This document shows positions 1 to 64,000 of a DNA stretch of 64,000 nt, piece after piece. Location of the stretch: NCBI RefSeq assembly GCF_000243115.2, contig NZ_CP007035.1, positions 4,464,001 to 4,528,000 of the forward strand. The letters are read 5' to 3'. The notes under the pieces are model-generated. The model was not told where the DNA came from. It made no database searches and saw nothing but the letters and a program-made list of their open reading frames with translations. The position numbers and the translations under genes are program-made. Position 1 is the stretch's first letter, and each line of letters begins with the position of its first letter. Source of the stretch: Niabella soli DSM 19437 (GTDB lineage: Bacteria; Bacteroidota; Bacteroidia; Chitinophagales; Chitinophagaceae).

Positions 1-1
1 G

Positions 2-793
2 GAAATCACCTCGATGCGGTACGGTGGCGCTTATAAAAGTTATGGTCCGCAGTATGTGAGAGGGATACAGGAGATCAACGGCCAGGGGCCCGATGGAAAG
101 ATCTGGGTAGGATATAGTATGAACAAGGAAGATATTTGGGTGGCCTCCATTCCGGTTCCCGTGCGAAGTGAAGTATCCGGTAATGTGAATGACGATTTTT
201 CACAACTGAAACCGGATACTGAATTAATCAACTGGAATACCTACAGTCCGCTTTGGGCGCCCGTTGCCATAAAAACCGTGAACGGGAAAAAAGTACTGAA
301 TCTTAGGGATTGGGATCCGTTCGACTATGCAAAAGCGGAGCGGGTGGTTCCGGAATCACCGGCAATGAAAATTGCATTTGATATAACTCCGGCGCAGACA
401 GCAAATGGCCGGCTGGATATTGAGCTGCAGGATGCCCGCAATACGCCCTGCGTGCGGATTTCATTTGATTCAACAGGGTCAATTATTACGAAAGCAGGAT
501 ACCGGGACCGCTCGATCACAAAATACGAAGCAGGAAAAAATTACAGGTTTGTTATCGAGGTTGATGCAGCAAAAAGATTCTATACCATATCGGTCAATGA
601 TTCCAAACCCCTGAACGGTATTTTCTTTGCCCCGGTACACAAAATTCATCATGTAACGTTCCGGACCGGTAGTGTGCGCAGGTTTCCTGATGCAGATACG
701 CCTACCGATCAGGATTATGACCTGCAAAATGCCGGGGCAAAAGCCAAAGAGGCAGGCTATAGCCTGCGTTATTTCAGTGCCGAAGCAAAATAA
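2..793 (+). CDS. Sialidase-like beta-propeller protein, C-terminal part (truncated by window edge)
   Basis: The reading frame is already open at the first full codon (position 2), so the gene begins upstream and only about 263 C-terminal residues are seen. The first part has the phrase WVGYSMNKEDIWVASIPVP, which resembles the closing blade of sialidase/BNR-type propellers in polysaccharide-utilisation loci of Bacteroidota. After it comes a roughly 180-residue beta-sandwich-like segment with alternating hydrophobic strands, of the LamG/concanavalin type often appended to such propellers. No catalytic residues can be assigned because the propeller core lies outside the window. The family call is from recognition of the pattern. 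The following gene is about 390 bases away, so this is probably the end of an upstream transcription unit. Confidence 0.55.
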   Translation, partial: EITSMRYGGAYKSYGPQYVRGIQEINGQGPDGKIWVGYSMNKEDIWVASIPVPVRSEVSGNVNDDFSQLKPDTELINWNTYSPLWAPVAIKTVNGKKVLNLRDWDPFDYAKAERVVPESPAMKIAFDITPAQTANGRLDIELQDARNTPCVRISFDSTGSIITKAGYRDRSITKYEAGKNYRFVIEVDAAKRFYTISVNDSKPLNGIFFAPVHKIHHVTFRTGSVRRFPDADTPTDQDYDLQNAGAKAKEAGYSLRYFSAEAK

Positions 794-1179
794 AAAAAGA
801 CGGTTATTTCGTCATTTCGATGAGCCCTTCGCAGAAGGACGAGGAGAAATCTCGTGCTCTGGTAAAGTGATTTTTCCCGTTTCCCGGTTGTCGCATATTG
901 TTAAAACTTGCAATTGATTTTTATGAGGGTGGAGGTGGCTTGTAATGCGCCGCATACGTTTGCATAAAAAAGTAATATACTCCATCAGCTTAATTATATA
1001 GTACAACCAATGCTGTAATAAGTAGAATAATTTTATTCGGATATAAAAAGACAAACAAATAACAAAAGCCGCGATTGCTTTTTTAGATAAGATCTTCTTA
1101 CAGTCATTATGGATCGAACGATGTTTTAATGCCTTCAGATCAGTATAAAGTGCTCGCATCGCATAAAATAAATAATAAA
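794..1179. other. Intergenic region: repeat remnant then AT-rich leader
   Basis: No gene is supported here. The left part carries a half copy of the dispersed CGTCATTTCGA repeat (about 810-861). From about 950 the sequence is AT-rich and is the likely promoter and leader of the isomerase-led operon. I could not fix a convincing Bacteroidota -33/-7 promoter. An open frame on the minus strand (812-1159) has low-complexity composition and no family resemblance. Confidence 0.5.
810..861. repeat. Dispersed CGTCATTTCGA repeat, half copy
   Basis: It begins CGTCATTTCGA and continues into GAGGAGAAATCTCG, the same left half seen at 22607, 37931 and 51683. The right half ending in the inverted terminus is not recognisable. 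Confidence 0.55.
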
Positions 1180-2595
1180 ATGGCAGATACTCCTGTTTCC
1201 ACGCTTGGCGTCATCATTGGCAACCGCGATTTTTTTCCTGATAAACTGGTGGCGGAAGCACGTACTGAATTGATCGGATTATTCAAACAGCTAAACATTC
1301 GCGGTATATTTTTAGCCGATGCGGATACCAAGCTCGGTGGAGTGGAAACCTTTGCAGATGCACAGAAATGCGCTGCCCTGTTCCGTCAGCACCGGGAAAC
1401 AATAGAAGGTGTTTTGGTAGTGCTTCCCAATTTCGGAGATGAAAAAGGCGTGGCCGAAACGCTAAAACTGGCAGGACTCGATGTTCCGGTGCTGGTGCAG
1501 GCCTATCCGGATGATCTGAATAAACTCGATGTGGTGAACCGGCGGGACGCCTGGTGTGGTAAAATATCCGTATGTAATAATTTATACCAGTACGGGATCA
1601 AATATACCCTTACCTCCAAACATGTGATCCGGTTAAATGATCCGGTATTTCAAAAAGATCTTTTGGATTTTACATCGGTATGTAAAGTGGTAGGGGGATT
1701 AAAAAAGGTGCGCATCGGGGCCGTAGGAGCCAGACCCACTGCATTTAACACCGTTCGGTACAGCGAAAAAATTTTACAGCGTAATGGTATCTCCGTAACA
1801 ACGGTTGATCTTTCCGAGATCCTGGGTAATGCCAATAAATTAACGGCGAATGATCAGGTGGTGAAGGATAAGTTGGAACAGATCCATGCGTATACTTCCG
1901 TAGGGAAAACACCCAGCGAAAAATTAGTCCAGATCGCGAAGCTGGACGTAGTGCTGCGGGCCTTTATGCAGGAAAATGCACTGGACTGTACAGCGATCCA
2001 ATGCTGGACCTCCTTACAGCAAAATTACGGCTGCAATGTTTGTACCAGCATGAGTATGATGAGCGAAAATATGTTGCCCAGCGCCTGTGAAGTAGATGTG
2101 ACGGGCACCCTGAGTATGTATGCGCTGCAATTGGCAAGTGGCGCTCCAAGTGCGCTGGTAGACTGGAATAATAATTATGCTGATGATGAAAGCAAATGTG
2201 TATTGTTTCATTGTGGCAACTGGGCCAAATCCTTCCTGCCGGATATCAGTATCAGCACGGCGCCGATTTTGGGTACTTCTGTTGGTACGGAAAATACCTA
2301 TGGCGCGCTGGATGGTCGCACACCCGCTATGCCATTGACGTATGGGCGGATCAGTACAGATGATTGCAAAGGAGTGATTAGGGCTTATGTGGGTGAAGGA
2401 GCGTTGACGGATGATGAGCTCAAAACCTTTGGTAACCGCGCTGTGGCGCAGATCAATAATTTACAGGGGCTGATGCACTATATATGCCGGAATGGTTTCG
2501 AACATCATGTAGTGATGAATGCCAGCAAAACAGCCGGCATTTTAAAAGAAGCTATGGAAAATTATTTGGGTTGGGATACACATGTGCATGAATAA
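1180..2595 (+). CDS. Sugar ketol-isomerase of the L-fucose/L-arabinose isomerase superfamily
   Basis: A predicted cytosolic aldose-ketose isomerase of 471 residues. The N-terminal Rossmann-like part opens with LGVIIGNRDFFPD. The C-terminal half has the FucI/AraA-type pattern, including a conserved CWTSLQ segment, SACEVDVTGTLSMYAL (Glu and Asp are likely metal ligands) and a late HHVVMNAS (His probable third ligand). I chose ATG 1180 over ATG 1129 because family similarity begins at once after it. It leads an operon followed by a two-subunit transketolase, an ABC sugar importer and an FGGY kinase. An isomerase making a ketose that is phosphorylated and then cut by transketolase fits that order. 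D-apiose to D-apulose is my preferred guess from context. Fucose, arabinose or sulfoquinovose isomerase remain possible. Family assignment is firm, substrate is not. Confidence 0.8.
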   Translation: MADTPVSTLGVIIGNRDFFPDKLVAEARTELIGLFKQLNIRGIFLADADTKLGGVETFADAQKCAALFRQHRETIEGVLVVLPNFGDEKGVAETLKLAGLDVPVLVQAYPDDLNKLDVVNRRDAWCGKISVCNNLYQYGIKYTLTSKHVIRLNDPVFQKDLLDFTSVCKVVGGLKKVRIGAVGARPTAFNTVRYSEKILQRNGISVTTVDLSEILGNANKLTANDQVVKDKLEQIHAYTSVGKTPSEKLVQIAKLDVVLRAFMQENALDCTAIQCWTSLQQNYGCNVCTSMSMMSENMLPSACEVDVTGTLSMYALQLASGAPSALVDWNNNYADDESKCVLFHCGNWAKSFLPDISISTAPILGTSVGTENTYGALDGRTPAMPLTYGRISTDDCKGVIRAYVGEGALTDDELKTFGNRAVAQINNLQGLMHYICRNGFEHHVVMNASKTAGILKEAMENYLGWDTHVHE

Positions 2596-2645
2596 TAATA
2601 AGTGAACAGTGCTGACATTGAATGTTGAACCCTGAACAATTGAGC

Positions 2646-3470
2646 ATGACAACAAAAGAATTAAAACAAAAGTCCGCGGAGTATCGTAAAAAGATACTGA
2701 AATACATTGTAAAGGCAAAAGCGGGTCACACCGGCGGAAGCTTATCCTGTACAGACATTCTTAATGTTTTGTACAATGAGATCATGAACGTATCTCCCGG
2801 AAATTTTTCTTCGCCCGACCGGGATCGGTATATTCAAAGTAAGGGTCATACCGTTGAAGCGTTGTTTGTGGTGCTCGCCGATAAAGGATTTTTCCCGGAA
2901 GAAGATCTGAATACGTTGTGCCAGTACCAATCACATTATATCGGCCATCCTACCCGCAAAGTGAAGGGCGTGGAGCAAAACACAGGCGCCCTGGGGCACG
3001 GCCTGCCCATCGCCGTAGGCACCGCTATCGCGGGAAAGCTGGATGGTAAAGACTATAACGTATACACCTTAATGGGCGATGGAGAAATGCCGGAGGGTAG
3101 CAACTGGGAAGCCGCACTGACGGCTGCTCATTACAAACTGGATAATCTTTGTGCTATTGTTGACAAAAACAGTTTGCAGATAACCGCGCCAACGGCTGAT
3201 GTATGCAATACGGATCCGCTGGATGAAAAATGGAAAAGCTTTGGCTGGGCCGTAAAGGAAGTGGAAGGCAATGATGTTGAAGCGTTAAAAAGCATGCTGC
3301 AGCAGCACCCTTTTGAAGCCGGCAAACCCAGCTTACTCATTGCGCACACTACTAAGGGTAAGGGGGTGAGCTATATGGAAAATGTGTTGAAGTGGCATCA
3401 TGGCGTTCCGTCAGCCGAGGAATATGAACAGGCCATCAAAGAGCTGGATCAGGTATTGACGACCTTATAA
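2646..3470 (+). CDS. Transketolase, N-terminal (TPP-binding) subunit
   Basis: This 274-residue protein covers only the thiamine-diphosphate half of transketolase. Visible motifs are KAGHTGGSLS near residue 30, SKGHTVEALF, GALGHGLPIAVG and the cofactor motif GDGEMPEGSNWEAAL near residue 145 with its closing Asn in VDKN. It ends near residue 274, whereas a single-chain transketolase is about 650. The second half is the next gene, so the enzyme is a two-subunit type. The ATG at 2622 sits in a typical intergenic phrase, so ATG 2646 (MTTKELKQKS) is preferred. Split transketolases occur as housekeeping enzymes in some bacteria. They also serve specialised routes such as apulose-4-phosphate transketolase (AptAB) and the sulfo-transketolase. 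The position between a sugar isomerase and a sugar importer favours a dedicated catabolic role. Confidence 0.85.
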   Translation: MTTKELKQKSAEYRKKILKYIVKAKAGHTGGSLSCTDILNVLYNEIMNVSPGNFSSPDRDRYIQSKGHTVEALFVVLADKGFFPEEDLNTLCQYQSHYIGHPTRKVKGVEQNTGALGHGLPIAVGTAIAGKLDGKDYNVYTLMGDGEMPEGSNWEAALTAAHYKLDNLCAIVDKNSLQITAPTADVCNTDPLDEKWKSFGWAVKEVEGNDVEALKSMLQQHPFEAGKPSLLIAHTTKGKGVSYMENVLKWHHGVPSAEEYEQAIKELDQVLTTL

Positions 3471-3482
3471 AATATAAAATTT

Positions 3483-3503
3483 CTTCCCTGGTTCGCCGGG
3501 AAG
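3483..3503 (+). other. Small hairpin between the transketolase subunit genes
   Basis: CTTCCC at 3483-3488 pairs with GGGAAG at 3498-3503 around a nine-base loop. It is not followed by a clear T run, so read-through into the second subunit gene is likely. It may tune the ratio of the two subunits or stabilise the message; this is inference. Confidence 0.25.
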
Positions 3504-3584
3504 CCGAAAAGTCGGGAAGATTTTGTTTTTCAATTACCGCTTTACCGCCTTTCCGGCCGAAAATGAAAACAGATATATAAAACG

Positions 3585-4553
3585 ATGGCAGAACAAATTA
3601 ATACAACATCCTGCAAGCCCAACCTGGAAGTGTTTTCGGAAACCCTGCAGCGGCTGGCGGAAACCGACCGCAATATTGTTGCCGTAACCAGTGACAGCCG
3701 CGGTTCGGGCAAGCTGGTGCCTTTTGGAAAGCGTTTCCCAAAACAGATCGTTGAAGTGGGCATCGCCGAACAAAACCTGGTGGGAGTGGCAGCGGGACTG
3801 GCCTCCTGCAATAAAAAAGTATTTGCCACCTCACCCGCCTGCTTTCTTACGGCCAGGGCACTGGAACAGATAAAAAATGATGTGGCTTATAGCAACAATC
3901 CTGTAAAGGTTATCGGGATCAGCGCCGGTGTCAGCTATGGCGCACTGGGCACAACGCATCATAGTTTGCACGACTTTGCCGCGCTCCGGGCCATCAATAA
4001 TATTATTGTAGCAGCACCCGCCGATAACTGGGAAACGGAACAGGCCATTGAGCTGGCGGCAAAAACGGAACTGCCGGTATACCTGCGGTTTGGCAAGAAG
4101 CCCATGCCGTTTTTAAAGGAAGCTTCGGAGGAAGTATTTGCATTTGGCAAGGGGCGTGTTATTGTAGAAGGTGATGCGATTGCCATCATCGCCTGTGGTG
4201 AAACGGTGCAACCGGCATTGGAAGCAGCGGCTTTGTTGCGGGAGGAGAACATTGCGGCTACTGTTGTGAGCATGCATACGATAAAACCACTGGATGCAGA
4301 GTTGCTTTCGGCTGTTGCCCGTAAATGCAAAGCAGTGCTTACCGTGGAAGAGCATAGTATTTACGGAGGGCTGGGGGAAGCCTGCGCTTCCTGGTTGCTG
4401 CAGCAGGGTATTTGCAGGCCGTTTAAAATAATGGGTATCCCTGATGAATATACGGTTACCGGTTCACAGGGTGATATTTTCAGACACTACGGGATCAGTA
4501 AAACGGGCATCGCTGATGCGGCCCGGGCACTGGTCCAGGTGGCAATACAGTAA
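3585..4553 (+). CDS. Transketolase, C-terminal (pyrimidine-binding) subunit
   Basis: A 322-residue partner of the preceding gene, carrying the pyrimidine-binding and C-terminal domains. The catalytic glutamate of thiamine enzymes is visible in VEVGIAEQNLVGVAAG near residue 62. The HHSLHDFA motif and the PADNWETEQA stretch follow, then a C-terminal domain with a Glu-His pair (VEEHSIYGGLG). It starts 114 bases after the first subunit, on the same strand. Together the two should form an active ketol transferase that moves a two-carbon unit from a ketose phosphate to glyceraldehyde 3-phosphate. In the apiose route that would give xylulose 5-phosphate and dihydroxyacetone phosphate, both of which enter central metabolism. 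Family call is strong, physiological donor is inferred. Confidence 0.85.
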   Translation: MAEQINTTSCKPNLEVFSETLQRLAETDRNIVAVTSDSRGSGKLVPFGKRFPKQIVEVGIAEQNLVGVAAGLASCNKKVFATSPACFLTARALEQIKNDVAYSNNPVKVIGISAGVSYGALGTTHHSLHDFAALRAINNIIVAAPADNWETEQAIELAAKTELPVYLRFGKKPMPFLKEASEEVFAFGKGRVIVEGDAIAIIACGETVQPALEAAALLREENIAATVVSMHTIKPLDAELLSAVARKCKAVLTVEEHSIYGGLGEACASWLLQQGICRPFKIMGIPDEYTVTGSQGDIFRHYGISKTGIADAARALVQVAIQ

Positions 4554-4598
4554 TCGACAGGTGTGGACAACGGCACTACAAAAATAAATACCCGAGTA

Positions 4599-5546
4599 AT
4601 GAAACAAACGATTGGCAAACTGTTGATGATTTGCTGCACTATTTTCCTGTTGGGAGCGTGTGGGCAAAAGCACGATGCATCAAAACAGAAAAAAATCGCG
4701 ATTGTGATCTCGACCCTGAACAATCCCTGGTTTGTATTTCTTGGGGAAAAGGCGGCAGAAAAAGCACAGGCCCTGGGCTATGAAACCAAATTGTTCGACT
4801 CTCAGAATAATACGGCATTGGAAAGCGATCATTTTGATAATATCATCGTGCAGGGTTATAATGCTATCTTATTTAATCCTACGGATGCGGACGGATCGGT
4901 AGCGAATGTGCAGAAGGCAAAGGCTGCCGGAATCCCGGTATTTTGCATGGACCGCGAGATCAACTCCCTTACAGCGGCTACTTCCCAGATCCTTTCCGAT
5001 AGTTATTCCGGTGCGGTGGCGCTTGGGAAATATTTTGTGCAAACATTGCACAAGAAGGGCAATTACGTAGAGCTCCTGGGGCTGGTGGGCGATAACAATA
5101 CCTGGGCTCGCTCCAAAGGATTTCACAGTGTGGTGGATCATTACACGGGGTTAAAAATGGTGGCGCAGCAAAGCGCGGATTTTGACCGGAATAAAGCAAT
5201 GGAAGTAATGGAATCGATCCTTCAGGCGCATCCGGATATTGACGGGGTGTTTTGCGGTAACGATGCCATGGCCATGGGCGCTTATCAGGCGCTGCTTACA
5301 GCCGGGAAAGCTGCGGAAGTAAAAGTATTTGGATTTGATGGCGCCGATGATGTGATCAACGCCATCAGGGACGGCAAAGTGGCGGCCACCGGTATGCAGT
5401 TTCCCGCGGTAATGGCGCAAACGGCGGCTGTATTTGCGGATGACTATATCAAAGGAAAGCGGTCGTTCCCCCAAAAAATACCGGTTGCCGTAGAGCTCGT
5501 TACCAATAAAAATGTAGATGATTATGCGGCCTATGGGAAAAAATAA
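4599..5546 (+). CDS. Sugar ABC transporter substrate-binding lipoprotein (RbsB-like)
   Basis: A 315-residue periplasmic-binding-protein family I member. The N-terminus has a signal peptide and lipobox ending LLGAC, so Cys is expected to be lipidated and the protein anchored. The mature part has the ribose-binding pattern: [20 protein letters not shown], a DSQN stretch, an FNPTDADG segment, PVFCMDREI, and late [14 protein letters not shown] and GFDGADD motifs. A GTG at 4563 is in frame, but ATG 4599 gives the proper signal peptide. The next genes encode a DUF2291 protein, an ATPase and a permease, so the whole importer is present. The ligand should be a free monosaccharide, aldopentose-like by family habit. 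Three ABC binding proteins for D-apiose are known in other bacteria, but ligand cannot be read from sequence alone. Confidence 0.88.
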
Positions 5547-5566
5547 AACGATAAATAATCGACGGA

Positions 5567-6202
5567 GTGAATAAATTGCTTAAATATGGAATCGGGATCC
5601 TGCTGGTTGCTCTTGCAGTGTATAATTCCGTTTATATTAAAAAACTCAGTAGTGTCCGGGCCTCCCCGGCAAAACTGGATACGAAAAGCTATGTAGATCA
5701 ATTGTGGAAAAACCGGTTGCCCGCTAAACTGGACAGTGCGATTGATATCAATATATTAAAAAATGCCCTGGAGACCGTTGGTAGCAAGGCTTTTGATCAG
5801 TACACCAATGCCCTGGCGATCGGCAATTACCGGTATGCGCTCGTAAAAGGCGCCGCCATTGTAGATAGTGTGCACGAAGATGAACTGTTGATTACCCTAC
5901 AATCAACGCAACCGCTTAAAGCCATCCTGCAAACCGAATTTGTTTACGGGAATACACTTCGGGATGCTTCGCGATTGGTTGACCTGACGACTTTCCCCAA
6001 TACCAATGACCTGAACAGTATTTCCGAAGCCATGAATGAAAGAGTGCGCAATCAGATCGCATCGGAATGGCGGCCACTCCTGAAGCCCGGCACCCGGTTC
6101 GAATTTACAGGCGCCATAGAATTAAACAAAGAACATCTTCATTTTGATAATATTGAGATCATACCGGTACGCATAAAAATATCCTCCGATGCTGGTCGCT
6201 AA
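5567..6202 (+). CDS. DUF2291 family protein in sugar ABC operon
   Basis: A 211-residue protein with one N-terminal membrane segment (LLKYGIGILLVALAVYNSVYI) and a soluble periplasmic domain of alternating strands. I recognise it as a DUF2291-type protein, a family repeatedly found beside ribose-type sugar ABC transporters but without a known activity. It starts at GTG 5567, just after an ACGGAG stretch. It ends 14 bases inside the ATPase gene, so the two are translationally coupled. The location suggests an accessory part of this importer, perhaps a membrane-tethered helper for the binding lipoprotein. Function is not established. Confidence 0.7.
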   Translation: MNKLLKYGIGILLVALAVYNSVYIKKLSSVRASPAKLDTKSYVDQLWKNRLPAKLDSAIDINILKNALETVGSKAFDQYTNALAIGNYRYALVKGAAIVDSVHEDELLITLQSTQPLKAILQTEFVYGNTLRDASRLVDLTTFPNTNDLNSISEAMNERVRNQIASEWRPLLKPGTRFEFTGAIELNKEHLHFDNIEIIPVRIKISSDAGR

Positions 6203-7694
6203 AAATATAAGCAAAAAATTTTCCGGTATCACCGCGTTGGATAAGGTGAACCTGGAGCTGTTGCCCGGTAAGGTAAATGCCATTATCGGGGAGAACGGCG
6301 CCGGTAAATCTACCCTGATGAAGATCTTCTCCGGTGTATATACAGAATACGAGGGAACGCTGATCTATAAGGGAGACGCTGTCCGGTTTGCTTCAACAAA
6401 AGATGCGGAAAAGGCCGGGATCGTTATCATTCACCAGGAGCTGAATCTGGTGCCCCAGCTCACCATTACCGAAAATATCTTCCTGGGCCGTGAGTTGATC
6501 AACCCCTTTGGTTTGCTCGATAAACCAAAAATGAAAAACGAAACCAGCCAGTTACTGCAGCGCGTAAAACTGGAGTTGTCTCCGGATACACCCGTTCATA
6601 AATTAAAGGTGGGGCAACAGCAGTTGGTAGAGATCGCCCGGGCGCTTTACACGAATGCGGAGTTGATCATTATGGATGAACCTACTTCCGCAATTACGGA
6701 CCGGGAGGTGGAACATTTGTTTAAGATCATCGATGAATTGAAGGAAGCGGGTAAAACGATTGTTTATATCTCTCATAAATTGAAAGAACTTTTTTTAAAA
6801 GCCGACCGGTATATCGTATTGCGTGATGGCACTACGGTGGCTTCCGGTGATATGAAAGAGATTACCCAGGAAGCGTTAATTGAAATGATGGCCGGGCGAA
6901 AAATTATCATCCAGCGAAACGATACGCCTGTTGATTGTACCGAACCGTTGCTGGAGGTGAAAAAGATCAGTCTTAAAAATCCTGCGGCACCGTCGGCCTG
7001 GCTGGTAAAAGATACAAGCTTCACGGTACACAAAGGAGAGATCCTGGGCGTATATGGATTGATGGGCGCCGGCAGGACCGAATTGATGGAAACCCTTTTC
7101 GGCTTGCATCCCAAACTAAGCTCTGGCACCATGCAGATTGGATCTTTAAAACAAATACCCCGGTCTCCGGCTGGTGCTGTTGCAGCGGGTATCATGCTGG
7201 TTCCGGAAGACCGCAAGCTGCAGGGACTTTGCCTGGATCTGGCCGTGCGGCCCAATACAAGCATCACCGTTTTGGATGGATTGCAGGCAAAAGGATTGAT
7301 GATCAATAAAACAAAGGAACGTTCGCTTGTAAATGAGTATATCAGGCAATTAAATATAAAGACGGCCTCGCAGGAAACCCTGTCGCGTCATTTAAGCGGC
7401 GGCAACCAGCAGAAAATCGTTATCGCTAAATGGCTGGCCAAAAAGCCAAAAGTGCTGCTGCTGGATGAACCCACACGAGGCATCGATGTGGGGGCGAAAG
7501 CAGAGTTATACCAATTGATAAAAGCGCTGGCCGCTACAGGAGTAGGGGTTATTGTTGTTTCTTCGGAAATATCCGAGATCCTTGCGCTGGCACACCGCGT
7601 ATTGGTAATGTGTGAAGGGGAGCTTACCGGAGACCTCCCTGTTGCGGAAGCAAGTGAATCCGGATTATTACAGTTAGCCATTCATAAAAATTAA
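6189..7694 (+). CDS. Sugar ABC transporter ATPase with two nucleotide-binding domains (RbsA/MglA type)
   Basis: A 501-residue protein with two ABC cassettes in one chain, the usual size for RbsA/MglA/XylG proteins. The first cassette has Walker A GENGAGKST near residue 35, an LKVGQQQ signature variant and Walker B LIIMDEPTSA. The second has the degenerate P-loop GLMGAGRTE usual in this family, the signature LSGGNQQK near residue 402 and VLLLDEPTRGIDVGAK. Asymmetric cassettes of this kind power importers for ribose, xylose, galactose and related sugars. It overlaps the DUF2291 gene by 14 bases and precedes the permease by 8 bases. Confidence 0.93.
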   Translation: MLVAKNISKKFSGITALDKVNLELLPGKVNAIIGENGAGKSTLMKIFSGVYTEYEGTLIYKGDAVRFASTKDAEKAGIVIIHQELNLVPQLTITENIFLGRELINPFGLLDKPKMKNETSQLLQRVKLELSPDTPVHKLKVGQQQLVEIARALYTNAELIIMDEPTSAITDREVEHLFKIIDELKEAGKTIVYISHKLKELFLKADRYIVLRDGTTVASGDMKEITQEALIEMMAGRKIIIQRNDTPVDCTEPLLEVKKISLKNPAAPSAWLVKDTSFTVHKGEILGVYGLMGAGRTELMETLFGLHPKLSSGTMQIGSLKQIPRSPAGAVAAGIMLVPEDRKLQGLCLDLAVRPNTSITVLDGLQAKGLMINKTKERSLVNEYIRQLNIKTASQETLSRHLSGGNQQKIVIAKWLAKKPKVLLLDEPTRGIDVGAKAELYQLIKALAATGVGVIVVSSEISEILALAHRVLVMCEGELTGDLPVAEASESGLLQLAIHKN

Positions 7695-7702
7695 TTTCAG
7701 GA

Positions 7703-8683
7703 ATGTCGGAAGCTACTATTACCTATAAGCAGCGGATCAAAAGCCTGCAGTCGTTAATCGCACTGGTGGTATTATGCATACTGCTAAGTGTGCTTACAGA
7801 TAAATTTTTTACGGCAGATAACGGGTTAAATATCCTGCGGCAAACGGCCGTCAATATTTGTGTGGCTACCGGTATGACCCTGGTGGTGTTAACGGCGGGG
7901 ATTGATCTTTCGGTAGGCTCCGTACTGGCGCTTTGTGGGGCTATTGCGGCCGGGCTGCTTAAAAACGGATGGACATTTCCATCTGGTGATATGTATGTCG
8001 GGTTTACGATTTTTGGTGTGTTATTGGCAGCAGTGCTAGTGGGCAGTGTATTGGGGTGGTTTAATGGTTTTGTGATCACAAAATTTAAAGTGCCGCCCTT
8101 TGTGGCAACACTGGCGATGCTTACGATTGCGCGCGGACTCACCATGTTGTACACAAAAGGACAGCCCATCAGCAACCTGGGGCCAAAATTTGCTTTTATC
8201 GGCGCCGGCTCCTTTTTGGGTATCCCGGTACCGGTCTGGATCGCGCTGCTGGTGGTATTGTTGGCGGCTTTTATAACAAAGCAAACCCGGCTGGGCCGGT
8301 ATATTTATGCCATCGGCGGCAACGAGACCGCTGCAAAATTTTCAGGCATCAATATCCCGAAAGTAGTGATAATGGTATATGCCCTGGCAGGCATGATGGC
8401 AGCTGTGGGCGGCATCATCGTTACTTCCCGGCTCGATTCTGCACAACCTAATGCAGGGGTTAGTTACGAACTGGATGCTATTGCGGCGGTTGTTATCGGC
8501 GGCACATCGTTGAGCGGTGGTCGCGGTACGGTTTGGGGCACGGTTATGGGCGCTATTATTATCGGCGTACTGAACAATGGCCTGGTATTATTGAACGTAT
8601 CTCCGTTTTGGCAGCAGGTGGTAAAGGGTGGCGTAATTCTGCTGGCGGTTATTATTGATAAGATTGGTAATAAAAATGACTGA
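7703..8683 (+). CDS. Sugar ABC transporter permease (RbsC-like)
   Basis: A 326-residue integral membrane protein with about eight to ten hydrophobic segments. It carries the RbsC-type motifs TGIDLSVGS (here TAGIDLSVGS), PPFVATLAMLTIARGLTMLY, an AIGGNETAAKFSGI cytoplasmic loop and SLSGGRGTVWGT near the C-terminus. It would form the homodimeric channel for the preceding ATPase and lipoprotein. It lies eight bases after the ATPase gene and closes the importer block. The kinase gene follows 134 bases later on the same strand. Confidence 0.93.
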   Translation: MSEATITYKQRIKSLQSLIALVVLCILLSVLTDKFFTADNGLNILRQTAVNICVATGMTLVVLTAGIDLSVGSVLALCGAIAAGLLKNGWTFPSGDMYVGFTIFGVLLAAVLVGSVLGWFNGFVITKFKVPPFVATLAMLTIARGLTMLYTKGQPISNLGPKFAFIGAGSFLGIPVPVWIALLVVLLAAFITKQTRLGRYIYAIGGNETAAKFSGINIPKVVIMVYALAGMMAAVGGIIVTSRLDSAQPNAGVSYELDAIAAVVIGGTSLSGGRGTVWGTVMGAIIIGVLNNGLVLLNVSPFWQQVVKGGVILLAVIIDKIGNKND

Positions 8684-8710
8684 TAAAATATTGGACCCGA
8701 CTTCAGGTCA

Positions 8711-8755
8711 AATGGCATCAATCTGGAGCCTGTCCCGCAGAAGGCGGGATCGCAC
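8711..8755. repeat. Dispersed repeat, inverted partner of the copy near 19786
   Basis: The segment around CTGGAGCCTGTCCCGC and GAAGGCGGGATCGCAC is nearly the reverse complement of 19786-19830. It includes a short hairpin (TCCCGC/GCGGGA). It lies in the gap between permease and kinase genes. Confidence 0.5.
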
Positions 8756-8817
8756 AGCGTCGGCTGTGTTGCATGGGGCAGCGGATATACTTACCATAAA
8801 GAATTAACAAATCATAA

Positions 8818-10302
8818 ATGTCTTTTATTCTTTCTATAGATCAAGGTACAAGCGGCACCAAAACGTTGGTAGTGGATGCATCGGGGCAGGTACTGGCCAG
8901 GGGCACCAAACCGCTGCACACCCATCATTTCGGTGAGGGGTTTGTAGAACAGGATCCCATGGGAATTTATGAAAACGTTGTTGCTTCGGTAGCCAAATGC
9001 CTGGATGATCTTTTGTCTAATGGAGGTGATAAAAATGCCATCAGCGCTATCGGGATCTCGAATCAGCGGGAAACCTTTGTACTATGGGATAAGCAGGGAA
9101 CACCGCTTTGCCCCGCTGTGGTCTGGCAGTGCAAACGCTCGGTGGCCATCTGTGAACAATTAAAACAACAGGGATTGTCGGAACAGATAAATGCAGCAAC
9201 GGGCCTGGTCATTGATCCTTATTTCTCTGCAACCAAGTTGATCTGGCTGGTGCAGCACAATGCAATCATAAAGGAAAAAATACAGCAGGGAGAGGTTTTT
9301 TTTGGAACGGTTGACACCTGGGTGCTGTATAAATTAACCAACGGCGATAGTTACTATACAGATCATACCAATGCGTCACGCACCTTGTTTTTTAATATTC
9401 ACTCGCTGCAATGGGATCAGGAGCTGTTGCAATTGTTTGGACTTAGTAATATCCGGCTGCCGGAAATAAGACCCTCATCAGCGCATTTTGGTGACACCAG
9501 CATAAATGGATTATTAAAAAAAGAGATACCGGTGACAGGTATGATCGGTGATTCCCATGCCGCTGCTTTTGGTGAAGGCTGCTTTACGGCGGGTTCGGCT
9601 AAGGCAACATTGGGAACGGGCTGCAGCATTTTAATGAATATTGGCAACCGGCCCCTGGCTTCAAAAAAGGGAATGGTTACGACCATAAACTGGAGCATAA
9701 AAGGCCGGGTGGATTATGCATTGGAAGGCGTGATCGTGACCTGCGGTGCTACGCTGGAATGGCTGAAGAATGAACTGCAATTATTTGAAGACAGCCGGAT
9801 GACGGCTGCCATGGCGGAATCCGTATCTGATAACGGGGGCATTTACCTGGTACCTGCCTTCAGCGGGCTGGGTTCCCCGCACTGGCAAATGAACCGGAAG
9901 GCCTCCCTGACGGGGATGAGCTTTAGCACTACAAAAAATCATATTGTACGGGCCGCGCTGGAATCGGTAGCCTACCAGGTAAAAGACGTGATCGCGGCTA
10001 TGGAAATGGATACGGGGATCGCATTAAAAGAATTGATGACGAATGGTGGGCTTACAGCTAATAATTTTGTAATGCAGTTTATGACGGATGTGCTGGATAA
10101 ACCGGTTTATCAAAGTACTATGGCCGATGTATCGGCCCTGGGTGCGGCTTACATGGCCGGATTGGAAGCTGGGATATTTAGCGGCCTGGAAACATTGATG
10201 GGCCTGGAAAAAAATAAAAAACAAAACACTCCTTCCGTGGGAAAGGCATTAGCAAAGGAAGGATATAAAGGCTGGCGGGATGTCATCGCCGGAAAAATAT
10301 AA
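8818..10302 (+). CDS. FGGY-family carbohydrate kinase, glycerol-kinase-like
   Basis: A 494-residue kinase with the two-domain FGGY architecture. It opens with ILSIDQGTSGTKTLVVD (phosphate 1 loop). It continues with ISNQRETFVLWDKQGTP, VVWQCKRS, DTWVLYKLTNG and DHTNASRTLFFNIH, all close to glycerol kinase. The adenosine region shows LGTGCSILMNIG and TNGGLTANNFVMQF. Glycerol kinase itself usually travels with a facilitator and glycerol-3-phosphate dehydrogenase, which are absent. Here the gene follows a sugar importer and an isomerase/transketolase set. A glycerol-like fold suits a branched ketose such as apulose, whose distal end is a glycerol-like triol, so apulose kinase is a reasonable guess. 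Plain glycerol kinase is the main alternative. Confidence 0.8.
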   Translation: MSFILSIDQGTSGTKTLVVDASGQVLARGTKPLHTHHFGEGFVEQDPMGIYENVVASVAKCLDDLLSNGGDKNAISAIGISNQRETFVLWDKQGTPLCPAVVWQCKRSVAICEQLKQQGLSEQINAATGLVIDPYFSATKLIWLVQHNAIIKEKIQQGEVFFGTVDTWVLYKLTNGDSYYTDHTNASRTLFFNIHSLQWDQELLQLFGLSNIRLPEIRPSSAHFGDTSINGLLKKEIPVTGMIGDSHAAAFGEGCFTAGSAKATLGTGCSILMNIGNRPLASKKGMVTTINWSIKGRVDYALEGVIVTCGATLEWLKNELQLFEDSRMTAAMAESVSDNGGIYLVPAFSGLGSPHWQMNRKASLTGMSFSTTKNHIVRAALESVAYQVKDVIAAMEMDTGIALKELMTNGGLTANNFVMQFMTDVLDKPVYQSTMADVSALGAAYMAGLEAGIFSGLETLMGLEKNKKQNTPSVGKALAKEGYKGWRDVIAGKI

Positions 10303-10312
10303 ATTGAGTGTA

Positions 10313-11845
10313 ATGAGGATAGATAAATTTATAACAGGATTGCTGGGAATGTTTATGGCTGTACAAGGCGCCGCGCAGCCACTGGTGCTCCGCGATGCGG
10401 ATTTTAAACACTATGTGGACCGGTTTAACACCTTGCCGCAGGAAACCGTTGTTCAGCCCATTCCGGATGCGGCCTCCTGGAACTGGATGCAAAAAAATAT
10501 TCCGCTGTTTAGTTGCCCCGACAAAAAATTTGAAGAGATCTATTATTTCCGCTGGTGGACCCTGCGTAAACATATCATACAAACACCACAGGGATTTGCC
10601 ATTACAGAGTTTTTAATAAAACGCTCGTATGCAGATAAGTATAATTTGATCAGCAGCGGCCTGGGGCATCATATTTATGAAGCGCGCTGGCTGCACAATC
10701 AGCAATACCTGGATGATGATCTGCTGACCTGGTACCGCGGTAATGAGGGAAAGCCGTTAAAGAAATTGCGGTTTTACAGCAGTTGGAACAGTGATGCCAT
10801 TTATAACCGGTTTTTGGTAAACGGCAATACCGCATTTGTGAAAAACTTGTTACCCGATCTGCAGGCGGATTACCAGGCATGGGAGGATGAAAAAAGATAC
10901 CCTGGTGGTTTGTTCTGGCAATATGATGTTCGGGATGCCATGGAGGAAACCATCAGCGGCGGACGTAAAGAAAAAAATCCGCGGCCTTCGATTAATGGCT
11001 ATATGTACGGGAACGCTAAAGCCATCTCCGCAATTGCAATGCTGGCGGGTAATACCACATTGCAGCATTTATATCAGGAAAAAGCGGATACCCTAAAGAA
11101 ATTAGTGCAACGCAATTTATGGAATAGCAAAGCGCAGTTTTTTGAAGTGCGCAAACAGCCGGCAGATACCCTGGCCAATGTGATGGAGGAGATCGGCTTT
11201 ATTCCCTGGTATTTTAATATGCCCGACGCCTCTTATAGCAGGGCATGGAGCAAACTGATGAGCCCGGCGCATTTTAATGCACCTGCCGGTATTACCACCG
11301 CTGACCGGAGCCATCCGGCGTTTCGTACGCATGGCTGCTGCAAATGTGAATGGGATGGTGCCGTGTGGCCTTTTGCAACAGCGCAAACACTAACCGCCAT
11401 GGCTAATTTGCTGAATAATTATAGACAGGCTTACGTATCAAAAAAGGATTATTTTCTTCAGTTGAAAAAGTATGCGGCAGCACAGCATAAAAACGGGGCG
11501 CCTTATATCGGCGAGTATATGGATGAAAAAACCGGGCAGTGGCTTACGGCAGATGAGCGGGGTCGTTATTACAATCATTCTACTTTCAATGATCTTGTAA
11601 TTACCGGACTGGCAGGACTGCGCCCCCGCGCGGATAACCAGGTTGAAGTAAATCCTTTGCTGCCAGCCGGTACATGGGACTGGTTTGCCCTGGATAATAT
11701 TTTATATCATGGAAAAATATTAACGATTATCTGGGATAAAACAGGAAAAAAATATCATAAAGGGAAAGGCTTATCCGTTTGGGCGGATGGGAAATTAGTG
11801 GGCCGTTCAGATAAATTGGGTATTGTAAAAGGCATCTTGAAATGA
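10313..11845 (+). CDS. Secreted MGH1-like (alpha/alpha)6 glycoside hydrolase
   Basis: A 510-residue exported protein. ATG 10313 gives a clean signal peptide ending GAAQ. The earlier in-frame ATG (10280) lies inside the kinase gene and would spoil it. The body looks like the mannosylglycerate-hydrolase/GH63-type six-hairpin fold: SGLGHHIYEARWL, FWQYDVRDAMEETISGG, GYMYGNAKAISAIA, and later CKCEWDGAVWPFATAQT and YNHSTFNDLVITGLAGL. Acidic residues in YDVRDAMEE and CEWDG are candidate catalytic groups by analogy. The linkage is unknown; related modules occur among rhamnogalacturonan-degrading hydrolases. The stop overlaps the next start (ATGA), so it is coupled to the esterase gene. Confidence 0.65.
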   Translation: MRIDKFITGLLGMFMAVQGAAQPLVLRDADFKHYVDRFNTLPQETVVQPIPDAASWNWMQKNIPLFSCPDKKFEEIYYFRWWTLRKHIIQTPQGFAITEFLIKRSYADKYNLISSGLGHHIYEARWLHNQQYLDDDLLTWYRGNEGKPLKKLRFYSSWNSDAIYNRFLVNGNTAFVKNLLPDLQADYQAWEDEKRYPGGLFWQYDVRDAMEETISGGRKEKNPRPSINGYMYGNAKAISAIAMLAGNTTLQHLYQEKADTLKKLVQRNLWNSKAQFFEVRKQPADTLANVMEEIGFIPWYFNMPDASYSRAWSKLMSPAHFNAPAGITTADRSHPAFRTHGCCKCEWDGAVWPFATAQTLTAMANLLNNYRQAYVSKKDYFLQLKKYAAAQHKNGAPYIGEYMDEKTGQWLTADERGRYYNHSTFNDLVITGLAGLRPRADNQVEVNPLLPAGTWDWFALDNILYHGKILTIIWDKTGKKYHKGKGLSVWADGKLVGRSDKLGIVKGILK

Positions 11846-13290
11846 GATATAGATGGATCATAGGACTAGTAATATTGCTTGGCACACAGGCAAGAGCGCA
11901 GCTTTCCGTTGCAAAGATCATCGGGAATAACATGGTGTTGCAACAGGGACAACCAGTTGCAGTATGGGGCCGTGGAATACCCGGGAAACAGGTTGCCGCA
12001 ACATTTAAAGGACAAAAAGCAACTACAGCGGTAAAGGCCGACAGCAGTTGGAAAATTGAGCTGCGTCCCTTGAAGGCTTCTTTTGATCCTGCGGTGCTGG
12101 AAATTGTTTCGGGGCAGGAAATAATAAAACTCAATAATATTCTTGTGGGAGAAGTATGGCTGTGCTCGGGGCAGTCTAATATGGAATTCGCCATGCGCAA
12201 GATCGGCAAATTGCAATCCCCTCCCGGAGCCGGCTGGCCGGTAAAAGAGCTGGAAACGGCGCATAATAAAAATATCCGCATCTTCCTGGTGGAACGAAAA
12301 AAAATGGCTCCGGACCTTACGCACGCCGGATGGTCCGTTGCGGAAGATGATGCCCTGCGCAGCTTTTCTGCTGCCGGTTATTTTTTTGGCAAAGAATTGC
12401 AAGCCAAATTAAAAGTGCCGGTGGGCATTATTTCAGCAGCCATACCGGGGAGCCGGATAGAACCCTGGATGCCCCGCGAAGCTTTTACGGTATTGGATTT
12501 TTTTAAAAAGCAAACAGACAGTACACATAAGATTGACGGGGATCCCGGTAAATTCTACAATACGATGATCCGACCGCTGATCCCTTTTGCGTTGAAAGGC
12601 TTTTTGTGGTATCAGGGAGAATCCAATTGCTTTCTGAATGAGCGGCTGCAATACACTTACAAGATGAATGCGCTGATCAATTACTGGCGTAAAGAATGGC
12701 GCAATTCCGCATTGCCATTTTATTATGTGCAGATTGCTCCGTATTATTATTCGAAGGCCAAGGATCGACCTTATACGGTTTTTAGCGAGCCCGAATTTTG
12801 GGAAGCCCAGCAGGCGGCGTTGAAAATACCGAATACGGTAATGATCAATACAATGGATCTGAATGATAACCCCGCAGACCTGCACCCGGTTGATAAATGG
12901 GATTTGGGCAAACGCCTGGCGCAGTCGGCTTTAAGTAAAACCTACCATGCATCGGCTGCAACACCCATGGGGCCTGTGTTTAAGACGGTAATAATAGAAG
13001 GTGCAGCTATGGTGATCAGTTTTGATTATACGGGGAAGGGACTGGTCAGCAGGAATGGAAAGCCGCTGAACTGTTTTGAAATGGCAGATGAACAAGGGCA
13101 GTATGTTCCGGCAACAGCAGTTATAAAGAATAACAAAGTTTGGGTTTCCGCTGCGGGTATAAAAAAACCGGGCGCGGTACGCTTTGCCTGGCGGGAGGAC
13201 GCCAGGCCCAACCTGTATAATAAGGATGGGTTGCCGGCATTGCCGTTCCGGACCGATAGTAAATTGATGGCGGCGTTTAAGCCGGAATGA
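11842..13290 (+). CDS. Secreted SASA-family carbohydrate O-acetylesterase
   Basis: A 482-residue exported protein with a signal peptide ending ARAQ. It matches the sialate-O-acetylesterase (SASA, SGNH-like) pattern: an N-terminal beta domain, the nucleophile block LCSGQSNMEF near residue 109 (Ser), the oxyanion/structural block FLWYQGESN near residue 255, and a late DLHPVDKWDLGKRLA carrying the probable Asp-His pair. Such enzymes remove acetyl groups from plant polysaccharides as well as sialic acid, and in this locus pectin or hemicellulose deacetylation is more likely. It overlaps the upstream hydrolase gene by four bases. Confidence 0.82.
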   Translation: MRYRWIIGLVILLGTQARAQLSVAKIIGNNMVLQQGQPVAVWGRGIPGKQVAATFKGQKATTAVKADSSWKIELRPLKASFDPAVLEIVSGQEIIKLNNILVGEVWLCSGQSNMEFAMRKIGKLQSPPGAGWPVKELETAHNKNIRIFLVERKKMAPDLTHAGWSVAEDDALRSFSAAGYFFGKELQAKLKVPVGIISAAIPGSRIEPWMPREAFTVLDFFKKQTDSTHKIDGDPGKFYNTMIRPLIPFALKGFLWYQGESNCFLNERLQYTYKMNALINYWRKEWRNSALPFYYVQIAPYYYSKAKDRPYTVFSEPEFWEAQQAALKIPNTVMINTMDLNDNPADLHPVDKWDLGKRLAQSALSKTYHASAATPMGPVFKTVIIEGAAMVISFDYTGKGLVSRNGKPLNCFEMADEQGQYVPATAVIKNNKVWVSAAGIKKPGAVRFAWREDARPNLYNKDGLPALPFRTDSKLMAAFKPE

Positions 13291-13295
13291 CGCTC

Positions 13296-13374
13296 TGCGA
13301 GACTTGTAGTCTCGCAGCACTATTCTATCGCCTGAGGCGATAAAATAATTACTTCGGAACAGTATGTTCCGAAG
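13296..13374. repeat. Three consecutive short-loop hairpins
   Basis: Three perfect hairpins stand in a row after the esterase stop codon. 13296-13316 has a 9-bp stem, 13326-13342 a 7-bp stem and 13352-13374 a 10-bp stem, each with a three-base loop. No T run follows the last one. They share the three-base-loop design of the palindromes around the transposase at 28661 and may also act as an attenuator between the operon and the GH2 gene. Confidence 0.6.
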
Positions 13375-13458
13375 AGCGCATTGCCGGGACTTGCACTACA
13401 GATGAAGTGAGTGACACAACGAGGCTGAGCGATGCACAGAAGCTTACAAAATAAAAAA

Positions 13459-16227
13459 ATGAAACGCATTATTTATATGCTTTTTTTGATCCTTGCAACG
13501 CAGGCAAATGCACAACAAACCGAAGTGCAGTATTTGTCTGGAAAAGGAAATAACGATATGGTGCAATGGGATTTTTATTGCACGGGTGGAATGAATGCCA
13601 ATAAATGGACCACCATTGGCGTGCCCTCCTGCTGGGTGTTACAGGGTTTTGGGAAGTATAATTACGGGTTTGCAAAAGACAGCGCCAAAGGAAAAGAAAA
13701 GGGTTTATATAAACGCAGCTTTACGGTACCGGCCGGCTGGAAAAATAAAGTAATCAATATTGTTTTTGAAGGAGTGATGACCGATGCCGAAGTTAAAGTA
13801 AACGGGACGTTGGCAGGCCCTATACACCAGGGCGCTTTTTATGCGTTCCGGTACGACATCAGTAAATTATTAAATTATGGTAAAGACAACCTGCTGGAAG
13901 TAGCGGTAGCCAAACATTCGGCCAATGAGTCGGTAAATGCGGCCGAGCGCAAAGGCGATTTCTGGATCTTTGGCGGCATCTTCCGGCCCGTTTGGTTAGA
14001 GGCATTACCGCCAACACATATTAATGCAGTTAAGATTGACGCGCGTGCAAACGGTTCCTTTGCAGCAGTGGTGCAAACCAATGCATCAGGAAGGGAGCGC
14101 ATGCGTTTTGAGATCTATGACAGCAGGAATAACAAAGTGGGCAGTTACGGCGCGCAAAATGCATCTGATCTTAGAAAGGGAAACTTTTTTGCACAAGGGC
14201 AACTGAACGGTATAAAATCCTGGAGCCCGGAAGCTCCCAACCGGTATAAAGTGGTTTTTACTTTATATAAGAACGGGCAGGTGGTGCACCGGGTATCACA
14301 AAAATTCGGATTCCGTACAGTGGAGCTCAGGCAGCGCGATGGTATTTACATCAACGGCGTTAAAGCAAAATTCAAGGGGATCAACCGGCATTCCTTCCGG
14401 CCGGAGACCGGTCGCACCATGAGCCTGCAAAACAGTATTGAAGATGTGTTGCTGATAAAGCAAATGAACATGAATGCGGTGCGGATGAGCCATTACCCGC
14501 CGGACGGGCATTTCCTGGATGTATGCGATTCGCTGGGCCTGTTTGTGATGGATGAACTGGCCGGCTGGCACGGGCATTATGATACGCCAACGGGAACAAA
14601 ATTGTTAAAGGAAATGATCGACCATGATGCCAATCATCCTTCTGTTGTAATATGGTCGAATGGAAATGAGGGCGGGCACAATTTTGACCTGGATCCGTTG
14701 TTTACCCGTTTCGATATACAACAACGGCCGGTAGTGCATCCCTGGCAATTGTTTAACGGTATTGAAACACAGCATTACCGCCAGTATAATTACGGCGTGG
14801 GCAATTATGATCAGGGTCATGATATCGTATTACCCACAGAGTTCCTGCATGGACAGTATGATGGCGGCCATGGCGCCGGATTGGAAGATTACTGGGAAAA
14901 AATGTGGCGGGATCCCCTGCATGCCGGCGGGTTTTTATGGGATTTTGCAGACCAGGCCGTGGTGCGTAAGGATCTGAACGATTCACTCGATACTAATAAA
15001 GGGAATGCTGCGGATGGCATCGTAGGCCCGCATCATGAAAAAGAAGGAAGTTTTTATGCAGTGAAACAAATATGGAGCCCGGTGTATTTTGAGCGCAGGG
15101 AAATAACGCCGGAGTTTGATGGCCGGTTTATTCTTGAAAATCGGTATTTATACACCAACCTGGACCAATGCAGCTTTAGCTGGAAACTGGAAAAACTGAC
15201 ATTGAGAAAAGGAACAATAACCGGTGTCTCAAAAGCACCTTCAGTGAAACCAGGTAACAAAGGTATTTTACAGGTAACGCTGCCTGCGGGATGGAATGGC
15301 TACGATGTGCTGTACATAACGGTTACAGACAATCATAAACAGGAACTGTTTACCTGGAGTTTTCCGATCAGCCGGCCCGCTAAAATTACCGGAGCACTTG
15401 TAAAGGGCAGTACAGCTAAACAGCCGGTTACTATTGCAGTGGAGGGTACTCTTTATAAAGTGCGTGTGGGTGCCATTACACTAACATTCAATAAAGCGGA
15501 TGGCTTATTAAAAGAAGTTCAGAATAGTAAAGGACTGCTTCCCTTATCGAACGGCCCGGTGATCGCCGGTGGCGCTACCAATTTTGCAGACCTTTCCTAT
15601 CATTATGATTCGGCAAAAAATCTGGTACTGGCTTCTACGTATCATAAAAAGAATAGTTTTAATACCTTGCAATGGACTATTCATACCAATGGATGGGTGC
15701 AACTGACCGTAAATTATTTCCCCGATTCTTTGCATACAAAAATGCTGGGGATCAATTTTGATTTTCCGGAGAAAGAAATGCGCTCGGTAACCTATATGGG
15801 CAACGGCCCTTACGGGGTGTGGCGCAACCGGATGCAGGGAACTTCTTTGGGTATCTGGAATAAAAAGTATAATAACACCGAAACGGGCGAGACCTGGAAC
15901 TATCCGGAGTTTAAAGGATATTATTCCGGTTTTTATTATGGACAGTTTAACAGTGGTGTACAAAGCTTTACTGTAGCTACTGAAACAGAAGATCTTTTTC
16001 TGCGGCTCTATTCCGCCAAATGGCGAACAGACCCCTGGCACAACTATGAGCCCTGGTTTCCCAAAGGTGATATTTCCTTTATGCAGGCGATCCCTTCTAT
16101 CGGTAATAAAACCCAGACCCGGGAAACTACCGGCCCAATGGGCTTAGATAATATTTATTACGACTATGATAAAGATCCGGGCAGGGCATTGAAAATGACA
16201 TTGTGGTTTGATTTTAATTCAAAATAG
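13459..16227 (+). CDS. Secreted glycoside hydrolase family 2 protein (beta-galactosidase-like)
   Basis: A 922-residue exported enzyme; ATG 13459 gives signal peptide MKRIIYMLFLILATQANAQ. GH2 sandwich domains come first (VPSCWVLQGFGKYNYG, an IVFEGVMTDAEVKVNG strand pair). The TIM barrel follows with GINRHSFRPETGR, MNAVRMSHYPPD, the acid/base motif VIWSNGNEGG near residue 400 and a probable nucleophile in LPTEFLHGQ. A C-terminal beta-galactosidase small-chain-like region includes YMGNGPYGVWRNR. Activity is likely retaining beta-galactosidase, though beta-glucuronidase or beta-arabinosidase cannot be excluded. It is followed nine bases later by a GH78 gene. Confidence 0.85.
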   Translation: MKRIIYMLFLILATQANAQQTEVQYLSGKGNNDMVQWDFYCTGGMNANKWTTIGVPSCWVLQGFGKYNYGFAKDSAKGKEKGLYKRSFTVPAGWKNKVINIVFEGVMTDAEVKVNGTLAGPIHQGAFYAFRYDISKLLNYGKDNLLEVAVAKHSANESVNAAERKGDFWIFGGIFRPVWLEALPPTHINAVKIDARANGSFAAVVQTNASGRERMRFEIYDSRNNKVGSYGAQNASDLRKGNFFAQGQLNGIKSWSPEAPNRYKVVFTLYKNGQVVHRVSQKFGFRTVELRQRDGIYINGVKAKFKGINRHSFRPETGRTMSLQNSIEDVLLIKQMNMNAVRMSHYPPDGHFLDVCDSLGLFVMDELAGWHGHYDTPTGTKLLKEMIDHDANHPSVVIWSNGNEGGHNFDLDPLFTRFDIQQRPVVHPWQLFNGIETQHYRQYNYGVGNYDQGHDIVLPTEFLHGQYDGGHGAGLEDYWEKMWRDPLHAGGFLWDFADQAVVRKDLNDSLDTNKGNAADGIVGPHHEKEGSFYAVKQIWSPVYFERREITPEFDGRFILENRYLYTNLDQCSFSWKLEKLTLRKGTITGVSKAPSVKPGNKGILQVTLPAGWNGYDVLYITVTDNHKQELFTWSFPISRPAKITGALVKGSTAKQPVTIAVEGTLYKVRVGAITLTFNKADGLLKEVQNSKGLLPLSNGPVIAGGATNFADLSYHYDSAKNLVLASTYHKKNSFNTLQWTIHTNGWVQLTVNYFPDSLHTKMLGINFDFPEKEMRSVTYMGNGPYGVWRNRMQGTSLGIWNKKYNNTETGETWNYPEFKGYYSGFYYGQFNSGVQSFTVATETEDLFLRLYSAKWRTDPWHNYEPWFPKGDISFMQAIPSIGNKTQTRETTGPMGLDNIYYDYDKDPGRALKMTLWFDFNSK

Positions 16228-16236
16228 TAATTGATA

Positions 16237-18960
16237 ATGCGGTTCAGATTTATACTGTTTTTTGTTGGCGTTGCTTTTGCTGCCCGGGCCCAGCTTCAGG
16301 TGCAAAATCTTACAATAGAGCAGCAGGCCTCCCCAATTGGTATTGCTACTTTACAACCGCGCTTTAGCTGGCAACTAAGCTCAGATAAAAGAGGGGTAAA
16401 ACAAACTGCTTATGAAATACTGGTGGCAAGCTCTAAAGCGGCTCTTGAAAAGAACATAGGTGATGTATGGTCGTCCGGAACAGTGAAAAGCGATAACACA
16501 TTGTTTGTGCATTTTAGCGGAAGTTCATTACAAGTCAACCGGTATTATTATGTAAAAGTGAAAGTGATTACAAATAAAGGCGAAGAAGCGTGGAGTAAGC
16601 CTGTGTTTTTTACAGTTGGATTGGTAAAGCAGTCAGAATGGAAAGCAAAATGGATTGGGCACGACGGGGGCTTTGGGTGGGATAGCATTACACAGTGGTC
16701 GCGGCTTTCGGCGAGGTATTTTCGAAAAGAATTCCCCGTCGCCAAAAAAATTAAAAAAGCTTTTGTAAATATCGTTGGGCTGGGTATGTATTCGTTACTG
16801 ATCAATGGTAAAAAAATAGGCGATGCAGTGCTGACGCCGGCCCCGACCGATTATCGTAAAACTGTACTAAGTAATACTTACGATGTGACGGAACATATTA
16901 CTACCGGCAATAATGCCGTGGGCGTGGTATTAGGGAATGGCCGCTTCTTCACCATGCGCCAAAATTATAAGCCGTATAAAATAAACAATTTTGGCTTTCC
17001 GAAGCTATTGTTTCAATTGGATATTATTTATGAAGATGGAACGAATGAAACAATTGTTTCCGATCAAAGCTGGAAGTTTACGGCAGATGGACCTATTCGT
17101 ACCAATAACGAATATGATGGCGAGGAATATGATGCTACAAAGGAGTTAGGAGCCTGGTCGTCGGTAAATTATGATGCTGCCAAATGGATACAGCCGCAGC
17201 TCGTTGCGGCGCCTGCAGGGCAAGTGCGGCCACAGCCCAATCCTTCTATGAAAGTGATGGAAAAAATTCAGCCTAAGTCCATTAACAGATTGAGGGATGG
17301 CATTTACATTTTAGATATGGGGCAGAATTTTGCTGGCTGGCTGCAGATCAAAGTGAACGGTAAAAAAGGCGATAAGGTAAAAATGCGTTTTGCTGAGAGC
17401 CTGCAGCCGGACGGTGCCTTATATGTTGCCAATCTCAGGGATGCAAAAGTGACAGATATGTATACCTTAAACGGCGGGGGAGAAGAAGTCTGGCACCCGC
17501 AGTTTGTGTATCATGGTTTCCGGTATGTGGAAATAAGCGGCTGGCCGGGAACGCCCGATGTGAGCGACTTTGAAGGACAACTGGTGTATGACCAGATGCA
17601 AACGGCGGGACAGTTAACAACCTCCAATGCAACCATCAACCAGGTTGTAAAGAATGCCTGGTGGGGCATTGCGTCCAATTATAAGGGGATGCCGGTAGAT
17701 TGCCCGCAACGGAACGAGCGCCAACCCTGGCTGGGCGACAGGGCGCAGGGCGCATACGGGGAAAGCTTTTTGTTCAATAATGCAGCGTTTTATGCAAAAT
17801 GGTTAGATGACATTGAAGCAGCTCAAACGGCAGCAGGAGCCATACCCGATGTGGCGCCTGCTTTCTGGAATTATTATAGTGATAATGTTACCTGGCCGGG
17901 TACCTATATTTTGGTTGCCGAAATGTTGCGCCAGCAATTTGACGATACCCAAAGCATCATTAAACATTATCCGTCCATGAAAAAATGGATGCTATATATG
18001 AAGAACCGGTACATGAAAGATTTTATTGTTACAAAAGATAAATATGGCGACTGGTGTGTACCGCCTGAAGATCTGAAAATGATCCGCTCGCAGGATAGCA
18101 CCCGAACTACAAAAGGGGCCTTGCTGGCCACAGCGTATTATTACAGGCTTTTGGGGCTGATGCAAAACTTCGCAGCCATAGCAGGCCATCCTTCCGACGG
18201 CGCTGAGTACGCCCGGCTGAAAGAAAATATCCGGACGGCATTTAATAAGAAATTCTTCAGGGCCGACAGCAACCAGTATGACAACGGCACGGTTACGGCC
18301 AACCTCCTTCCCTGGTATTTTGGGATGGTTCCTGAAGATAAAAAGCAAGCGGTTTTTACCAATATCATTAAAAAGCTTAATGCAGATAAAATGCATATCA
18401 GCACCGGGGTGATCGGCACACAGTGGCTCATGCGCGGGCTTACGCAGAATGGTCGCTCCGATGCGGCGTATACCCTGGCATCCAATAAAACCTACCCGAG
18501 CTGGGGCTATATGGTTGAAAACGGTGCCACAACTATTTGGGAGCTATGGAATGGAAATACCGCCAACCCACAGATGAATTCTCAAAATCATATTATGCTG
18601 CTGGGCGATCTGATGATTTGGCTGTTTGAGGATCTCGCAGGTATTAAATCAAAGGCGCAGGGCTTTAAAGAAATTGAGATGAAACCGGCCTTTAGAAATG
18701 ATGAAAACATTTCGGCAGCGTATAAAAGCGTAAGAGGCGAGATCGTCAGTAACTGGACTCAGGAAAACGGAAAACTAAAATGGACCATTACGATACCGGC
18801 CAATACAGTAGCAAGGATATACGTTCCGGCAAAATCCAGGAAAGAGGTAAAAGAATCCGGAAGGATGATTGATGAAAAGAATGCTGTTAAATTTATAACC
18901 ATGAGTGGGGGCGATGCCATATTTGAGATGGGCAGCGGCATTTATCACTTTACAAATTAA
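16237..18960 (+). CDS. Secreted alpha-L-rhamnosidase, GH78
   Basis: A 907-residue exported enzyme. ATG 16237 gives signal peptide ending AARAQ; a TTG six bases earlier is less likely. The N-terminal fibronectin-like part (PIGIATLQPRFSWQL) is the Bac_rhamnosid_N type. The DMGQNFAGWLQIKV block marks the central beta domain. The catalytic six-hairpin domain holds DCPQRNERQPWLGDRAQ near residue 485 and NGATTIWELWNG near residue 765, where GH78 enzymes have their general acid and base glutamates. It would release terminal alpha-linked L-rhamnose from pectin or plant glycosides in the periplasm. Confidence 0.92.
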   Translation: MRFRFILFFVGVAFAARAQLQVQNLTIEQQASPIGIATLQPRFSWQLSSDKRGVKQTAYEILVASSKAALEKNIGDVWSSGTVKSDNTLFVHFSGSSLQVNRYYYVKVKVITNKGEEAWSKPVFFTVGLVKQSEWKAKWIGHDGGFGWDSITQWSRLSARYFRKEFPVAKKIKKAFVNIVGLGMYSLLINGKKIGDAVLTPAPTDYRKTVLSNTYDVTEHITTGNNAVGVVLGNGRFFTMRQNYKPYKINNFGFPKLLFQLDIIYEDGTNETIVSDQSWKFTADGPIRTNNEYDGEEYDATKELGAWSSVNYDAAKWIQPQLVAAPAGQVRPQPNPSMKVMEKIQPKSINRLRDGIYILDMGQNFAGWLQIKVNGKKGDKVKMRFAESLQPDGALYVANLRDAKVTDMYTLNGGGEEVWHPQFVYHGFRYVEISGWPGTPDVSDFEGQLVYDQMQTAGQLTTSNATINQVVKNAWWGIASNYKGMPVDCPQRNERQPWLGDRAQGAYGESFLFNNAAFYAKWLDDIEAAQTAAGAIPDVAPAFWNYYSDNVTWPGTYILVAEMLRQQFDDTQSIIKHYPSMKKWMLYMKNRYMKDFIVTKDKYGDWCVPPEDLKMIRSQDSTRTTKGALLATAYYYRLLGLMQNFAAIAGHPSDGAEYARLKENIRTAFNKKFFRADSNQYDNGTVTANLLPWYFGMVPEDKKQAVFTNIIKKLNADKMHISTGVIGTQWLMRGLTQNGRSDAAYTLASNKTYPSWGYMVENGATTIWELWNGNTANPQMNSQNHIMLLGDLMIWLFEDLAGIKSKAQGFKEIEMKPAFRNDENISAAYKSVRGEIVSNWTQENGKLKWTITIPANTVARIYVPAKSRKEVKESGRMIDEKNAVKFITMSGGDAIFEMGSGIYHFTN

Positions 18961-18967
18961 AAATGAT

Positions 18968-19621
18968 ATGAATTTTAAAAAAATGATTGCGGGTTTATTG
19001 AGTCTGAGCTTTTGTATATTGTTACATGCCCAGGCAGCCGATCCGGATGCTGAAACCCAAAAGAAAGCTTCGGAATGGGTAGCCGCATTGTATTTAACGG
19101 ATGCGGCAAAAGCCGATCGGGTGCAGGCTGCTATTGCAACCCATCTTAATGCGGTTAAGGACTGGCATAATACACATCCGGTAAAACAAAACCCCGGAGG
19201 GATCAACCCGGCTACCGGAAACGCCTTTAGTAATTTGGATTGGGAAGTGATCTATTGTTCTCAAAAACCAAAAACAGTTCGCGAAAACCTGATGCGTGTT
19301 TTAAATGCTGAGCTGACACCCGAACAGATTGAACAGGTATTTGATAAGTATACGGTTGGTAAAGTAGCCTTTACTTTAAAAGGATACGAAGCCATTGTGC
19401 CTGATCTTACAGAAACAGAGCGTGGCGAAATAGTAAAAAATCTGAAACAGGCGCGCGATCAGGCGATTGATTATAAGAGTATGAAAGAGATCTCTGCTAT
19501 ATTTGAGATCTATAAAACAAAATGCGAGCAATACCTCAATAATAACGGCCGTAACTGGAGGCAGTTGTTTAAGAACTATGTAGATAAGGTGAAGGCAGAG
19601 AAGGCAAAGAAAAAGGGTTGA
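18968..19621 (+). CDS. Secreted DUF3826 family protein
   Basis: A 217-residue exported protein; ATG 18968 yields a signal peptide ending LHAQA. The mature chain is largely helical (KKASEWVAALYLTDAAKADR, repeated Lys/Glu-rich helices at the end). I recognise the pattern as DUF3826, a Bacteroidota family often beside rhamnogalacturonan-degrading genes and of unknown role. It begins eight bases after the GH78 gene and is probably cotranscribed with it. No catalytic motif is evident. Confidence 0.65.
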   Translation: MNFKKMIAGLLSLSFCILLHAQAADPDAETQKKASEWVAALYLTDAAKADRVQAAIATHLNAVKDWHNTHPVKQNPGGINPATGNAFSNLDWEVIYCSQKPKTVRENLMRVLNAELTPEQIEQVFDKYTVGKVAFTLKGYEAIVPDLTETERGEIVKNLKQARDQAIDYKSMKEISAIFEIYKTKCEQYLNNNGRNWRQLFKNYVDKVKAEKAKKKG

Positions 19622-19671
19622 TGCAGTTCGATACGACGAATTAATTGAGCTCTTTTCGAATGACAGTTCGT

Positions 19672-19830
19672 CGTCACCTCGACCGGAGCGGAGAGGTCTC
19701 TACGGTATCATTCCGGCATAAGGAGTTTGAAATTTGTTTGGTGACGCATGATGCCATCTGCACTACAGTACAAGAGTGCGATCCCGCCTTCAGCGGGACA
19801 GGCTCCAGAATAATGCTGCCATTGGCACTT
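19672..19830. repeat. Intergenic repeats between DUF3826 and sialidase-fold genes
   Basis: 19672-19710 is a diverged half copy of the CGTCATTTCGA repeat. 19786-19830 is the inverted partner of the repeat at 8711-8755, with the hairpin CCCGCCttcaGCGGG. No gene is seen in the 247-base gap. Confidence 0.45.
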
Positions 19831-19867
19831 TCGCCAGGGTAAAAATAAAAAGTAGATTAAATAATAA

Positions 19868-20992
19868 ATGATGATGAAAAAAATAAATCTGTTAACCGTT
19901 TGTCTTTTGTTGATAACGGTTTTTGTTACAGCACAAACCAACCGCTGGAAGCAGGGCATCCTGGTAGACGAATTTATTTACGATACGGCCTCCTTTCCGC
20001 AGGCGCATGCCTCTACTATTGCAGAAACGCCCGATGGGCTGATCGCTGCCTGGTTTGGTGGTACCAAAGAAGGTAATAAAGATGTATGCATCTGGACCAG
20101 TCGCCTCGTAAATAATAAATGGACGGCCCCTCAACTAGTCGCGGATGGTATATTGAATGATTCCACCCGTTACGCCTGTTATAACCCCGTGTTGTATTAT
20201 GCACCTACGGGAGAGTTGCTGTTGTTTTATAAGATAGGACCTAATGTGGCGGGATGGACCGGCTGGATGAAGCGTTCAAAAGATAACGGGAAAACCTGGA
20301 GCCCGCGGGAGGCGCTGCCGGAGGGTTATCTGGGGCCCATTAAGAATAAACCCGAACTCATTAACGGGGTTTTGGTTTGTCCATCCAGTACGGAAGTTGG
20401 CGGCTGGAAAGTGCATTTTGAATATACAAAGGATTGGGGCCACACCTGGACAAAATCAGCTCCTATCAATGATGGCAAAACTTTTTCCGCGATTCAGCCC
20501 TCTATTTTAAAATATAAGAATGGTGCGCTGCAGGTGCTGGGACGTACGCGGAATACCGTCATTTATGAAAGCTGGAGTAAAGATCACGGCAAAACATGGT
20601 CGCCCATGACGGCCCTGGATCTGCCCAATAATAATTCCGGAACAGATGCCGTAACATTAAAAGACGGCCGCCAGTTATTGGTATACAATCATGTATTGCC
20701 GGACTCCACCTGGGTAAAAGGAAAGGGGCCCAGAACGCCGCTGAACGTAGCCGTTTCAAAAGATGGTAAAAACTGGTATGCCGCGCTGGTGCTGGAAGAT
20801 TCACCCATCAGCCAGTACTCCTACCCGTCGGTGATCCAGGGCAAAGATGGTATGGTGCATATCGTATATACCTGGCGCCGGCAGCGGATAAAATATGTAA
20901 AAATTGATCCGTCAAAGTTGAAGCTGACACCTATAAAAAATAAAAAATGGCCGGGAGCGGCGGTGCTAAAGGGAACGGTAACCGACGATTAA
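19868..20992 (+). CDS. Secreted sialidase-fold exo-glycosidase (BNR/Asp-box propeller)
   Basis: A 374-residue exported protein with a signal peptide ending FVTAQ. It has the sialidase beta-propeller pattern: a FPQAHASTIAETPDG start, then Asp boxes SKDNGKTWS, TKDWGHTWT, SKDHGKTWS and the weaker SKDGKNWY. Family members in environmental Bacteroidota are often annotated exo-alpha-sialidase although sialic acid is unlikely in a plant-glycan locus. GH33-type enzymes can act on other ulosonic acids such as Kdo of rhamnogalacturonan II. The arginine triad of true sialidases cannot be confirmed by eye. It is followed 13 bases later by a sodium/solute symporter, which may import the released acid. Confidence 0.75.
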   Translation: MMMKKINLLTVCLLLITVFVTAQTNRWKQGILVDEFIYDTASFPQAHASTIAETPDGLIAAWFGGTKEGNKDVCIWTSRLVNNKWTAPQLVADGILNDSTRYACYNPVLYYAPTGELLLFYKIGPNVAGWTGWMKRSKDNGKTWSPREALPEGYLGPIKNKPELINGVLVCPSSTEVGGWKVHFEYTKDWGHTWTKSAPINDGKTFSAIQPSILKYKNGALQVLGRTRNTVIYESWSKDHGKTWSPMTALDLPNNNSGTDAVTLKDGRQLLVYNHVLPDSTWVKGKGPRTPLNVAVSKDGKNWYAALVLEDSPISQYSYPSVIQGKDGMVHIVYTWRRQRIKYVKIDPSKLKLTPIKNKKWPGAAVLKGTVTDD

Positions 20993-21005
20993 TAAAAATA
21001 GCCGT

Positions 21006-22565
21006 ATGAAGCATATACCCTTACTGGATCTGATCATTATTTTGCTGTACCTGGCCGCTATGGTATGGATCGGTTTTTATTTTTCCAAAAAGAATAAAAG
21101 CGCCGACCAGTTTACCAAAGCATCCGGTCGCATTCCCGGCTGGGCCATCGGGCTTTCCATTTATGCTACGTTTTTAAGCAGTAATACGTTTTTGGGTGTG
21201 CCGGGTAAGGCTTTCGGATCGAACTGGAATGCTTTTGTATTCAGCATCTCCATGCCTTTTGCCGCAATATTCGCAGCTAAATATTTTGTGCCGTTTTACC
21301 GGAGCACGGGAGAAGTATCTGCCTATACGCATTTTGAAAAACGCTTCGGCCCCTGGGCCCGTACCTATGCAGTGGTCTGTTTTGTGCTGACGCAATTTGC
21401 AAGAATGGGTTCCGTATTCTTCGGCATGGCATTGAGCCTGCAGGCATTGCTGGGCTTTTCAATGGCCTCCATTATGGTGGTGATGGGCATCTGTATTATT
21501 ATTTATACAGTGATGGGTGGAATGGAAGCAGTGATCTGGACGGAAGTAGTACAGGGTATTTTGAAAACCCTGGGAGCCTTGCTGATCCTTTATCTCATTT
21601 TGCGGGAGATTCCCGGCGGCATCGAAAAGGTAGTTGCCATTGGAAAAGCTCATCATAAATTTAGTTTGGGCGACGCTTCCTTTGACCTTACCAAATCCGG
21701 TTTCTGGGTGATCTTATTATATGGTTTTTTTATCAACCTGAACAATTTTGGAATGGACCAGAACTACGTGCAGCGTTATCATACGGCCAGCAACAGCAGG
21801 GAAGCAAAAAAGTCTGTCTGGTTATGCGTGGCGATGTATGTGCCGGCATCCTTATTGTTTTTTATTATTGGTACGGCGCTTTTTGCCTATTACCAGCAGC
21901 ACCCGGAACTGACGACTGAGATCACGCGCATGGTGGCAACGGAGCGCCTGGGTTCGGGGGCCTCCCCATCAGCGATAAATACCCTGGCTGCTTCTCTGCA
22001 ACCCGCGGATTATGGTGATAAGGTGATGCCGCATTTTATGGTGTACAAGATCCCGCAGGTATTCCTGGGGTTGATCATTGCTGCTATATTATCTGCGGGG
22101 ATGAGCACGATCAGCTCCGGGATGAATGCCTGTGCCACGGTGTTTACAAAAGATATTTACAAACGCTATTTTGATCCGGCTGCAGAAGGGAAAAAAGAAT
22201 TAAAGATCCTGTACTGGGGCACCGTTATTTTTGGATTGATCGGGCTGGGTACGGGGCTAGCCATGCTGGGTATTAAGAGTGTGCTGGATGTGTGGTGGGA
22301 GTTGTCCGGTATTTTCTCCGGGGGGATGCTGGGTTTGTTCCTGCTGGGACTGATCAGTAAAAGAACAACCGGCGGGCAGGCAGCTATTGCCGTAATAGCG
22401 GGCGTGCTGGTGATCCTTTGGTTTACGTTTTCGTCGAAAATACCGCCGGCTTATGCATATTTAAAGATCGGCCTGCATATTAATATGGTGATCGTGGTAG
22501 GCACGCTGACGATTTTTGGGGTGGGGTGGTTGTTGTCGTTGCGGAAGACAAAGGCAGTATCATAA
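21006..22565 (+). CDS. Sodium/solute symporter (SSS family)
   Basis: A 519-residue membrane protein with about 13-14 hydrophobic segments in the SSS/LeuT-like arrangement. Family features include LLYLAAMVWIGFYFSKK, SIYATFLSSNTFLGVPGKA near the sodium-site helix, a GGMEAVIWTEVVQG stretch typical of the family signature, and a late ISAGMSTISSGMNA-like helix (SAGMSTISSGMNACATVF). It directly follows the sialidase-fold gene, so a sugar or sugar acid released by that enzyme is the likely cargo. A strong hairpin follows its stop. Confidence 0.9.
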   Translation: MKHIPLLDLIIILLYLAAMVWIGFYFSKKNKSADQFTKASGRIPGWAIGLSIYATFLSSNTFLGVPGKAFGSNWNAFVFSISMPFAAIFAAKYFVPFYRSTGEVSAYTHFEKRFGPWARTYAVVCFVLTQFARMGSVFFGMALSLQALLGFSMASIMVVMGICIIIYTVMGGMEAVIWTEVVQGILKTLGALLILYLILREIPGGIEKVVAIGKAHHKFSLGDASFDLTKSGFWVILLYGFFINLNNFGMDQNYVQRYHTASNSREAKKSVWLCVAMYVPASLLFFIIGTALFAYYQQHPELTTEITRMVATERLGSGASPSAINTLAASLQPADYGDKVMPHFMVYKIPQVFLGLIIAAILSAGMSTISSGMNACATVFTKDIYKRYFDPAAEGKKELKILYWGTVIFGLIGLGTGLAMLGIKSVLDVWWELSGIFSGGMLGLFLLGLISKRTTGGQAAIAVIAGVLVILWFTFSSKIPPAYAYLKIGLHINMVIVVGTLTIFGVGWLLSLRKTKAVS

Positions 22566-22569
22566 CGGG

Positions 22570-22595
22570 TTTGAGGTCACAACTGTGACCTCAAA
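22570..22595 (+). terminator. Strong hairpin after the symporter gene, possible terminator
   Basis: A perfect 12-bp stem (TTTGAGGTCACA pairing with TGTGACCTCAAA) with a two-base loop lies five bases after the stop codon, followed by CTTTC rather than a long T run. It ends the plus-strand unit before convergent minus-strand genes. Confidence 0.5.
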
Positions 22596-22606
22596 CTTTC
22601 CAGGAA

Positions 22607-22701
22607 CGTCATTTCGACAAGTCCGCCGAAAACGGATGAGGAGAAATCTCGTTGTTTAAGAATGAGATTCCTCCTTTCACTGCGTTACAGTCGGAATGAC
22701 G
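22607..22701. repeat. Dispersed CGTCATTTCGA repeat, full copy
   Basis: A 95-base copy starting CGTCATTTCGA and ending GGAATGACG, with inner GAGGAGAAATCTC and GAGATTCCTCC arms forming an inverted repeat. Similar copies lie at 37931-38021 and 51683-51772. It sits between convergent genes. Confidence 0.65.
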
Positions 22702-22737
22702 ATAATAACGACGATAAGTGCTCACATCGGGCTGGTC

Positions 22738-23895
22738 TTATGGTATCAACGTTCCAGGAAAATCATGAATGGTTTCGCAGCAAAGCTGCTCCATCACCTG
22801 TTTTAGTTGCGCTTTAAACATAGCAATGGTATGATCACCACCGGATGTTCCCAGTGCGCCCACGCCATACATAAAAGGCCGGCCCATAAAAGTGAAGTCG
22901 GCGCCGCGGGCCAGCGACCGGCCAATATCCGGGCCTGAGCGGAGCCCGCTGTCGATCATTACCTTGTATTTCGATTTAAATTTATCTGCCAACCCTTTTA
23001 AGGGCTTGATGGTAGATTCACCGGCATCGATCTGTCGACCGCCGTGGTTGGAAATGATGATGCCGTCCACTCCAATGCCAGCGCATAGCTCCGCATCGTG
23101 TTCGTTCACTACACCCTTTACCACCAGCTTGCCTTTCCATTTATCCCGGATTGCGGCCACTTTATCCACATCTACCCGACCGGTAAACGTAGCGTTCATA
23201 AACTTGCCCAGTTGTTTCATGTCCATCCCCTTTTTCATATAGGGCTTTAAGGTGGCAAAGGAAGGAATGCCCACGCGGAGCGTTTCCAATCCCCATACAG
23301 GGTGCATTGCCGCCTGAACGAAATTATTGATGGTATTTTTGGGCGGCATGGAAAGTCCGGCTTTGATTTCCCGATAGCGCAAACCAAAAGAAGGAACGTC
23401 AATTAAAACTACCAGTACCGGACAATTTACAGCTTCCAGCCGGCGCAAAATATCATCGCGGAGTTCGTTCTCTGTTGGATGGTATAGCTGGAACCAGAAC
23501 TTGCTTTCAGAAAGTTCGGCAATACGTTCGATACTGCTGGTGGAAACGGTACTCAGAATATAGGGAATGTTATGTTTTAAAGCTGCTTTGGCCAGTATTT
23601 CCGGGGCATTGGGCCACATCAGCCCCTGCAGGCCTACCGGTGCAATACCGAATGGGGCGTCGTAAACATGACCGAATAATTCGGTACGCATGTCAACACC
23701 CTTATGTTTTTTAAGATATTGCGGCATCAGGAAGACGTGCTTAAAATCTTCTTCATTCCTCCAAACATTTAGTTCATCATTACAGCCGCCTTCCAGGTAA
23801 TCAAATGCAAATTTGGGCATTCTTTTTTTTGCCTTTCTTTTTAAATCGGCTACTGATGGATATTGCGGGTTATATCGGAGTAAATTTGTGCTCAT
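22738..23895 (-). CDS. FMN-dependent alpha-hydroxy-acid oxidase/dehydrogenase
   Basis: A 385-residue TIM-barrel flavoenzyme of the glycolate oxidase/LldD family. The start at 23895 (MSTNLLRYNPQYPS) is preferred over an upstream frame extension that looks like leader sequence. Visible family blocks are FAFDYLEGGCNDE (usual YYxxGAxDE), PFGIAPVGLQGLMWP, FQLYHP, VVKGVVNEHDAELC with the FMN-contacting Lys, SNHGGRQIDAGES with the catalytic His and FMN/substrate Arg, and DSGLRSGPDIGRSLARGA. It oxidises a 2-hydroxy acid to a 2-keto acid. In this locus an aldonic or uronic-derived hydroxy acid is plausible, L-lactate being the default alternative. Confidence 0.88.
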   Translation of the reverse strand: MSTNLLRYNPQYPSVADLKRKAKKRMPKFAFDYLEGGCNDELNVWRNEEDFKHVFLMPQYLKKHKGVDMRTELFGHVYDAPFGIAPVGLQGLMWPNAPEILAKAALKHNIPYILSTVSTSSIERIAELSESKFWFQLYHPTENELRDDILRRLEAVNCPVLVVLIDVPSFGLRYREIKAGLSMPPKNTINNFVQAAMHPVWGLETLRVGIPSFATLKPYMKKGMDMKQLGKFMNATFTGRVDVDKVAAIRDKWKGKLVVKGVVNEHDAELCAGIGVDGIIISNHGGRQIDAGESTIKPLKGLADKFKSKYKVMIDSGLRSGPDIGRSLARGADFTFMGRPFMYGVGALGTSGGDHTIAMFKAQLKQVMEQLCCETIHDFPGTLIP

Positions 23896-24141
23896 AATTT
23901 TATATTGGCGAAGAAAAAGAATCAGCAAGATTAACAAATAATTTCCGATTTCCTGTCCTGTACCATCCGGCAAGGGTGTTCCTTGAATAAATTGTTGTAT
24001 AAATGGTAAAAAGGATTTATTAGAAGATTCCTTATCCGTTTTGGGTGACAGAGTGACTTGTGGGACTAGTTAACATTGGAGTAGGTCGCACCAGTCGCTT
24101 GAGTCCCACCAACTAGCCACACGGTTGCTCAACTACCTATC

Positions 24142-25011
24142 TCATTTTGTAACTTCCTGGAACACCTTCTTCAAATAAGCCACATTGGTGCCGTAATTAT
24201 ATTTTACATCTCTCGGGTGCAGTGCGTCGCGCGACCGTTCTACCACCAGCCATCCGCTCCATTTCATTTGATCCAGCGTTTTTTTCACTTTGTATAAATC
24301 GATCTGCGGATCGTTCTGGAGCCATACACTGTCTTTATTAGTGCAATGGATCATGGCAATATTCTTTGCTCCCAATATTTTTAGTTCTTTGTAAAGATCC
24401 CGGCCCTCTTTCAGTGGATTTGAAAAATTAAAATAGATCTTTATTGCCGGAGAACCAATTTCTTTGAGGAGCGCTACTTCTCCTTTTGCGTCAAGTGCTG
24501 TTTCAATAGCAATGGTCACACCGGTTTCCTGCGCCATTTTGCCGGCTTCTTTTAAACGGGCAACAACCGCCGGTCGCTTTTCCGGGTTTTTTTTCAGATC
24601 GCATTGTATCCCTAAAGGAAGGAACGCTGTTTTAACATTCATCTGTTTCATCGTTGTAATACATGCCGCTATCGACTCTTTATAATGCTCCCTTCCACAA
24701 AAGGATTGTGCATAATAGCCCGTCATGGCCAGCGAGGGGATTTCCAGGTTCAATGCCCTGGCGGTTTGCAGGTATTTCTCCCGTACGGAATCTATCGCCA
24801 GCTTATTATCAAAGGTTTCCCGGTTGCCCAATCCGCCCATGTCAATTTCAATGCCATCGGCATGCAACTCTTTTGCGAGCGGCAGGGCGCCCAACTTCTG
24901 ACGTTTTAACAACATCAGGTCGATCAGCGCAATTTTATATTGCTGTGTTTTCTGGGCGATACCCGTTATAGGCAAAGCAATAATAAGGAGGTATAGGAAT
25001 GCTTTTTTCAT
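24142..25011 (-). CDS. Exported sugar-phosphate-isomerase/epimerase-like TIM barrel
   Basis: A 289-residue protein of the xylose-isomerase-like TIM-barrel superfamily with a signal peptide (MKKAFLYLLIIALPITGIAQ), so it is expected in the periplasm. Barrel features include LHADGIEIDMGGLG, IETALDAKGE (a likely metal-binding Glu), KIYFNFSNP and AMIHCTNKDS with a His. Exported members of this family are common in Bacteroidota sugar loci but their reactions are mostly unknown. The gene is on the minus strand between the oxidase and the STN-esterase genes. Confidence 0.75.
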   Translation of the reverse strand: MKKAFLYLLIIALPITGIAQKTQQYKIALIDLMLLKRQKLGALPLAKELHADGIEIDMGGLGNRETFDNKLAIDSVREKYLQTARALNLEIPSLAMTGYYAQSFCGREHYKESIAACITTMKQMNVKTAFLPLGIQCDLKKNPEKRPAVVARLKEAGKMAQETGVTIAIETALDAKGEVALLKEIGSPAIKIYFNFSNPLKEGRDLYKELKILGAKNIAMIHCTNKDSVWLQNDPQIDLYKVKKTLDQMKWSGWLVVERSRDALHPRDVKYNYGTNVAYLKKVFQEVTK

Positions 25012-25369
25012 ATTATGTGAATTATGTTTTTCTCACACCTGCCCGTTCAGTCAGGCGGGGATTCCGCAGATTTGCACAGATTTTAAGCCTTTTGTGATAA
25101 TCCGCGTCGTAAGTGAGCTATATAAATACTGCTTTTGTACTCGTTCAGTCTTTTCTCTCACAGATTCCTCAGATTTTAAAAGTCTTCTGTGATAATCCGT
25201 GTAATCCGTGAGCCATATATAAATATTGCTTTTGTATTCGTTTTTTTCTCACAGTCCGCAGATTTACATAGAGTTTAAAGCTCTTCTATGATAACCAGCG
25301 AAATTTCATCTACAGTCGAAAAAGCATTGCGGGCGAAATGACGATGAACTATAAACCATAAACCATGAA
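25012..25369. repeat. Intergenic region with degenerate tandem repeats
   Basis: No gene is seen. Three diverged copies of a 90-120 base phrase follow one another from about 25030 to 25310. Each contains CAGATT, a TTTTAAA(A)G(T/C) core and TGATAATCCG-like tails with a CTTTTGTA(C/T)TCGTT spacer in two of them. The type is familiar as intergenic filler in this phylum. It separates two minus-strand genes. Confidence 0.5.
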
Positions 25370-26767
25370 CTATTTCACCGCTGCTTCAAAAACTTTTTCC
25401 AAATTGTCGAAACCCTTTACTGCGCGGGCAGGTAACTTTTCTCCATGATCCCCGAACACATATAATTTTTTCTCGTCTTCAATGGTAATGTCCGATTCAT
25501 CTATAACGCCCTTTTTGTCTTCAATGGCTTTTATATTCAATCCCAGGTACCGTGCCATAAAGTGATATACGGCGGTTCTTTTGTTGATGCCGAAATCATG
25601 TTTTTCGGTGGGTAGATGCACATTCTGCAGATCTGCTTTCTTTCCATACCAGCTATACATTTTTTGCAGATAAGGAAAATCATGTTCGGGCATTTTATCT
25701 GTCCAGTCGCCGCCATCGCTCACCAGCAATTGCGGACGTGGGGCGGCCATTGCAGCGATCTCTACATTATCAGTGCCCCCACCGCAACTATGAATATCCA
25801 TGCCACTCTCACAGGGGCAGCCGCCATAGAAATAAGAAGAAACAGAAACTACAGGTGCCGACACTTTTATGCGGTCATCAATGGCGGTCATTAATTCGGT
25901 ATGACTGCCGCCGCCGGAGCCCCCTGTGATGCCTACTCTTGTGGTATCTGCATCTTTTAAAGCCAGCAGATAATCCAGGATGCGGATGGCGCCCAGTGCC
26001 TGTATGGTCATGGCCAGACTGCGGCGATGGTCTTCCGGTTTAAACTGTAATAAGGATTCACCCCAGGCAAAGAGATCATAACTAAAGGCCATGGCGCCCA
26101 TTTTTGCTAGCGCAGCGCAGCGGAGCTGGCAATCGGGGCGATAGCGTTGTTGTTGCCAGTGCCCATCTGGGTTCAGGATCACAGGGATCTTCCCTTTGTG
26201 GGTTGCAGGCTTGTATAGGGATCCGTTGATCCATACACCGGGTAAAATTTCCAGGGCAATATTCTCTATTGTGTAACCATTGTATTTCCGGATGGGAGTA
26301 GTAACGGGTTCGCTGATGGGCCATGCCGGTAATTTAGCCAGTTGCAATTTTTCAAGAATGCATTGTTTTAATTCTTTTTTCCGGGCCTCCCATTCCGACA
26401 AATTTTTATACTGGGCCGCAATGCGGTCCAGCTCGGCCCAGCCGTCAGCTACAGCCCAGCGATAGTACTCATAATCGCCGATCTTATATTTTTTGTCGCC
26501 ATCCTTTTTTACTTTCAGATCAAAAGGTGCTAACACGTTGTTTAGTGTTTCTTCTACATCCGGGCGAAAACGCCAGCGGGCATAGTTGAGCACTTTTCCT
26601 TTTACCAATGAGTCCGGATAGCGGATGGCAACGCCATAGCGCGTTTCGATATTCTTTAATACCTGGGCTAACGGCTCCGCATATTTGTTATCTGTATTCT
26701 CCTGTGCCTTTGCAAAAAAGCTGAACAAAATTCCCCAAAGTAGAAGAGTGCGACGCAAGTAAAGCAT
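25370..26767 (-). CDS. Exported alpha/beta-hydrolase (acetyl-xylan-esterase-like) with N-terminal STN-like domain
   Basis: A 465-residue exported protein. After the signal peptide, residues about 30-95 (PLAQVLKNIETRYGVAIRY, then VEETLNNVLAPFDLKVKKDG) look like an STN (secretin/TonB N-terminal) domain. A helical linker precedes an alpha/beta hydrolase from about residue 150. That domain has ILNPDGHW, the nucleophile elbow GITGGSGGGSH near residue 295, SDGGDWTDKMPEHDFPY and a LPTEKHDFG block with a late His. The fold resembles plant-polysaccharide acetyl or glucuronoyl esterases. An STN domain is normally found in secretins and TonB receptors, so its union with an esterase is unusual. Confidence 0.75.
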   Translation of the reverse strand: MLYLRRTLLLWGILFSFFAKAQENTDNKYAEPLAQVLKNIETRYGVAIRYPDSLVKGKVLNYARWRFRPDVEETLNNVLAPFDLKVKKDGDKKYKIGDYEYYRWAVADGWAELDRIAAQYKNLSEWEARKKELKQCILEKLQLAKLPAWPISEPVTTPIRKYNGYTIENIALEILPGVWINGSLYKPATHKGKIPVILNPDGHWQQQRYRPDCQLRCAALAKMGAMAFSYDLFAWGESLLQFKPEDHRRSLAMTIQALGAIRILDYLLALKDADTTRVGITGGSGGGSHTELMTAIDDRIKVSAPVVSVSSYFYGGCPCESGMDIHSCGGGTDNVEIAAMAAPRPQLLVSDGGDWTDKMPEHDFPYLQKMYSWYGKKADLQNVHLPTEKHDFGINKRTAVYHFMARYLGLNIKAIEDKKGVIDESDITIEDEKKLYVFGDHGEKLPARAVKGFDNLEKVFEAAVK

Positions 26768-26873
26768 AATAGTAATTCTGAAGCTGGCGAAATAATTAAA
26801 AAATCAATTTAATAGATGGTGAGAGAAGACACTCACCATGGCGGCGGCTCGTGGAGACACACGCCACAGCAAA

Positions 26874-27815
26874 TTACAATCCCACCGGCTGAATTCCCAA
26901 CCGGTTGCACCAGCCCAGGAACCGGTCGTAGAGTGCATCTACTTCCTTTTTCTGATCCGGCGTCAGGTGCAGTGCATAGGCCCGGCTGATGGTACGCACC
27001 GGTAGTCCGCGCTTTTCCAGAAAATATTTGGCGCTCATGGGGTAGGCCTGGTGGATCATCGGGTCCACGCTTGCAAGTTCTGCCTGCAGCCATTTTGCCG
27101 TTTCCTGTTGCCCGGGATTGTTGGCATTTTTTACCATCCACACCAGCACCTCCGGATAAAAATTTCCGGATATAGACGACATTCCCTTTGCGCCCTGTTG
27201 CATGCTGAACAAGGCGTTGGGCGTGTGCGCATCATAAAACTCAAGGGGACTGTTGGAAGCTTTTAAGACTTCCAGTTTGGCCTGCACATTCTCGTGCGTG
27301 ATGGATGTATCTTTATGATAGATCAGCCGGCCGGATTCTAAGAGTTGTTTAAAAATATCCGCGCCCAATATACGTTTGTAAGGTGCCGGGCATTCATAGA
27401 TGCCCAGCGGAATATCGTTTGTAAGGGCAAACATTTTTTCAAAATTGCGCAGTAATACTTCATCTTCCTCGTCCACCTTCGCAAAGTGCCCGCTGATCAT
27501 AATAACGGCGTCAACACCGGTATCGTAGATCTTCTTTGTAAACTGTGCTTTGTCTTCTACTGTAAGTCCGAAGGAACCCGTGGCCACCACCGGCACGCGC
27601 CCATTCACACATTTTACCACATGATGGGTTAATGCCAGCCGCTCTTCTTCCGTGATACTAAACATTTCACTGCTGAGACAGTTGGCGAAAAAGCCCTCCA
27701 CACCTGCCTCCAGGTAAAACGCCACCAGCTCGGTTACGGCGTCATAATCGATTCCCGCTTTCAGATTAAAGGGCGTGATCATTACGGGTACAAACTTTCC
27801 TGCAATCGCTTCCAT
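26874..27815 (-). CDS. DapA/NanA-family class I aldolase
   Basis: A 313-residue TIM-barrel lyase of the dihydrodipicolinate synthase/N-acetylneuraminate lyase family. Tyr140 in GIYECPAPY and Lys168 in LIYHKDTS sit where the family has its proton-relay Tyr and Schiff-base Lys. The N-terminal GVEGFFANCLSSE occupies the place of the GTTGE pyruvate-carboxylate loop. True lysine biosynthesis is unlikely because of the changed loop and of the catabolic neighbours. A retro-aldol cleavage of a 2-keto-3-deoxy sugar acid, giving pyruvate, is the best reading; Kdo, Dha or 2-keto-3-deoxy-rhamnonate are candidate substrates. The gene is the most upstream of the minus-strand set 22738-27815. Confidence 0.82.
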   Translation of the reverse strand: MEAIAGKFVPVMITPFNLKAGIDYDAVTELVAFYLEAGVEGFFANCLSSEMFSITEEERLALTHHVVKCVNGRVPVVATGSFGLTVEDKAQFTKKIYDTGVDAVIMISGHFAKVDEEDEVLLRNFEKMFALTNDIPLGIYECPAPYKRILGADIFKQLLESGRLIYHKDTSITHENVQAKLEVLKASNSPLEFYDAHTPNALFSMQQGAKGMSSISGNFYPEVLVWMVKNANNPGQQETAKWLQAELASVDPMIHQAYPMSAKYFLEKRGLPVRTISRAYALHLTPDQKKEVDALYDRFLGWCNRLGIQPVGL

Positions 27816-27915
27816 ACATCATTTGTTTGAGGCCGATAAAGTTTGTACATTTTTTTATGTATCGACTGCACGATCGTACTAAAAAGATGTAGGATTTTGT
27901 TATTTTTTGGGAGCG

Positions 27916-28550
27916 GGCGCAGATGTGCCGTGCCGATGGCACTCGATGTGCAGGGGGGCGGTCTTCATCCCCGAATGAATTCGGGGTTGGCAAGATGCGC
28001 CAGGCCGATGGCCTTTTGTTTTGTGGAGAGCGATAAGTGGCATTGCGTTGGGCACTATGATAGTTTTATATTGGAAGCGTTCGTGCAGATGTGCCATGCC
28101 GATGGCACTCGATGTGCGTGGGGCGGCCTCTATCCCCGAATGAATTCGGGGTTTGCGAGATGCATTAGGCCGATGACCTTTTGTTTTGTGGAGAGCGATA
28201 AGTGGCATTGCGTTGGGCACTATGATAGTTTTATATTGGAAGCGTTCGTGCAGATGTGCCGTGCCGATGGCACTCGGTGTGCGTGGGGTGGCCTCTATCC
28301 CCGAATGAATTCGGGGTTGGCGAGATGCGCCAGGCCGATGGCCTTTTGTTTTTGAGGAGAGCGATAAGAGGCATTGCGTCAGGCACTATGATAGTCTTAT
28401 ATTGGAAGCGTTTGTGCAGATGCAGGATGCCGATGGCATTCGATGTACGGTAGTTTGGCCTCTTCTTCCGGAATAGGTTCCGGAGTTGGGAGATAAGCAG
28501 GCCGATGGCCTTCGCTCTTCATGAGGATAAGGCAAGAGGCGTAGCCTCGG
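27916..28550. repeat. Tandem array of a 165-base palindromic module, four copies
   Basis: Four direct copies start with GCAGATG at 27919, 28085, 28250 and 28415, spacing 166, 165 and 165 bases. Each holds three hairpins: TGCC-gat-GGCA (27930-27942 in copy 1), an 8-bp CCCCGAAT stem (27969-27986) and AGGCC-gat-GGCCT (28002-28014). The fourth copy is diverged and has TCCGGAAT-type arms. A long open frame (27843-28355) is just the repeat read through and is not a gene. Two more copies lie after the neighbouring transposase gene. Confidence 0.88.
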
Positions 28551-28621
28551 GTAGTTAACAACAGCGAACTTCAGTTCACTGTATTACAAAGTAGTGGAGA
28601 CCTGAGAGCCGTAGGCTCGGA
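28536..28621. repeat. Left composite hairpin block beside transposase
   Basis: Three palindromes in order: GAGGC-gta-GCCTC (28536-28548), a CAGCGAACT/AGTTCaCTG stem (about 28561-28580) and GAGCC-gta-GGCTC (about 28606-28618). The same order and orientation recurs at 29489-29573, on the other side of the transposase gene. Confidence 0.7.
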
Positions 28622-28660
28622 ACATGTAGAAAATACTATTTTTATGAAAAGAAAAGCCAT

Positions 28661-29122
28661 ATGGCAAACACCTATCACAAAGTCTATATTCAGGCTGTTT
28701 TTGCGGTAAAGTATCGTGCAGCTCTTCTGCATGCGTCCTGGAGGGAACGGTTGCAGGCCGTTATCGGTAACCTGATTAATGAAGCCAATTGCAATACCTT
28801 GATTGTAAATGGTGTGGAGGATCATATGCACTGTTTTTTTAAGCTTAGCCCTGTGGTTTCGATATCGGAACTTATGAAAACGGTAAAGGCAAAATCCTCC
28901 AAGTATATCAATGATCGTCATCTTACGCGGGAACGATTTGAATGGCAACGGGGCTATGGAGTATTTTCCTATAACCAGCGGGATGTGGATATGATTTACA
29001 GGTATGTGCAACGGCAGCAGGAGCGTCATCAGGCGAAAACATTCCTAGGTGAATACCTGGAATTGCTCAAAGAATTCGAGATTTCTTACGATGAGCAGTA
29101 TCTTTTTCATGAGTTGTTATGA
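28661..29122 (+). CDS. Y1 (HUH) transposase, IS200/REP-associated type
   Basis: A 153-residue single-strand DNA transposase of the Y1_Tnp family. The HUH metal motif is His55-Met-His57 in VEDHMHCFF and the catalytic Tyr is probably Tyr115 in IYRYVQRQQERH. The C-terminus FLGEYLELLKEFE and YDEQYLFHELL matches the common Bacteroidota branch of the family. There is no companion tnpB and no simple left/right end of an IS200 element. Instead six copies of a three-hairpin module surround it, which is the arrangement known for REP-associated tyrosine transposases that spread short palindromes. Start at ATG 28661 fits the family length. Confidence 0.87.
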   Translation: MANTYHKVYIQAVFAVKYRAALLHASWRERLQAVIGNLINEANCNTLIVNGVEDHMHCFFKLSPVVSISELMKTVKAKSSKYINDRHLTRERFEWQRGYGVFSYNQRDVDMIYRYVQRQQERHQAKTFLGEYLELLKEFEISYDEQYLFHELL

Positions 29123-29130
29123 TATGTATC

Positions 29131-29213
29131 GTGCCTACGGCACTCAGTCTGTTGCAGCGGGTTCCGTATCCGGAATGAATTCCGGAGTTGAAAGATAGGC
29201 AGGCCGATGGCCT
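29131..29213. repeat. Palindromic module, copy 5
   Basis: GTGCC-tac-GGCAC at 29131-29143, a TCCGGAAT/ATTCCGGA stem around 29169-29186 and AGGCC-gat-GGCCT at 29201-29213. It begins nine bases after the transposase stop codon, in the same orientation as copies 1-4. Confidence 0.8.
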
Positions 29214-29289
29214 TATTTTATCATTGAGATACGAACAGGATAAATAGTATTGATCAGCCTGATGTTTTTAGTTTTGGCATATAGGTATC

Positions 29290-29372
29290 GTGCCTACGGC
29301 ACTCAGTCTTCAGTAGCTGGCTCTATCTCCGGAATAAATTCCGGAATTTGGAGATGAACAGGCCGATGGCCT
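29290..29372. repeat. Palindromic module, copy 6
   Basis: GTGCC-tac-GGCAC at 29290-29302, a TCCGGAAT/ATTCCGGA stem near 29330-29347 and AGGCC-gat-GGCCT at 29360-29372, same order as the other copies. The distance from copy 5 is 159 bases. Confidence 0.8.
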
Positions 29373-29488
29373 TCCTTGTTACCATTGAAGTCATGTAATG
29401 TTTACTATATGCATGCTGCCCACGATGTTGGCCTCCTATCGGTAAAGCGGGTCAATAGCCGTCGATTTAACAATGCACAGAAATGCGA

Positions 29489-29573
29489 GAGGCATCGCCT
29501 CGACTCATTATTAACAGCGAATTAAAATTCGCTGCATGGGATAAACGATAGAAAACGAAAGAGCCATAGGCTC
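29489..29573. repeat. Right composite hairpin block beside transposase
   Basis: GAGGC-atc-GCCTC (29489-29501), a 9-bp CAGCGAATT stem (about 29514-29533) and GAGCC-ata-GGCTC (29561-29573). It repeats the left block (28536-28621) in the same orientation and at nearly the same internal spacing. Confidence 0.7.
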
Positions 29574-29580
29574 GACCCAT

Positions 29581-29802
29581 TTACAAAATACCGCCCCCAA
29601 TCATCAACCGGAAAATGCCCACGACGATCACAATAATGCTGAGTGTTTTACCGGCGGAAGAATTACCGATAGCAGAAAAGATCAACGCTAAAATGCCAAA
29701 GGGGATCACCAGCCAGTATAGCCAGCCCAGCAGGGGTATAAAGGCAATAACCGCCAGCACGCTGGCTATGAGGGCAAACAGAACACCGAATAATTTCATC
29801 AT
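29581..29802 (-). CDS. Small membrane protein, function unknown
   Basis: A 73-residue very hydrophobic protein with two to three membrane segments (KLFGVLFALIASVLAVIAFI, a glycine-rich central stretch, then LSIIVIVVGIFRLMIGGGIL). A charged or polar loop is nearly absent except SSAGK. It is compact, has good codon structure and an ATG start, so it is probably real. No family can be named with confidence. It sits between the repeat patch and the divergent beta-helix gene. Confidence 0.55.
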   Translation of the reverse strand: MMKLFGVLFALIASVLAVIAFIPLLGWLYWLVIPFGILALIFSAIGNSSAGKTLSIIVIVVGIFRLMIGGGIL

Positions 29803-30008
29803 GTTGTATATGTTTTATGATAATGCAAAACTAGTAACAACGGGTACTTGAAGCCAATGCTCATCGGCAAAATAATTAATAATGCCGGTGAAAGGTAATA
29901 TTCTTCCCTTTAGTAAAATTTTCCAGTATAATAGTGATTACAGGCATCTGCATAAGCCTGCTTTAAAGTACATTTATTCTTTGTTTAAAATAATAAAAGA
30001 GTGCCATA

Positions 30009-32504
30009 GTGAAACGGTTGGACGCCGCTTTAATTACAATTTTTCTTCTTGTTGCTTCGCTGTATAGCAAAGGACAGGTTTATGTTGCGCCTATAGGGAA
30101 TGATACCGGCGATGGCTCTGTAACGGCACCTAAGGCTACATTGAATGCAGCCATACGGCAGGTGCGGGAAGAACGGCGGTTGAAAAAAGAAAAAACCGTT
30201 GGTAAGATCCTGCTCCGTGGTGGTACTTACTATTTAGATGAACCGGTATATCTGAGGCCGGAAGATAGCGGTACCCCCTCTGATCCGCTGATAATAGCCG
30301 CCGCCCCCGGACAAACACCTGTTTTGAGCGGAGGTATTTTAATAGAAAACTGGAAGAGAAGTACAGGGCCGGTTAAAGACCTGCCGCAGGCTGCACAGGG
30401 TAAGGTCTGGGTGGCTGATGTGCCCGCTACTGCGGGAGCTATCCCATTTCGCCAGTTGTGGGTAAATGGCAAAAAAGCAATAAAGGCTAAAAGTGCGCCG
30501 GGCAATAGTATGCAGCGCATTCTGAACTGGGATAAGAAAACGGCAACGGCGATTATTCCACTGCATCCGTTTGAACATTTGGAGGTAACCGACGGACTGG
30601 AGTTTTTTATTCACCAGTGGTGGGAAGTAGCCAGCCTGCGCATCCGCAAACTGGAGAAAGCAGGCGACAGTTGCCGTGTTTATCTTTACGAACCCGAAAG
30701 TCGTATTCAGAATGAACACCCCTGGCCCGCGCCCTGGCTTTCAAAAGAAACAGGTAATTCCGCTTATTATCTGAGCAACTCCCTTTCTTTTTTAGATGAA
30801 CCTGGGGAATGGTATTACAACACTGCTACAAGAAAGCTTTATTATTACCCGCGGGCGCAAGAAGATATGACCACTGCGGAAGCGGTAGTTCCCTTTTTGG
30901 AAAATATTTTTGTGGTTGAGGGAACACCGGGGCACCCGGTGGAAAATGTAGTGGTTAAGGGCATCCGTTTTGAGCACAGCGCCTGGAACCGGCCTTCGCT
31001 GCAGGGACACGTGCCGCACCAGGCCGGCTTGTATATGACCGATGCCTATAAATTAAAACCAGCCGGTACACCCGAAAAACCATCGCTGGACAACCAGGCC
31101 TGGGTAGGGCGTCCGGAAGCGGCTGTTGCGGTTTCGTTTGCAAAAAATATCCGTTTTGATGATAACCGTTTTGAGCACCTGGCAGCAACCGGTCTGGATT
31201 TTAAAAAAGGAGTGCAATCTTCCGCCATTACCGGCAATCTCTTTAAAGATATTGGCGGCACAGCCATCCAGGGCGGCTATTTTGGAGATGACGGTGAAGA
31301 GATACATAAACCTTATAATCCTGCCGACCAGCGAGTGGTTTGTGAAAACATCACAATTATCAATAACCTCATCACGGATGCTGGTAATGAAGACTGGGGC
31401 TGCGTAGGCATCGGCATGGGATTTTCGAGGAATATAATGATTGAACATAATGAGATTGAAAATGTCCCCTACTCTGGGATAAGTATGGGCTGGGGCTGGA
31501 CGCCTGCTAAAAATATAATGGAGCAGAACCGCATCCGGTTTAACAAAGTACATCATTACGGCCGGACCAATTATGATTGCGCGGGCATTTATACCCTGAG
31601 TGCACAGCCGGGAACGATAATAGAGGAAAACTATATTGATAGCATTTATAAAGCGCCCTATGCGCACCTGCCCAACCATTGGTTTTATTTGTATACCGAT
31701 GAAGGCTCTTCGGGTATTAATGTGCGCAACAACTGGACACCCGCTCAAAAATATTTGCAGAATAATAATGGTCCGGATAATCATTGGGATAATAATGGTC
31801 CGCAGGTTGCTGCAACGGTGAAAACGAACGCAGGGCTCGAAAGTAATTACCGGGCATTGCTAAAAGAAAAAACAAGCGGCAGCGTTCACCAGGATATCAA
31901 TAAACAACGGAAAGAGCTGATCGAACTGGTGAGCAATAGTAAAAAGACCATTGATGTAAAAAAACTGGAAGCATTCCTGAAGGGGAAAAAAGTGCAGCAG
32001 GAGACGATCAGTAAATGGAATAATCATGTTGTAGTATATGGGTTTGTAGCAGATGCAAATGGATTGCGGGGACAGCTACAAAAGTTATTTCCGGATGTAA
32101 CCGTTAAAGTGTACCAGGACCTGGTGTATGAATTTGACCGGCTGGAACGTTGCCCGGATGCAGGCATAGCAAAGGATTGGACGGACATTATTATGACGGC
32201 CAATCTGGTTGCCGATCCCAAAAAGCAACAGGAGTATCTTGATTACCATGCCACACAATTTGAAAAATGGCCGGAGCTTTCCAGAGGGTTTTGCAACGCC
32301 GATTTTCAGCAATTACGCGTGTTAAAAAACGGGAGACAATTAATGCTGGTGATCAGTATTCCCAAAGGGAAAATGCTGGACGAGCTGAACCCCAAAACAA
32401 CGGAAAATAATCCGCGAATGAATGAATGGAACAAAATCATGAGCGGCTACCAGGAAGGGATTAAGGGAACAAAAAAGGGAGAAACCTGGGTGCTGTTTAG
32501 GTGA
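30009..32504 (+). CDS. Exported GH141-like parallel beta-helix protein fused to an L-rhamnose-mutarotase domain
   Basis: An 831-residue exported protein beginning at GTG 30009 with a signal peptide ending YSKGQ. The N-terminal opening VYVAPIGNDTGDGS and GKILLRGGTYYLDEPVYL is typical of right-handed beta-helix glycosidases such as GH141. The helix runs to about residue 600 with FDDNRFEHLAATGLDF and MIEHNEIENVPYSGISMGWGW. From about residue 720 the chain resembles RhaM-type mutarotases: EYLDYHATQFEKWPEL places a conserved His as in RhaM, and NPRMNEWNKIM resembles its end. The region between is unassigned. GH141 members act on fucosides in rhamnogalacturonan II or on xylan; activity here is unproven. 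Gfo/Idh and symporter genes follow. Confidence 0.75.
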   Translation: MKRLDAALITIFLLVASLYSKGQVYVAPIGNDTGDGSVTAPKATLNAAIRQVREERRLKKEKTVGKILLRGGTYYLDEPVYLRPEDSGTPSDPLIIAAAPGQTPVLSGGILIENWKRSTGPVKDLPQAAQGKVWVADVPATAGAIPFRQLWVNGKKAIKAKSAPGNSMQRILNWDKKTATAIIPLHPFEHLEVTDGLEFFIHQWWEVASLRIRKLEKAGDSCRVYLYEPESRIQNEHPWPAPWLSKETGNSAYYLSNSLSFLDEPGEWYYNTATRKLYYYPRAQEDMTTAEAVVPFLENIFVVEGTPGHPVENVVVKGIRFEHSAWNRPSLQGHVPHQAGLYMTDAYKLKPAGTPEKPSLDNQAWVGRPEAAVAVSFAKNIRFDDNRFEHLAATGLDFKKGVQSSAITGNLFKDIGGTAIQGGYFGDDGEEIHKPYNPADQRVVCENITIINNLITDAGNEDWGCVGIGMGFSRNIMIEHNEIENVPYSGISMGWGWTPAKNIMEQNRIRFNKVHHYGRTNYDCAGIYTLSAQPGTIIEENYIDSIYKAPYAHLPNHWFYLYTDEGSSGINVRNNWTPAQKYLQNNNGPDNHWDNNGPQVAATVKTNAGLESNYRALLKEKTSGSVHQDINKQRKELIELVSNSKKTIDVKKLEAFLKGKKVQQETISKWNNHVVVYGFVADANGLRGQLQKLFPDVTVKVYQDLVYEFDRLERCPDAGIAKDWTDIIMTANLVADPKKQQEYLDYHATQFEKWPELSRGFCNADFQQLRVLKNGRQLMLVISIPKGKMLDELNPKTTENNPRMNEWNKIMSGYQEGIKGTKKGETWVLFR

Positions 32505-32531
32505 ATGGTGAATAGAAAATGGTGAATAGAA

Positions 32532-32544
32532 GCGCCGCAGGCGC
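32532..32544. repeat. Short three-base-loop hairpin
   Basis: GCGCC-gca-GGCGC followed by GCAACATTTGTAG. The same downstream phrase follows the hairpin at 33718-33730, which shows these are copies of one element family. Confidence 0.55.
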
Positions 32545-32593
32545 GCAACATTTGTAGATTCGGGCATAAAATATTTTTAATAAAAACAAACAC

Positions 32594-33667
32594 ATGTTGA
32601 ATATCGGGATTGTAGGATTAGGGGAGGGCCGCAGCACCATGTCGGCCGCATTGCAAAGCAAAAAATTACGGTTGAAAATGATTTGCGATGCCAATGAAGA
32701 ATTATGCAAACAGCGCTGCAGGGAATTCCGGTTTGACCGGTATACCACGCGTTATGAAGAGTTGTTGAATGATCCGGATATTGATATCGTAGCCATTTAC
32801 ACACCCGATCATTTGCATGCACAGCACGTGCAATTGGCATTGGAACATGACAAACATGTAGTGTGCACCAAACCCTTTATCGATAATCTTGCGGATGCGA
32901 AAGCGTTGCTGCAGCTACAAAAGAAAACCGGCAAGAAAGTCTTTGTAGGTCAAAGCTCCCGTTTTTTTGAGCCTTACAAACGGCAGCGGTCTGATTTTGA
33001 AAAAGGCCTGATCGGCGAGCTGATCACCATTGAAAGTCATTATAATGCTGACCATCGTTGGTTTTTAAAAAAGAAATGGGCATTGGAAAAATCGTTTAAA
33101 TGGTTATATGGCGGATTGAGTCACCCGGTTGATTTTATCCGCTGGTACCTGCCGGATATTGAAGAAGTAATGGGGTATGGGATGATCAGTGCCAATGGTA
33201 AAAAAGCCGGATTGAAAAACGAGGACACCATGCACTTTATTTTCCGCAATAAAGACGGACGGGTGGCCCGGGTGAGTGGTGCCTACACCGGTCCGGTGCA
33301 ACCCACGGCTCGCGAGAGTGAGATGAGCTGCATCCTGCGGGGAACGGAAGGCGCCAGCCAGGCAGACTATCATGAGCTGCGGTATGCCATCACCAATAAG
33401 AAAGGCGATCAGCAATTGATTACCTGGGGTGATGAGCAGTTGAACCATTATTTCCGTTTCGAAGGACAAAGCCACCATGCAGGTGAGTATCAGAATTACC
33501 TGGAATATTTTGCAGACAGCATCGCCAACAATACGACGGCCTATCCGGATATGCGTGAGGGGATCGGCACAGTGGCACTGTTGCAGGCGATGGATGAAAG
33601 TTTACAAACACGGCAGCCGGTTCAGATAAAGGCATTGCTGAAGCAGTACGGGCTGGGGAAGTTGTAG
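32594..33667 (+). CDS. Gfo/Idh/MocA-family oxidoreductase
   Basis: A 357-residue NAD(P)-dependent sugar dehydrogenase-type protein without signal peptide. The Rossmann fold opens with IGIVGLGEGRS, followed by DIVAIYTPDHLHAQHV and the catalytic-lysine block VVCTKPF near residue 96 (family consensus EKP). The C-terminal beta-sheet domain includes HRWFLKKKWALEKS and GGLSHPVDFIRWYLPD, with a probable catalytic His in the latter. It lies between the beta-helix gene and a sodium/solute symporter. Such enzymes oxidise or epimerise sugars; D-apiose dehydrogenase is recalled as one member of this superfamily, but nothing in the sequence fixes the substrate. Confidence 0.85.
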   Translation: MLNIGIVGLGEGRSTMSAALQSKKLRLKMICDANEELCKQRCREFRFDRYTTRYEELLNDPDIDIVAIYTPDHLHAQHVQLALEHDKHVVCTKPFIDNLADAKALLQLQKKTGKKVFVGQSSRFFEPYKRQRSDFEKGLIGELITIESHYNADHRWFLKKKWALEKSFKWLYGGLSHPVDFIRWYLPDIEEVMGYGMISANGKKAGLKNEDTMHFIFRNKDGRVARVSGAYTGPVQPTARESEMSCILRGTEGASQADYHELRYAITNKKGDQQLITWGDEQLNHYFRFEGQSHHAGEYQNYLEYFADSIANNTTAYPDMREGIGTVALLQAMDESLQTRQPVQIKALLKQYGLGKL

Positions 33668-33717
33668 AAATAGTGAATGGGAAATAGTGAATGATGAATA
33701 GGAGCTCAACATTTATC

Positions 33718-33730
33718 GCTCCGTAGGAGC
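33718..33730. repeat. Short three-base-loop hairpin
   Basis: GCTCC-gta-GGAGC followed by ATAACATTTGTAG, in the 165-base gap between the oxidoreductase and symporter genes. Confidence 0.55.
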
Positions 33731-33832
33731 ATAACATTTGTAGCTGATAGTAGCACAACAGCACAAGAGTGCGACGCAACCCGGATGCCATCCGCACCAG
33801 GGCCCGGATAAAAAATAAAGAACAAAAAATTA

Positions 33833-35407
33833 ATGAATCATCTTATTTCAAAATTACAACCGATCGATTATGCTATAGTAGTGGTGTATCTGGTCGTGTT
33901 GTTGGTGATCGGCTACAGGGCCAGCTTTGGCAAAAAAAAGAAGCAGGACGAAACCCTGTTCCTGGCAGGCAAATCGCTGAACTGGTATAATATCGGGTTC
34001 AATATGTGGGGCACCAATGTGGGACCCTCGATGCTGCTGGCTTTTGCCAGTATCGGTTATGCCACGGGCATTGTAGCGGGTAATTTTGAATGGTATGCGT
34101 TTGTGTTCCTCATGCTGCTGGCGATGGTTTTTGCGCCAAGGTATCTGGCAAGCAATGTAACCACTATGCCGGAGTTTATGGGGCAGCGTTATGGGGAAGA
34201 CACGCGTAGTATCCTGGCCTGGTATGCCATGGTGAAGATGCTCATCTCCTGGTTGTCGCTCGGTTTGTTTGCCGGGGGCTTCCTGGTCCGACAAATATTA
34301 GGTATTCCCATGTGGCAGTCGGTGATCGTGCTAGTATTGTTTGCCGCGTTGTTTGCCGTGGCCGGTGGATTAAAAGCCATCGCCCGCGTGAATGTGTTCC
34401 AGATGATCCTGCTCATTATTGTATCCTGTATCCTTTGTGTATTGGGTGTTCAAAAAGTGGGCGGACTTTCCGCCTTGTTTGCAAAAACACCGGGTTCTTA
34501 TTGGAGCCTCGTGAAACCTGCGTCAGATGCGGGTTACCCGTGGCCGGCTATCTTGTTGGGTTACCCCGTTTCGGCGGTTGCCTTCTTTTGCACGGACCAG
34601 GCAATGGTGCAATCGGTACTGGGCGCGCGTAACCTGGAGCAGGGGCAGCTAGGTGTTAATTTTATCGGCTGGCTAAAAATATTTTCAATTCCGCTGTTTA
34701 TTATTCCGGGAATTGTTTGCGCCGTGCTTTATCCAAACTTACCGAGCGCGGATGAAGCCTACATGACGATGGTCACCAATTTATTCCCGGCGGGATTGAA
34801 TGGACTGGTGATCGTAGTGCTGATCGCGGTGCTGGTGGGCACTATCGGCTCTTCATTAAATGCATTGAGTACGGTGTTTACGACGGATATCTATGTAAAA
34901 AAGATGAACCCCACGGCAACCAATCGGCAGATTATTAAAGTAGGCCGGCTTACGGTGCTGGCGGGCTGCGGGTTTGCCATATTGATGGCTATTGCTATTG
35001 ACAGCATTAAAGGTCTTAATTTGTTTGATGTGTTCCAGGCCGTGCTGGGCTTTATAGCACCGCCGTTGTCAGCGGTGTTCCTGTTGGCGGTGTTCTGGAA
35101 AAAGACGACGCGCCGGGCGGTCAACTTTACGCTTTCCTGGGGATCGGCCATTAGCCTGGGGATCGGCGTTATTTATTTGTGGGTGCTGCCGGTAAAAGAA
35201 TATCATTTCTGGCCGCATTATTTGCTGTTGTCATTTTTCATTTTCCTGTTGCTGGTGGTACTGGCGGTATTGCTCTCCGTTACGGACCGGCAACCGGTGC
35301 GCACGGCAATCGCTGTACAGGAACTGGCAAAACCCACGCGCCGCGTAAAAATTGCCTGGACGGCTTTATGTATCGTAATGATTGTATTGTATTTAATATT
35401 TGGTTAA
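33833..35407 (+). CDS. Sodium/solute symporter (SSS family)
   Basis: A 524-residue membrane protein with about 13-14 hydrophobic segments. Family blocks are PIDYAIVVVYLVVLLVIGY at the first helix, LFLAGKSLNWYNIGFNMWGTNVGPSMLL, AVAGGLKAIARVNVFQM, CTDQAMVQSVLGARNLEQ and VGTIGSSLNALSTVFTTDIY. This subtype resembles sugar carriers of the SglT kind. It follows the Gfo/Idh/MocA gene by 165 bases and probably supplies that enzyme's substrate. It is distinct in sequence from the symporter at 21006. Confidence 0.9.
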   Translation: MNHLISKLQPIDYAIVVVYLVVLLVIGYRASFGKKKKQDETLFLAGKSLNWYNIGFNMWGTNVGPSMLLAFASIGYATGIVAGNFEWYAFVFLMLLAMVFAPRYLASNVTTMPEFMGQRYGEDTRSILAWYAMVKMLISWLSLGLFAGGFLVRQILGIPMWQSVIVLVLFAALFAVAGGLKAIARVNVFQMILLIIVSCILCVLGVQKVGGLSALFAKTPGSYWSLVKPASDAGYPWPAILLGYPVSAVAFFCTDQAMVQSVLGARNLEQGQLGVNFIGWLKIFSIPLFIIPGIVCAVLYPNLPSADEAYMTMVTNLFPAGLNGLVIVVLIAVLVGTIGSSLNALSTVFTTDIYVKKMNPTATNRQIIKVGRLTVLAGCGFAILMAIAIDSIKGLNLFDVFQAVLGFIAPPLSAVFLLAVFWKKTTRRAVNFTLSWGSAISLGIGVIYLWVLPVKEYHFWPHYLLLSFFIFLLLVVLAVLLSVTDRQPVRTAIAVQELAKPTRRVKIAWTALCIVMIVLYLIFG

Positions 35408-35437
35408 TAGTATGAAAAATAGTTTTTTTTGTTGGCG

Positions 35438-35575
35438 GGCTGTAGTACAGGTATCATCTGCGTTGTGTCACTCACTTGTGCACCAGTGCAAGGGGCAGCT
35501 TTCTTTGCTTTCAGGTAATAAAAGGCACGTCGTCATTCCGAACGCAGTGAGGAATCTCGCCCTCAATGGAAACGT
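35438..35575. repeat. Repeat-derived leader before the second GH78 gene
   Basis: 35531-35561 is a half copy of the dispersed repeat (CGTCATTCCGA, then GAGGAATCTCG). Upstream, a GTTGTGTCACTCACTT stretch is related in inverted orientation to 13408-13424. The reading frame happens to stay open through it. Confidence 0.5.
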
Positions 35576-35630
35576 CGTTTCCCGGCTGATGTCTTCACAC
35601 ACCACCAAATCTGCCATGGCCCGTGTCCGC

Positions 35631-37820
35631 ATGCGCCTTTCGCCATGGCCCGTGTCACCACGTGCCATCAAAACTTTCATTCTCCTTTGCGTCTTCGCGT
35701 CTTTGCGGTTAACCAGCGCTGCTCAAACCTGGATCTGGTATCCCGGCGATTACGAGATATGGCTGGCCAATCAAATGCAGAACCGGCGCACCGAACGGGG
35801 TACTTTCTTTCCGGTATTCTGGAAGGTGGATAGTCATTATCCGCTGATGGATTTTCATAAAATAGTGGAGCTCAATCAACCCGAAACGGTGCGTATTTAT
35901 GCGGAAGGGAAATACAATATAAAACTAGATGGGAAACCCTTTGAGGGCACTCCGGCTATGATCACGGTTCCGGCAGGGAAACACAAGCTCAATGTGAAAG
36001 TGTTTAATCAGGCCACGCCGCCGGCAATTTATGTTGAGGGAAAAACAATTAAAAGTGACAGCACTTGGTTGGTAACTTTTGAAGATAAGGAATGGATCGA
36101 TGAATCGGGAAAGACCTCTGATGTTTCTACCACCAAATGGCTGCAGGCCGGGCAATGGAATTTTAATACGCCGGCGCAAAGACCTTCGCTGTTTAAATTA
36201 CCCACACAACCGGTCCAGGCAGTAACCTCTCAAAAAAACGGGAATAATCTGCTGGTAGACTTTGGAAAAGAAACTTTTGGTTTTGTAAAGTTAAAAGGCG
36301 TTCAGGGCAAAGGCAGACTGACTGTGTATTTCGGCGAAAGTAAAGAAGAAGCGCTGGACCCGGAGCATGCCGAAACCCTGGACCGGATTGATATAGATCA
36401 GAAAACTTCAAAAGATACCGTCCTGCAATTATCCAAAGCATTCCGGTATATCAATATTGTTCCCGGGGGGTCGGTAAAAGTCAAAGGCGCATCTATGTTA
36501 TATGAATACAGTGATCTGCCGGATAAGGGAGGTTTTAAATGCAGTGATGAAGAAATTAATAAAATTTACGAGGTGGCAAAATATACGTTGCACCTGAGCA
36601 CCCGCGAATTCTTTATCGACGGCATAAAACGCGACCGCTGGATCTGGAGCGGAGACGCATACCAGAGTTACCTGATGAATTATTATTTAATGAATGATAA
36701 TGCTACGGTAACCCGCACCATGTATGCATTGCGTGGCAAAGATCCCGTTACCAGTCATATCAACACCATCATGGATTATACGTTCTATTGGTTCCTTGGT
36801 ATCTATGATTATTATCTTTATTCAGGCGATAAAAGTTTCATAGTACAAAACTATGACCGTATGAAGAGTCTTATGGATTATGTGCTGGGCCGCAGGAATA
36901 AAGACGGATTACTGGAAGGGCTCCCCGGCGATTGGATCTTTATCGACTGGGCGACAGGGCTGAGCAAGAAAGGGGAGGTTAGTTTTGAGCAGTTGTTATT
37001 TGCGCGCAGCCTGGAAACAATGGCATTGTGTTCCGGACTAGTGAATGAAAAAGATGCTGCTGCAAAATATCAATCGCTGGCAGCAGACATAAAGAAAAAA
37101 TTGTTTGACTATTACTGGAATGAGCAGAAGCAGGCCCTGGTGCACAGCCGGATCAATGGCAAGCCAACTGATAATGTAACCCGCTACGCCAATATGTTCG
37201 CGGTGTTCTTTGATTATTTTAATGGACAACAAAAAGCTGCTGTAAAAAACTCAGTGCTGCTCAACAAAAACGTGCCGAAGATCACAACGCCTTATATGCG
37301 CTTTTATGAGCTGGAAGCCTTGTGTGCGTTGGGTGATCAGGGTATTGTACTGAAAGAAATGAAGGATTACTGGGGTGGCATGCTGCGGTTGGGCGCTACG
37401 TCGTTCTGGGAAGAATATGATCCTTCTAAAAAAGGGGCGGAGCATTACGCCATGTACGGACGCAAATATGGGAAAAGTCTTTGTCATGCCTGGGGTGCCA
37501 GCCCCATCTATCTCCTGGGTAAATATTACCTCGGGATAAAGCCCACAGCGCCGGGTTATGTGCAATACACGGTGGCGCCGGTATTGGGCGGCTTGCAATG
37601 GATGGAGGGGGCGGTTCCTACTCCTGCGGGAAATATTAATATGTATTGCAGTACATCTGAGATCAGGATCAGCGCTCCGGTTGGAACAGGGAAACTGGTT
37701 ATTACCAGCAAAACCCAGCCTGAATGTAAAGAGGGTACTATTGTGAGTAAAGGAAATAATGTGTATGAGTTAACAATAGAGAAAAATAAGGAATACAAGG
37801 TTTTGTATAAAGCGATTTAA
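35631..37820 (+). CDS. Exported GH78-like alpha-L-rhamnosidase
   Basis: I start the gene at ATG 35631, giving 729 residues and a signal peptide ending LRLTSAAQ. In-frame starts at 35412 or 35616 would translate repeat sequence. The chain has an N-terminal beta domain (TWIWYPGDYEIWLANQMQ), a LLVDFGKETFGFVKLKG block, then a six-hairpin domain with FFIDGIKRDRWIWSGDAYQ and GATSFWEEYDPS. In canonical GH78 the first of these reads DCPQRDER with a catalytic Glu; here that Glu is replaced, while the second Glu block is kept. It belongs to a recognised variant group and may act on a rhamnoside with different surroundings. It is followed by a GH127 gene. Confidence 0.82.
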   Translation: MRLSPWPVSPRAIKTFILLCVFASLRLTSAAQTWIWYPGDYEIWLANQMQNRRTERGTFFPVFWKVDSHYPLMDFHKIVELNQPETVRIYAEGKYNIKLDGKPFEGTPAMITVPAGKHKLNVKVFNQATPPAIYVEGKTIKSDSTWLVTFEDKEWIDESGKTSDVSTTKWLQAGQWNFNTPAQRPSLFKLPTQPVQAVTSQKNGNNLLVDFGKETFGFVKLKGVQGKGRLTVYFGESKEEALDPEHAETLDRIDIDQKTSKDTVLQLSKAFRYINIVPGGSVKVKGASMLYEYSDLPDKGGFKCSDEEINKIYEVAKYTLHLSTREFFIDGIKRDRWIWSGDAYQSYLMNYYLMNDNATVTRTMYALRGKDPVTSHINTIMDYTFYWFLGIYDYYLYSGDKSFIVQNYDRMKSLMDYVLGRRNKDGLLEGLPGDWIFIDWATGLSKKGEVSFEQLLFARSLETMALCSGLVNEKDAAAKYQSLAADIKKKLFDYYWNEQKQALVHSRINGKPTDNVTRYANMFAVFFDYFNGQQKAAVKNSVLLNKNVPKITTPYMRFYELEALCALGDQGIVLKEMKDYWGGMLRLGATSFWEEYDPSKKGAEHYAMYGRKYGKSLCHAWGASPIYLLGKYYLGIKPTAPGYVQYTVAPVLGGLQWMEGAVPTPAGNINMYCSTSEIRISAPVGTGKLVITSKTQPECKEGTIVSKGNNVYELTIEKNKEYKVLYKAI

Positions 37821-37930
37821 AATAGAAAAAGTGAATGTAACGCTGTCCTGGATTGCTATCGGGATGAGAATGGGTGAGGATGTTGTGAAATCGTGGTTTG
37901 GCAAGCTCAGCACGGCGCATAAAATAATGT

Positions 37931-38021
37931 CGTCATTTCGACAAGTCCGCTGAAGGCGGATGAGGAGAAATCTCATAAGGCTGAAGATTTCTCTCTCCGT
38001 TCCACTGCGTTCAAAATGACG
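37931..38021. repeat. Dispersed CGTCATTTCGA repeat, full copy
   Basis: A 91-base element beginning CGTCATTTCGA and ending CAAAATGACG, with inner GAGGAGAAATCTC and GATTTCTCTC arms. An in-frame ATG at 38016 falls inside its right terminus, so the next gene should start later. Confidence 0.68.
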
Positions 38022-38039
38022 CTTAATTTAATAGAGAAC

Positions 38040-40064
38040 ATGAAAAAATTAATATTAATCATTACAATAGCCTGTTGTACTTCGGGCACGGTTGGGCTCT
38101 TCGCCCAGCAGGGTTTAATAAATACAACCCGCAGTCCCTATGCGGCTTTAACTACCCTGGGTCTGGGGGACGTCCATTTTACCAATGGCTTTTGGGCCGA
38201 GCGTTTTGCGGTTTGCCGGGAGTCGATGGTGCCCACACTTTGGCGTACTTATACCAGCGATACGATCTGCTACTCTTTTGAAAATTTCAAGATCGCAGCA
38301 GGGTTAGAAAAAGGCCGCTTCCGTGGACCTTCTTTCCATGATGGTGATTTTTATAAAACATTGGAGGCTGTCGCTGCGCTGTATGCATCTACTAAAGACC
38401 CGCAATTAAACAACTGGATGGAGATGGCCATAAATGTAATCGGTAAAGCTCAGCGTGCTGATGGCTATATCTATACCAAAAATATTATTGAACAAAAAAC
38501 AACGGGGCAGTCAAAAATGTTTGATGACAAGCTCAGTTTTGAGGCTTATAATTTTGGGCACCTGATGACCGCTGCCTGTGTGCATTACCGGGCAACAGGC
38601 AAAACGGACCTGCTGAATATTGCAAAAAAAGCTGCGGATTTCCTGATTGGATTTTATACAAAAGCCACGCCGGAACAGGCCCGTAATGCCATCTGCCCAT
38701 CGCATTATATGGGACTTGCAGAGTTATACCGCACCACCCGTGAAAAAAAATACCTGGATCTTTTAACAAAGCTGATTGACATCCGCGGCACTGTGGAAGG
38801 TACTGATGATAATAGCGATCGTGCTCCTTTCCGGGATATGAAGCAGGTGGTAGGACACGCCGTTCGAGCCAATTATCTGATGGCCGGCGTTGCCGATCTG
38901 TATGCGGAGGAGGGGGATAAAACTTTATTGAAGACATTGGACACTCTTTGGCACAATGTTATCCTGACCAAAATGTATGTAACCGGCGGCTGCGGCGCAT
39001 TGTACGACGGTGTTTCCGTGGATGGTACTTCCTATAATCCGGATACGGTCCAGAAAATACACCAGGCCTATGGAAGAAGCTACCAATTGCCTAATTTCTC
39101 CGCGCATAATGAAACCTGTGCCAATATCGGGAATGTGCTATGGAACTACCGGATGTTTTTGCTGACAGGCGAAGAAAAATATTTCGATATTGTAGAGCTG
39201 GCTTTGTACAACAGCGTGCTGAGCGGGATCAGTATGGATGGCACCAAATTTTTTTATACCAATCCCCTGGCACATACGGCTACATACCCCTACCATCTGC
39301 GCTGGGAAGGGGGCCGCGTTCCATATATCAGCAAATCCAATTGCTGTCCGCCCAATGTGGTACGTACCATTGCAGAAGTAAGCAACTATATGTATAGCGT
39401 GGGGGATAATGGGTTGTATTTTAATATGTATGGCGGCAATGAACTGCATACAAAGCTAAAAGATGGCAGCGCCTTTTCCCTGCGCCAGACAAGCAATTAT
39501 CCGTGGGATGGTGCGGTGTCCGTTGTGATCAACAAGGCGCCGGTTACCTCTGTGCCACTTCATTTCCGGATCCCCGGCTGGTGTAAAAAAGCGAGTGTAA
39601 AAATTAATGGTAAAATAATCAATGCAAATATCATCGGCGGAAAATTTTTTGTGCTTGACCGGAAATGGGAGAAGGGAGATAAGATAGACCTGGCGCTTGA
39701 CATGCCTGCAACGCTGATCGAATCGAACCCGATGGTGGAAGCAACGCGCAACCAGGTAGCGGTGAAACGCGGTCCGGTCGTGTATTGTATGGAATCTGCC
39801 GATATGAGCAGGAAGAATATCTTTAATGTAGCCATACCATCGGGCATACAATTAAAACCGGTGCAGATGAAAATAGCGAACGGTAATGTTGTGGGGCTGA
39901 CGGGCCAGGCGGCACTAATGGATCAGGGAGACTGGGCGAGCCAATTGTATAAAGAAGTTAATGATAAAGAAAAACCGGTAACGGTGAAGCTGATTCCCTA
40001 TTACGCCTGGGCCAACAGGGGCGAAGGAGATATGACGGTGTGGATGCCGTTGATAAGAAAATAA
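38040..40064 (+). CDS. Exported GH127 family glycosidase (beta-L-arabinofuranosidase-like)
   Basis: A 674-residue exported protein; ATG 38040 gives signal peptide MKKLILIITIACCTSG onward to LFAQQ. It shows the GH127 (formerly DUF1680) pattern: FWAERFAVCRESMVPTL, GRFRGPSFHDGDFYK, VGHAVRANYLMAG, the acid block NETCANIGNVLWNYRM and the zinc/cysteine block KSNCCPPNVVRTIAE near residue 440. GH127 uses a Cys nucleophile with zinc held by Cys and Glu, and those residues are present. Known activities are beta-L-arabinofuranosidase and related sugars of rhamnogalacturonan II. It precedes the RuBisCO-like cassette by 80 bases on the same strand. Confidence 0.9.
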   Translation: MKKLILIITIACCTSGTVGLFAQQGLINTTRSPYAALTTLGLGDVHFTNGFWAERFAVCRESMVPTLWRTYTSDTICYSFENFKIAAGLEKGRFRGPSFHDGDFYKTLEAVAALYASTKDPQLNNWMEMAINVIGKAQRADGYIYTKNIIEQKTTGQSKMFDDKLSFEAYNFGHLMTAACVHYRATGKTDLLNIAKKAADFLIGFYTKATPEQARNAICPSHYMGLAELYRTTREKKYLDLLTKLIDIRGTVEGTDDNSDRAPFRDMKQVVGHAVRANYLMAGVADLYAEEGDKTLLKTLDTLWHNVILTKMYVTGGCGALYDGVSVDGTSYNPDTVQKIHQAYGRSYQLPNFSAHNETCANIGNVLWNYRMFLLTGEEKYFDIVELALYNSVLSGISMDGTKFFYTNPLAHTATYPYHLRWEGGRVPYISKSNCCPPNVVRTIAEVSNYMYSVGDNGLYFNMYGGNELHTKLKDGSAFSLRQTSNYPWDGAVSVVINKAPVTSVPLHFRIPGWCKKASVKINGKIINANIIGGKFFVLDRKWEKGDKIDLALDMPATLIESNPMVEATRNQVAVKRGPVVYCMESADMSRKNIFNVAIPSGIQLKPVQMKIANGNVVGLTGQAALMDQGDWASQLYKEVNDKEKPVTVKLIPYYAWANRGEGDMTVWMPLIRK

Positions 40065-40144
40065 TATAATGCCAGGTTAAAGGTGCGGCTCTCACGTTTA
40101 TCGTTTCACGATTAATGCTGCAGTAGTGTATTAAACAAACAATA

Positions 40145-41431
40145 ATGAATTTAGATACAGGACACGATGCTTCATCGCTACGGGAAGCAGAACGCATAAA
40201 AGCGGTTTATTATATAGAGACGCCTTATGAGCCGGAAGCTGCTGCAGCAGTGCTGGCGGGGGAGCAGTCATCGGGGACTTTCGTGGCAGTGCCGGGAGAA
40301 ACGGAAGCATTAAAGCAGCGTTTCGCGGCACGGGTGGAAAAAGTGACACTTTTGGAAACAGTGCAGCAGCCGGCTATTCCGGGAGCCATAAGTAAAACGG
40401 GTGTCTACAACCGGGCAAGGGTGGAGGTTTCCTGGAGCATTGAAAATTTTGGTTATAATCTGCCCGTAATGCTATCAACCCTGCAGGGGAATTTATACGA
40501 GATCACCCAGTTTACGGGGTTAAAGCTGATGGATATTGAATTACCGCCATCATTCGGTGCTCATTTCAAAGGGCCGGAATTTGGTGTGGAAGGATGCCGT
40601 AAGCTGACGGGTGTTGCCTCCCGGCCGTTGATCGGAACGATCATCAAACCCTCTGTCGGTTTATCGGTAACAGAAACGGCCGACCTGGTAAAGACCTTGG
40701 CGGCGGCCGGTATCGATTTTATAAAGGACGATGAATTATTATCCTCATCGGCCAATTCAAAATTTGAAGACCGGGTGGCCGGAATCATGAAGGTGATTAA
40801 TAAGCATGCGGATAAAACGGGCAAAAAGATCATGTATGCCTTTAACCTTAGCGGGGAAATGGATGAGATGCTCCGGCGCTATGAAACAATTGTAAAACAC
40901 GGGGGCACCTGTGCTATGATCAGCATTAACAGTGTGGGCTTAAGCGGGGTTAAAAAGATCTGTGATCAGCGGCAACTGGCTATACATGCGCACCGCAACG
41001 GCTGGGGCATGCTTACACGCCATCCTCTACTGGGAATCGATTTCAGGGCTTACCAGAAAATATGGCGTCTGGCAGGTGTTGATCAACTACATGTAAACGG
41101 AATTCAGAATAAATTCTGGGAAACGGATGACAGCGTTGTGGCTTCTATTAATGCCTGTTTAACCAAACTATTTGATCAACAAAATGTGCTGCCCGTTGTA
41201 TCCTCAGGGCAGTGGGGCGGACAGGCTTTTGAAACCTGGCAACGTACACAAACGCAGGATCTGCTCTATATGGCGGGCGGCGGCATACTGGCCCATCCCA
41301 TGGGACCTGCCGCAGGCGTTACGGCGTTGCAGCAAGCCTGGAGTGCGGCTGTTGAAGGGAGTACACTACAGGAGGCTGCAGCGCAATATAGGGAGTTTGG
41401 AAAAAGCGCGGAAAAATTCGGAGGAAAATAG
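40145..41431 (+). CDS. RuBisCO-like protein, likely 3-oxo-isoapionate-4-phosphate decarboxylase (OiaX-like)
   Basis: A 428-residue form IV RuBisCO-like protein, cytosolic. The key positions of the RuBisCO active site can be followed: Lys168 in IIKPSVGLS, Lys194 with Asp196 and Glu197 in DFIKDDELL (carbamate/metal motif), His283 and Arg284 in HAHRNGWG, Lys323 in the loop-6-like HVNGIQNKFWE, Ser354-Gly355, and the phosphate-binding glycines in MAGGGILAHP. A full set suggests a metal-dependent enolisation chemistry on a phosphorylated substrate. The gene starts four bases before a DUF1537 kinase, the pairing described for apionate catabolism (OiaX with OiaK). There the product would be L-erythrulose 1-phosphate and CO2. 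Carboxylation of ribulose bisphosphate is not expected. Family certain, reaction inferred. Confidence 0.85.
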   Translation: MNLDTGHDASSLREAERIKAVYYIETPYEPEAAAAVLAGEQSSGTFVAVPGETEALKQRFAARVEKVTLLETVQQPAIPGAISKTGVYNRARVEVSWSIENFGYNLPVMLSTLQGNLYEITQFTGLKLMDIELPPSFGAHFKGPEFGVEGCRKLTGVASRPLIGTIIKPSVGLSVTETADLVKTLAAAGIDFIKDDELLSSSANSKFEDRVAGIMKVINKHADKTGKKIMYAFNLSGEMDEMLRRYETIVKHGGTCAMISINSVGLSGVKKICDQRQLAIHAHRNGWGMLTRHPLLGIDFRAYQKIWRLAGVDQLHVNGIQNKFWETDDSVVASINACLTKLFDQQNVLPVVSSGQWGGQAFETWQRTQTQDLLYMAGGGILAHPMGPAAGVTALQQAWSAAVEGSTLQEAAAQYREFGKSAEKFGGK

Positions 41432-41434
41432 TGC

Positions 41435-42742
41435 ATGCAACAAACGGGAAAAAATAAATTACTGGCTTTCTATGGCGATGATTTTACCGGTGCTACCGAT
41501 GCGCTGGAATGTATCTGTAAAGCGGGAGCCAAAGCCCTGCTGTTTATGGAACTGCCGCAGCAGCTCGATGCAGAGCGGCTGAAAGACCTCGATGTGATAG
41601 GTATTGCCGGGAAAACAAGGTCGCTACCGGTTGCGGGGATGAAAGCAATCCTGAGCGAAGCATTTGAAAAAATAAAAGCAGCAGGAGTAAGGCAGGTACA
41701 TTATAAAGTGTGCTCCACATTTGACTCATCTCCGGCTATCGGGAGTATTGGATGTGCAATGGAAGTTGGGCAGGCTGTTTTTAATACGAACACAATACCG
41801 GTTTTGGGTGGGGCACCATCATTGGGCAGGTATTGTGTTTTTGGAAATCTTTTTGCTGGAATGGGGACGGGGGGCAACAGGGAAATGTACCGGCTGGATC
41901 GGCATCCGTCCATGAGCAAACACCCGGTAACCCCTGCGGACGAAAGCGATTTGCGACTGCACCTCTCCCGGCAATTAAGCAGGACCTTCGGGTTGATCGA
42001 TATACTACAGCAGGATAAGCCGGTGCAGGAATGGAGTGCTACACCTGACGGGGATGCGGAAGTGATACTGATTGATGCCCTGTATGGGCGACAGTTGCCA
42101 AAGATCGGCGAATGGCTGGACACTGGGGTCCCGGGCGCTATCGTATTTTCGGTAGGAGGTTCGGGGGTGGAAACAGCATTGGGCGCTTACTGGAACCGGA
42201 CGGGGATCTTGCAACGAAAAGAGCAATGGCCCGCCGTTGCTGTAGCGGACCCGCTGCTGGTGGTATCCGGGAGCTGCTCTCCTGTAACGGCGAAGCAAAT
42301 CGCTTATGCGCGGTCTTGTGGATTTAATGAAGTGATCATCGATGCGATCAGCGTTTGTAATAATGGCGTGCCTTCCAATGTATTCGAAGTAATAAATAAA
42401 GCGTTAGCGTCCGGCAGTAGTGTGATCGTGCATACGGGCAGTAAAGCTGAAGAAAATGTACCCTCAGAAAAATTAGGAACGGCATTGGGTACGATCGTAA
42501 AACAGGTACTGTATCACAATAAGCTGAAACGCGTGGTGATTGCCGGCGGAGATACCAGCAGCTACACGGCCAGGGCGATGGAAATAGCAGCGGTTGAAAT
42601 GATCGCCCCAATCGTCACCGGCGCGCCGCTTTGCCGGGCTATTTCATCAAATAAATATATTGATGGCCTCGAATTGAATTTTAAAGGGGGGCAGGTAGGC
42701 GATGAAGATTATTTTGAAGTGTTGCGGGCAGGCAGAGAATAA
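41435..42742 (+). CDS. DUF1537 four-carbon-acid-sugar kinase family, likely 3-oxo-isoapionate kinase (OiaK-like)
   Basis: A 435-residue kinase of the DUF1537 family. Motifs are FYGDDFTGATDALE at the N-terminus, IAGKTRSLP, HYKVCSTFDSSPAIGSIG (in threonate/erythronate kinases this block reads more like K-x-DSTLRGN), GSCSPVTAKQIAYA, VVIAGGDTSSYTARAME and LNFKGGQVGDEDYF at the ATP site. It begins four bases after the RuBisCO-like gene and so is translated with it. In the described route the kinase phosphorylates 3-oxo-isoapionate before decarboxylation. A different branched or four-carbon acid is possible. Confidence 0.83.
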   Translation: MQQTGKNKLLAFYGDDFTGATDALECICKAGAKALLFMELPQQLDAERLKDLDVIGIAGKTRSLPVAGMKAILSEAFEKIKAAGVRQVHYKVCSTFDSSPAIGSIGCAMEVGQAVFNTNTIPVLGGAPSLGRYCVFGNLFAGMGTGGNREMYRLDRHPSMSKHPVTPADESDLRLHLSRQLSRTFGLIDILQQDKPVQEWSATPDGDAEVILIDALYGRQLPKIGEWLDTGVPGAIVFSVGGSGVETALGAYWNRTGILQRKEQWPAVAVADPLLVVSGSCSPVTAKQIAYARSCGFNEVIIDAISVCNNGVPSNVFEVINKALASGSSVIVHTGSKAEENVPSEKLGTALGTIVKQVLYHNKLKRVVIAGGDTSSYTARAMEIAAVEMIAPIVTGAPLCRAISSNKYIDGLELNFKGGQVGDEDYFEVLRAGRE

Positions 42743-42759
42743 TTGAAAAGACGAATTAA

Positions 42760-42772
42760 GCTCCATCGGAGC
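42760..42772. repeat. Short three-base-loop hairpin
   Basis: GCTCC-atc-GGAGC in the 75-base gap after the DUF1537 kinase gene. Confidence 0.5.
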
Positions 42773-42817
42773 AAAATATCTATATAAAAAGAACATTTAT
42801 TTGAAAAAAATATAAAA

Positions 42818-43483
42818 ATGGCAGCATCAAAAACATTAGGATTGATCCACACATCGGCCACCCTGGTGCCGGTATTTGATGAACTATGCAGGAAACATAT
42901 TCCGGACGTTAAGGTTTTTAATATTGTGGATGACAGTCTCATTAAAAATACCATTGCCTGTGGCAAACTGACGCCCCAAACGGCAAAGCGGGTAGTAGGA
43001 TATGCAAATGCAGCAGAAGAGGCGGGAGCTGACTACATAATGTACACCTGTTCCTCTATTGGCCCGGCGGTGGAAACGGCAGCGGGTTTAACGGGTGTGC
43101 CGGTGTTACGGGTAGATCAGCCAATGGCAGATGCTGCAATAGCCGCGGGCAGCCGGATCGGTGTGGTGGCTACCTTGTCAACCACCCTGGAACCCACGTC
43201 AGACCTGGTGCGCCGTAGGGCAGTTGCGGCGGGGAAAGAGGTAACGATCCTCTCCCGGTTATGTGAAGGTGCTTTTGAAGCCTTAATGAAGGGAGATGCC
43301 GCAACACATGACGCGGTTGTAGCAGCCGCTTTAAAGCGGCTGGTGGATGAGGTAGATGTAATAGTATTGGCACAGGCCTCCATGGCGCGCGTGGTGAGCG
43401 GTTTGCCGGATCAGGAAAAGAAAGTGCCCATCCTTGCCAGCCCGCCCATTGCAATGGAGTATTTAGCAAAACTGTTGGGATAA
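42818..43483 (+). CDS. Asp/Glu/hydantoin-racemase superfamily enzyme with one catalytic Cys
   Basis: A 221-residue cytosolic protein of the Asp/Glu racemase fold. The first catalytic position is Cys78 in YTCSSIGPAVE. The second, normally Cys in a GCT/LGC-like block of the C-terminal half, reads LAQASM with Ala187. A two-thiol racemase is therefore unlikely. Related single-Cys members include arylmalonate decarboxylase, although there the Cys sits at the second position. Placement between the RuBisCO-like/DUF1537 pair and a BASS carrier gene (four bases away) implies a role in the same acid-sugar route, for example isomerisation or decarboxylation of a branched acid. The function is unknown. 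Confidence 0.78.
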   Translation: MAASKTLGLIHTSATLVPVFDELCRKHIPDVKVFNIVDDSLIKNTIACGKLTPQTAKRVVGYANAAEEAGADYIMYTCSSIGPAVETAAGLTGVPVLRVDQPMADAAIAAGSRIGVVATLSTTLEPTSDLVRRRAVAAGKEVTILSRLCEGAFEALMKGDAATHDAVVAAALKRLVDEVDVIVLAQASMARVVSGLPDQEKKVPILASPPIAMEYLAKLLG

Positions 43484-43486
43484 ATC

Positions 43487-44797
43487 ATGCAAAAATTGTA
43501 TAAGAGCTGCTTTTATGGATCTTGCATCGCAGCAGCGGTTTTGCTGGCAGGGCTCCTGTTGCAACAGCCGGCAATTGTAAAACCATGTGCTATCATAACG
43601 GCCGTTGCTTTTGCATTAGGGCTCGGTGCCTTTCCTTTATTAAAGGGATACCGGTATACCGCGTGGATCATTGTAGCCGTGGTTGCAGGAATGGTTTACC
43701 CGCAGGCGTTTTTGAACTGGGGACCCATCAACCTGCGCGATAAAACACTGATACTGGTTATTATTCAGTTGGTCATGTTTGGTATGGGCACCCATATCAG
43801 CATCAGGGATTTTAAAGGATTAGCCTATACGGGCAAAGGCGTGCTGATCGGACTGCTTTGTCATTTTTCAGTGATGCCGATGATGGGCTTGCTGCTTACA
43901 AAAGTATTTCACTTCGAACCGGAAATAGCTGCCGGCGTGATATTGATCGGGAGTTGCAGCAGCGGGCTGGCATCAAACGTAATGGTATACCTGGCGCGTG
44001 CGAATCTTGTATTATCTGTTATTGTTACGGCGATGGCTACCCTGGCGGCCCCATTTCTTACGCCGTTGCTAATGAAAATACTGGCAGGTACGCTCATCGA
44101 AGTAAGATTTGTGGATATGATGGTGGAGATCATAAAGATCGTGATCGTGCCGATTGGAGCCGCGCTGCTACATGATTATTTGAAAACCGCTTCTGAGCAA
44201 ACGCGCCGGCGTATTTATATAACGGCTGTTGTCTGCACCGCCTATGCTGTATTCCTTTTAGTGGTAGCATATCCTTTCCTGGAGCGTAATGGGGCAAGTC
44301 ATGCGGCACTGCAGTCGCTGGAACTGTCCGGGTTTTTGACCTGCGCAGTAAGCGGCGGCGTGGTCTATCACCTCATATATAATCGTTTTGAAAAAATTGA
44401 TAAAATAATGCCTTATGTCTCGATGTTTGGTATTATTTATTTTACGATGGTCACCACTGCTGCCGGCCGGGATAATCTGATGAAGATCGGCCTGCTGTTA
44501 TTTGTTGCTTCGGTTATTCATAATGCCGCGGGCTATTTTTTTGGTTACTGGTTGAGTCGTTTGTTTGGCCTGGATAAAAATTCCAGTCGTACTATCGCCT
44601 TTGAAGTTGGCTTACAAAATGGCGGCATGGCCAGCGGCCTTGCGGGGACTATGGGTAAGCTGGGTACGGTGGGGTTAGCGCCGGCCGTATTCAGTCCCTG
44701 GATGAATATCAGCGGAAGTATCTTAGCTAATTACTGGCGGCGCAAACCTGTTGAGGTGAAAGGTACGCAAGAGGAGGCTAAAGCTTTTAAGAATTAA
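43487..44797 (+). CDS. Bile acid:sodium symporter (BASS) family carrier
   Basis: A 436-residue membrane protein with about 11 hydrophobic segments. The BASS pattern is visible in VIIQLVMFGMGTHISIRDFKG, HFSVMPMMGLLL, GVILIGSCSSGLASNVMVYLA (the discontinuous sodium-site helix) and FEVGLQNGGMASGLAGTMG. An extra hydrophobic N-terminal hairpin of about 70 residues precedes the core. BASS carriers move organic anions, including small branched hydroxy or keto acids. Here the operon encodes enzymes for a phosphorylated branched acid, so uptake of an apionate-like anion is a reasonable guess. It closes the four-gene cassette. Confidence 0.85.
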   Translation: MQKLYKSCFYGSCIAAAVLLAGLLLQQPAIVKPCAIITAVAFALGLGAFPLLKGYRYTAWIIVAVVAGMVYPQAFLNWGPINLRDKTLILVIIQLVMFGMGTHISIRDFKGLAYTGKGVLIGLLCHFSVMPMMGLLLTKVFHFEPEIAAGVILIGSCSSGLASNVMVYLARANLVLSVIVTAMATLAAPFLTPLLMKILAGTLIEVRFVDMMVEIIKIVIVPIGAALLHDYLKTASEQTRRRIYITAVVCTAYAVFLLVVAYPFLERNGASHAALQSLELSGFLTCAVSGGVVYHLIYNRFEKIDKIMPYVSMFGIIYFTMVTTAAGRDNLMKIGLLLFVASVIHNAAGYFFGYWLSRLFGLDKNSSRTIAFEVGLQNGGMASGLAGTMGKLGTVGLAPAVFSPWMNISGSILANYWRRKPVEVKGTQEEAKAFKN

Positions 44798-44855
44798 TCA
44801 AAGGGGGCATGATCTGCATGTAAAGAAAATAGTAGTAGAATAAAAATGTCAAACA

Positions 44856-44922
44856 GTCCCGTAGGGACGACCGATCGGTAGAATAAGAAAACGCCACCGG
44901 TACATTGCGCTCCGTAGGAGCG
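44856..44922. repeat. Pair of short three-base-loop hairpins
   Basis: GTCCC-gta-GGGAC at 44856-44868 and CGCTCC-gta-GGAGCG at 44908-44922, in the 178-base gap before the second GH2 gene. They share the gta loop with hairpins at 28541 and 33723. Confidence 0.6.
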
Positions 44923-44960
44923 ACCTGTTGGAGTGATCAAATCGTAAAGAGTTTAAATAA

Positions 44961-48233
<3,273 letters not shown>

Positions 48234-48285
48234 AATTTTTTCAGAAAAACTAACCGGTATATTTGAAAATTGATAAACAGAGCAA

Positions 48286-51200
48286 ATGAAGGGACGTTTG
48301 AAAATAACCATAATAATACTTGCATTCTTTTTATTGCATAGCGCTTGTTGGGGGCAAAAGGAAAAGCCGGCAACACTTGAATCACTGTTTAAAGCCCCAC
48401 CACAGGAGGCCAGCCCCTGGGTATTCTGGTATTGGATGTATGCGGCCGTTTCAAAAGAAGGGATCACCGCAGACCTGGAAGCCATGAAACAGGCAGGGAT
48501 CGGAGGTGCTTACCTGATGCCCATTTATGATACAACCTCAAAAGTTCCTTACCCGAAACCGGCACGGCAGCTGACGCCGGAATGGTGGGCGATGGTGAAT
48601 CATGCGATGGCAGAAAGCAAGCGGTTAGGACTAAAACTGGCCATGCATGTAAGCGATGGTTTTGCGCTGGCGGGCGGCCCCTGGATAAAACCGGACCAGT
48701 CGATGCAGAAGCTGGTATGGACAAAAACCTATCTGCGTGCCGGAGAAATAAATATACTCCGCTTGAAGCAGCCGGAAACCCGTGAAAACTTTTATGAGGA
48801 CATAGCCGTCTTTGCCTACCCGGCTAATGCGAATGCTGCTTTTGAAAAGATAGCGCCCATACCGGTTGTAACGGCAAGTACGGGGGAGAAGGTTTCCTGG
48901 CTCGCTACAGAAAATAATGATGGGGGGACTTTCAGAAGCGACACGGCTTGCTGGATCCAATACACTTACCCAAGAAAGTTCACACTGCGCTCAGTAAGAA
49001 TCCATACCGGTGGTAATAATTACCAGGCGCAGCGATTGCTGGTACAATACAGCAATAACGGGGTTGGGTTTAAAACATTGATGCGACTGGAACCTGCACG
49101 CCACGGGTGGCAGGATACGGATGAAGATAACACTTACGCTATTCCCGCTACTACTGCAAAATACTTCCGGTTTGTTTATGATAAAAAAGGAACGGAGCCC
49201 GGTGCTGAAGACCTGGATGCTGCCAAATGGAAGCCGGTATTAAAAATAAAAGGGATTTACCTGGGCGATGAACCGGTGATCAACCAGATCGAAGCAAAGA
49301 ATGGCAGCATGTGGCGGGTAGCCGGAAATACAACGCCCGAAATAGTGCCGGATAACGGTGCAGTGCGGTTAAAGAATGTTATAAATCTTACCGGCAAAAT
49401 GGACAAAGAGGGCAACCTGGATTGGCAGCCACCCAAAGCAGGCAACTGGATCATTTTACGGATGGGGCATACTGCTACAGGCCATACCAATGCAACCGGC
49501 GGCGCAGCAAAAGGGCTGGAATGCGATAAGTTTAATAGAGATGCGGTAACACTTCAATTTGAAAACTGGTTTGCAAAAGCATTTGAGAAAACAAGCCCGG
49601 GCCTGGCGGCGGAAGTGCTAAAAATATTTCATGTGGATAGCTGGGAAGCAGGGAGCCAGAACTGGGGGAAGAACTTTGCGGACGAATTTAAAAGAAGACG
49701 CGGTTATGACCTGATGCCCTGGCTGCCGGTAATGGCGGGCGTTCCCGTTGAAAGCGCTACTACTTCTGAAAAAGTATTGCACGATGTGCGGGAAACCATT
49801 GCAGAATTGATCAATGATGTATTTTATAAGACCCTGGCACAACTGGCACATGAAAAGGGATGTACGTTTAGTGCGGAAAGCGTGGCGCCTACTATGACGA
49901 GCGACGGTCTGTTGCACTACAAAACAGTGGATATACCCATGGGTGAGTTCTGGTTAAAAAGCCCTACGCATGATAAGCCGAACGATATGCTGGATGCCAT
50001 AAGCGGCGGCCATATTTACGGGAAAAATATTATACAGGCAGAAGCCTTTACAACATTGCGGATGAACTGGAGCGAGCACCCGGGAAATATAAAGGCATTA
50101 GGGGACCGGAATTTTGCAATGGGGATTAATAAAATGGTGTTGCATGTGTTTACACACAATCCCTGGCTGAACCGGAAACCTGGTATGACCCTGGGAGGCA
50201 TCGGTTTGTTTTATCAGCGGGACCAAACCTGGTTCCGGCAAAGCAATGCCTGGATCACTTATCTGGCAAGGGTTTCAGCAATACTGCAACAGGGGAAGCC
50301 CGTGACGGATATTGCTGTATTTACAGGAGAAGAAGTGCCGCGCCGTTCCGTATTACCCGACCGGTTGGTTGCTACATTGCCCGGAGTATTTGGAGCAGCG
50401 CGGGTGGCATCGGAAAAACTAAGACTGGAAAATGTGAATCAACCACTACGAACGATACCGGAGGGAGTAACACATTCCGCAAATATGGCCGATCCCGAAA
50501 ACTGGACGGATGCGTTGCGCGGCTATAAATATGATTGTTTTAATCCGGATGCGCTGCTGCAGGCAAAAGTGGTGAACGGGAAAGTAGTACTGCCCTCTGG
50601 TGCCCGTTATTCCATATTGGTATTTCCCGGTAAAACAAAAATGAACCCCAACAGCAGTTTAATGTCTTTGGCGGTTGCAAAAAAGATTGAGGAGCTGCAA
50701 CGCGATGGGGCAGCGATTATTATTGATAAACAATCCTGGCAACCCATCAGCTTTAACGAAAGTCAAAAGGAATTAGACGCGGTTTGGCAAAGGATAGCGG
50801 CTTTTAATGGAAAAAATAGAATGATAGCAGCTCCCTATAATGAGGCTTCTTTTGATAAGCTGGGTGTGTCAAAAGATGTAGCTGTCTTGTCAGCAAATAA
50901 CAGGGTTGCATGGACACACAGGGAATTGAGCGACGGGGATAGTTATTTTATTTCAAATCAGGAGAACCAACCGCAAACACTTACTTTATCCTTCAGGGTG
51001 GCGGGCTATGTGCCGGAGATATGGGATCCCGTTACCGGAACGATTAGCGTTAGCGGGAACTGGGAAATCAAACAGGGTAGAACGATTATTAACCTGCCGT
51101 TGGCCTCCAATGGGTCGGCATTTATAGTGTTCCGCCAGCCAACAACAGCAAAACAAAAAAAGACGGTTATTGATGGACCCAAAACAATTGCGAAAATCAG

Positions 51201-51660
51201 CAATGCCTGGAACGTACAGTTTGACACGGCTTACGGAGGCCCACGGGAAGCGGTGGTATTTGAAAAACTGGAGCCCTGGAATAAAAACGGGAATATAGCT
51301 ATAAAGTATTATTCCGGAACCGCCGTCTATAAAAATAATTTTAGCATTACTGATCTTAAAAAAGGCAAGCCGGTTTTTATACGTATCGATAGTGTTTATA
51401 ACTGCGCTACAGTGCGCATTAACGGAATGGATTGTGGCACTATTTGGACGGATCCCTTTCAGTTGGATATTTCAAAAGCAGTTAAACAAGGACAAAATAG
51501 TATTGAGATCACAGTGAGCAATACCTGGGCCAACCGGCTGATCGGGGATCTTTCACTGCCTGAAAATAAACGCGTAACCTGGACGACAGCGCCCTTATTG
51601 CTACAGGGGAAACCCTTGCTGAATGCGGGTTTGGGAGGAGAGGTTAAGGTTGTTCAGTAA
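48286..51660 (+). CDS. Exported alpha-L-rhamnosidase-like protein, GH106
   Basis: A 1124-residue exported protein with a signal peptide ending ACWGQ. The GH106 start is clear: LESLFKAPPQEASPWVFWYW, then GITADLEAMKQAGIGGAYLMP and LGLKLAMHVSDGFALAGGPW. The central (beta/alpha)8 region has FHVDSWEAGSQNW and a CTFSAESVAPTM block that carry candidate catalytic Glu residues. A jelly-roll C-terminal region resembles GH2 sandwich domains (NCATVRINGMDCGTIWTDPF). GH106 enzymes are calcium-dependent inverting rhamnosidases acting on pectic rhamnose, including rhamnogalacturonan II. It lies 52 bases after the GH2 gene. Confidence 0.88.
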   Translation: MKGRLKITIIILAFFLLHSACWGQKEKPATLESLFKAPPQEASPWVFWYWMYAAVSKEGITADLEAMKQAGIGGAYLMPIYDTTSKVPYPKPARQLTPEWWAMVNHAMAESKRLGLKLAMHVSDGFALAGGPWIKPDQSMQKLVWTKTYLRAGEINILRLKQPETRENFYEDIAVFAYPANANAAFEKIAPIPVVTASTGEKVSWLATENNDGGTFRSDTACWIQYTYPRKFTLRSVRIHTGGNNYQAQRLLVQYSNNGVGFKTLMRLEPARHGWQDTDEDNTYAIPATTAKYFRFVYDKKGTEPGAEDLDAAKWKPVLKIKGIYLGDEPVINQIEAKNGSMWRVAGNTTPEIVPDNGAVRLKNVINLTGKMDKEGNLDWQPPKAGNWIILRMGHTATGHTNATGGAAKGLECDKFNRDAVTLQFENWFAKAFEKTSPGLAAEVLKIFHVDSWEAGSQNWGKNFADEFKRRRGYDLMPWLPVMAGVPVESATTSEKVLHDVRETIAELINDVFYKTLAQLAHEKGCTFSAESVAPTMTSDGLLHYKTVDIPMGEFWLKSPTHDKPNDMLDAISGGHIYGKNIIQAEAFTTLRMNWSEHPGNIKALGDRNFAMGINKMVLHVFTHNPWLNRKPGMTLGGIGLFYQRDQTWFRQSNAWITYLARVSAILQQGKPVTDIAVFTGEEVPRRSVLPDRLVATLPGVFGAARVASEKLRLENVNQPLRTIPEGVTHSANMADPENWTDALRGYKYDCFNPDALLQAKVVNGKVVLPSGARYSILVFPGKTKMNPNSSLMSLAVAKKIEELQRDGAAIIIDKQSWQPISFNESQKELDAVWQRIAAFNGKNRMIAAPYNEASFDKLGVSKDVAVLSANNRVAWTHRELSDGDSYFISNQENQPQTLTLSFRVAGYVPEIWDPVTGTISVSGNWEIKQGRTIINLPLASNGSAFIVFRQPTTAKQKKTVIDGPKTIAKISNAWNVQFDTAYGGPREAVVFEKLEPWNKNGNIAIKYYSGTAVYKNNFSITDLKKGKPVFIRIDSVYNCATVRINGMDCGTIWTDPFQLDISKAVKQGQNSIEITVSNTWANRLIGDLSLPENKRVTWTTAPLLLQGKPLLNAGLGGEVKVVQ

Positions 51661-51682
51661 AGAGAATGCTTCTTTATGGTGC

Positions 51683-51772
51683 CGTCATTTCGAGCGTACC
51701 GCAGGGAAGCGAGAAATCTCGTTCTTTAATAACGGGATTTCTCACCCTCCTGGCGTCGGGTTCGAAATGACG
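51683..51772. repeat. Dispersed CGTCATTTCGA repeat, full copy
   Basis: A 90-base element with near-perfect inverted termini (CGTCATTTCGA left, TTCGAAATGACG right) and inner GAGAAATCTCG and CGGGATTTCTC arms. It lies between convergent genes and could fold as a long hairpin and stop transcription from both sides. Confidence 0.72.
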
Positions 51773-51779
51773 TGAACCT

Positions 51780-52667
51780 TTATTTCAACTCCTGTTTAAA
51801 AAAATCGATGGTCCGTTTCCAGGCCAGTTCAGCAGCTTCTTTGTCGTACCGTGGTGTGGTATTATTATGAAAACCGTGGTTAGCGTTGGCATAAATATAG
51901 GCCGTATACTTTTTATGGTTGGCTTTTAAAGCCGTTTCATAAGCAGGCCATCCTTCGGTGACGCGGGTGTCCAGTGCAGCGTAATGCAATAAAAGCGGGG
52001 CCTGTATTTTAGGAACGTCCGTTTCAGCAGGCTGGGTGCCATAAAAAGGAACGGCCGCTGCCAAACCAGGAATACGAACAGCCATCATATTGGCGATCCA
52101 CCCGCCAAAGCAAAAGCCTACCACGCCCACTTTACCATTACAATCCGGGTGGTTCTTAAGATAATCGTAGGCAGCAATAAAATCTTCCAGCATTTCATTT
52201 TTATCCCGTTTGGCCTGTAGCACCCGTCCTTCATCATCATTACCCGGATAACCGCCCAGGGGTGTCAGGGCATCGGGCGCCAGTGCAATAAAACCTTCTA
52301 CAGCGGTTCTGCGCGCCACGTCTTCGATATAGGGATTCAGTCCCCGGTTTTCATGTACCACCACTATGCCACCAACTTTCTTTTTTAACCCATCGGGTTC
52401 GGCAAGCAGGCCTTTAATGGACCCGCCGCCCTTAGGCGACGGGTAATGAATGTATTCCGTCTTGAGTCTTTTGTCTTCCGGGCCTACGGTAGCCGTTGTT
52501 TTATAATCCGGCATTAAAAAACTCAGCAGTGCGGGAACGGTGAGGCCACCAACGGCATAGAGCGACAGTTGTTGCATAAAACCGCGCCGGTCTATTCGGT
52601 TATGCGCATAGTCATCATACAGATCGAATACTTCCTGCCGGATATTTTCTTTTTTTACAGGGTCCAT
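51780..52667 (-). CDS. Exported dienelactone-hydrolase family protein
   Basis: A 295-residue alpha/beta hydrolase of the dienelactone hydrolase family. The N-terminus carries a twin-arginine-like stretch [10 protein letters not shown] followed by a hydrophobic segment, so export by Tat is likely. Family blocks are [19 protein letters not shown], the Cys nucleophile elbow [11 protein letters not shown] near residue 185, PFYGTQP, and a late ANANHGFHN with the catalytic His; an Asp sits in ALDTRV. Substrates of such exported members are not known. It is on the minus strand next to the DUF5703 gene. Confidence 0.88.
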
Positions 52668-52820
52668 ATGTATGGTTTTATAAGGTTGAAAGCTTGTTCA
52701 AATTTACATTGTTTTCCCGAAGTTTATCAGTGCAGAGCAGCTATTTCTTTGCCACTGAAACACAGAATGCACTGAGATTTTTCAGTGGCTCTGTGGCAAA
52801 ATAAAAGTGCCGTGCATCCT

Positions 52821-55133
52821 TCAGCGCAGCATGTTTATCACATCTTTTTCTCTGCTTTGAGGGATAACTTTAAGCGAAACAAATTTTCCCCTTTTCAAAA
52901 CACCTTCAACCGTTGTATGCCGGGGGGCATGTAATTTGAACGCTACATCCCATTCCTTTGGCCAGGCGGGGAACAAATAAATTTTATCGCCTGCCGCCTG
53001 CAGCAGCATTTCCTGCAAGCCGGTCATCCCGGAGCCCCCCCAGTTATGATCCGGAACCCAGTCGTAGCCAGGTCCCCAAAACGCTGGAAATCGCCGCCCG
53101 CCGTCTTTTAATTTCTGAACAGTTAGCTGCTGTGCTTCGCGGGTTAAACCCAGCCGGGCGGCAAAAATATTGTCCTGTTTCCAGCCAACGGCACTGCGGA
53201 ATTTCAATGCAAACGTGTCCAGTTTATAAGTGTTTATGGCGGTATCCAGTCCCGGGCGGCCAATGCCAAAGAGGCCCCACGGAAAAACAGGATAGAGCAT
53301 AGAGGATTCGGTATTATTCACCCGCGCCCACAGCTTCGCAGGGGCAATAGTGGTCTTGCCATTGTATTGCATAAAAGGGACCGGTGGGATCCTTTGAAGT
53401 AACCCGTTAAAATATATTTTTTCGGTATTGTTTAAATTGCCGGCCGGTAGTGCTAAAAGCGCCGCTGTTACTGTTTTTAACGCAGCAATGGTGGAGCTGG
53501 AATTATAAGCCATCTTAAATGTTTCTGCCCCGGACCCGGGATACAATATCAAATGCCCCTCCTGGTCCAGCGCTTTAATGCCCCGCTGCTTTGCCAGGTA
53601 CTGATAATGTTCATCAAAAAAACGCAAACAACTTTTTATTAAAGGCAGGTAGTTTTTTAAGACGATGGTACCATAGTCGTTGGCATCCAGCAGCATTTTG
53701 CAAAATTCGAGCACGGTATCCCATTCATATTCCAGCCAGGCATTGTATTCCATGCCCGGGTCGAATCCTGCCGGCCGTTTCCAGCCATATTCTGTTGGAT
53801 TCGGTAAGCCAAAGTTTTCTAGCTGTTCATTAAAATTAGCGCCGCCGTGGCCCCAATAAATTTTACTTCTTAATTCCGCCGTAGCTAAAAGCCGGTTGTA
53901 AAAATCAAACTGGGGTTGCATCATATCAACATCGCCGCTTTTAAGCAGGGGCCAGTACACCAGTCGTTGGTTTTGTGCGGTAAAGGTGCCGCCGCCCCAG
54001 TTGCGATGGTCGGGTGTACCTTTTATTGTGGAGTCCGTAAAAACGGGGTCAACCGTAAAAAGGCCGCCGTTAAATTTAGTGGGGTAACTGCCATAAGCAT
54101 TTGCTGCCAGCATATAACGGAACAACTGGTAATTGCGGCCCAGTTGCCAGGCCGTATCGGCTGCATTTTTTATACCAGGGTTGATACAAATATAACTGCG
54201 CTCCCAAAACTGTTTCCACCACTTTGCTGTTTGCCATAACGCATTTTTGTTTTGCTGAATGGTTTGGGCAATTTGACGGAGCTGTTGCCTCCAGGCCTCC
54301 GTAGTTGGGGTTTGATCATTATGTAAAATGATCTGGAGCTCCTGGTGCTTTTTTGCTTCCCGGCTGTGCAGGCTCCAGCTTTTAAAAAGGGTAGTCGCAT
54401 AAATACCTTCGCCGGTATTTCCCGGTACAAAGCCTGCTCCCCGGATCATCCCGCCCGAGGTCAGCCGGCGCAGGGGATTAAAAAGCTGCTGTTTTACGTT
54501 GCTGAGCCCCTGCTGGGCAACAGTTGCGTCAAAAACAGTAGAATCGGCATTACGATGATAAAACAGGATATTGTTTTTATCATATTCTATATAATCTTTT
54601 TGGGTAACCACTTTTACATGGCTGGCCCATTTCCAGGAATTGGCATTGTTTTCTTTGCCTTTCAGCAGGCGGTCTTCAAAGCGCCAGTTTTCATAGACGG
54701 CTTCGGCACGTATGGGTTTTGAACTCTGTATATCCAGGTGAATCACCGGCTGCAATACATCTACCCACACAGTGATGCGTACTTTATTGGTGGCGGTGGA
54801 GGCGTCAATAGTGGCGCTGCCGTTTTCCAGGTGCAGTTGCTGCCGGAAACGGGCATTAGTAAAGGGATTTGGTAACAACTTTAGCCGCAGTCTGCCTGAT
54901 TTCAAAAAAGTATTGTTTTCATCGAAAGCGCCGCTTTTAGAAAAATAAAGGAACACTTCGTTATGCTCCACCCATAGGTTCGCGCCAATACTGCCGCCGC
55001 CCACGGGCATGGATCCGGAAGCGTTGTTGCTTTCTGTGGTCCAGTCGACACTATAATCGCTAACAGAAAATTGTGCAAAGCTTCCGTTCGTTGCTAAAAG
55101 GAACAAAAAAATACAAAAACAAAATTTAAACAT
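52821..55133 (-). CDS. Exported DUF5703/GH95-like glycoside hydrolase
   Basis: A 770-residue exported protein with a signal peptide ending GSFAQ. The N-terminal beta-sandwich has WTTESNNASGSMPVGGGSIGANLW and FYFSKSGAFDENN-like text (FLYFSKSGAFDENNTFL), which I recognise as DUF5703. The rest is an (alpha/alpha)6 barrel with YMLAANAYGSYPTKFNGG, DHRNWGGGTF and PDHNWGGSGMTGLQEMLLQ, related to GH95. GH95 enzymes are alpha-L-fucosidases or alpha-L-galactosidases, the latter known on rhamnogalacturonan II, but this branch has no activity I can name. It is divergent from an AraC gene and shares a control region with it. Confidence 0.75.
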   Translation of the reverse strand: MFKFCFCIFLFLLATNGSFAQFSVSDYSVDWTTESNNASGSMPVGGGSIGANLWVEHNEVFLYFSKSGAFDENNTFLKSGRLRLKLLPNPFTNARFRQQLHLENGSATIDASTATNKVRITVWVDVLQPVIHLDIQSSKPIRAEAVYENWRFEDRLLKGKENNANSWKWASHVKVVTQKDYIEYDKNNILFYHRNADSTVFDATVAQQGLSNVKQQLFNPLRRLTSGGMIRGAGFVPGNTGEGIYATTLFKSWSLHSREAKKHQELQIILHNDQTPTTEAWRQQLRQIAQTIQQNKNALWQTAKWWKQFWERSYICINPGIKNAADTAWQLGRNYQLFRYMLAANAYGSYPTKFNGGLFTVDPVFTDSTIKGTPDHRNWGGGTFTAQNQRLVYWPLLKSGDVDMMQPQFDFYNRLLATAELRSKIYWGHGGANFNEQLENFGLPNPTEYGWKRPAGFDPGMEYNAWLEYEWDTVLEFCKMLLDANDYGTIVLKNYLPLIKSCLRFFDEHYQYLAKQRGIKALDQEGHLILYPGSGAETFKMAYNSSSTIAALKTVTAALLALPAGNLNNTEKIYFNGLLQRIPPVPFMQYNGKTTIAPAKLWARVNNTESSMLYPVFPWGLFGIGRPGLDTAINTYKLDTFALKFRSAVGWKQDNIFAARLGLTREAQQLTVQKLKDGGRRFPAFWGPGYDWVPDHNWGGSGMTGLQEMLLQAAGDKIYLFPAWPKEWDVAFKLHAPRHTTVEGVLKRGKFVSLKVIPQSREKDVINMLR

Positions 55134-55181
55134 GAGTCTGTTTAGACTTTTTAAACTTCATAATTTCTACTAAACCTATGT

Positions 55182-55248
55182 GCCCGCCCCCGCCAGAATG
55201 AATCTTTCGCCCGCCCGTACCGAATGGCACATTCGGGCGGGGGCGGGC
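55182..55248. repeat. GC-rich inverted repeat
   Basis: The 19-base arm 55182-55200 pairs with 55230-55248 with a single mismatch, leaving a 29-base loop. The arms are mostly C on one side and G on the other, standing out from the AT-rich surroundings. Confidence 0.65.
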
Positions 55249-55290
55249 GTGCCGGTACGGATGGGGTTCAAAATAAGTTGAAGCAACATT

Positions 55291-55313
55291 ATAATTGTAA
55301 ATATTACAATTAT
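55291..55313. promoter_or_regulatory. Perfect 23-bp palindrome, candidate operator
   Basis: ATAATTGTAA at 55291-55300 is mirrored exactly by TTACAATTAT at 55304-55313 around a three-base centre. It lies 128 bases before the AraC start and 158 bases before the divergent DUF5703 gene. It may bind a dimeric regulator; AraC proteins usually prefer direct repeats, so another regulator is possible. Confidence 0.45.
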
Positions 55314-55440
55314 TTCAATGAAAATCAAATTTTTAAGAAGGAATCCTGCATTTTGCTCGTCTAATGTAACAAAAGGGCGCCATAAAACGGGGAATAAGCG
55401 AAAAGTTTATTATTATTGAATTGATTTTTGTCTTGAGCCA

Positions 55441-56352
55441 ATGAAAGAAGCGGAAAATAAACAGGGATCATTTAAAAATATCTGGTATGGGATCGGGCGG
55501 AAACGTATCGAGATCCCGAATCAGGTATTGCGTGATAAGGTAATAGACGATCCTTTGCTGAATAGTTTGTACATCTCCAGCCTTGGGTACTATCCGAATG
55601 CGAAAGCGCATTTTACCAAGCGAAAAAAAGGGCTGCCGGGGAATATGCTGTTTTATTGTGTGGCAGGGCATGGATTTTATGAGCTCAGGGGAGAGACGCA
55701 TACAGTGAATCCTAATGAATTTTTTATCCTGCCTTATGACGAAGCGCATGCTTATGGATCGCAGGAAAAAGACCCCTGGAGTATTTACTGGATCCATTTT
55801 GAAGGAAAAAATCTTCCCGCTTTTAATGAGATCAACGCGGTTAAGGATTGTTTTAAATCTACACGGATAAAAGATAATGGAGAGATAACGGCGCTGTTTA
55901 ATAAAATGTATGAATCGCTGGAACTGGGGTACAGTGCGGATAATCTTTATTTTTCGAACCTGAGCCTGCGCCAGTTTTTTTCCTATTTTATCTATAATAA
56001 CCGGCATCACCCGGTGGTAGAGAATAAAGAGCTGGACAGCGTGGACCGCGTCATACTTTTTATGCAGGAGAAATTGCAGGAAAGTCTGACACTGGCTGAC
56101 CTGAGCCGGTATTCCAACTATTCCGTTTCCCGGTTTTCTAATTTATTTAAACAGAAAACCGGCTATGCTCCCATGGATTATTTTATGCATATGAAGATCC
56201 AGCAGGCCTGCCAGCTCCTGGACTTTACGGACCGGGCCATTAAAGACGTTGCACTTACGATGGGATTTGATGATCCGTATTATTTTTCAAAACGATTTAA
56301 ACAGGTAATAGGAATGCCCCCCCAGCAATACAGGGCTATTAAAAAAGATTAA
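55441..56352 (+). CDS. AraC-family transcriptional regulator
   Basis: A 303-residue regulator. The N-terminal cupin-like sensor domain includes FYELRGETHTVNPNEFFILPYDEAHAY-type strands (for example NPNEFFILPYDEAHAYG) and WSIYWIHFEGK. The C-terminal part from about residue 200 has two helix-turn-helix motifs: LTLADLSRYSNYSVSRFSN and then IKDVALTMGFDDPYYFSKRF with the typical ending IGMPPQQYRA. It is the only sugar-type regulator visible in the window. It is divergent from the DUF5703 hydrolase gene and upstream of EEP and sulfatase genes, so it probably controls these in response to a released sugar. Confidence 0.92.
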   Translation: MKEAENKQGSFKNIWYGIGRKRIEIPNQVLRDKVIDDPLLNSLYISSLGYYPNAKAHFTKRKKGLPGNMLFYCVAGHGFYELRGETHTVNPNEFFILPYDEAHAYGSQEKDPWSIYWIHFEGKNLPAFNEINAVKDCFKSTRIKDNGEITALFNKMYESLELGYSADNLYFSNLSLRQFFSYFIYNNRHHPVVENKELDSVDRVILFMQEKLQESLTLADLSRYSNYSVSRFSNLFKQKTGYAPMDYFMHMKIQQACQLLDFTDRAIKDVALTMGFDDPYYFSKRFKQVIGMPPQQYRAIKKD

Positions 56353-56361
56353 AAAATTATT

Positions 56362-57168
56362 ATGAGAGGATCACTGAGTCGATTACTGCTTTTGATAGTA
56401 TTACAGATTGCTGTTCTTATTCCCTGTGGCGCCACTGTTCCCGGAGATCCCGGTGCTATAAAGTTTATGACCTACAATGTCCATCATTGTAATCCTCCGT
56501 CAAAGCCAGGTGTAATTGATGTAGCAGCCATTGCCCGGGTTATTAAAAAAGAAAACCCTGATATCATTGCCCTGCAGGAAATTGACGTAAATACCGGTCG
56601 CTCCGGCAAAATAAACCAGGCAGCGTTATTAGCAGAAAAAGCGGGGTACCATGCGTTTCATTTTTCCAAAACAATTGATTTTGATGGCGGCGAATACGGG
56701 ATCATGATCCTTTCCAGGTATCCACTATCGGATATGGAAACACATAAACTGCCTACCGACCCGGCAACCGGGGGAGAACCGCGCGTTTTATCCGTGGCAA
56801 CGGCAACCTTACCCAATGGAAAAAAGATCCGCGTAGCCAGCGTGCATCTGGATTTTAAGGGAAAAACAAATAGCAAACTGCAAATGACCGAAGTGAATAA
56901 GATCTTAGGGAAAGAAAAGCTCCCGGTGATCATCGGGGGGGATTTTAATGCTACAGAAAACAGCGAAACCATTGGTTTGCTGGATGCGGCATTTACCCGC
57001 ACCTGTAAGCACTGTGCTTTTACGATTGAAGAAGGAAAGGGAAAAATGGCTATAGACTTTATAGCCTACAAACCAGGCACAGCATTTTCGGTGATAAAGC
57101 ATCAGGTGATCGATGAAACCTACGCGTCTGATCACCTGCCGGTTATGGCTGAATTGAAAATTCATTAG
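56362..57168 (+). CDS. Exported endonuclease/exonuclease/phosphatase (EEP) family protein
   Basis: A 268-residue exported metal-dependent phosphodiesterase-fold protein. Motifs are FMTYNVHHCN, DIIALQEID (metal-binding Glu), VASVHLDFKGK, VIIGGDFNAT (Asp/Asn) and the terminal YASDHLPVMAEL with catalytic Asp-His. Members exported by Bacteroidota act on phosphodiesters whose identity is mostly unknown. It starts ten bases after the AraC gene and precedes a sulfatase gene by seven bases, so it lies in a small operon with both. Confidence 0.88.
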   Translation: MRGSLSRLLLLIVLQIAVLIPCGATVPGDPGAIKFMTYNVHHCNPPSKPGVIDVAAIARVIKKENPDIIALQEIDVNTGRSGKINQAALLAEKAGYHAFHFSKTIDFDGGEYGIMILSRYPLSDMETHKLPTDPATGGEPRVLSVATATLPNGKKIRVASVHLDFKGKTNSKLQMTEVNKILGKEKLPVIIGGDFNATENSETIGLLDAAFTRTCKHCAFTIEEGKGKMAIDFIAYKPGTAFSVIKHQVIDETYASDHLPVMAELKIH

Positions 57169-57175
57169 CTACTAT

Positions 57176-59200
57176 ATGCGAAAAATAGTTTTCGTTGCCC
57201 TTTTATTGTTGACGCTGGCCGCGTATGGCCAGTCAAAAAAGGATTCACAAAAGCCAAATATCATCTTTATCCTGGTGGATGATCTGGGCTATGGGGATGT
57301 GGGCGTATTCAATCAAAACGCGCGGAAAGCCAAACACGATCCTGCGGTTCCTTATTTAATTACCCCCTCGCTGGATAAGATGGCCGCGAACGGAGCGGTT
57401 TTTACACAACAGTATGCCAATGCTCCGGTATGCGCTTCTTCTCGTTCGTCGTTCCTGACGGGCGTTACACAGGGCAATGCAGTAGTAAGAGATAATCAGT
57501 TCGATAAAGCGCTGGAGGATAACTATACCATTGCTAATACCTTAAAGCGATCGGGCTATACCACCGTTGCTATTGGCAAATGGGGCTTACAGGGTACGGC
57601 TACTCCATGGCCGGCACACCCTATGAAACGGGGATTTGATTATTATTTCGGGTATATGCGGCACAGCGATGGTCATGAACATTACCCCAAAGAGGGGCCT
57701 TACCGGAAGCCAAAGGAAGTATATGATGCCTACAAAAATGTAGCGAACGACCTGGATAAATGTTATACCGGGGATCTGTGGACGGCCAGGGCAAAACAAT
57801 GGATCATTGAGCACAGTAAACAAAAAGGATCCGAACCTTTTTTCATGTATCTCGCCTATGATACGCCTCATGCAACTATCGAATTACCCACTCAGGAATA
57901 TCCAAAAGGTGCGGGGCTGAATGGCGGGGTACAATGGCTGGGCACGCCGGGTAAAATGATCAATACCGCAACGGGTACGATCGATTCCTGGCAACACCCG
58001 CTGTTCCGGAATGCTACCTATCTGGATAAAACAACCGGAACAACAAAGCCCTGGATGGATGTTGATAAACGATACGCAACGGTGGTGCAACGGCTGGACC
58101 AGGAAATCGGGGATGTGCTGCAATTATTAAAAGACCTGAAAATAGATCAGCATACGCTGGTGGTTTTTTCTTCGGATAACGGCCCCTCCCAGGAGTCGTA
58201 TTTAAAAGAACCGTATACGCCACAGTTTTTCGACGGCTATGGTCCTTTTGATGGTATCAAGCGGGATCTGTGGGAAGGAGGAAGCCGTATGCCGGTAATT
58301 GTGCAGTGGCCGGGAATGGTACAACCGGGAAAGACGATAGCGCTTCCCTCGTTATTGTCAGACTGGATGCCTACCTTTTTAGATGTGGCAGGTGTAACAG
58401 CTCCTGCACGGACCGATGGCGTTTCGCTGCTGCCGACCCTGACCGGCAAGGGAAACCAACGGCCCACCACGGTCTATTCTGAATATTATTTTGAAGGCCA
58501 GACGCCGAAATATCCCGAATTTGAAAAAGATCATGCGGGACGGATCAGGAACCAGATGCAAATGATCCGGCTGGGCGATTGGGTGGGCGTGCGCTATGAT
58601 ATAAAAAAACAGGCAGATAATTTTGAGATCTACAATGTGATCAAAGATCCGAAAGAAAAAGAGAACCAGGCCGCAAGGATGCCCGCGGTACAACAGGAAA
58701 TGAAAGATAAAGTACTGCAATTACGATCTGTAAATGCAAGTGCTCCCCGCCCTTACGACGGAGAATTGGTTCCTCCTGTTACCACTGTGCCGGCTAAGGG
58801 TATAAAGTGGGCTTTGTATAAGGATGCTGCAGACTGGGTACCGGAAATGGGGTCAATGCTACCGGTAAAGACAGGGAGTATAAAACGGCCGGATGTAGCG
58901 GTGCTAAAGGGTTCGGGGGCAACTGTTGTTACATTCAGGGGATATATTCATGCGCCGGCAGACGGTGCTTATACTTTTTACCTGGCCTCCAACGGTAAGG
59001 CCTTTTTCAGGATACACCAGATCCCTTTAATTGACGCAGATTACCATTATAAGAAAGGGGAGGAACGATCCGGGAGAATGCTGTTAAAGGCGGGATTGCA
59101 TCCGTTTACACTTTCGGTAAAACAAACGGAAGCTACTCCGGAACTACAACTGCTGTGGAGTTCAGGGAGCTTTGAAAAAAAAGCGATAGATTTTTATTAA
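57176..59200 (+). CDS. Exported sulfatase with C-terminal PA14-like domain and unusual formylglycine motif
   Basis: A 674-residue exported sulfatase of the alkaline-phosphatase superfamily. The metal start is IIFILVDDLGYGDVG. The formylglycine site is Cys86 in PVCASSRSSFLTG, reading C-A-S-S-R where the common motif is C-x-P/A-S-R. VAIGKWGLQG, FFMYLAYDTPHATIELP and VVFSSDNGPSQE continue the fold. From about residue 565 a beta-rich domain (VTFRGYIHAPADGAYTFYL) looks like PA14, a carbohydrate-binding module. It would remove sulfate from a glycan in the periplasm after maturation by a formylglycine-forming enzyme, which is not in the window. Confidence 0.85.
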   Translation: MRKIVFVALLLLTLAAYGQSKKDSQKPNIIFILVDDLGYGDVGVFNQNARKAKHDPAVPYLITPSLDKMAANGAVFTQQYANAPVCASSRSSFLTGVTQGNAVVRDNQFDKALEDNYTIANTLKRSGYTTVAIGKWGLQGTATPWPAHPMKRGFDYYFGYMRHSDGHEHYPKEGPYRKPKEVYDAYKNVANDLDKCYTGDLWTARAKQWIIEHSKQKGSEPFFMYLAYDTPHATIELPTQEYPKGAGLNGGVQWLGTPGKMINTATGTIDSWQHPLFRNATYLDKTTGTTKPWMDVDKRYATVVQRLDQEIGDVLQLLKDLKIDQHTLVVFSSDNGPSQESYLKEPYTPQFFDGYGPFDGIKRDLWEGGSRMPVIVQWPGMVQPGKTIALPSLLSDWMPTFLDVAGVTAPARTDGVSLLPTLTGKGNQRPTTVYSEYYFEGQTPKYPEFEKDHAGRIRNQMQMIRLGDWVGVRYDIKKQADNFEIYNVIKDPKEKENQAARMPAVQQEMKDKVLQLRSVNASAPRPYDGELVPPVTTVPAKGIKWALYKDAADWVPEMGSMLPVKTGSIKRPDVAVLKGSGATVVTFRGYIHAPADGAYTFYLASNGKAFFRIHQIPLIDADYHYKKGEERSGRMLLKAGLHPFTLSVKQTEATPELQLLWSSGSFEKKAIDFY

Positions 59201-59202
59201 GG

Positions 59203-59874
59203 TTATTTAGTCAGGATAGCGGTACCTCCGCTGTCGGGAAGTGGCGTATAAGAGAGCTGCTGCTCGTTACAGAACTGGATGACCGCTTGCCGGGCGCCTT
59301 TGTATTGTTCATTGTTAAAGTCATGAACAAAAATATAACCACCGCTCACCAACCGGGGATAAAAGAATTGAAGCCCTTCATATATCGGGGCATACAGATC
59401 TGTATCCAGGCTTACAAAACAAAAAGTATCTTCTACATCCTTTGCGGTATCAGGGAAAAATCCTTTTTTAAAAATGCAGTTTTCCGGGTGTATCATTTTC
59501 GCCTTTACCAGGGGTATGCTTGTTTCCGAGAAATTCTGATCACCGGCGGAGAACCCGCGGGAGCGGTCTGCGGCAATATCGGCAGTATTGAATCCTTCAA
59601 AAGTATCAAAGAGATATAGCTTTTTATCGGGAAATAACCGGTTCAACCTTTTGGCAAAATCACCTTTAAAAACACCCACCTCTGCAATATTTCCATCCAG
59701 GTGCCGGCTAAGGATCTCTTCAGCACAAAGTTCCAATGTGGAATAACGGATATAATCCAGATTAAGGGGAAGCAAGCGCTCTTTCTTTCGGTAGGTTAAA
59801 GAACGGGTCAAATAAATATCCCTGTCTGCTAAAATGCCTGATACAAACCGGAATAGTCTTTTTGATAGTGTCAT
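59203..59874 (-). CDS. TylF/MycF-like SAM-dependent O-methyltransferase
   Basis: A 223-residue class I methyltransferase-fold protein. The SAM-binding region is NIAEVGVFKGDFAKRLNRLF followed by KLYLFDTFEGF. Later FCFVSLDTDLYAPIYEGL and GGYIFVHDFNN resemble the TylF/MycF family with its metal-binding Asp residues. Such enzymes methylate sugar hydroxyls. Its stop lies two bases from the convergent sulfatase stop. The role here is unclear; it may belong to surface glycan or metabolite synthesis and not to glycan breakdown. Confidence 0.78.
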   Translation of the reverse strand: MTLSKRLFRFVSGILADRDIYLTRSLTYRKKERLLPLNLDYIRYSTLELCAEEILSRHLDGNIAEVGVFKGDFAKRLNRLFPDKKLYLFDTFEGFNTADIAADRSRGFSAGDQNFSETSIPLVKAKMIHPENCIFKKGFFPDTAKDVEDTFCFVSLDTDLYAPIYEGLQFFYPRLVSGGYIFVHDFNNEQYKGARQAVIQFCNEQQLSYTPLPDSGGTAILTK

Positions 59875-59980
59875 ATAATTTTTACAAGTGTATAAAAATA
59901 GCTAATAATACCCGAATTGACGGAAATACGCCCACCTGCAAAGGCCTCTTATTTTTTGGGTGAGCGCTATCGTGCAGGCG

Positions 59981-61096
59981 TTATTTTCCCGATGCATCTT
60001 TGTTTTGCCTTGTCGTAGGCCCTGCTACGCGCAGTACCCCGTTTTTGTCAATGGTCATCGGGTCAATAAATACCACCCGCTCATCCCCGGTTTTGCTGGT
60101 ACGCCCGTGGTACACGCAATACATCTGTTTGCCGTCTGGAGAGAAGGTAATGCTGTTATGACCGGTTCCGGTAACGATACCGCCCTGTTCGATATTTTTT
60201 TGCAGTACCGGGTTGTTGGCGGCCTTTGTAAACGGACCTAACGGGCTTTTGGAAGTGGCATAACCCACTGCATAATTCTTTCCGCCGAAATAATTGGCGG
60301 AATACATCATATAATAAAGAGCGCCGTGCTTAAAGATCAATGAGCCTTCGGTCCAGCGCCGGTTTACTTCTTTCGAGGTCACCGAACGGCTTTCCCATTC
60401 CGATTGCCGGTCGCTCATTTTTACCGGGGGACGCAGTAAGAGAACGGGTGCGCCGGTAACGCCACTAAAATCCGGTTTTAATTCAACGCCATACACCCAG
60501 CTTTCTTCGATCTCCTTAAACCAGCCTTTTTTGCGCGCCCAGTCTGCTATTTCGCTTTTAACCGGGTGCTTATAACAACAGCGGGAGTAATAGAGGTATA
60601 CCTTCCCATTGGGCTCAAATAAAACATCGGCGTCAATAATGGGGTACCCTGGATCAAAGATCGGCCGGGCATAAAGATCGGTAAAAGGGCCTGTAGGCCG
60701 ATCGGCAACCGCCACCCCTATTTTAAAGTTTTCCAGCTCCTTGCGGGGATTGTCTTTCCATTGCGCACTGTAGAACATATAGAATTTGCCGTTGCGCTCG
60801 AATACCTCCGGCGCCCAGTACGAATCAATACCCCAGCCGTTTTTATTGTCGCCAAAATAAACCTGTCCTTCCGGCTTCCAGTTTACCAGATCATTGGAGG
60901 AGTAGGCACTAAATCCTTTTTTTGCTCCGCCACCGGTTCCATACATATAATATTTATCTCCTTGTACATGTAGTACAAAGGGGTCCCCTAACTGTACCGG
61001 CAGCGGGTTATGCGAAACAACAGGAGCGTTCTGAGCTGTTGCAGACTGCAGAAAGAGTAAAAAAAAGATTACCGGGATTATTGGTTTCATGTTCAA
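59981..61096 (-). CDS. Exported GH43 family glycosidase
   Basis: A 371-residue exported five-bladed propeller enzyme; signal peptide ends SATAQ. The three GH43 acids are visible: Asp in LGDPFVLH near residue 38, Asp in IIDADVLFEP near residue 156 and Glu in RRWTEGSLIFK near residue 250. YWAPEVFERNGKFYMFYSA is another family hallmark. Likely activities are alpha-L-arabinofuranosidase or beta-xylosidase, consistent with GH127 in the same locus. The gene is divergent from the second sulfatase. Confidence 0.9.
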   Translation of the reverse strand: MNMKPIIPVIFFLLFLQSATAQNAPVVSHNPLPVQLGDPFVLHVQGDKYYMYGTGGGAKKGFSAYSSNDLVNWKPEGQVYFGDNKNGWGIDSYWAPEVFERNGKFYMFYSAQWKDNPRKELENFKIGVAVADRPTGPFTDLYARPIFDPGYPIIDADVLFEPNGKVYLYYSRCCYKHPVKSEIADWARKKGWFKEIEESWVYGVELKPDFSGVTGAPVLLLRPPVKMSDRQSEWESRSVTSKEVNRRWTEGSLIFKHGALYYMMYSANYFGGKNYAVGYATSKSPLGPFTKAANNPVLQKNIEQGGIVTGTGHNSITFSPDGKQMYCVYHGRTSKTGDERVVFIDPMTIDKNGVLRVAGPTTRQNKDASGK

Positions 61097-61490
61097 ACGG
61101 GTTTAATGAATGCCCACAATATAAACAACTCCTGCTGATCTGTGTGGCAGAAATAGGATCATTACCCATACCACATTATAGAAAAAATCATTTTTGCTTA
61201 TAATTTTTAAGGAAGCGCTTTATAAAGTCGGCCAGGTTTGTGAACTGTATAACTTTAATCAGTTAATTTAGTGCCAGATTAAACGTGAAATGTTATCCTG
61301 AGTTATTTATTTGCGTATTTGCGCTGCCTGCCCGATCTGCACTCATTCAGGCGGGCAAAACAATGAGGCAATGACACATTAAGGCAGCGTCATTTTAAAA
61401 AGCCTGGAAATGATTAGTACAGCGATTCCGGCGGCAGACGGGCGTTGTTGTATTGCAACAACGATTGAATAAAAATCTGAATATAAAAAA
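61097..61490. promoter_or_regulatory. Divergent control region between GH43 and sulfatase genes
   Basis: The 394-base gap has no gene. It contains a repeat-like GCCTGCCCG/CAGGCGGGC phrase (about 61325-61357) and an 8-bp perfect stem CGTTGTTG/CAACAACG (61443-61463) 28 bases before the sulfatase start, which could be an operator or a leader hairpin. Promoters for both directions are expected. Confidence 0.4.
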
Positions 61491-62900
61491 ATGAAAAAGG
61501 CAAAATGGTTTGTTTTGATTTTAGCAGGCCTGTGGGCAACGATTACTGAAGCGCAGCGGCAACCCAACATTATTTTTATACTGGCTGATGACCTCGGTTC
61601 ATCGGAATTAGGCAGCTATGGAAATACCTTCAATGAAACCCCGAATCTGGATAAACTGGCAGGTGAAGGGGCAAAGTTTACGCAGGCCTATTCTGCTGCC
61701 CCAATATGCTCCCCATCCCGCGCGGCCATTATGACGGGTCAATACCCGGCACGAATACGTATTACAGATTTTTTAGATGATAATGCGCCGCGGTATCTCG
61801 ATCCCTCAAAATATTTCACCATCAACCGGGCATTGACGGCCGCCGGTTACCATACCGGCATCATCGGCAAATGGCACTTAGATACGCGCTTTAAAGATCC
61901 AATTGGCAACCCGAAGCAACATGGTTTTGATGAAGTGATCGGCTCCGAAACAAAATACATCGCCGACGGGGATTATTTTTACCCTTATGATAAAATAAGC
62001 ACTTTTGATACAGGTGCCGAAGGCGAATACCTTACGGACAGGCAAAGCAGTGAGGCGGCCAGCTTTATTCAACGCAATAAAAAGGCTCCTTTCTTCCTGT
62101 ACCTGACCTTTTATAGTGTGCACACCCGGCTGGATGCGCCCGGGGCCCTGGTAAATAAGTACAAGGCCAAGTTCGACAAAAAGTATGGAGCGGGAAAAGC
62201 GGAGGCTTTATATGGCCCGCAAAATAAACGACATGAGGCGAACCACCTGGACAATCCGTACCTGGCCGCCATGATTGAGCGGATTGATAATGGGGTGGGA
62301 CTTATAATGGAAACACTAAAAAAAGAAGGCATTGATAAAAATACGATTGTATTCTTTTTTTCAGATAACGGCGGGGTGTGGAAGCTGGGCAATAACGGGA
62401 TTTTACGCGCCGGAAAATCCTGGTTGTATGAAGGGGGTGTCCGGGAAAATTTATTGGCAAGATGGCCCGGTGTTATTAGACCCAATACGGTTGTGAATAC
62501 ACGGGTGATGGCAACTGATTTTTACCCTACCTTCCTGGAGTTGGCTAAGACTAAAAAGAAAAAAGATATACTGCTGGATGGCAAAAGTATCCTGCCTTTG
62601 CTGAAAGGGAAATCCCTGCAAGAGCCCCGGGAGCCTTTTTACTGGCATTATCCTTCTGAAACCGGCAGATGGGTGCCCCGCATGTGCAGTGCTGTTCGGG
62701 ATGGCGATTATAAATTATTGTATTTCTATAAAGCCAACCGCACAGAGTTGTATAACTTAAAAGATGATCCGTCGGAGCAGAAAGATATTGCAAAAGAAAA
62801 TCCTGAAAAAACAACAGCACTGAAAAGAAAGCTGGATCAGTGGTTAAAAGATGTAAATGCGGAAATGCCCGATGTAAGCGGGGCTAAACCACAGTTGTAA
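61491..62900 (+). CDS. Exported sulfatase with canonical formylglycine motif
   Basis: A 469-residue exported sulfatase. The metal-binding start is IIFILADDLGSSELGSYG. The modification site is Cys73 in PICSPSRAAIMTG, the canonical C-x-P-S-R. IIGKWHLDTRF supplies the Lys-His pair, FFLYLTFYSVHTRLDAP the second His, and VFFFSDNGGVWK the closing Asp-Asn. It should hydrolyse sulfate esters in the periplasm. The second sulfatase of the window differs in the motif and has an extra C-terminal module, so they probably have different targets. Confidence 0.92.
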   Translation: MKKAKWFVLILAGLWATITEAQRQPNIIFILADDLGSSELGSYGNTFNETPNLDKLAGEGAKFTQAYSAAPICSPSRAAIMTGQYPARIRITDFLDDNAPRYLDPSKYFTINRALTAAGYHTGIIGKWHLDTRFKDPIGNPKQHGFDEVIGSETKYIADGDYFYPYDKISTFDTGAEGEYLTDRQSSEAASFIQRNKKAPFFLYLTFYSVHTRLDAPGALVNKYKAKFDKKYGAGKAEALYGPQNKRHEANHLDNPYLAAMIERIDNGVGLIMETLKKEGIDKNTIVFFFSDNGGVWKLGNNGILRAGKSWLYEGGVRENLLARWPGVIRPNTVVNTRVMATDFYPTFLELAKTKKKKDILLDGKSILPLLKGKSLQEPREPFYWHYPSETGRWVPRMCSAVRDGDYKLLYFYKANRTELYNLKDDPSEQKDIAKENPEKTTALKRKLDQWLKDVNAEMPDVSGAKPQL

Positions 62901-62967
62901 CTTATTGCAATGCTGCAAAATAAAACGGGCCCTTTTACAGTTTCTATCTATTTAAATTGCATCAGTT

Positions 62968-63849
62968 ATGCCGGATGTTTACGAGTTAAAAAATCAATAC
63001 ATTAATATTGCCGTTGCCAGCCATGGTGCAGAACTGCAAAGTATAACGGACGTTACCAATGGCCAGGAATATATGTGGTCCGGCGATCCGGCTGTTTGGG
63101 GAAAGCATTCTCCCGTATTGTTCCCGATTGTGGGGGCGTTAAAGGATAATACCTATTTCTTTAACGGTAAGGCCTACAACCTTAACCGGCATGGCTTCGC
63201 AAGGGACATGGATTTTTCATTATCGGACCGGCAGCCGGATCAGTTGGTTTTTTCACTGAAGAGTTCGGCGGCTACGTTAAAAAATTACCCGTTCCCTTTT
63301 GAATTAACTATAAGCTACCGGCTCAGTGAAAAATCAGTGCAGGTTACTTATGCTGTAAAGAACTCCGGAGACGGGGATATGTGGTTTTCAATTGGCGGGC
63401 ACCCGGCCTTTAAACTGCCGCTCTTTACTGGTGATGCTTATGTCGAATATCATCTTGAATTTGAACAGCCGGAAACAACAGGGAGATGGCCTATAGCAGC
63501 GGGAGGGCTCATTGCTGCGATGCCGGCTCCTTTTTTAGAAAATAAACAGCGGCTGGACCTTGATAAAAGTTTATTTGCAAAAGATGCACTGGTGTTGAAG
63601 CACCTGCGATCTGAGCAGATAGCCGTTGTTTCCAACAAAACAGGCAAAGGTTTTTTATTTTCCTGGAAGGACTTTCCTTTTTTTGGGATCTGGGCCGCTT
63701 CCGGAGCGGATTTTATTTGCCTGGAACCCTGGTGCGGCATTGCAGACGGTGTCAATTCCAGCCAGGATATTACACAGAAAGAAGGGATCAACCGTTTGGC
63801 ACCCGGTAAACATTTTGAGCGTAGCTGGGCGGTAACGATCAATAATTGA
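62968..63849 (+). CDS. Aldose 1-epimerase-like protein (LacX-type)
   Basis: A 293-residue galactose-mutarotase-fold protein without signal peptide, hence cytosolic. Blocks are ASHGAELQSITDVTNGQEYMW, SPVLFPIVGAL, LNRHGFARD with a His at the substrate site, FSIGGHPAFKLPL with a second His and FICLEPWCGIADG with the probable catalytic Glu. The LacX branch interconverts sugar anomers, but substrates are seldom known. The gene starts 67 bases after the sulfatase. The remaining 151 bases of the window hold no gene. Confidence 0.85.
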   Translation: MPDVYELKNQYINIAVASHGAELQSITDVTNGQEYMWSGDPAVWGKHSPVLFPIVGALKDNTYFFNGKAYNLNRHGFARDMDFSLSDRQPDQLVFSLKSSAATLKNYPFPFELTISYRLSEKSVQVTYAVKNSGDGDMWFSIGGHPAFKLPLFTGDAYVEYHLEFEQPETTGRWPIAAGGLIAAMPAPFLENKQRLDLDKSLFAKDALVLKHLRSEQIAVVSNKTGKGFLFSWKDFPFFGIWAASGADFICLEPWCGIADGVNSSQDITQKEGINRLAPGKHFERSWAVTINN

Positions 63850-64000
63850 AGCAGCAGTTGAGGTCGTTATGCTTATAGTTTGGCAAAGCGCGGCGACGAT
63901 AAGCTCAATCGATAAAAACAAAACCTTTCTGTGGCCCGTTGATCTGCGCAGCTCGTTCGTACAACACTCATCCGCGAAAATCTGCGGAGAACTTATGCCA

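What the first reader, a model, noticed from the sequence alone, without database searches (positions are those of the whole stretch)
40145..44797. RuBisCO-like protein with DUF1537 kinase, single-Cys racemase-fold enzyme and BASS carrier
A RuBisCO-like protein with an apparently complete active-site set stands four bases from a DUF1537 kinase, the pair known as OiaX and OiaK in D-apionate catabolism. The two added genes, a racemase-fold enzyme and an anion carrier, are not part of that scheme as I recall it and may define a variant route that takes up an acid such as apionate directly. Lactonase and oxidoisomerase genes are not in the window.
Basis: partly seen in the sequence, partly recalled or inferred. 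Interest (0 to 1): 0.78.

Follow-up and report, generated by a model that had tools for sequence, protein, structure and literature searches.

The report
Likely pathway for eating aceric acid
A bacterium of plant-matter degraders carries four neighbouring genes, one of them a relative of the carbon-fixing enzyme RuBisCO, that probably let it eat L-aceric acid, a rare branched sugar acid from plant cell walls for which we found no described breakdown route.

Summary
In detail: a RuBisCO-like protein (RLP), DUF1537 kinase, racemase-fold enzyme and BASS carrier stand in tandem at 40145-44797. The substrate reading changes. The gene immediately upstream passes the curated cut-off for aceric acid hydrolase (1151 vs 950 bits), in a rhamnogalacturonan-II (RG-II) type locus. 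RLP, racemase-fold enzyme and carrier occur in exactly the same 8 of 395 Bacteroidota genomes; all 8 have an aceric acid hydrolase (20 of 395 overall), on the same contig within 55 kb. Of 80 genomes with the closest RLPs, 73 have the hydrolase over cut-off. The apionate oxidoisomerase domain is absent from 47 of 47 RLP genomes sent. I propose a dedicated L-aceric acid route: import, aldose-to-ketose isomerisation, 1-phosphorylation, RLP cleavage; the ketose of aceric acid is a close analogue of 3-oxo-isoapionate. The substrate is inferred from genomics; no step is shown biochemically. Which C-C reaction the RLP performs, and the isomerase role of the racemase-fold enzyme, are the weakest parts.

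The parts
38016..40064 (+). GH127 aceric acid hydrolase (BT1003-type): proposed to free L-aceric acid from RG-II
   Evidence: NCBIfam NF049879 1151 bits, cut-off 950; ends 80 bases before the RLP
40145..41431 (+). RuBisCO-like protein, proposed aceric ketose 1-phosphate transcarboxylase/hydrolase or decarboxylase
   Evidence: PF00016 220.6 bits; OiaX model 517 of 700 bits; clade sister to OiaX; active-site residues
41435..42742 (+). DUF1537 (four-carbon acid sugar kinase family) kinase, proposed to phosphorylate C1 of the aceric acid ketose
   Evidence: SBD_N + NBD_C; OiaK model 383 of 700 bits; next gene after the RLP in 73 of 79 related loci with a called RLP frame
42818..43483 (+). Asp/Glu racemase-fold enzyme with only the first catalytic Cys, proposed aceric acid aldose-ketose isomerase
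   Evidence: PF01177 99.8 bits; C78 invariant, second site Ala; close relatives in the same 8 of 395 genomes as the RLP
43487..44797 (+). BASS-family carrier, proposed aceric acid importer of the inner membrane
   Evidence: PF01758 over cut-off, TIGR00841 and PanS models below cut-off; same 8 of 395 genomes
30009..37820 (+). Upstream part of the gene row: GH141-like, Gfo/Idh/MocA oxidoreductase, sodium symporter, rhamnosidase-like gene
   Evidence: Pfam; same order in related Chitinophagaceae loci such as L002 and L008
44970..51660 (+). Downstream GH2 (beta-galactosidase type) and GH106 (alpha-L-rhamnosidase) genes
   Evidence: Pfam
1129..10302 (+). Separate module that resembles D-apiose use (reading from recall): Fucose_iso_C isomerase, split transketolase, periplasmic binding protein, DUF2291, ABC transporter, FGGY kinase
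   Evidence: Pfam; binding protein 46% identical over 257 residues to the one in a Rhizobium oiaX locus; but the kinase passes a glycerol kinase subfamily cut-off, 562 against 498 bits

Best explanation
The four genes are a dedicated dissimilation cassette for L-aceric acid (3-C-carboxy-5-deoxy-L-xylose), fed by the GH127 aceric acid hydrolase just upstream in an RG-II type locus. Proposed course: (1) the BASS carrier imports the free acid; (2) the racemase-fold enzyme, with one catalytic Cys left, moves a proton between C2 and C1 and turns the aldose into its 2-ketose, HOCH2-CO-C(OH)(COOH)-CH(OH)-CH3; (3) the DUF1537 kinase phosphorylates the new primary hydroxyl at C1 (the aldose has no primary hydroxyl, so isomerisation must come first); (4) the RLP acts on this beta-keto acid, a close analogue of 3-oxo-isoapionate 4-phosphate. 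The RLP may decarboxylate it to 5-deoxy-L-xylulose 1-phosphate (then a RhaD-type aldolase to DHAP and acetaldehyde), or transfer the carboxylate and hydrolyse it to 3-phosphoglycerate and L-lactate. I lean slightly to the second, because the RLP keeps residues that annotated OiaX proteins have lost and because the cassette would then need no dedicated aldolase. Shown: gene content, order, family scores, co-occurrence, no match to the apionate oxidoisomerase domain. Inferred: substrate, every reaction, direction of transport.
For: Aceric acid hydrolase over its cut-off 80 bases upstream. In 395 evenly drawn Bacteroidota genomes the RLP clade (69-100% identity; every other match 37% or less), the racemase-fold enzyme (66-100%) and the carrier (61-100%) each occur in the same 8 genomes, and all 8 are among the 20 with hydrolase over cut-off; hypergeometric 9e-12 by genome, 7e-9 by genus, ignoring deeper kinship; hydrolase and RLP on one contig, 33 to 54,505 bases apart, in 8 of 8. 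Of 80 genomes with the closest RLPs, hydrolase over cut-off in 73. Hydrolase gene directly 5' of the RLP on the same strand in 26 of 79 loci with a called RLP frame, behind several different upstream genes. No PGDH_C match in 47 of 47 RLP genomes sent, out of 81 at hand; found in 3 of 3 positive-control records chosen because such a gene stood or seemed to stand by their RLP. Racemase-fold gene and carrier not found within about 5-6 kb of 24 of 24 other OiaX-like loci. RLP clade sister to annotated OiaX, 99/96. RhaD-type aldolase in 50 of 50 RLP genomes sent. RLPs of this general group convert 3-oxo-isoapionate-4-phosphate by decarboxylation or transcarboxylation/hydrolysis (passage in PMC6302742).
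Against: No biochemistry. Aceric acid hydrolase also marks RG-II use in general, so the link could be to another RG-II component. 12 of the 20 hydrolase genomes in the sample lack the RLP, one of the window's own genus among them; at most two or three hydrolase candidates per genome were scored there, so 20 may be too low. In 40 of 80 loci the hydrolase is not within the fetched flanks, and one genome (G010, a MAG) has no convincing hydrolase. L022 and L026 carry the RLP without kinase, racemase-fold gene or carrier within 10 kb. Racemase-fold relatives at 45-49% identity with the same motifs occur in rhizobia away from an RLP, so the motif is not specific to this pathway. A PGDH_C-type gene is near only 9 of 24 other OiaX-like loci, so its absence near the cassette alone would say little. 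Croceibacterium has the RLP-kinase pair beside a GH127 that scores only 87 bits to the aceric model. No homologue of the window's L-lactate dehydrogenase lies in the 80 loci at E 1e-20. The OiaX and OiaK equivalog cut-offs are not reached.
Confidence: 0.75

Rival explanations
1. D-apionate catabolism of OiaK/OiaX type: apiose is oxidised to apionate, rearranged, phosphorylated by the kinase and decarboxylated by the RLP.
For: Nearest named relatives of RLP and kinase are OiaX and OiaK; apiose is an RG-II sugar (passage in PMC12282258) and an apiosidase-like gene lies upstream; RLP clade sister to OiaX.
Against: Both proteins below the equivalog cut-offs, although the kinase of a Rhizobium oiaX locus also misses its own; no PGDH_C match in 47 of 47 RLP genomes sent, 3 of 3 positive controls; a module that looks like another apiose route in the same window (assignment from recall); racemase-fold gene and carrier have no place in that scheme as I recall it.
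Confidence: 0.12
2. Same substrate, but the RLP is a plain decarboxylase: 5-deoxy-L-xylulose 1-phosphate is then cut by rhamnulose-1-phosphate aldolase to DHAP and acetaldehyde. This is a rival only to the last step that I favour.
For: OiaX itself is named a decarboxylase; RhaD-type aldolase/dehydrogenase in 50 of 50 RLP genomes sent, here about 78 kb downstream behind a permease gene; DHAP shunt precedent for 5-deoxyribulose 1-phosphate (passages in PMC10986504).
Against: Annotated oiaX proteins have D/G/Q where this clade keeps RuBisCO-like E/N/H (6 of 24 outside loci are D/G/Q, 18 of 24 and 80 of 80 of this clade are E/N/H); TIM and RpiB genes beside the RLP in 2 of those 6 and 0 of the 18; RhaD is expected anyway in a rhamnose user.
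Confidence: 0.4
3. The cassette serves another RG-II sugar acid (DHA, Kdo, or an oxidised methyl sugar), and the link to aceric acid hydrolase only reflects RG-II use.
For: The hydrolase is an RG-II marker; other RG-II type genes (GH78-like, GH106, BT_1020-like) are also near in many loci.
Against: Aceric acid is the only RG-II sugar with a carboxylate on a branch carbon (recalled chemistry); DHA and Kdo are 2-keto-3-deoxy acids, usually cut by aldolases (recalled), and a DHDPS-family gene stands at 26874-27815; the hydrolase is the commonest identified direct 5' neighbour of the RLP, 26 of 79.
Confidence: 0.13
4. The racemase-fold enzyme is not the isomerase but an epimerase, mutarotase-like or repair enzyme; the isomerase is the AP_endonuc_2 (xylose-isomerase-like) gene at 24142-25011 or a general sugar isomerase.
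For: Homologues of that gene lie in 12 of 80 cassette loci, in L020 directly before the RLP.
Against: Not found in the fetched flanks of the other 68 loci at E 1e-20, whereas the racemase-fold gene is in 75 of 80.
Confidence: 0.4

Closest known systems
OiaX / OiaK pair of D-apionate catabolism (NF042437, NF042436)
   Same: RLP directly followed by DUF1537 kinase; same branched beta-keto hydroxy acid chemistry expected; sister clade in the tree
   Different: Scores 517 and 383 against cut-offs of 700; no PGDH_C match in the genomes sent; carries a racemase-fold enzyme and BASS carrier not found near 24 other OiaX-like loci; active-site E/N/H instead of the D/G/Q of annotated oiaX
RLP transcarboxylase/hydrolase of the apiose pathways (known to me through a passage in PMC6302742)
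   Same: Proposed reaction type on the analogous phosphate
BT1003 aceric acid hydrolase of Bacteroides thetaiotaomicron
   Same: The gene upstream belongs to the aceric acid hydrolase family by curated cut-off
   Different: The cassette would add the use of the freed sugar. B. thetaiotaomicron itself was not searched; the control genome Bacteroides ihuae matches the hydrolase model (cut-off not told per genome) and has no RuBisCO-family match
PDB 3nwr, a RuBisCO-like protein
   Same: Nearest solved relative by sequence, 395 bits, same catalytic residues at the positions compared
   Different: Asn instead of Ser at the RuBisCO K177 position; function not stated in the listing

Membership tests
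OiaX (NF042437) | Score at or above the curated cut-off of 700 | tested here: not met
   517.1 bits; a Rhizobium oiaX protein scores 777.8
OiaX (NF042437) | Phylogenetic placement inside annotated OiaX | tested here: not met
   The Bacteroidota/Verrucomicrobia group (99/95) is sister to the two annotated OiaX rows used (99/96), tree of 64 rows
OiaK (NF042436) | Score at or above 700 | tested here: not met
   382.6 bits; but the kinase of a Rhizobium oiaX locus also misses it, 471.7
D-apionate pathway | Apionate oxidoisomerase (PGDH_C domain gene) in the genome | tested here: not met
   0 of 47 RLP genomes sent, 3 of 3 chosen positive-control records. That PGDH_C is the oxidoisomerase is my recall plus its place in oiaX operons
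Aceric acid hydrolase (NF049879), upstream gene | Score at or above 950 | tested here: met
   1151.1 bits, the only one of six matches in the genome over the cut-off
RuBisCO superfamily, form IV | Catalytic and N-terminal domains; not a carboxylase form | tested here: met
   PF00016 and PF02788 over cut-off; form III, large-subunit and MtnW models far below cut-off
Asp/Glu/hydantoin racemase | Family model | tested here: met
   PF01177 99.8 bits, cut-off 31
Asp/Glu/hydantoin racemase, two-base mechanism | Two catalytic Cys | tested here: not met
   C78 invariant, second site Ala in 76 of 76 aligned sequences; that these are the canonical sites is recalled
BASS / PanS carrier | PF01758; PanS equivalog cut-off 400 | tested here: inconclusive
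   PF01758 met; PanS 209.9 and TIGR00841 193.3 of 326.3 not met
RG-II degradation locus | RG-II-type enzymes clustered | tested here: met
   Aceric hydrolase, GH106, GH78-like, GH2; apiosidase-like, BT_1020-like propeller and SusCD just upstream. That these families mark RG-II is partly recalled
Aceric acid catabolic enzymes | Activity on aceric acid and its ketose phosphate | not testable with these tools
   Needs enzyme assays

The most novel reading that the evidence does not exclude
The four genes alone are a complete route for L-aceric acid: carrier, a new aldose-ketose isomerase built on the Asp/Glu racemase fold with a single catalytic Cys, a new DUF1537 kinase specificity, and a RuBisCO-like enzyme that re-adds the carboxylate it has just removed and hydrolyses the product to 3-phosphoglycerate and L-lactate.
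Probability: 0.28. Interest if true: 0.88.

Novelty: new variant of a known kind. Interest (0 to 1): 0.77.

Why it matters
[quoted passage not shown] its hydrolysis by gut bacteria is known, but in the papers searched I found no description of what happens to the freed aceric acid. The finding gives a testable route, a new role for the RuBisCO superfamily, a candidate new activity for the racemase fold, and a genomic marker that splits RG-II degraders into those that probably use aceric acid and those that may not. By record titles the cassette is spread over Chitinophagaceae, Cytophagales, Sphingobacteriaceae and Flavobacterium, with a few members outside Bacteroidota.

Tried and rejected
Apionate route: rejected as the main reading. 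alone was not informative, since no control genome rang, so the search was repeated with three records as positive controls. Methionine salvage and true RuBisCO: rejected by model scores. Aldolase as part of the cassette: none among the gene families that recur in most loci, which are RLP, kinase, racemase-fold gene and carrier; RhaD was tested as a stand-in. L-lactate dehydrogenase at 22738-23973 as support for lactate as a product: no homologue in the 80 loci, so not used. Context of racemase-fold relatives in rhizobia gave no functional hint. PDB searches with the racemase-fold sequence or profile gave only weak matches, mostly to hydantoin, glutamate and aspartate racemases. Promoter and terminator scan: numbers as in shuffles. 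The DUF2291 lipoprotein of the window hardly aligns with that of a Rhizobium oiaX locus, though the binding protein does. The FGGY kinase of the supposed apiose module passes a glycerol kinase subfamily cut-off, which weakens that reading. Paper searches for aceric acid: 40 of 56 listed; 10 of 18 listed; for apionate, apiose and RLP: 11, 18, 55 (15 of 23 listed), 92; for the aldolase: 95. No listed title or abstract start was about aceric acid catabolism beyond its hydrolase; the library holds open-licence papers only.


Full report
What is there. The window lies at 4464001-4528000 of a single 4,697,343-base contig; the nearest RLP relative is from a Niabella MAG (92% identity) and the window groups with Niabella in the tree, so the host is probably a Chitinophagaceae member. 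Four + strand frames form a tight row: RLP 40145-41431, DUF1537 kinase 41435-42742, Asp/Glu racemase-fold protein 42818-43483, BASS carrier 43487-44797. The RLP is the only RuBisCO-family match in the genome.

The neighbour that changes the reading. The gene before the RLP, 38016-40064, is a GH127 protein that scores 1151 bits against NCBIfam 'aceric acid hydrolase' (cut-off 950); of six matches in the genome it alone passes. Around it stand rhamnosidase-like, GH141-like, GH2 and GH106 genes, and just upstream an apiosidase-like gene, a BT_1020-like propeller gene that runs into the window start, and a SusCD pair. BT1003 is described as an aceric acid hydrolase of RG-II depolymerisation (passage in PMC5698469). 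The window also has an isomerase, split transketolase, binding-protein/ABC transporter and FGGY kinase at 1129-10302, which by my recall of the apiose literature looks like the transketolase route for D-apiose; the binding protein is 46% identical to one in a Rhizobium oiaX locus. But no protein of it passed an NCBIfam model that names apiose, and the kinase passed a glycerol kinase subfamily cut-off, 562 against 498 bits. This module is context, not proof.

The cassette is a real unit. All 80 were analysed. By tblastn the kinase is in 76, the racemase-fold gene in 75 and the carrier in 75. Of the five without racemase-fold gene, L019, L031 and L035 are short or end soon after the RLP; L022 and L026 lack it in a full 10 kb flank. 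By tblastn the hydrolase lies within the fetched flank of 40 of 80; it is the gene immediately 5' of the RLP on the same strand in 26 of 79 loci with a called RLP frame, behind several different upstream genes: GH78-like, GH106, DUF5703, a sugar-isomerase-like gene and others.

The cassette goes with the hydrolase. Hydrolase over cut-off occurs in 45 of 50 and 28 of 30 of the same genomes, 73 of 80. The other seven: G004, G027, G030 and G039 have partial matches (303, 157, 836 and 911 bits), G073 and G080 full-length matches under the cut-off (917 and 854 bits), G010 nothing better than E 5e-20. In an even draw of 395 Bacteroidota genomes the hydrolase is over cut-off in 20 (only two or three candidates per genome were scored, so this may be a lower bound). 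The RLP clade is in 8 at 69-100% identity; every other RuBisCO-family match is at 37% or less (125 genomes have some match). The racemase-fold enzyme is in the same 8 (66-100%; four further genomes have only weak hits, 29-33%), the carrier in the same 8 (threshold 1e-60). All 8 are among the 20, on the same contig, 33 to 54,505 bases apart. Chance of 8 in 20 of 395 is 9e-12, of 6 genera in 10 of 170 is 7e-9; these figures ignore deeper kinship. The link is one-way: 12 of 20 hydrolase genomes, one of the window's genus among them, lack the RLP. One of the 8 RLP matches (G423) has a TGA inside the matched stretch.

Why not apionate. In two Rhizobium oiaX loci, RLP and kinase are followed by triose-phosphate isomerase, RpiB and a PGDH_C gene, which fits the D-apionate scheme as I recall it. 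PGDH_C has no match in 47 of 47 RLP genomes sent, of 81 at hand; G021 and G025, whose RLP stands alone, are among the 47. It was found in 3 of 3 control records, chosen because such a gene stood or seemed to stand by their RLP. Near the 24 other OiaX-like plasmid loci examined it is found in 9, so local absence is common; the absence from whole genomes is the stronger point. Racemase-fold gene and carrier were not found near any of the 24. These 24 were picked by hand from 366 matching records. Some of these records have a racemase-fold relative far from the RLP (Rhizobium C104 and TAL182, Croceibacterium). The tree of 64 rows (window, Rufibacter, 42 of the 80 loci, 15 plasmid rows, 5 outgroup rows) puts the Bacteroidota/Verrucomicrobia rows in one group, 99/95, sister to the two annotated OiaX rows, 99/96.

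Chemistry, by reasoning. L-Aceric acid is CHO-CHOH-C(OH)(COOH)-CHOH-CH3. It has no primary hydroxyl, so a kinase of this family, which by recall acts on terminal hydroxyls of oxo acids, needs the 2-ketose HOCH2-CO-C(OH)(COOH)-CHOH-CH3. That is 3-oxo-isoapionate, HOCH2-CO-C(OH)(COOH)-CH2OH, with CH(OH)CH3 for CH2OH. One enzyme is missing between free sugar and kinase, and one unexplained enzyme is in the cassette: the racemase-fold protein. Its first catalytic Cys (C78) is invariant and the second is Ala in all 76 aligned sequences; moving one proton between neighbouring carbons needs one base, racemisation two. This role is inference.

Which reaction the RLP does. [quoted passage not shown] OiaX-like RLPs fall into two residue classes: D40/G116/Q316 in 6 of 24 outside loci, all six annotated oiaX in their records, and E40/N116/H316 in 18 of 24 and in 80 of 80 aligned sequences of this clade. 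Of the 24 only three were scored here: L119 (D/G/Q) 778 bits, L121 and L122 (E/N/H) 453 and 473, cut-off 700. TIM and RpiB genes, expected after a decarboxylase, stand beside 2 of the 6 and 0 of the 18; among loci with a PGDH_C-type gene it is 2 of 3 against 0 of 6, too few to settle it. Pyruvate kinase or enolase genes stand near 4 of the 18 E/N/H loci, which would suit 3-phosphoglycerate. For aceric ketose 1-phosphate the hydrolase mode gives 3-phosphoglycerate and L-lactate, the decarboxylase mode 5-deoxy-L-xylulose 1-phosphate, for which a RhaD-type aldolase is at hand in 50 of 50 RLP genomes sent. I lean to the first at about 5 to 4.

An independent lineage. A Croceibacterium plasmid carries RLP and kinase beside a GH127 gene, and a 55% identical racemase-fold gene followed by an MFS carrier elsewhere on the same 200 kb circle. 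This repeats the pairing of racemase-fold enzyme with a carrier. But its GH127 is not an aceric acid hydrolase by score (87 bits), so it supports the module, not the substrate.

Papers. I saw passages only of PMC12168206, PMC12282258, PMC5698469, PMC6302742, PMC10176493 and PMC10986504, and search listings otherwise. The primary apiose (Carter 2018) and B. thetaiotaomicron RG-II (2017) papers were not read; what I say of them beyond those passages is recalled. PMC10176493's reference list also names an RLP oxygenase of a D-hamamelose pathway, a further reaction type that I could not test here.

Noticed in passing
L014, L033, L034, L036, L041, L051, L053, L076, L078 (5' of the cassette): Beside the cassette in Sphingobacteriaceae and some others stand, in varying combinations, a MaoC-type dehydratase, a solute-binding-like protein, a Gfo/Idh/MocA oxidoreductase and an MFS carrier (one representative each scanned) and, in four loci, two proteins that look like CoA-transferases (by eye). 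It may be another acid route tied to RG-II; unexplained.
   Followed up: partly
L137 6980-7678, L138 6980-7663, L139 6980-7684: Rhizobial relatives (45-49%) of the racemase-fold enzyme share the single-Cys and AQASM motifs but stand near FAD oxidoreductases or ABC transporters, with no RLP annotated within 7 kb; their function is open.
   Followed up: partly
L058: A locus titled Williamsia (Actinomycetota) carries a Bacteroidota-type gene row and groups with Bacteroidota in the tree; probably a mislabelled or mixed MAG.
   Followed up: no
G423 C1:2384921-2386165 (L094): The RLP match in one sampled genome has a TGA inside the matched stretch; possibly a decaying copy.
   Followed up: no
L133 4995-6239: Paraburkholderia sprentiae has an OiaX-like RLP next to an SMP-30/gluconolactonase-like gene and an ABC transporter, with no DUF1537 kinase found within 5 kb.
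   Followed up: no
window 24142-25011 (-) and L020: A xylose-isomerase-like gene recurs near the cassette in 12 of 80 loci; it could serve another RG-II sugar or be the isomerase in some hosts.
   Followed up: partly
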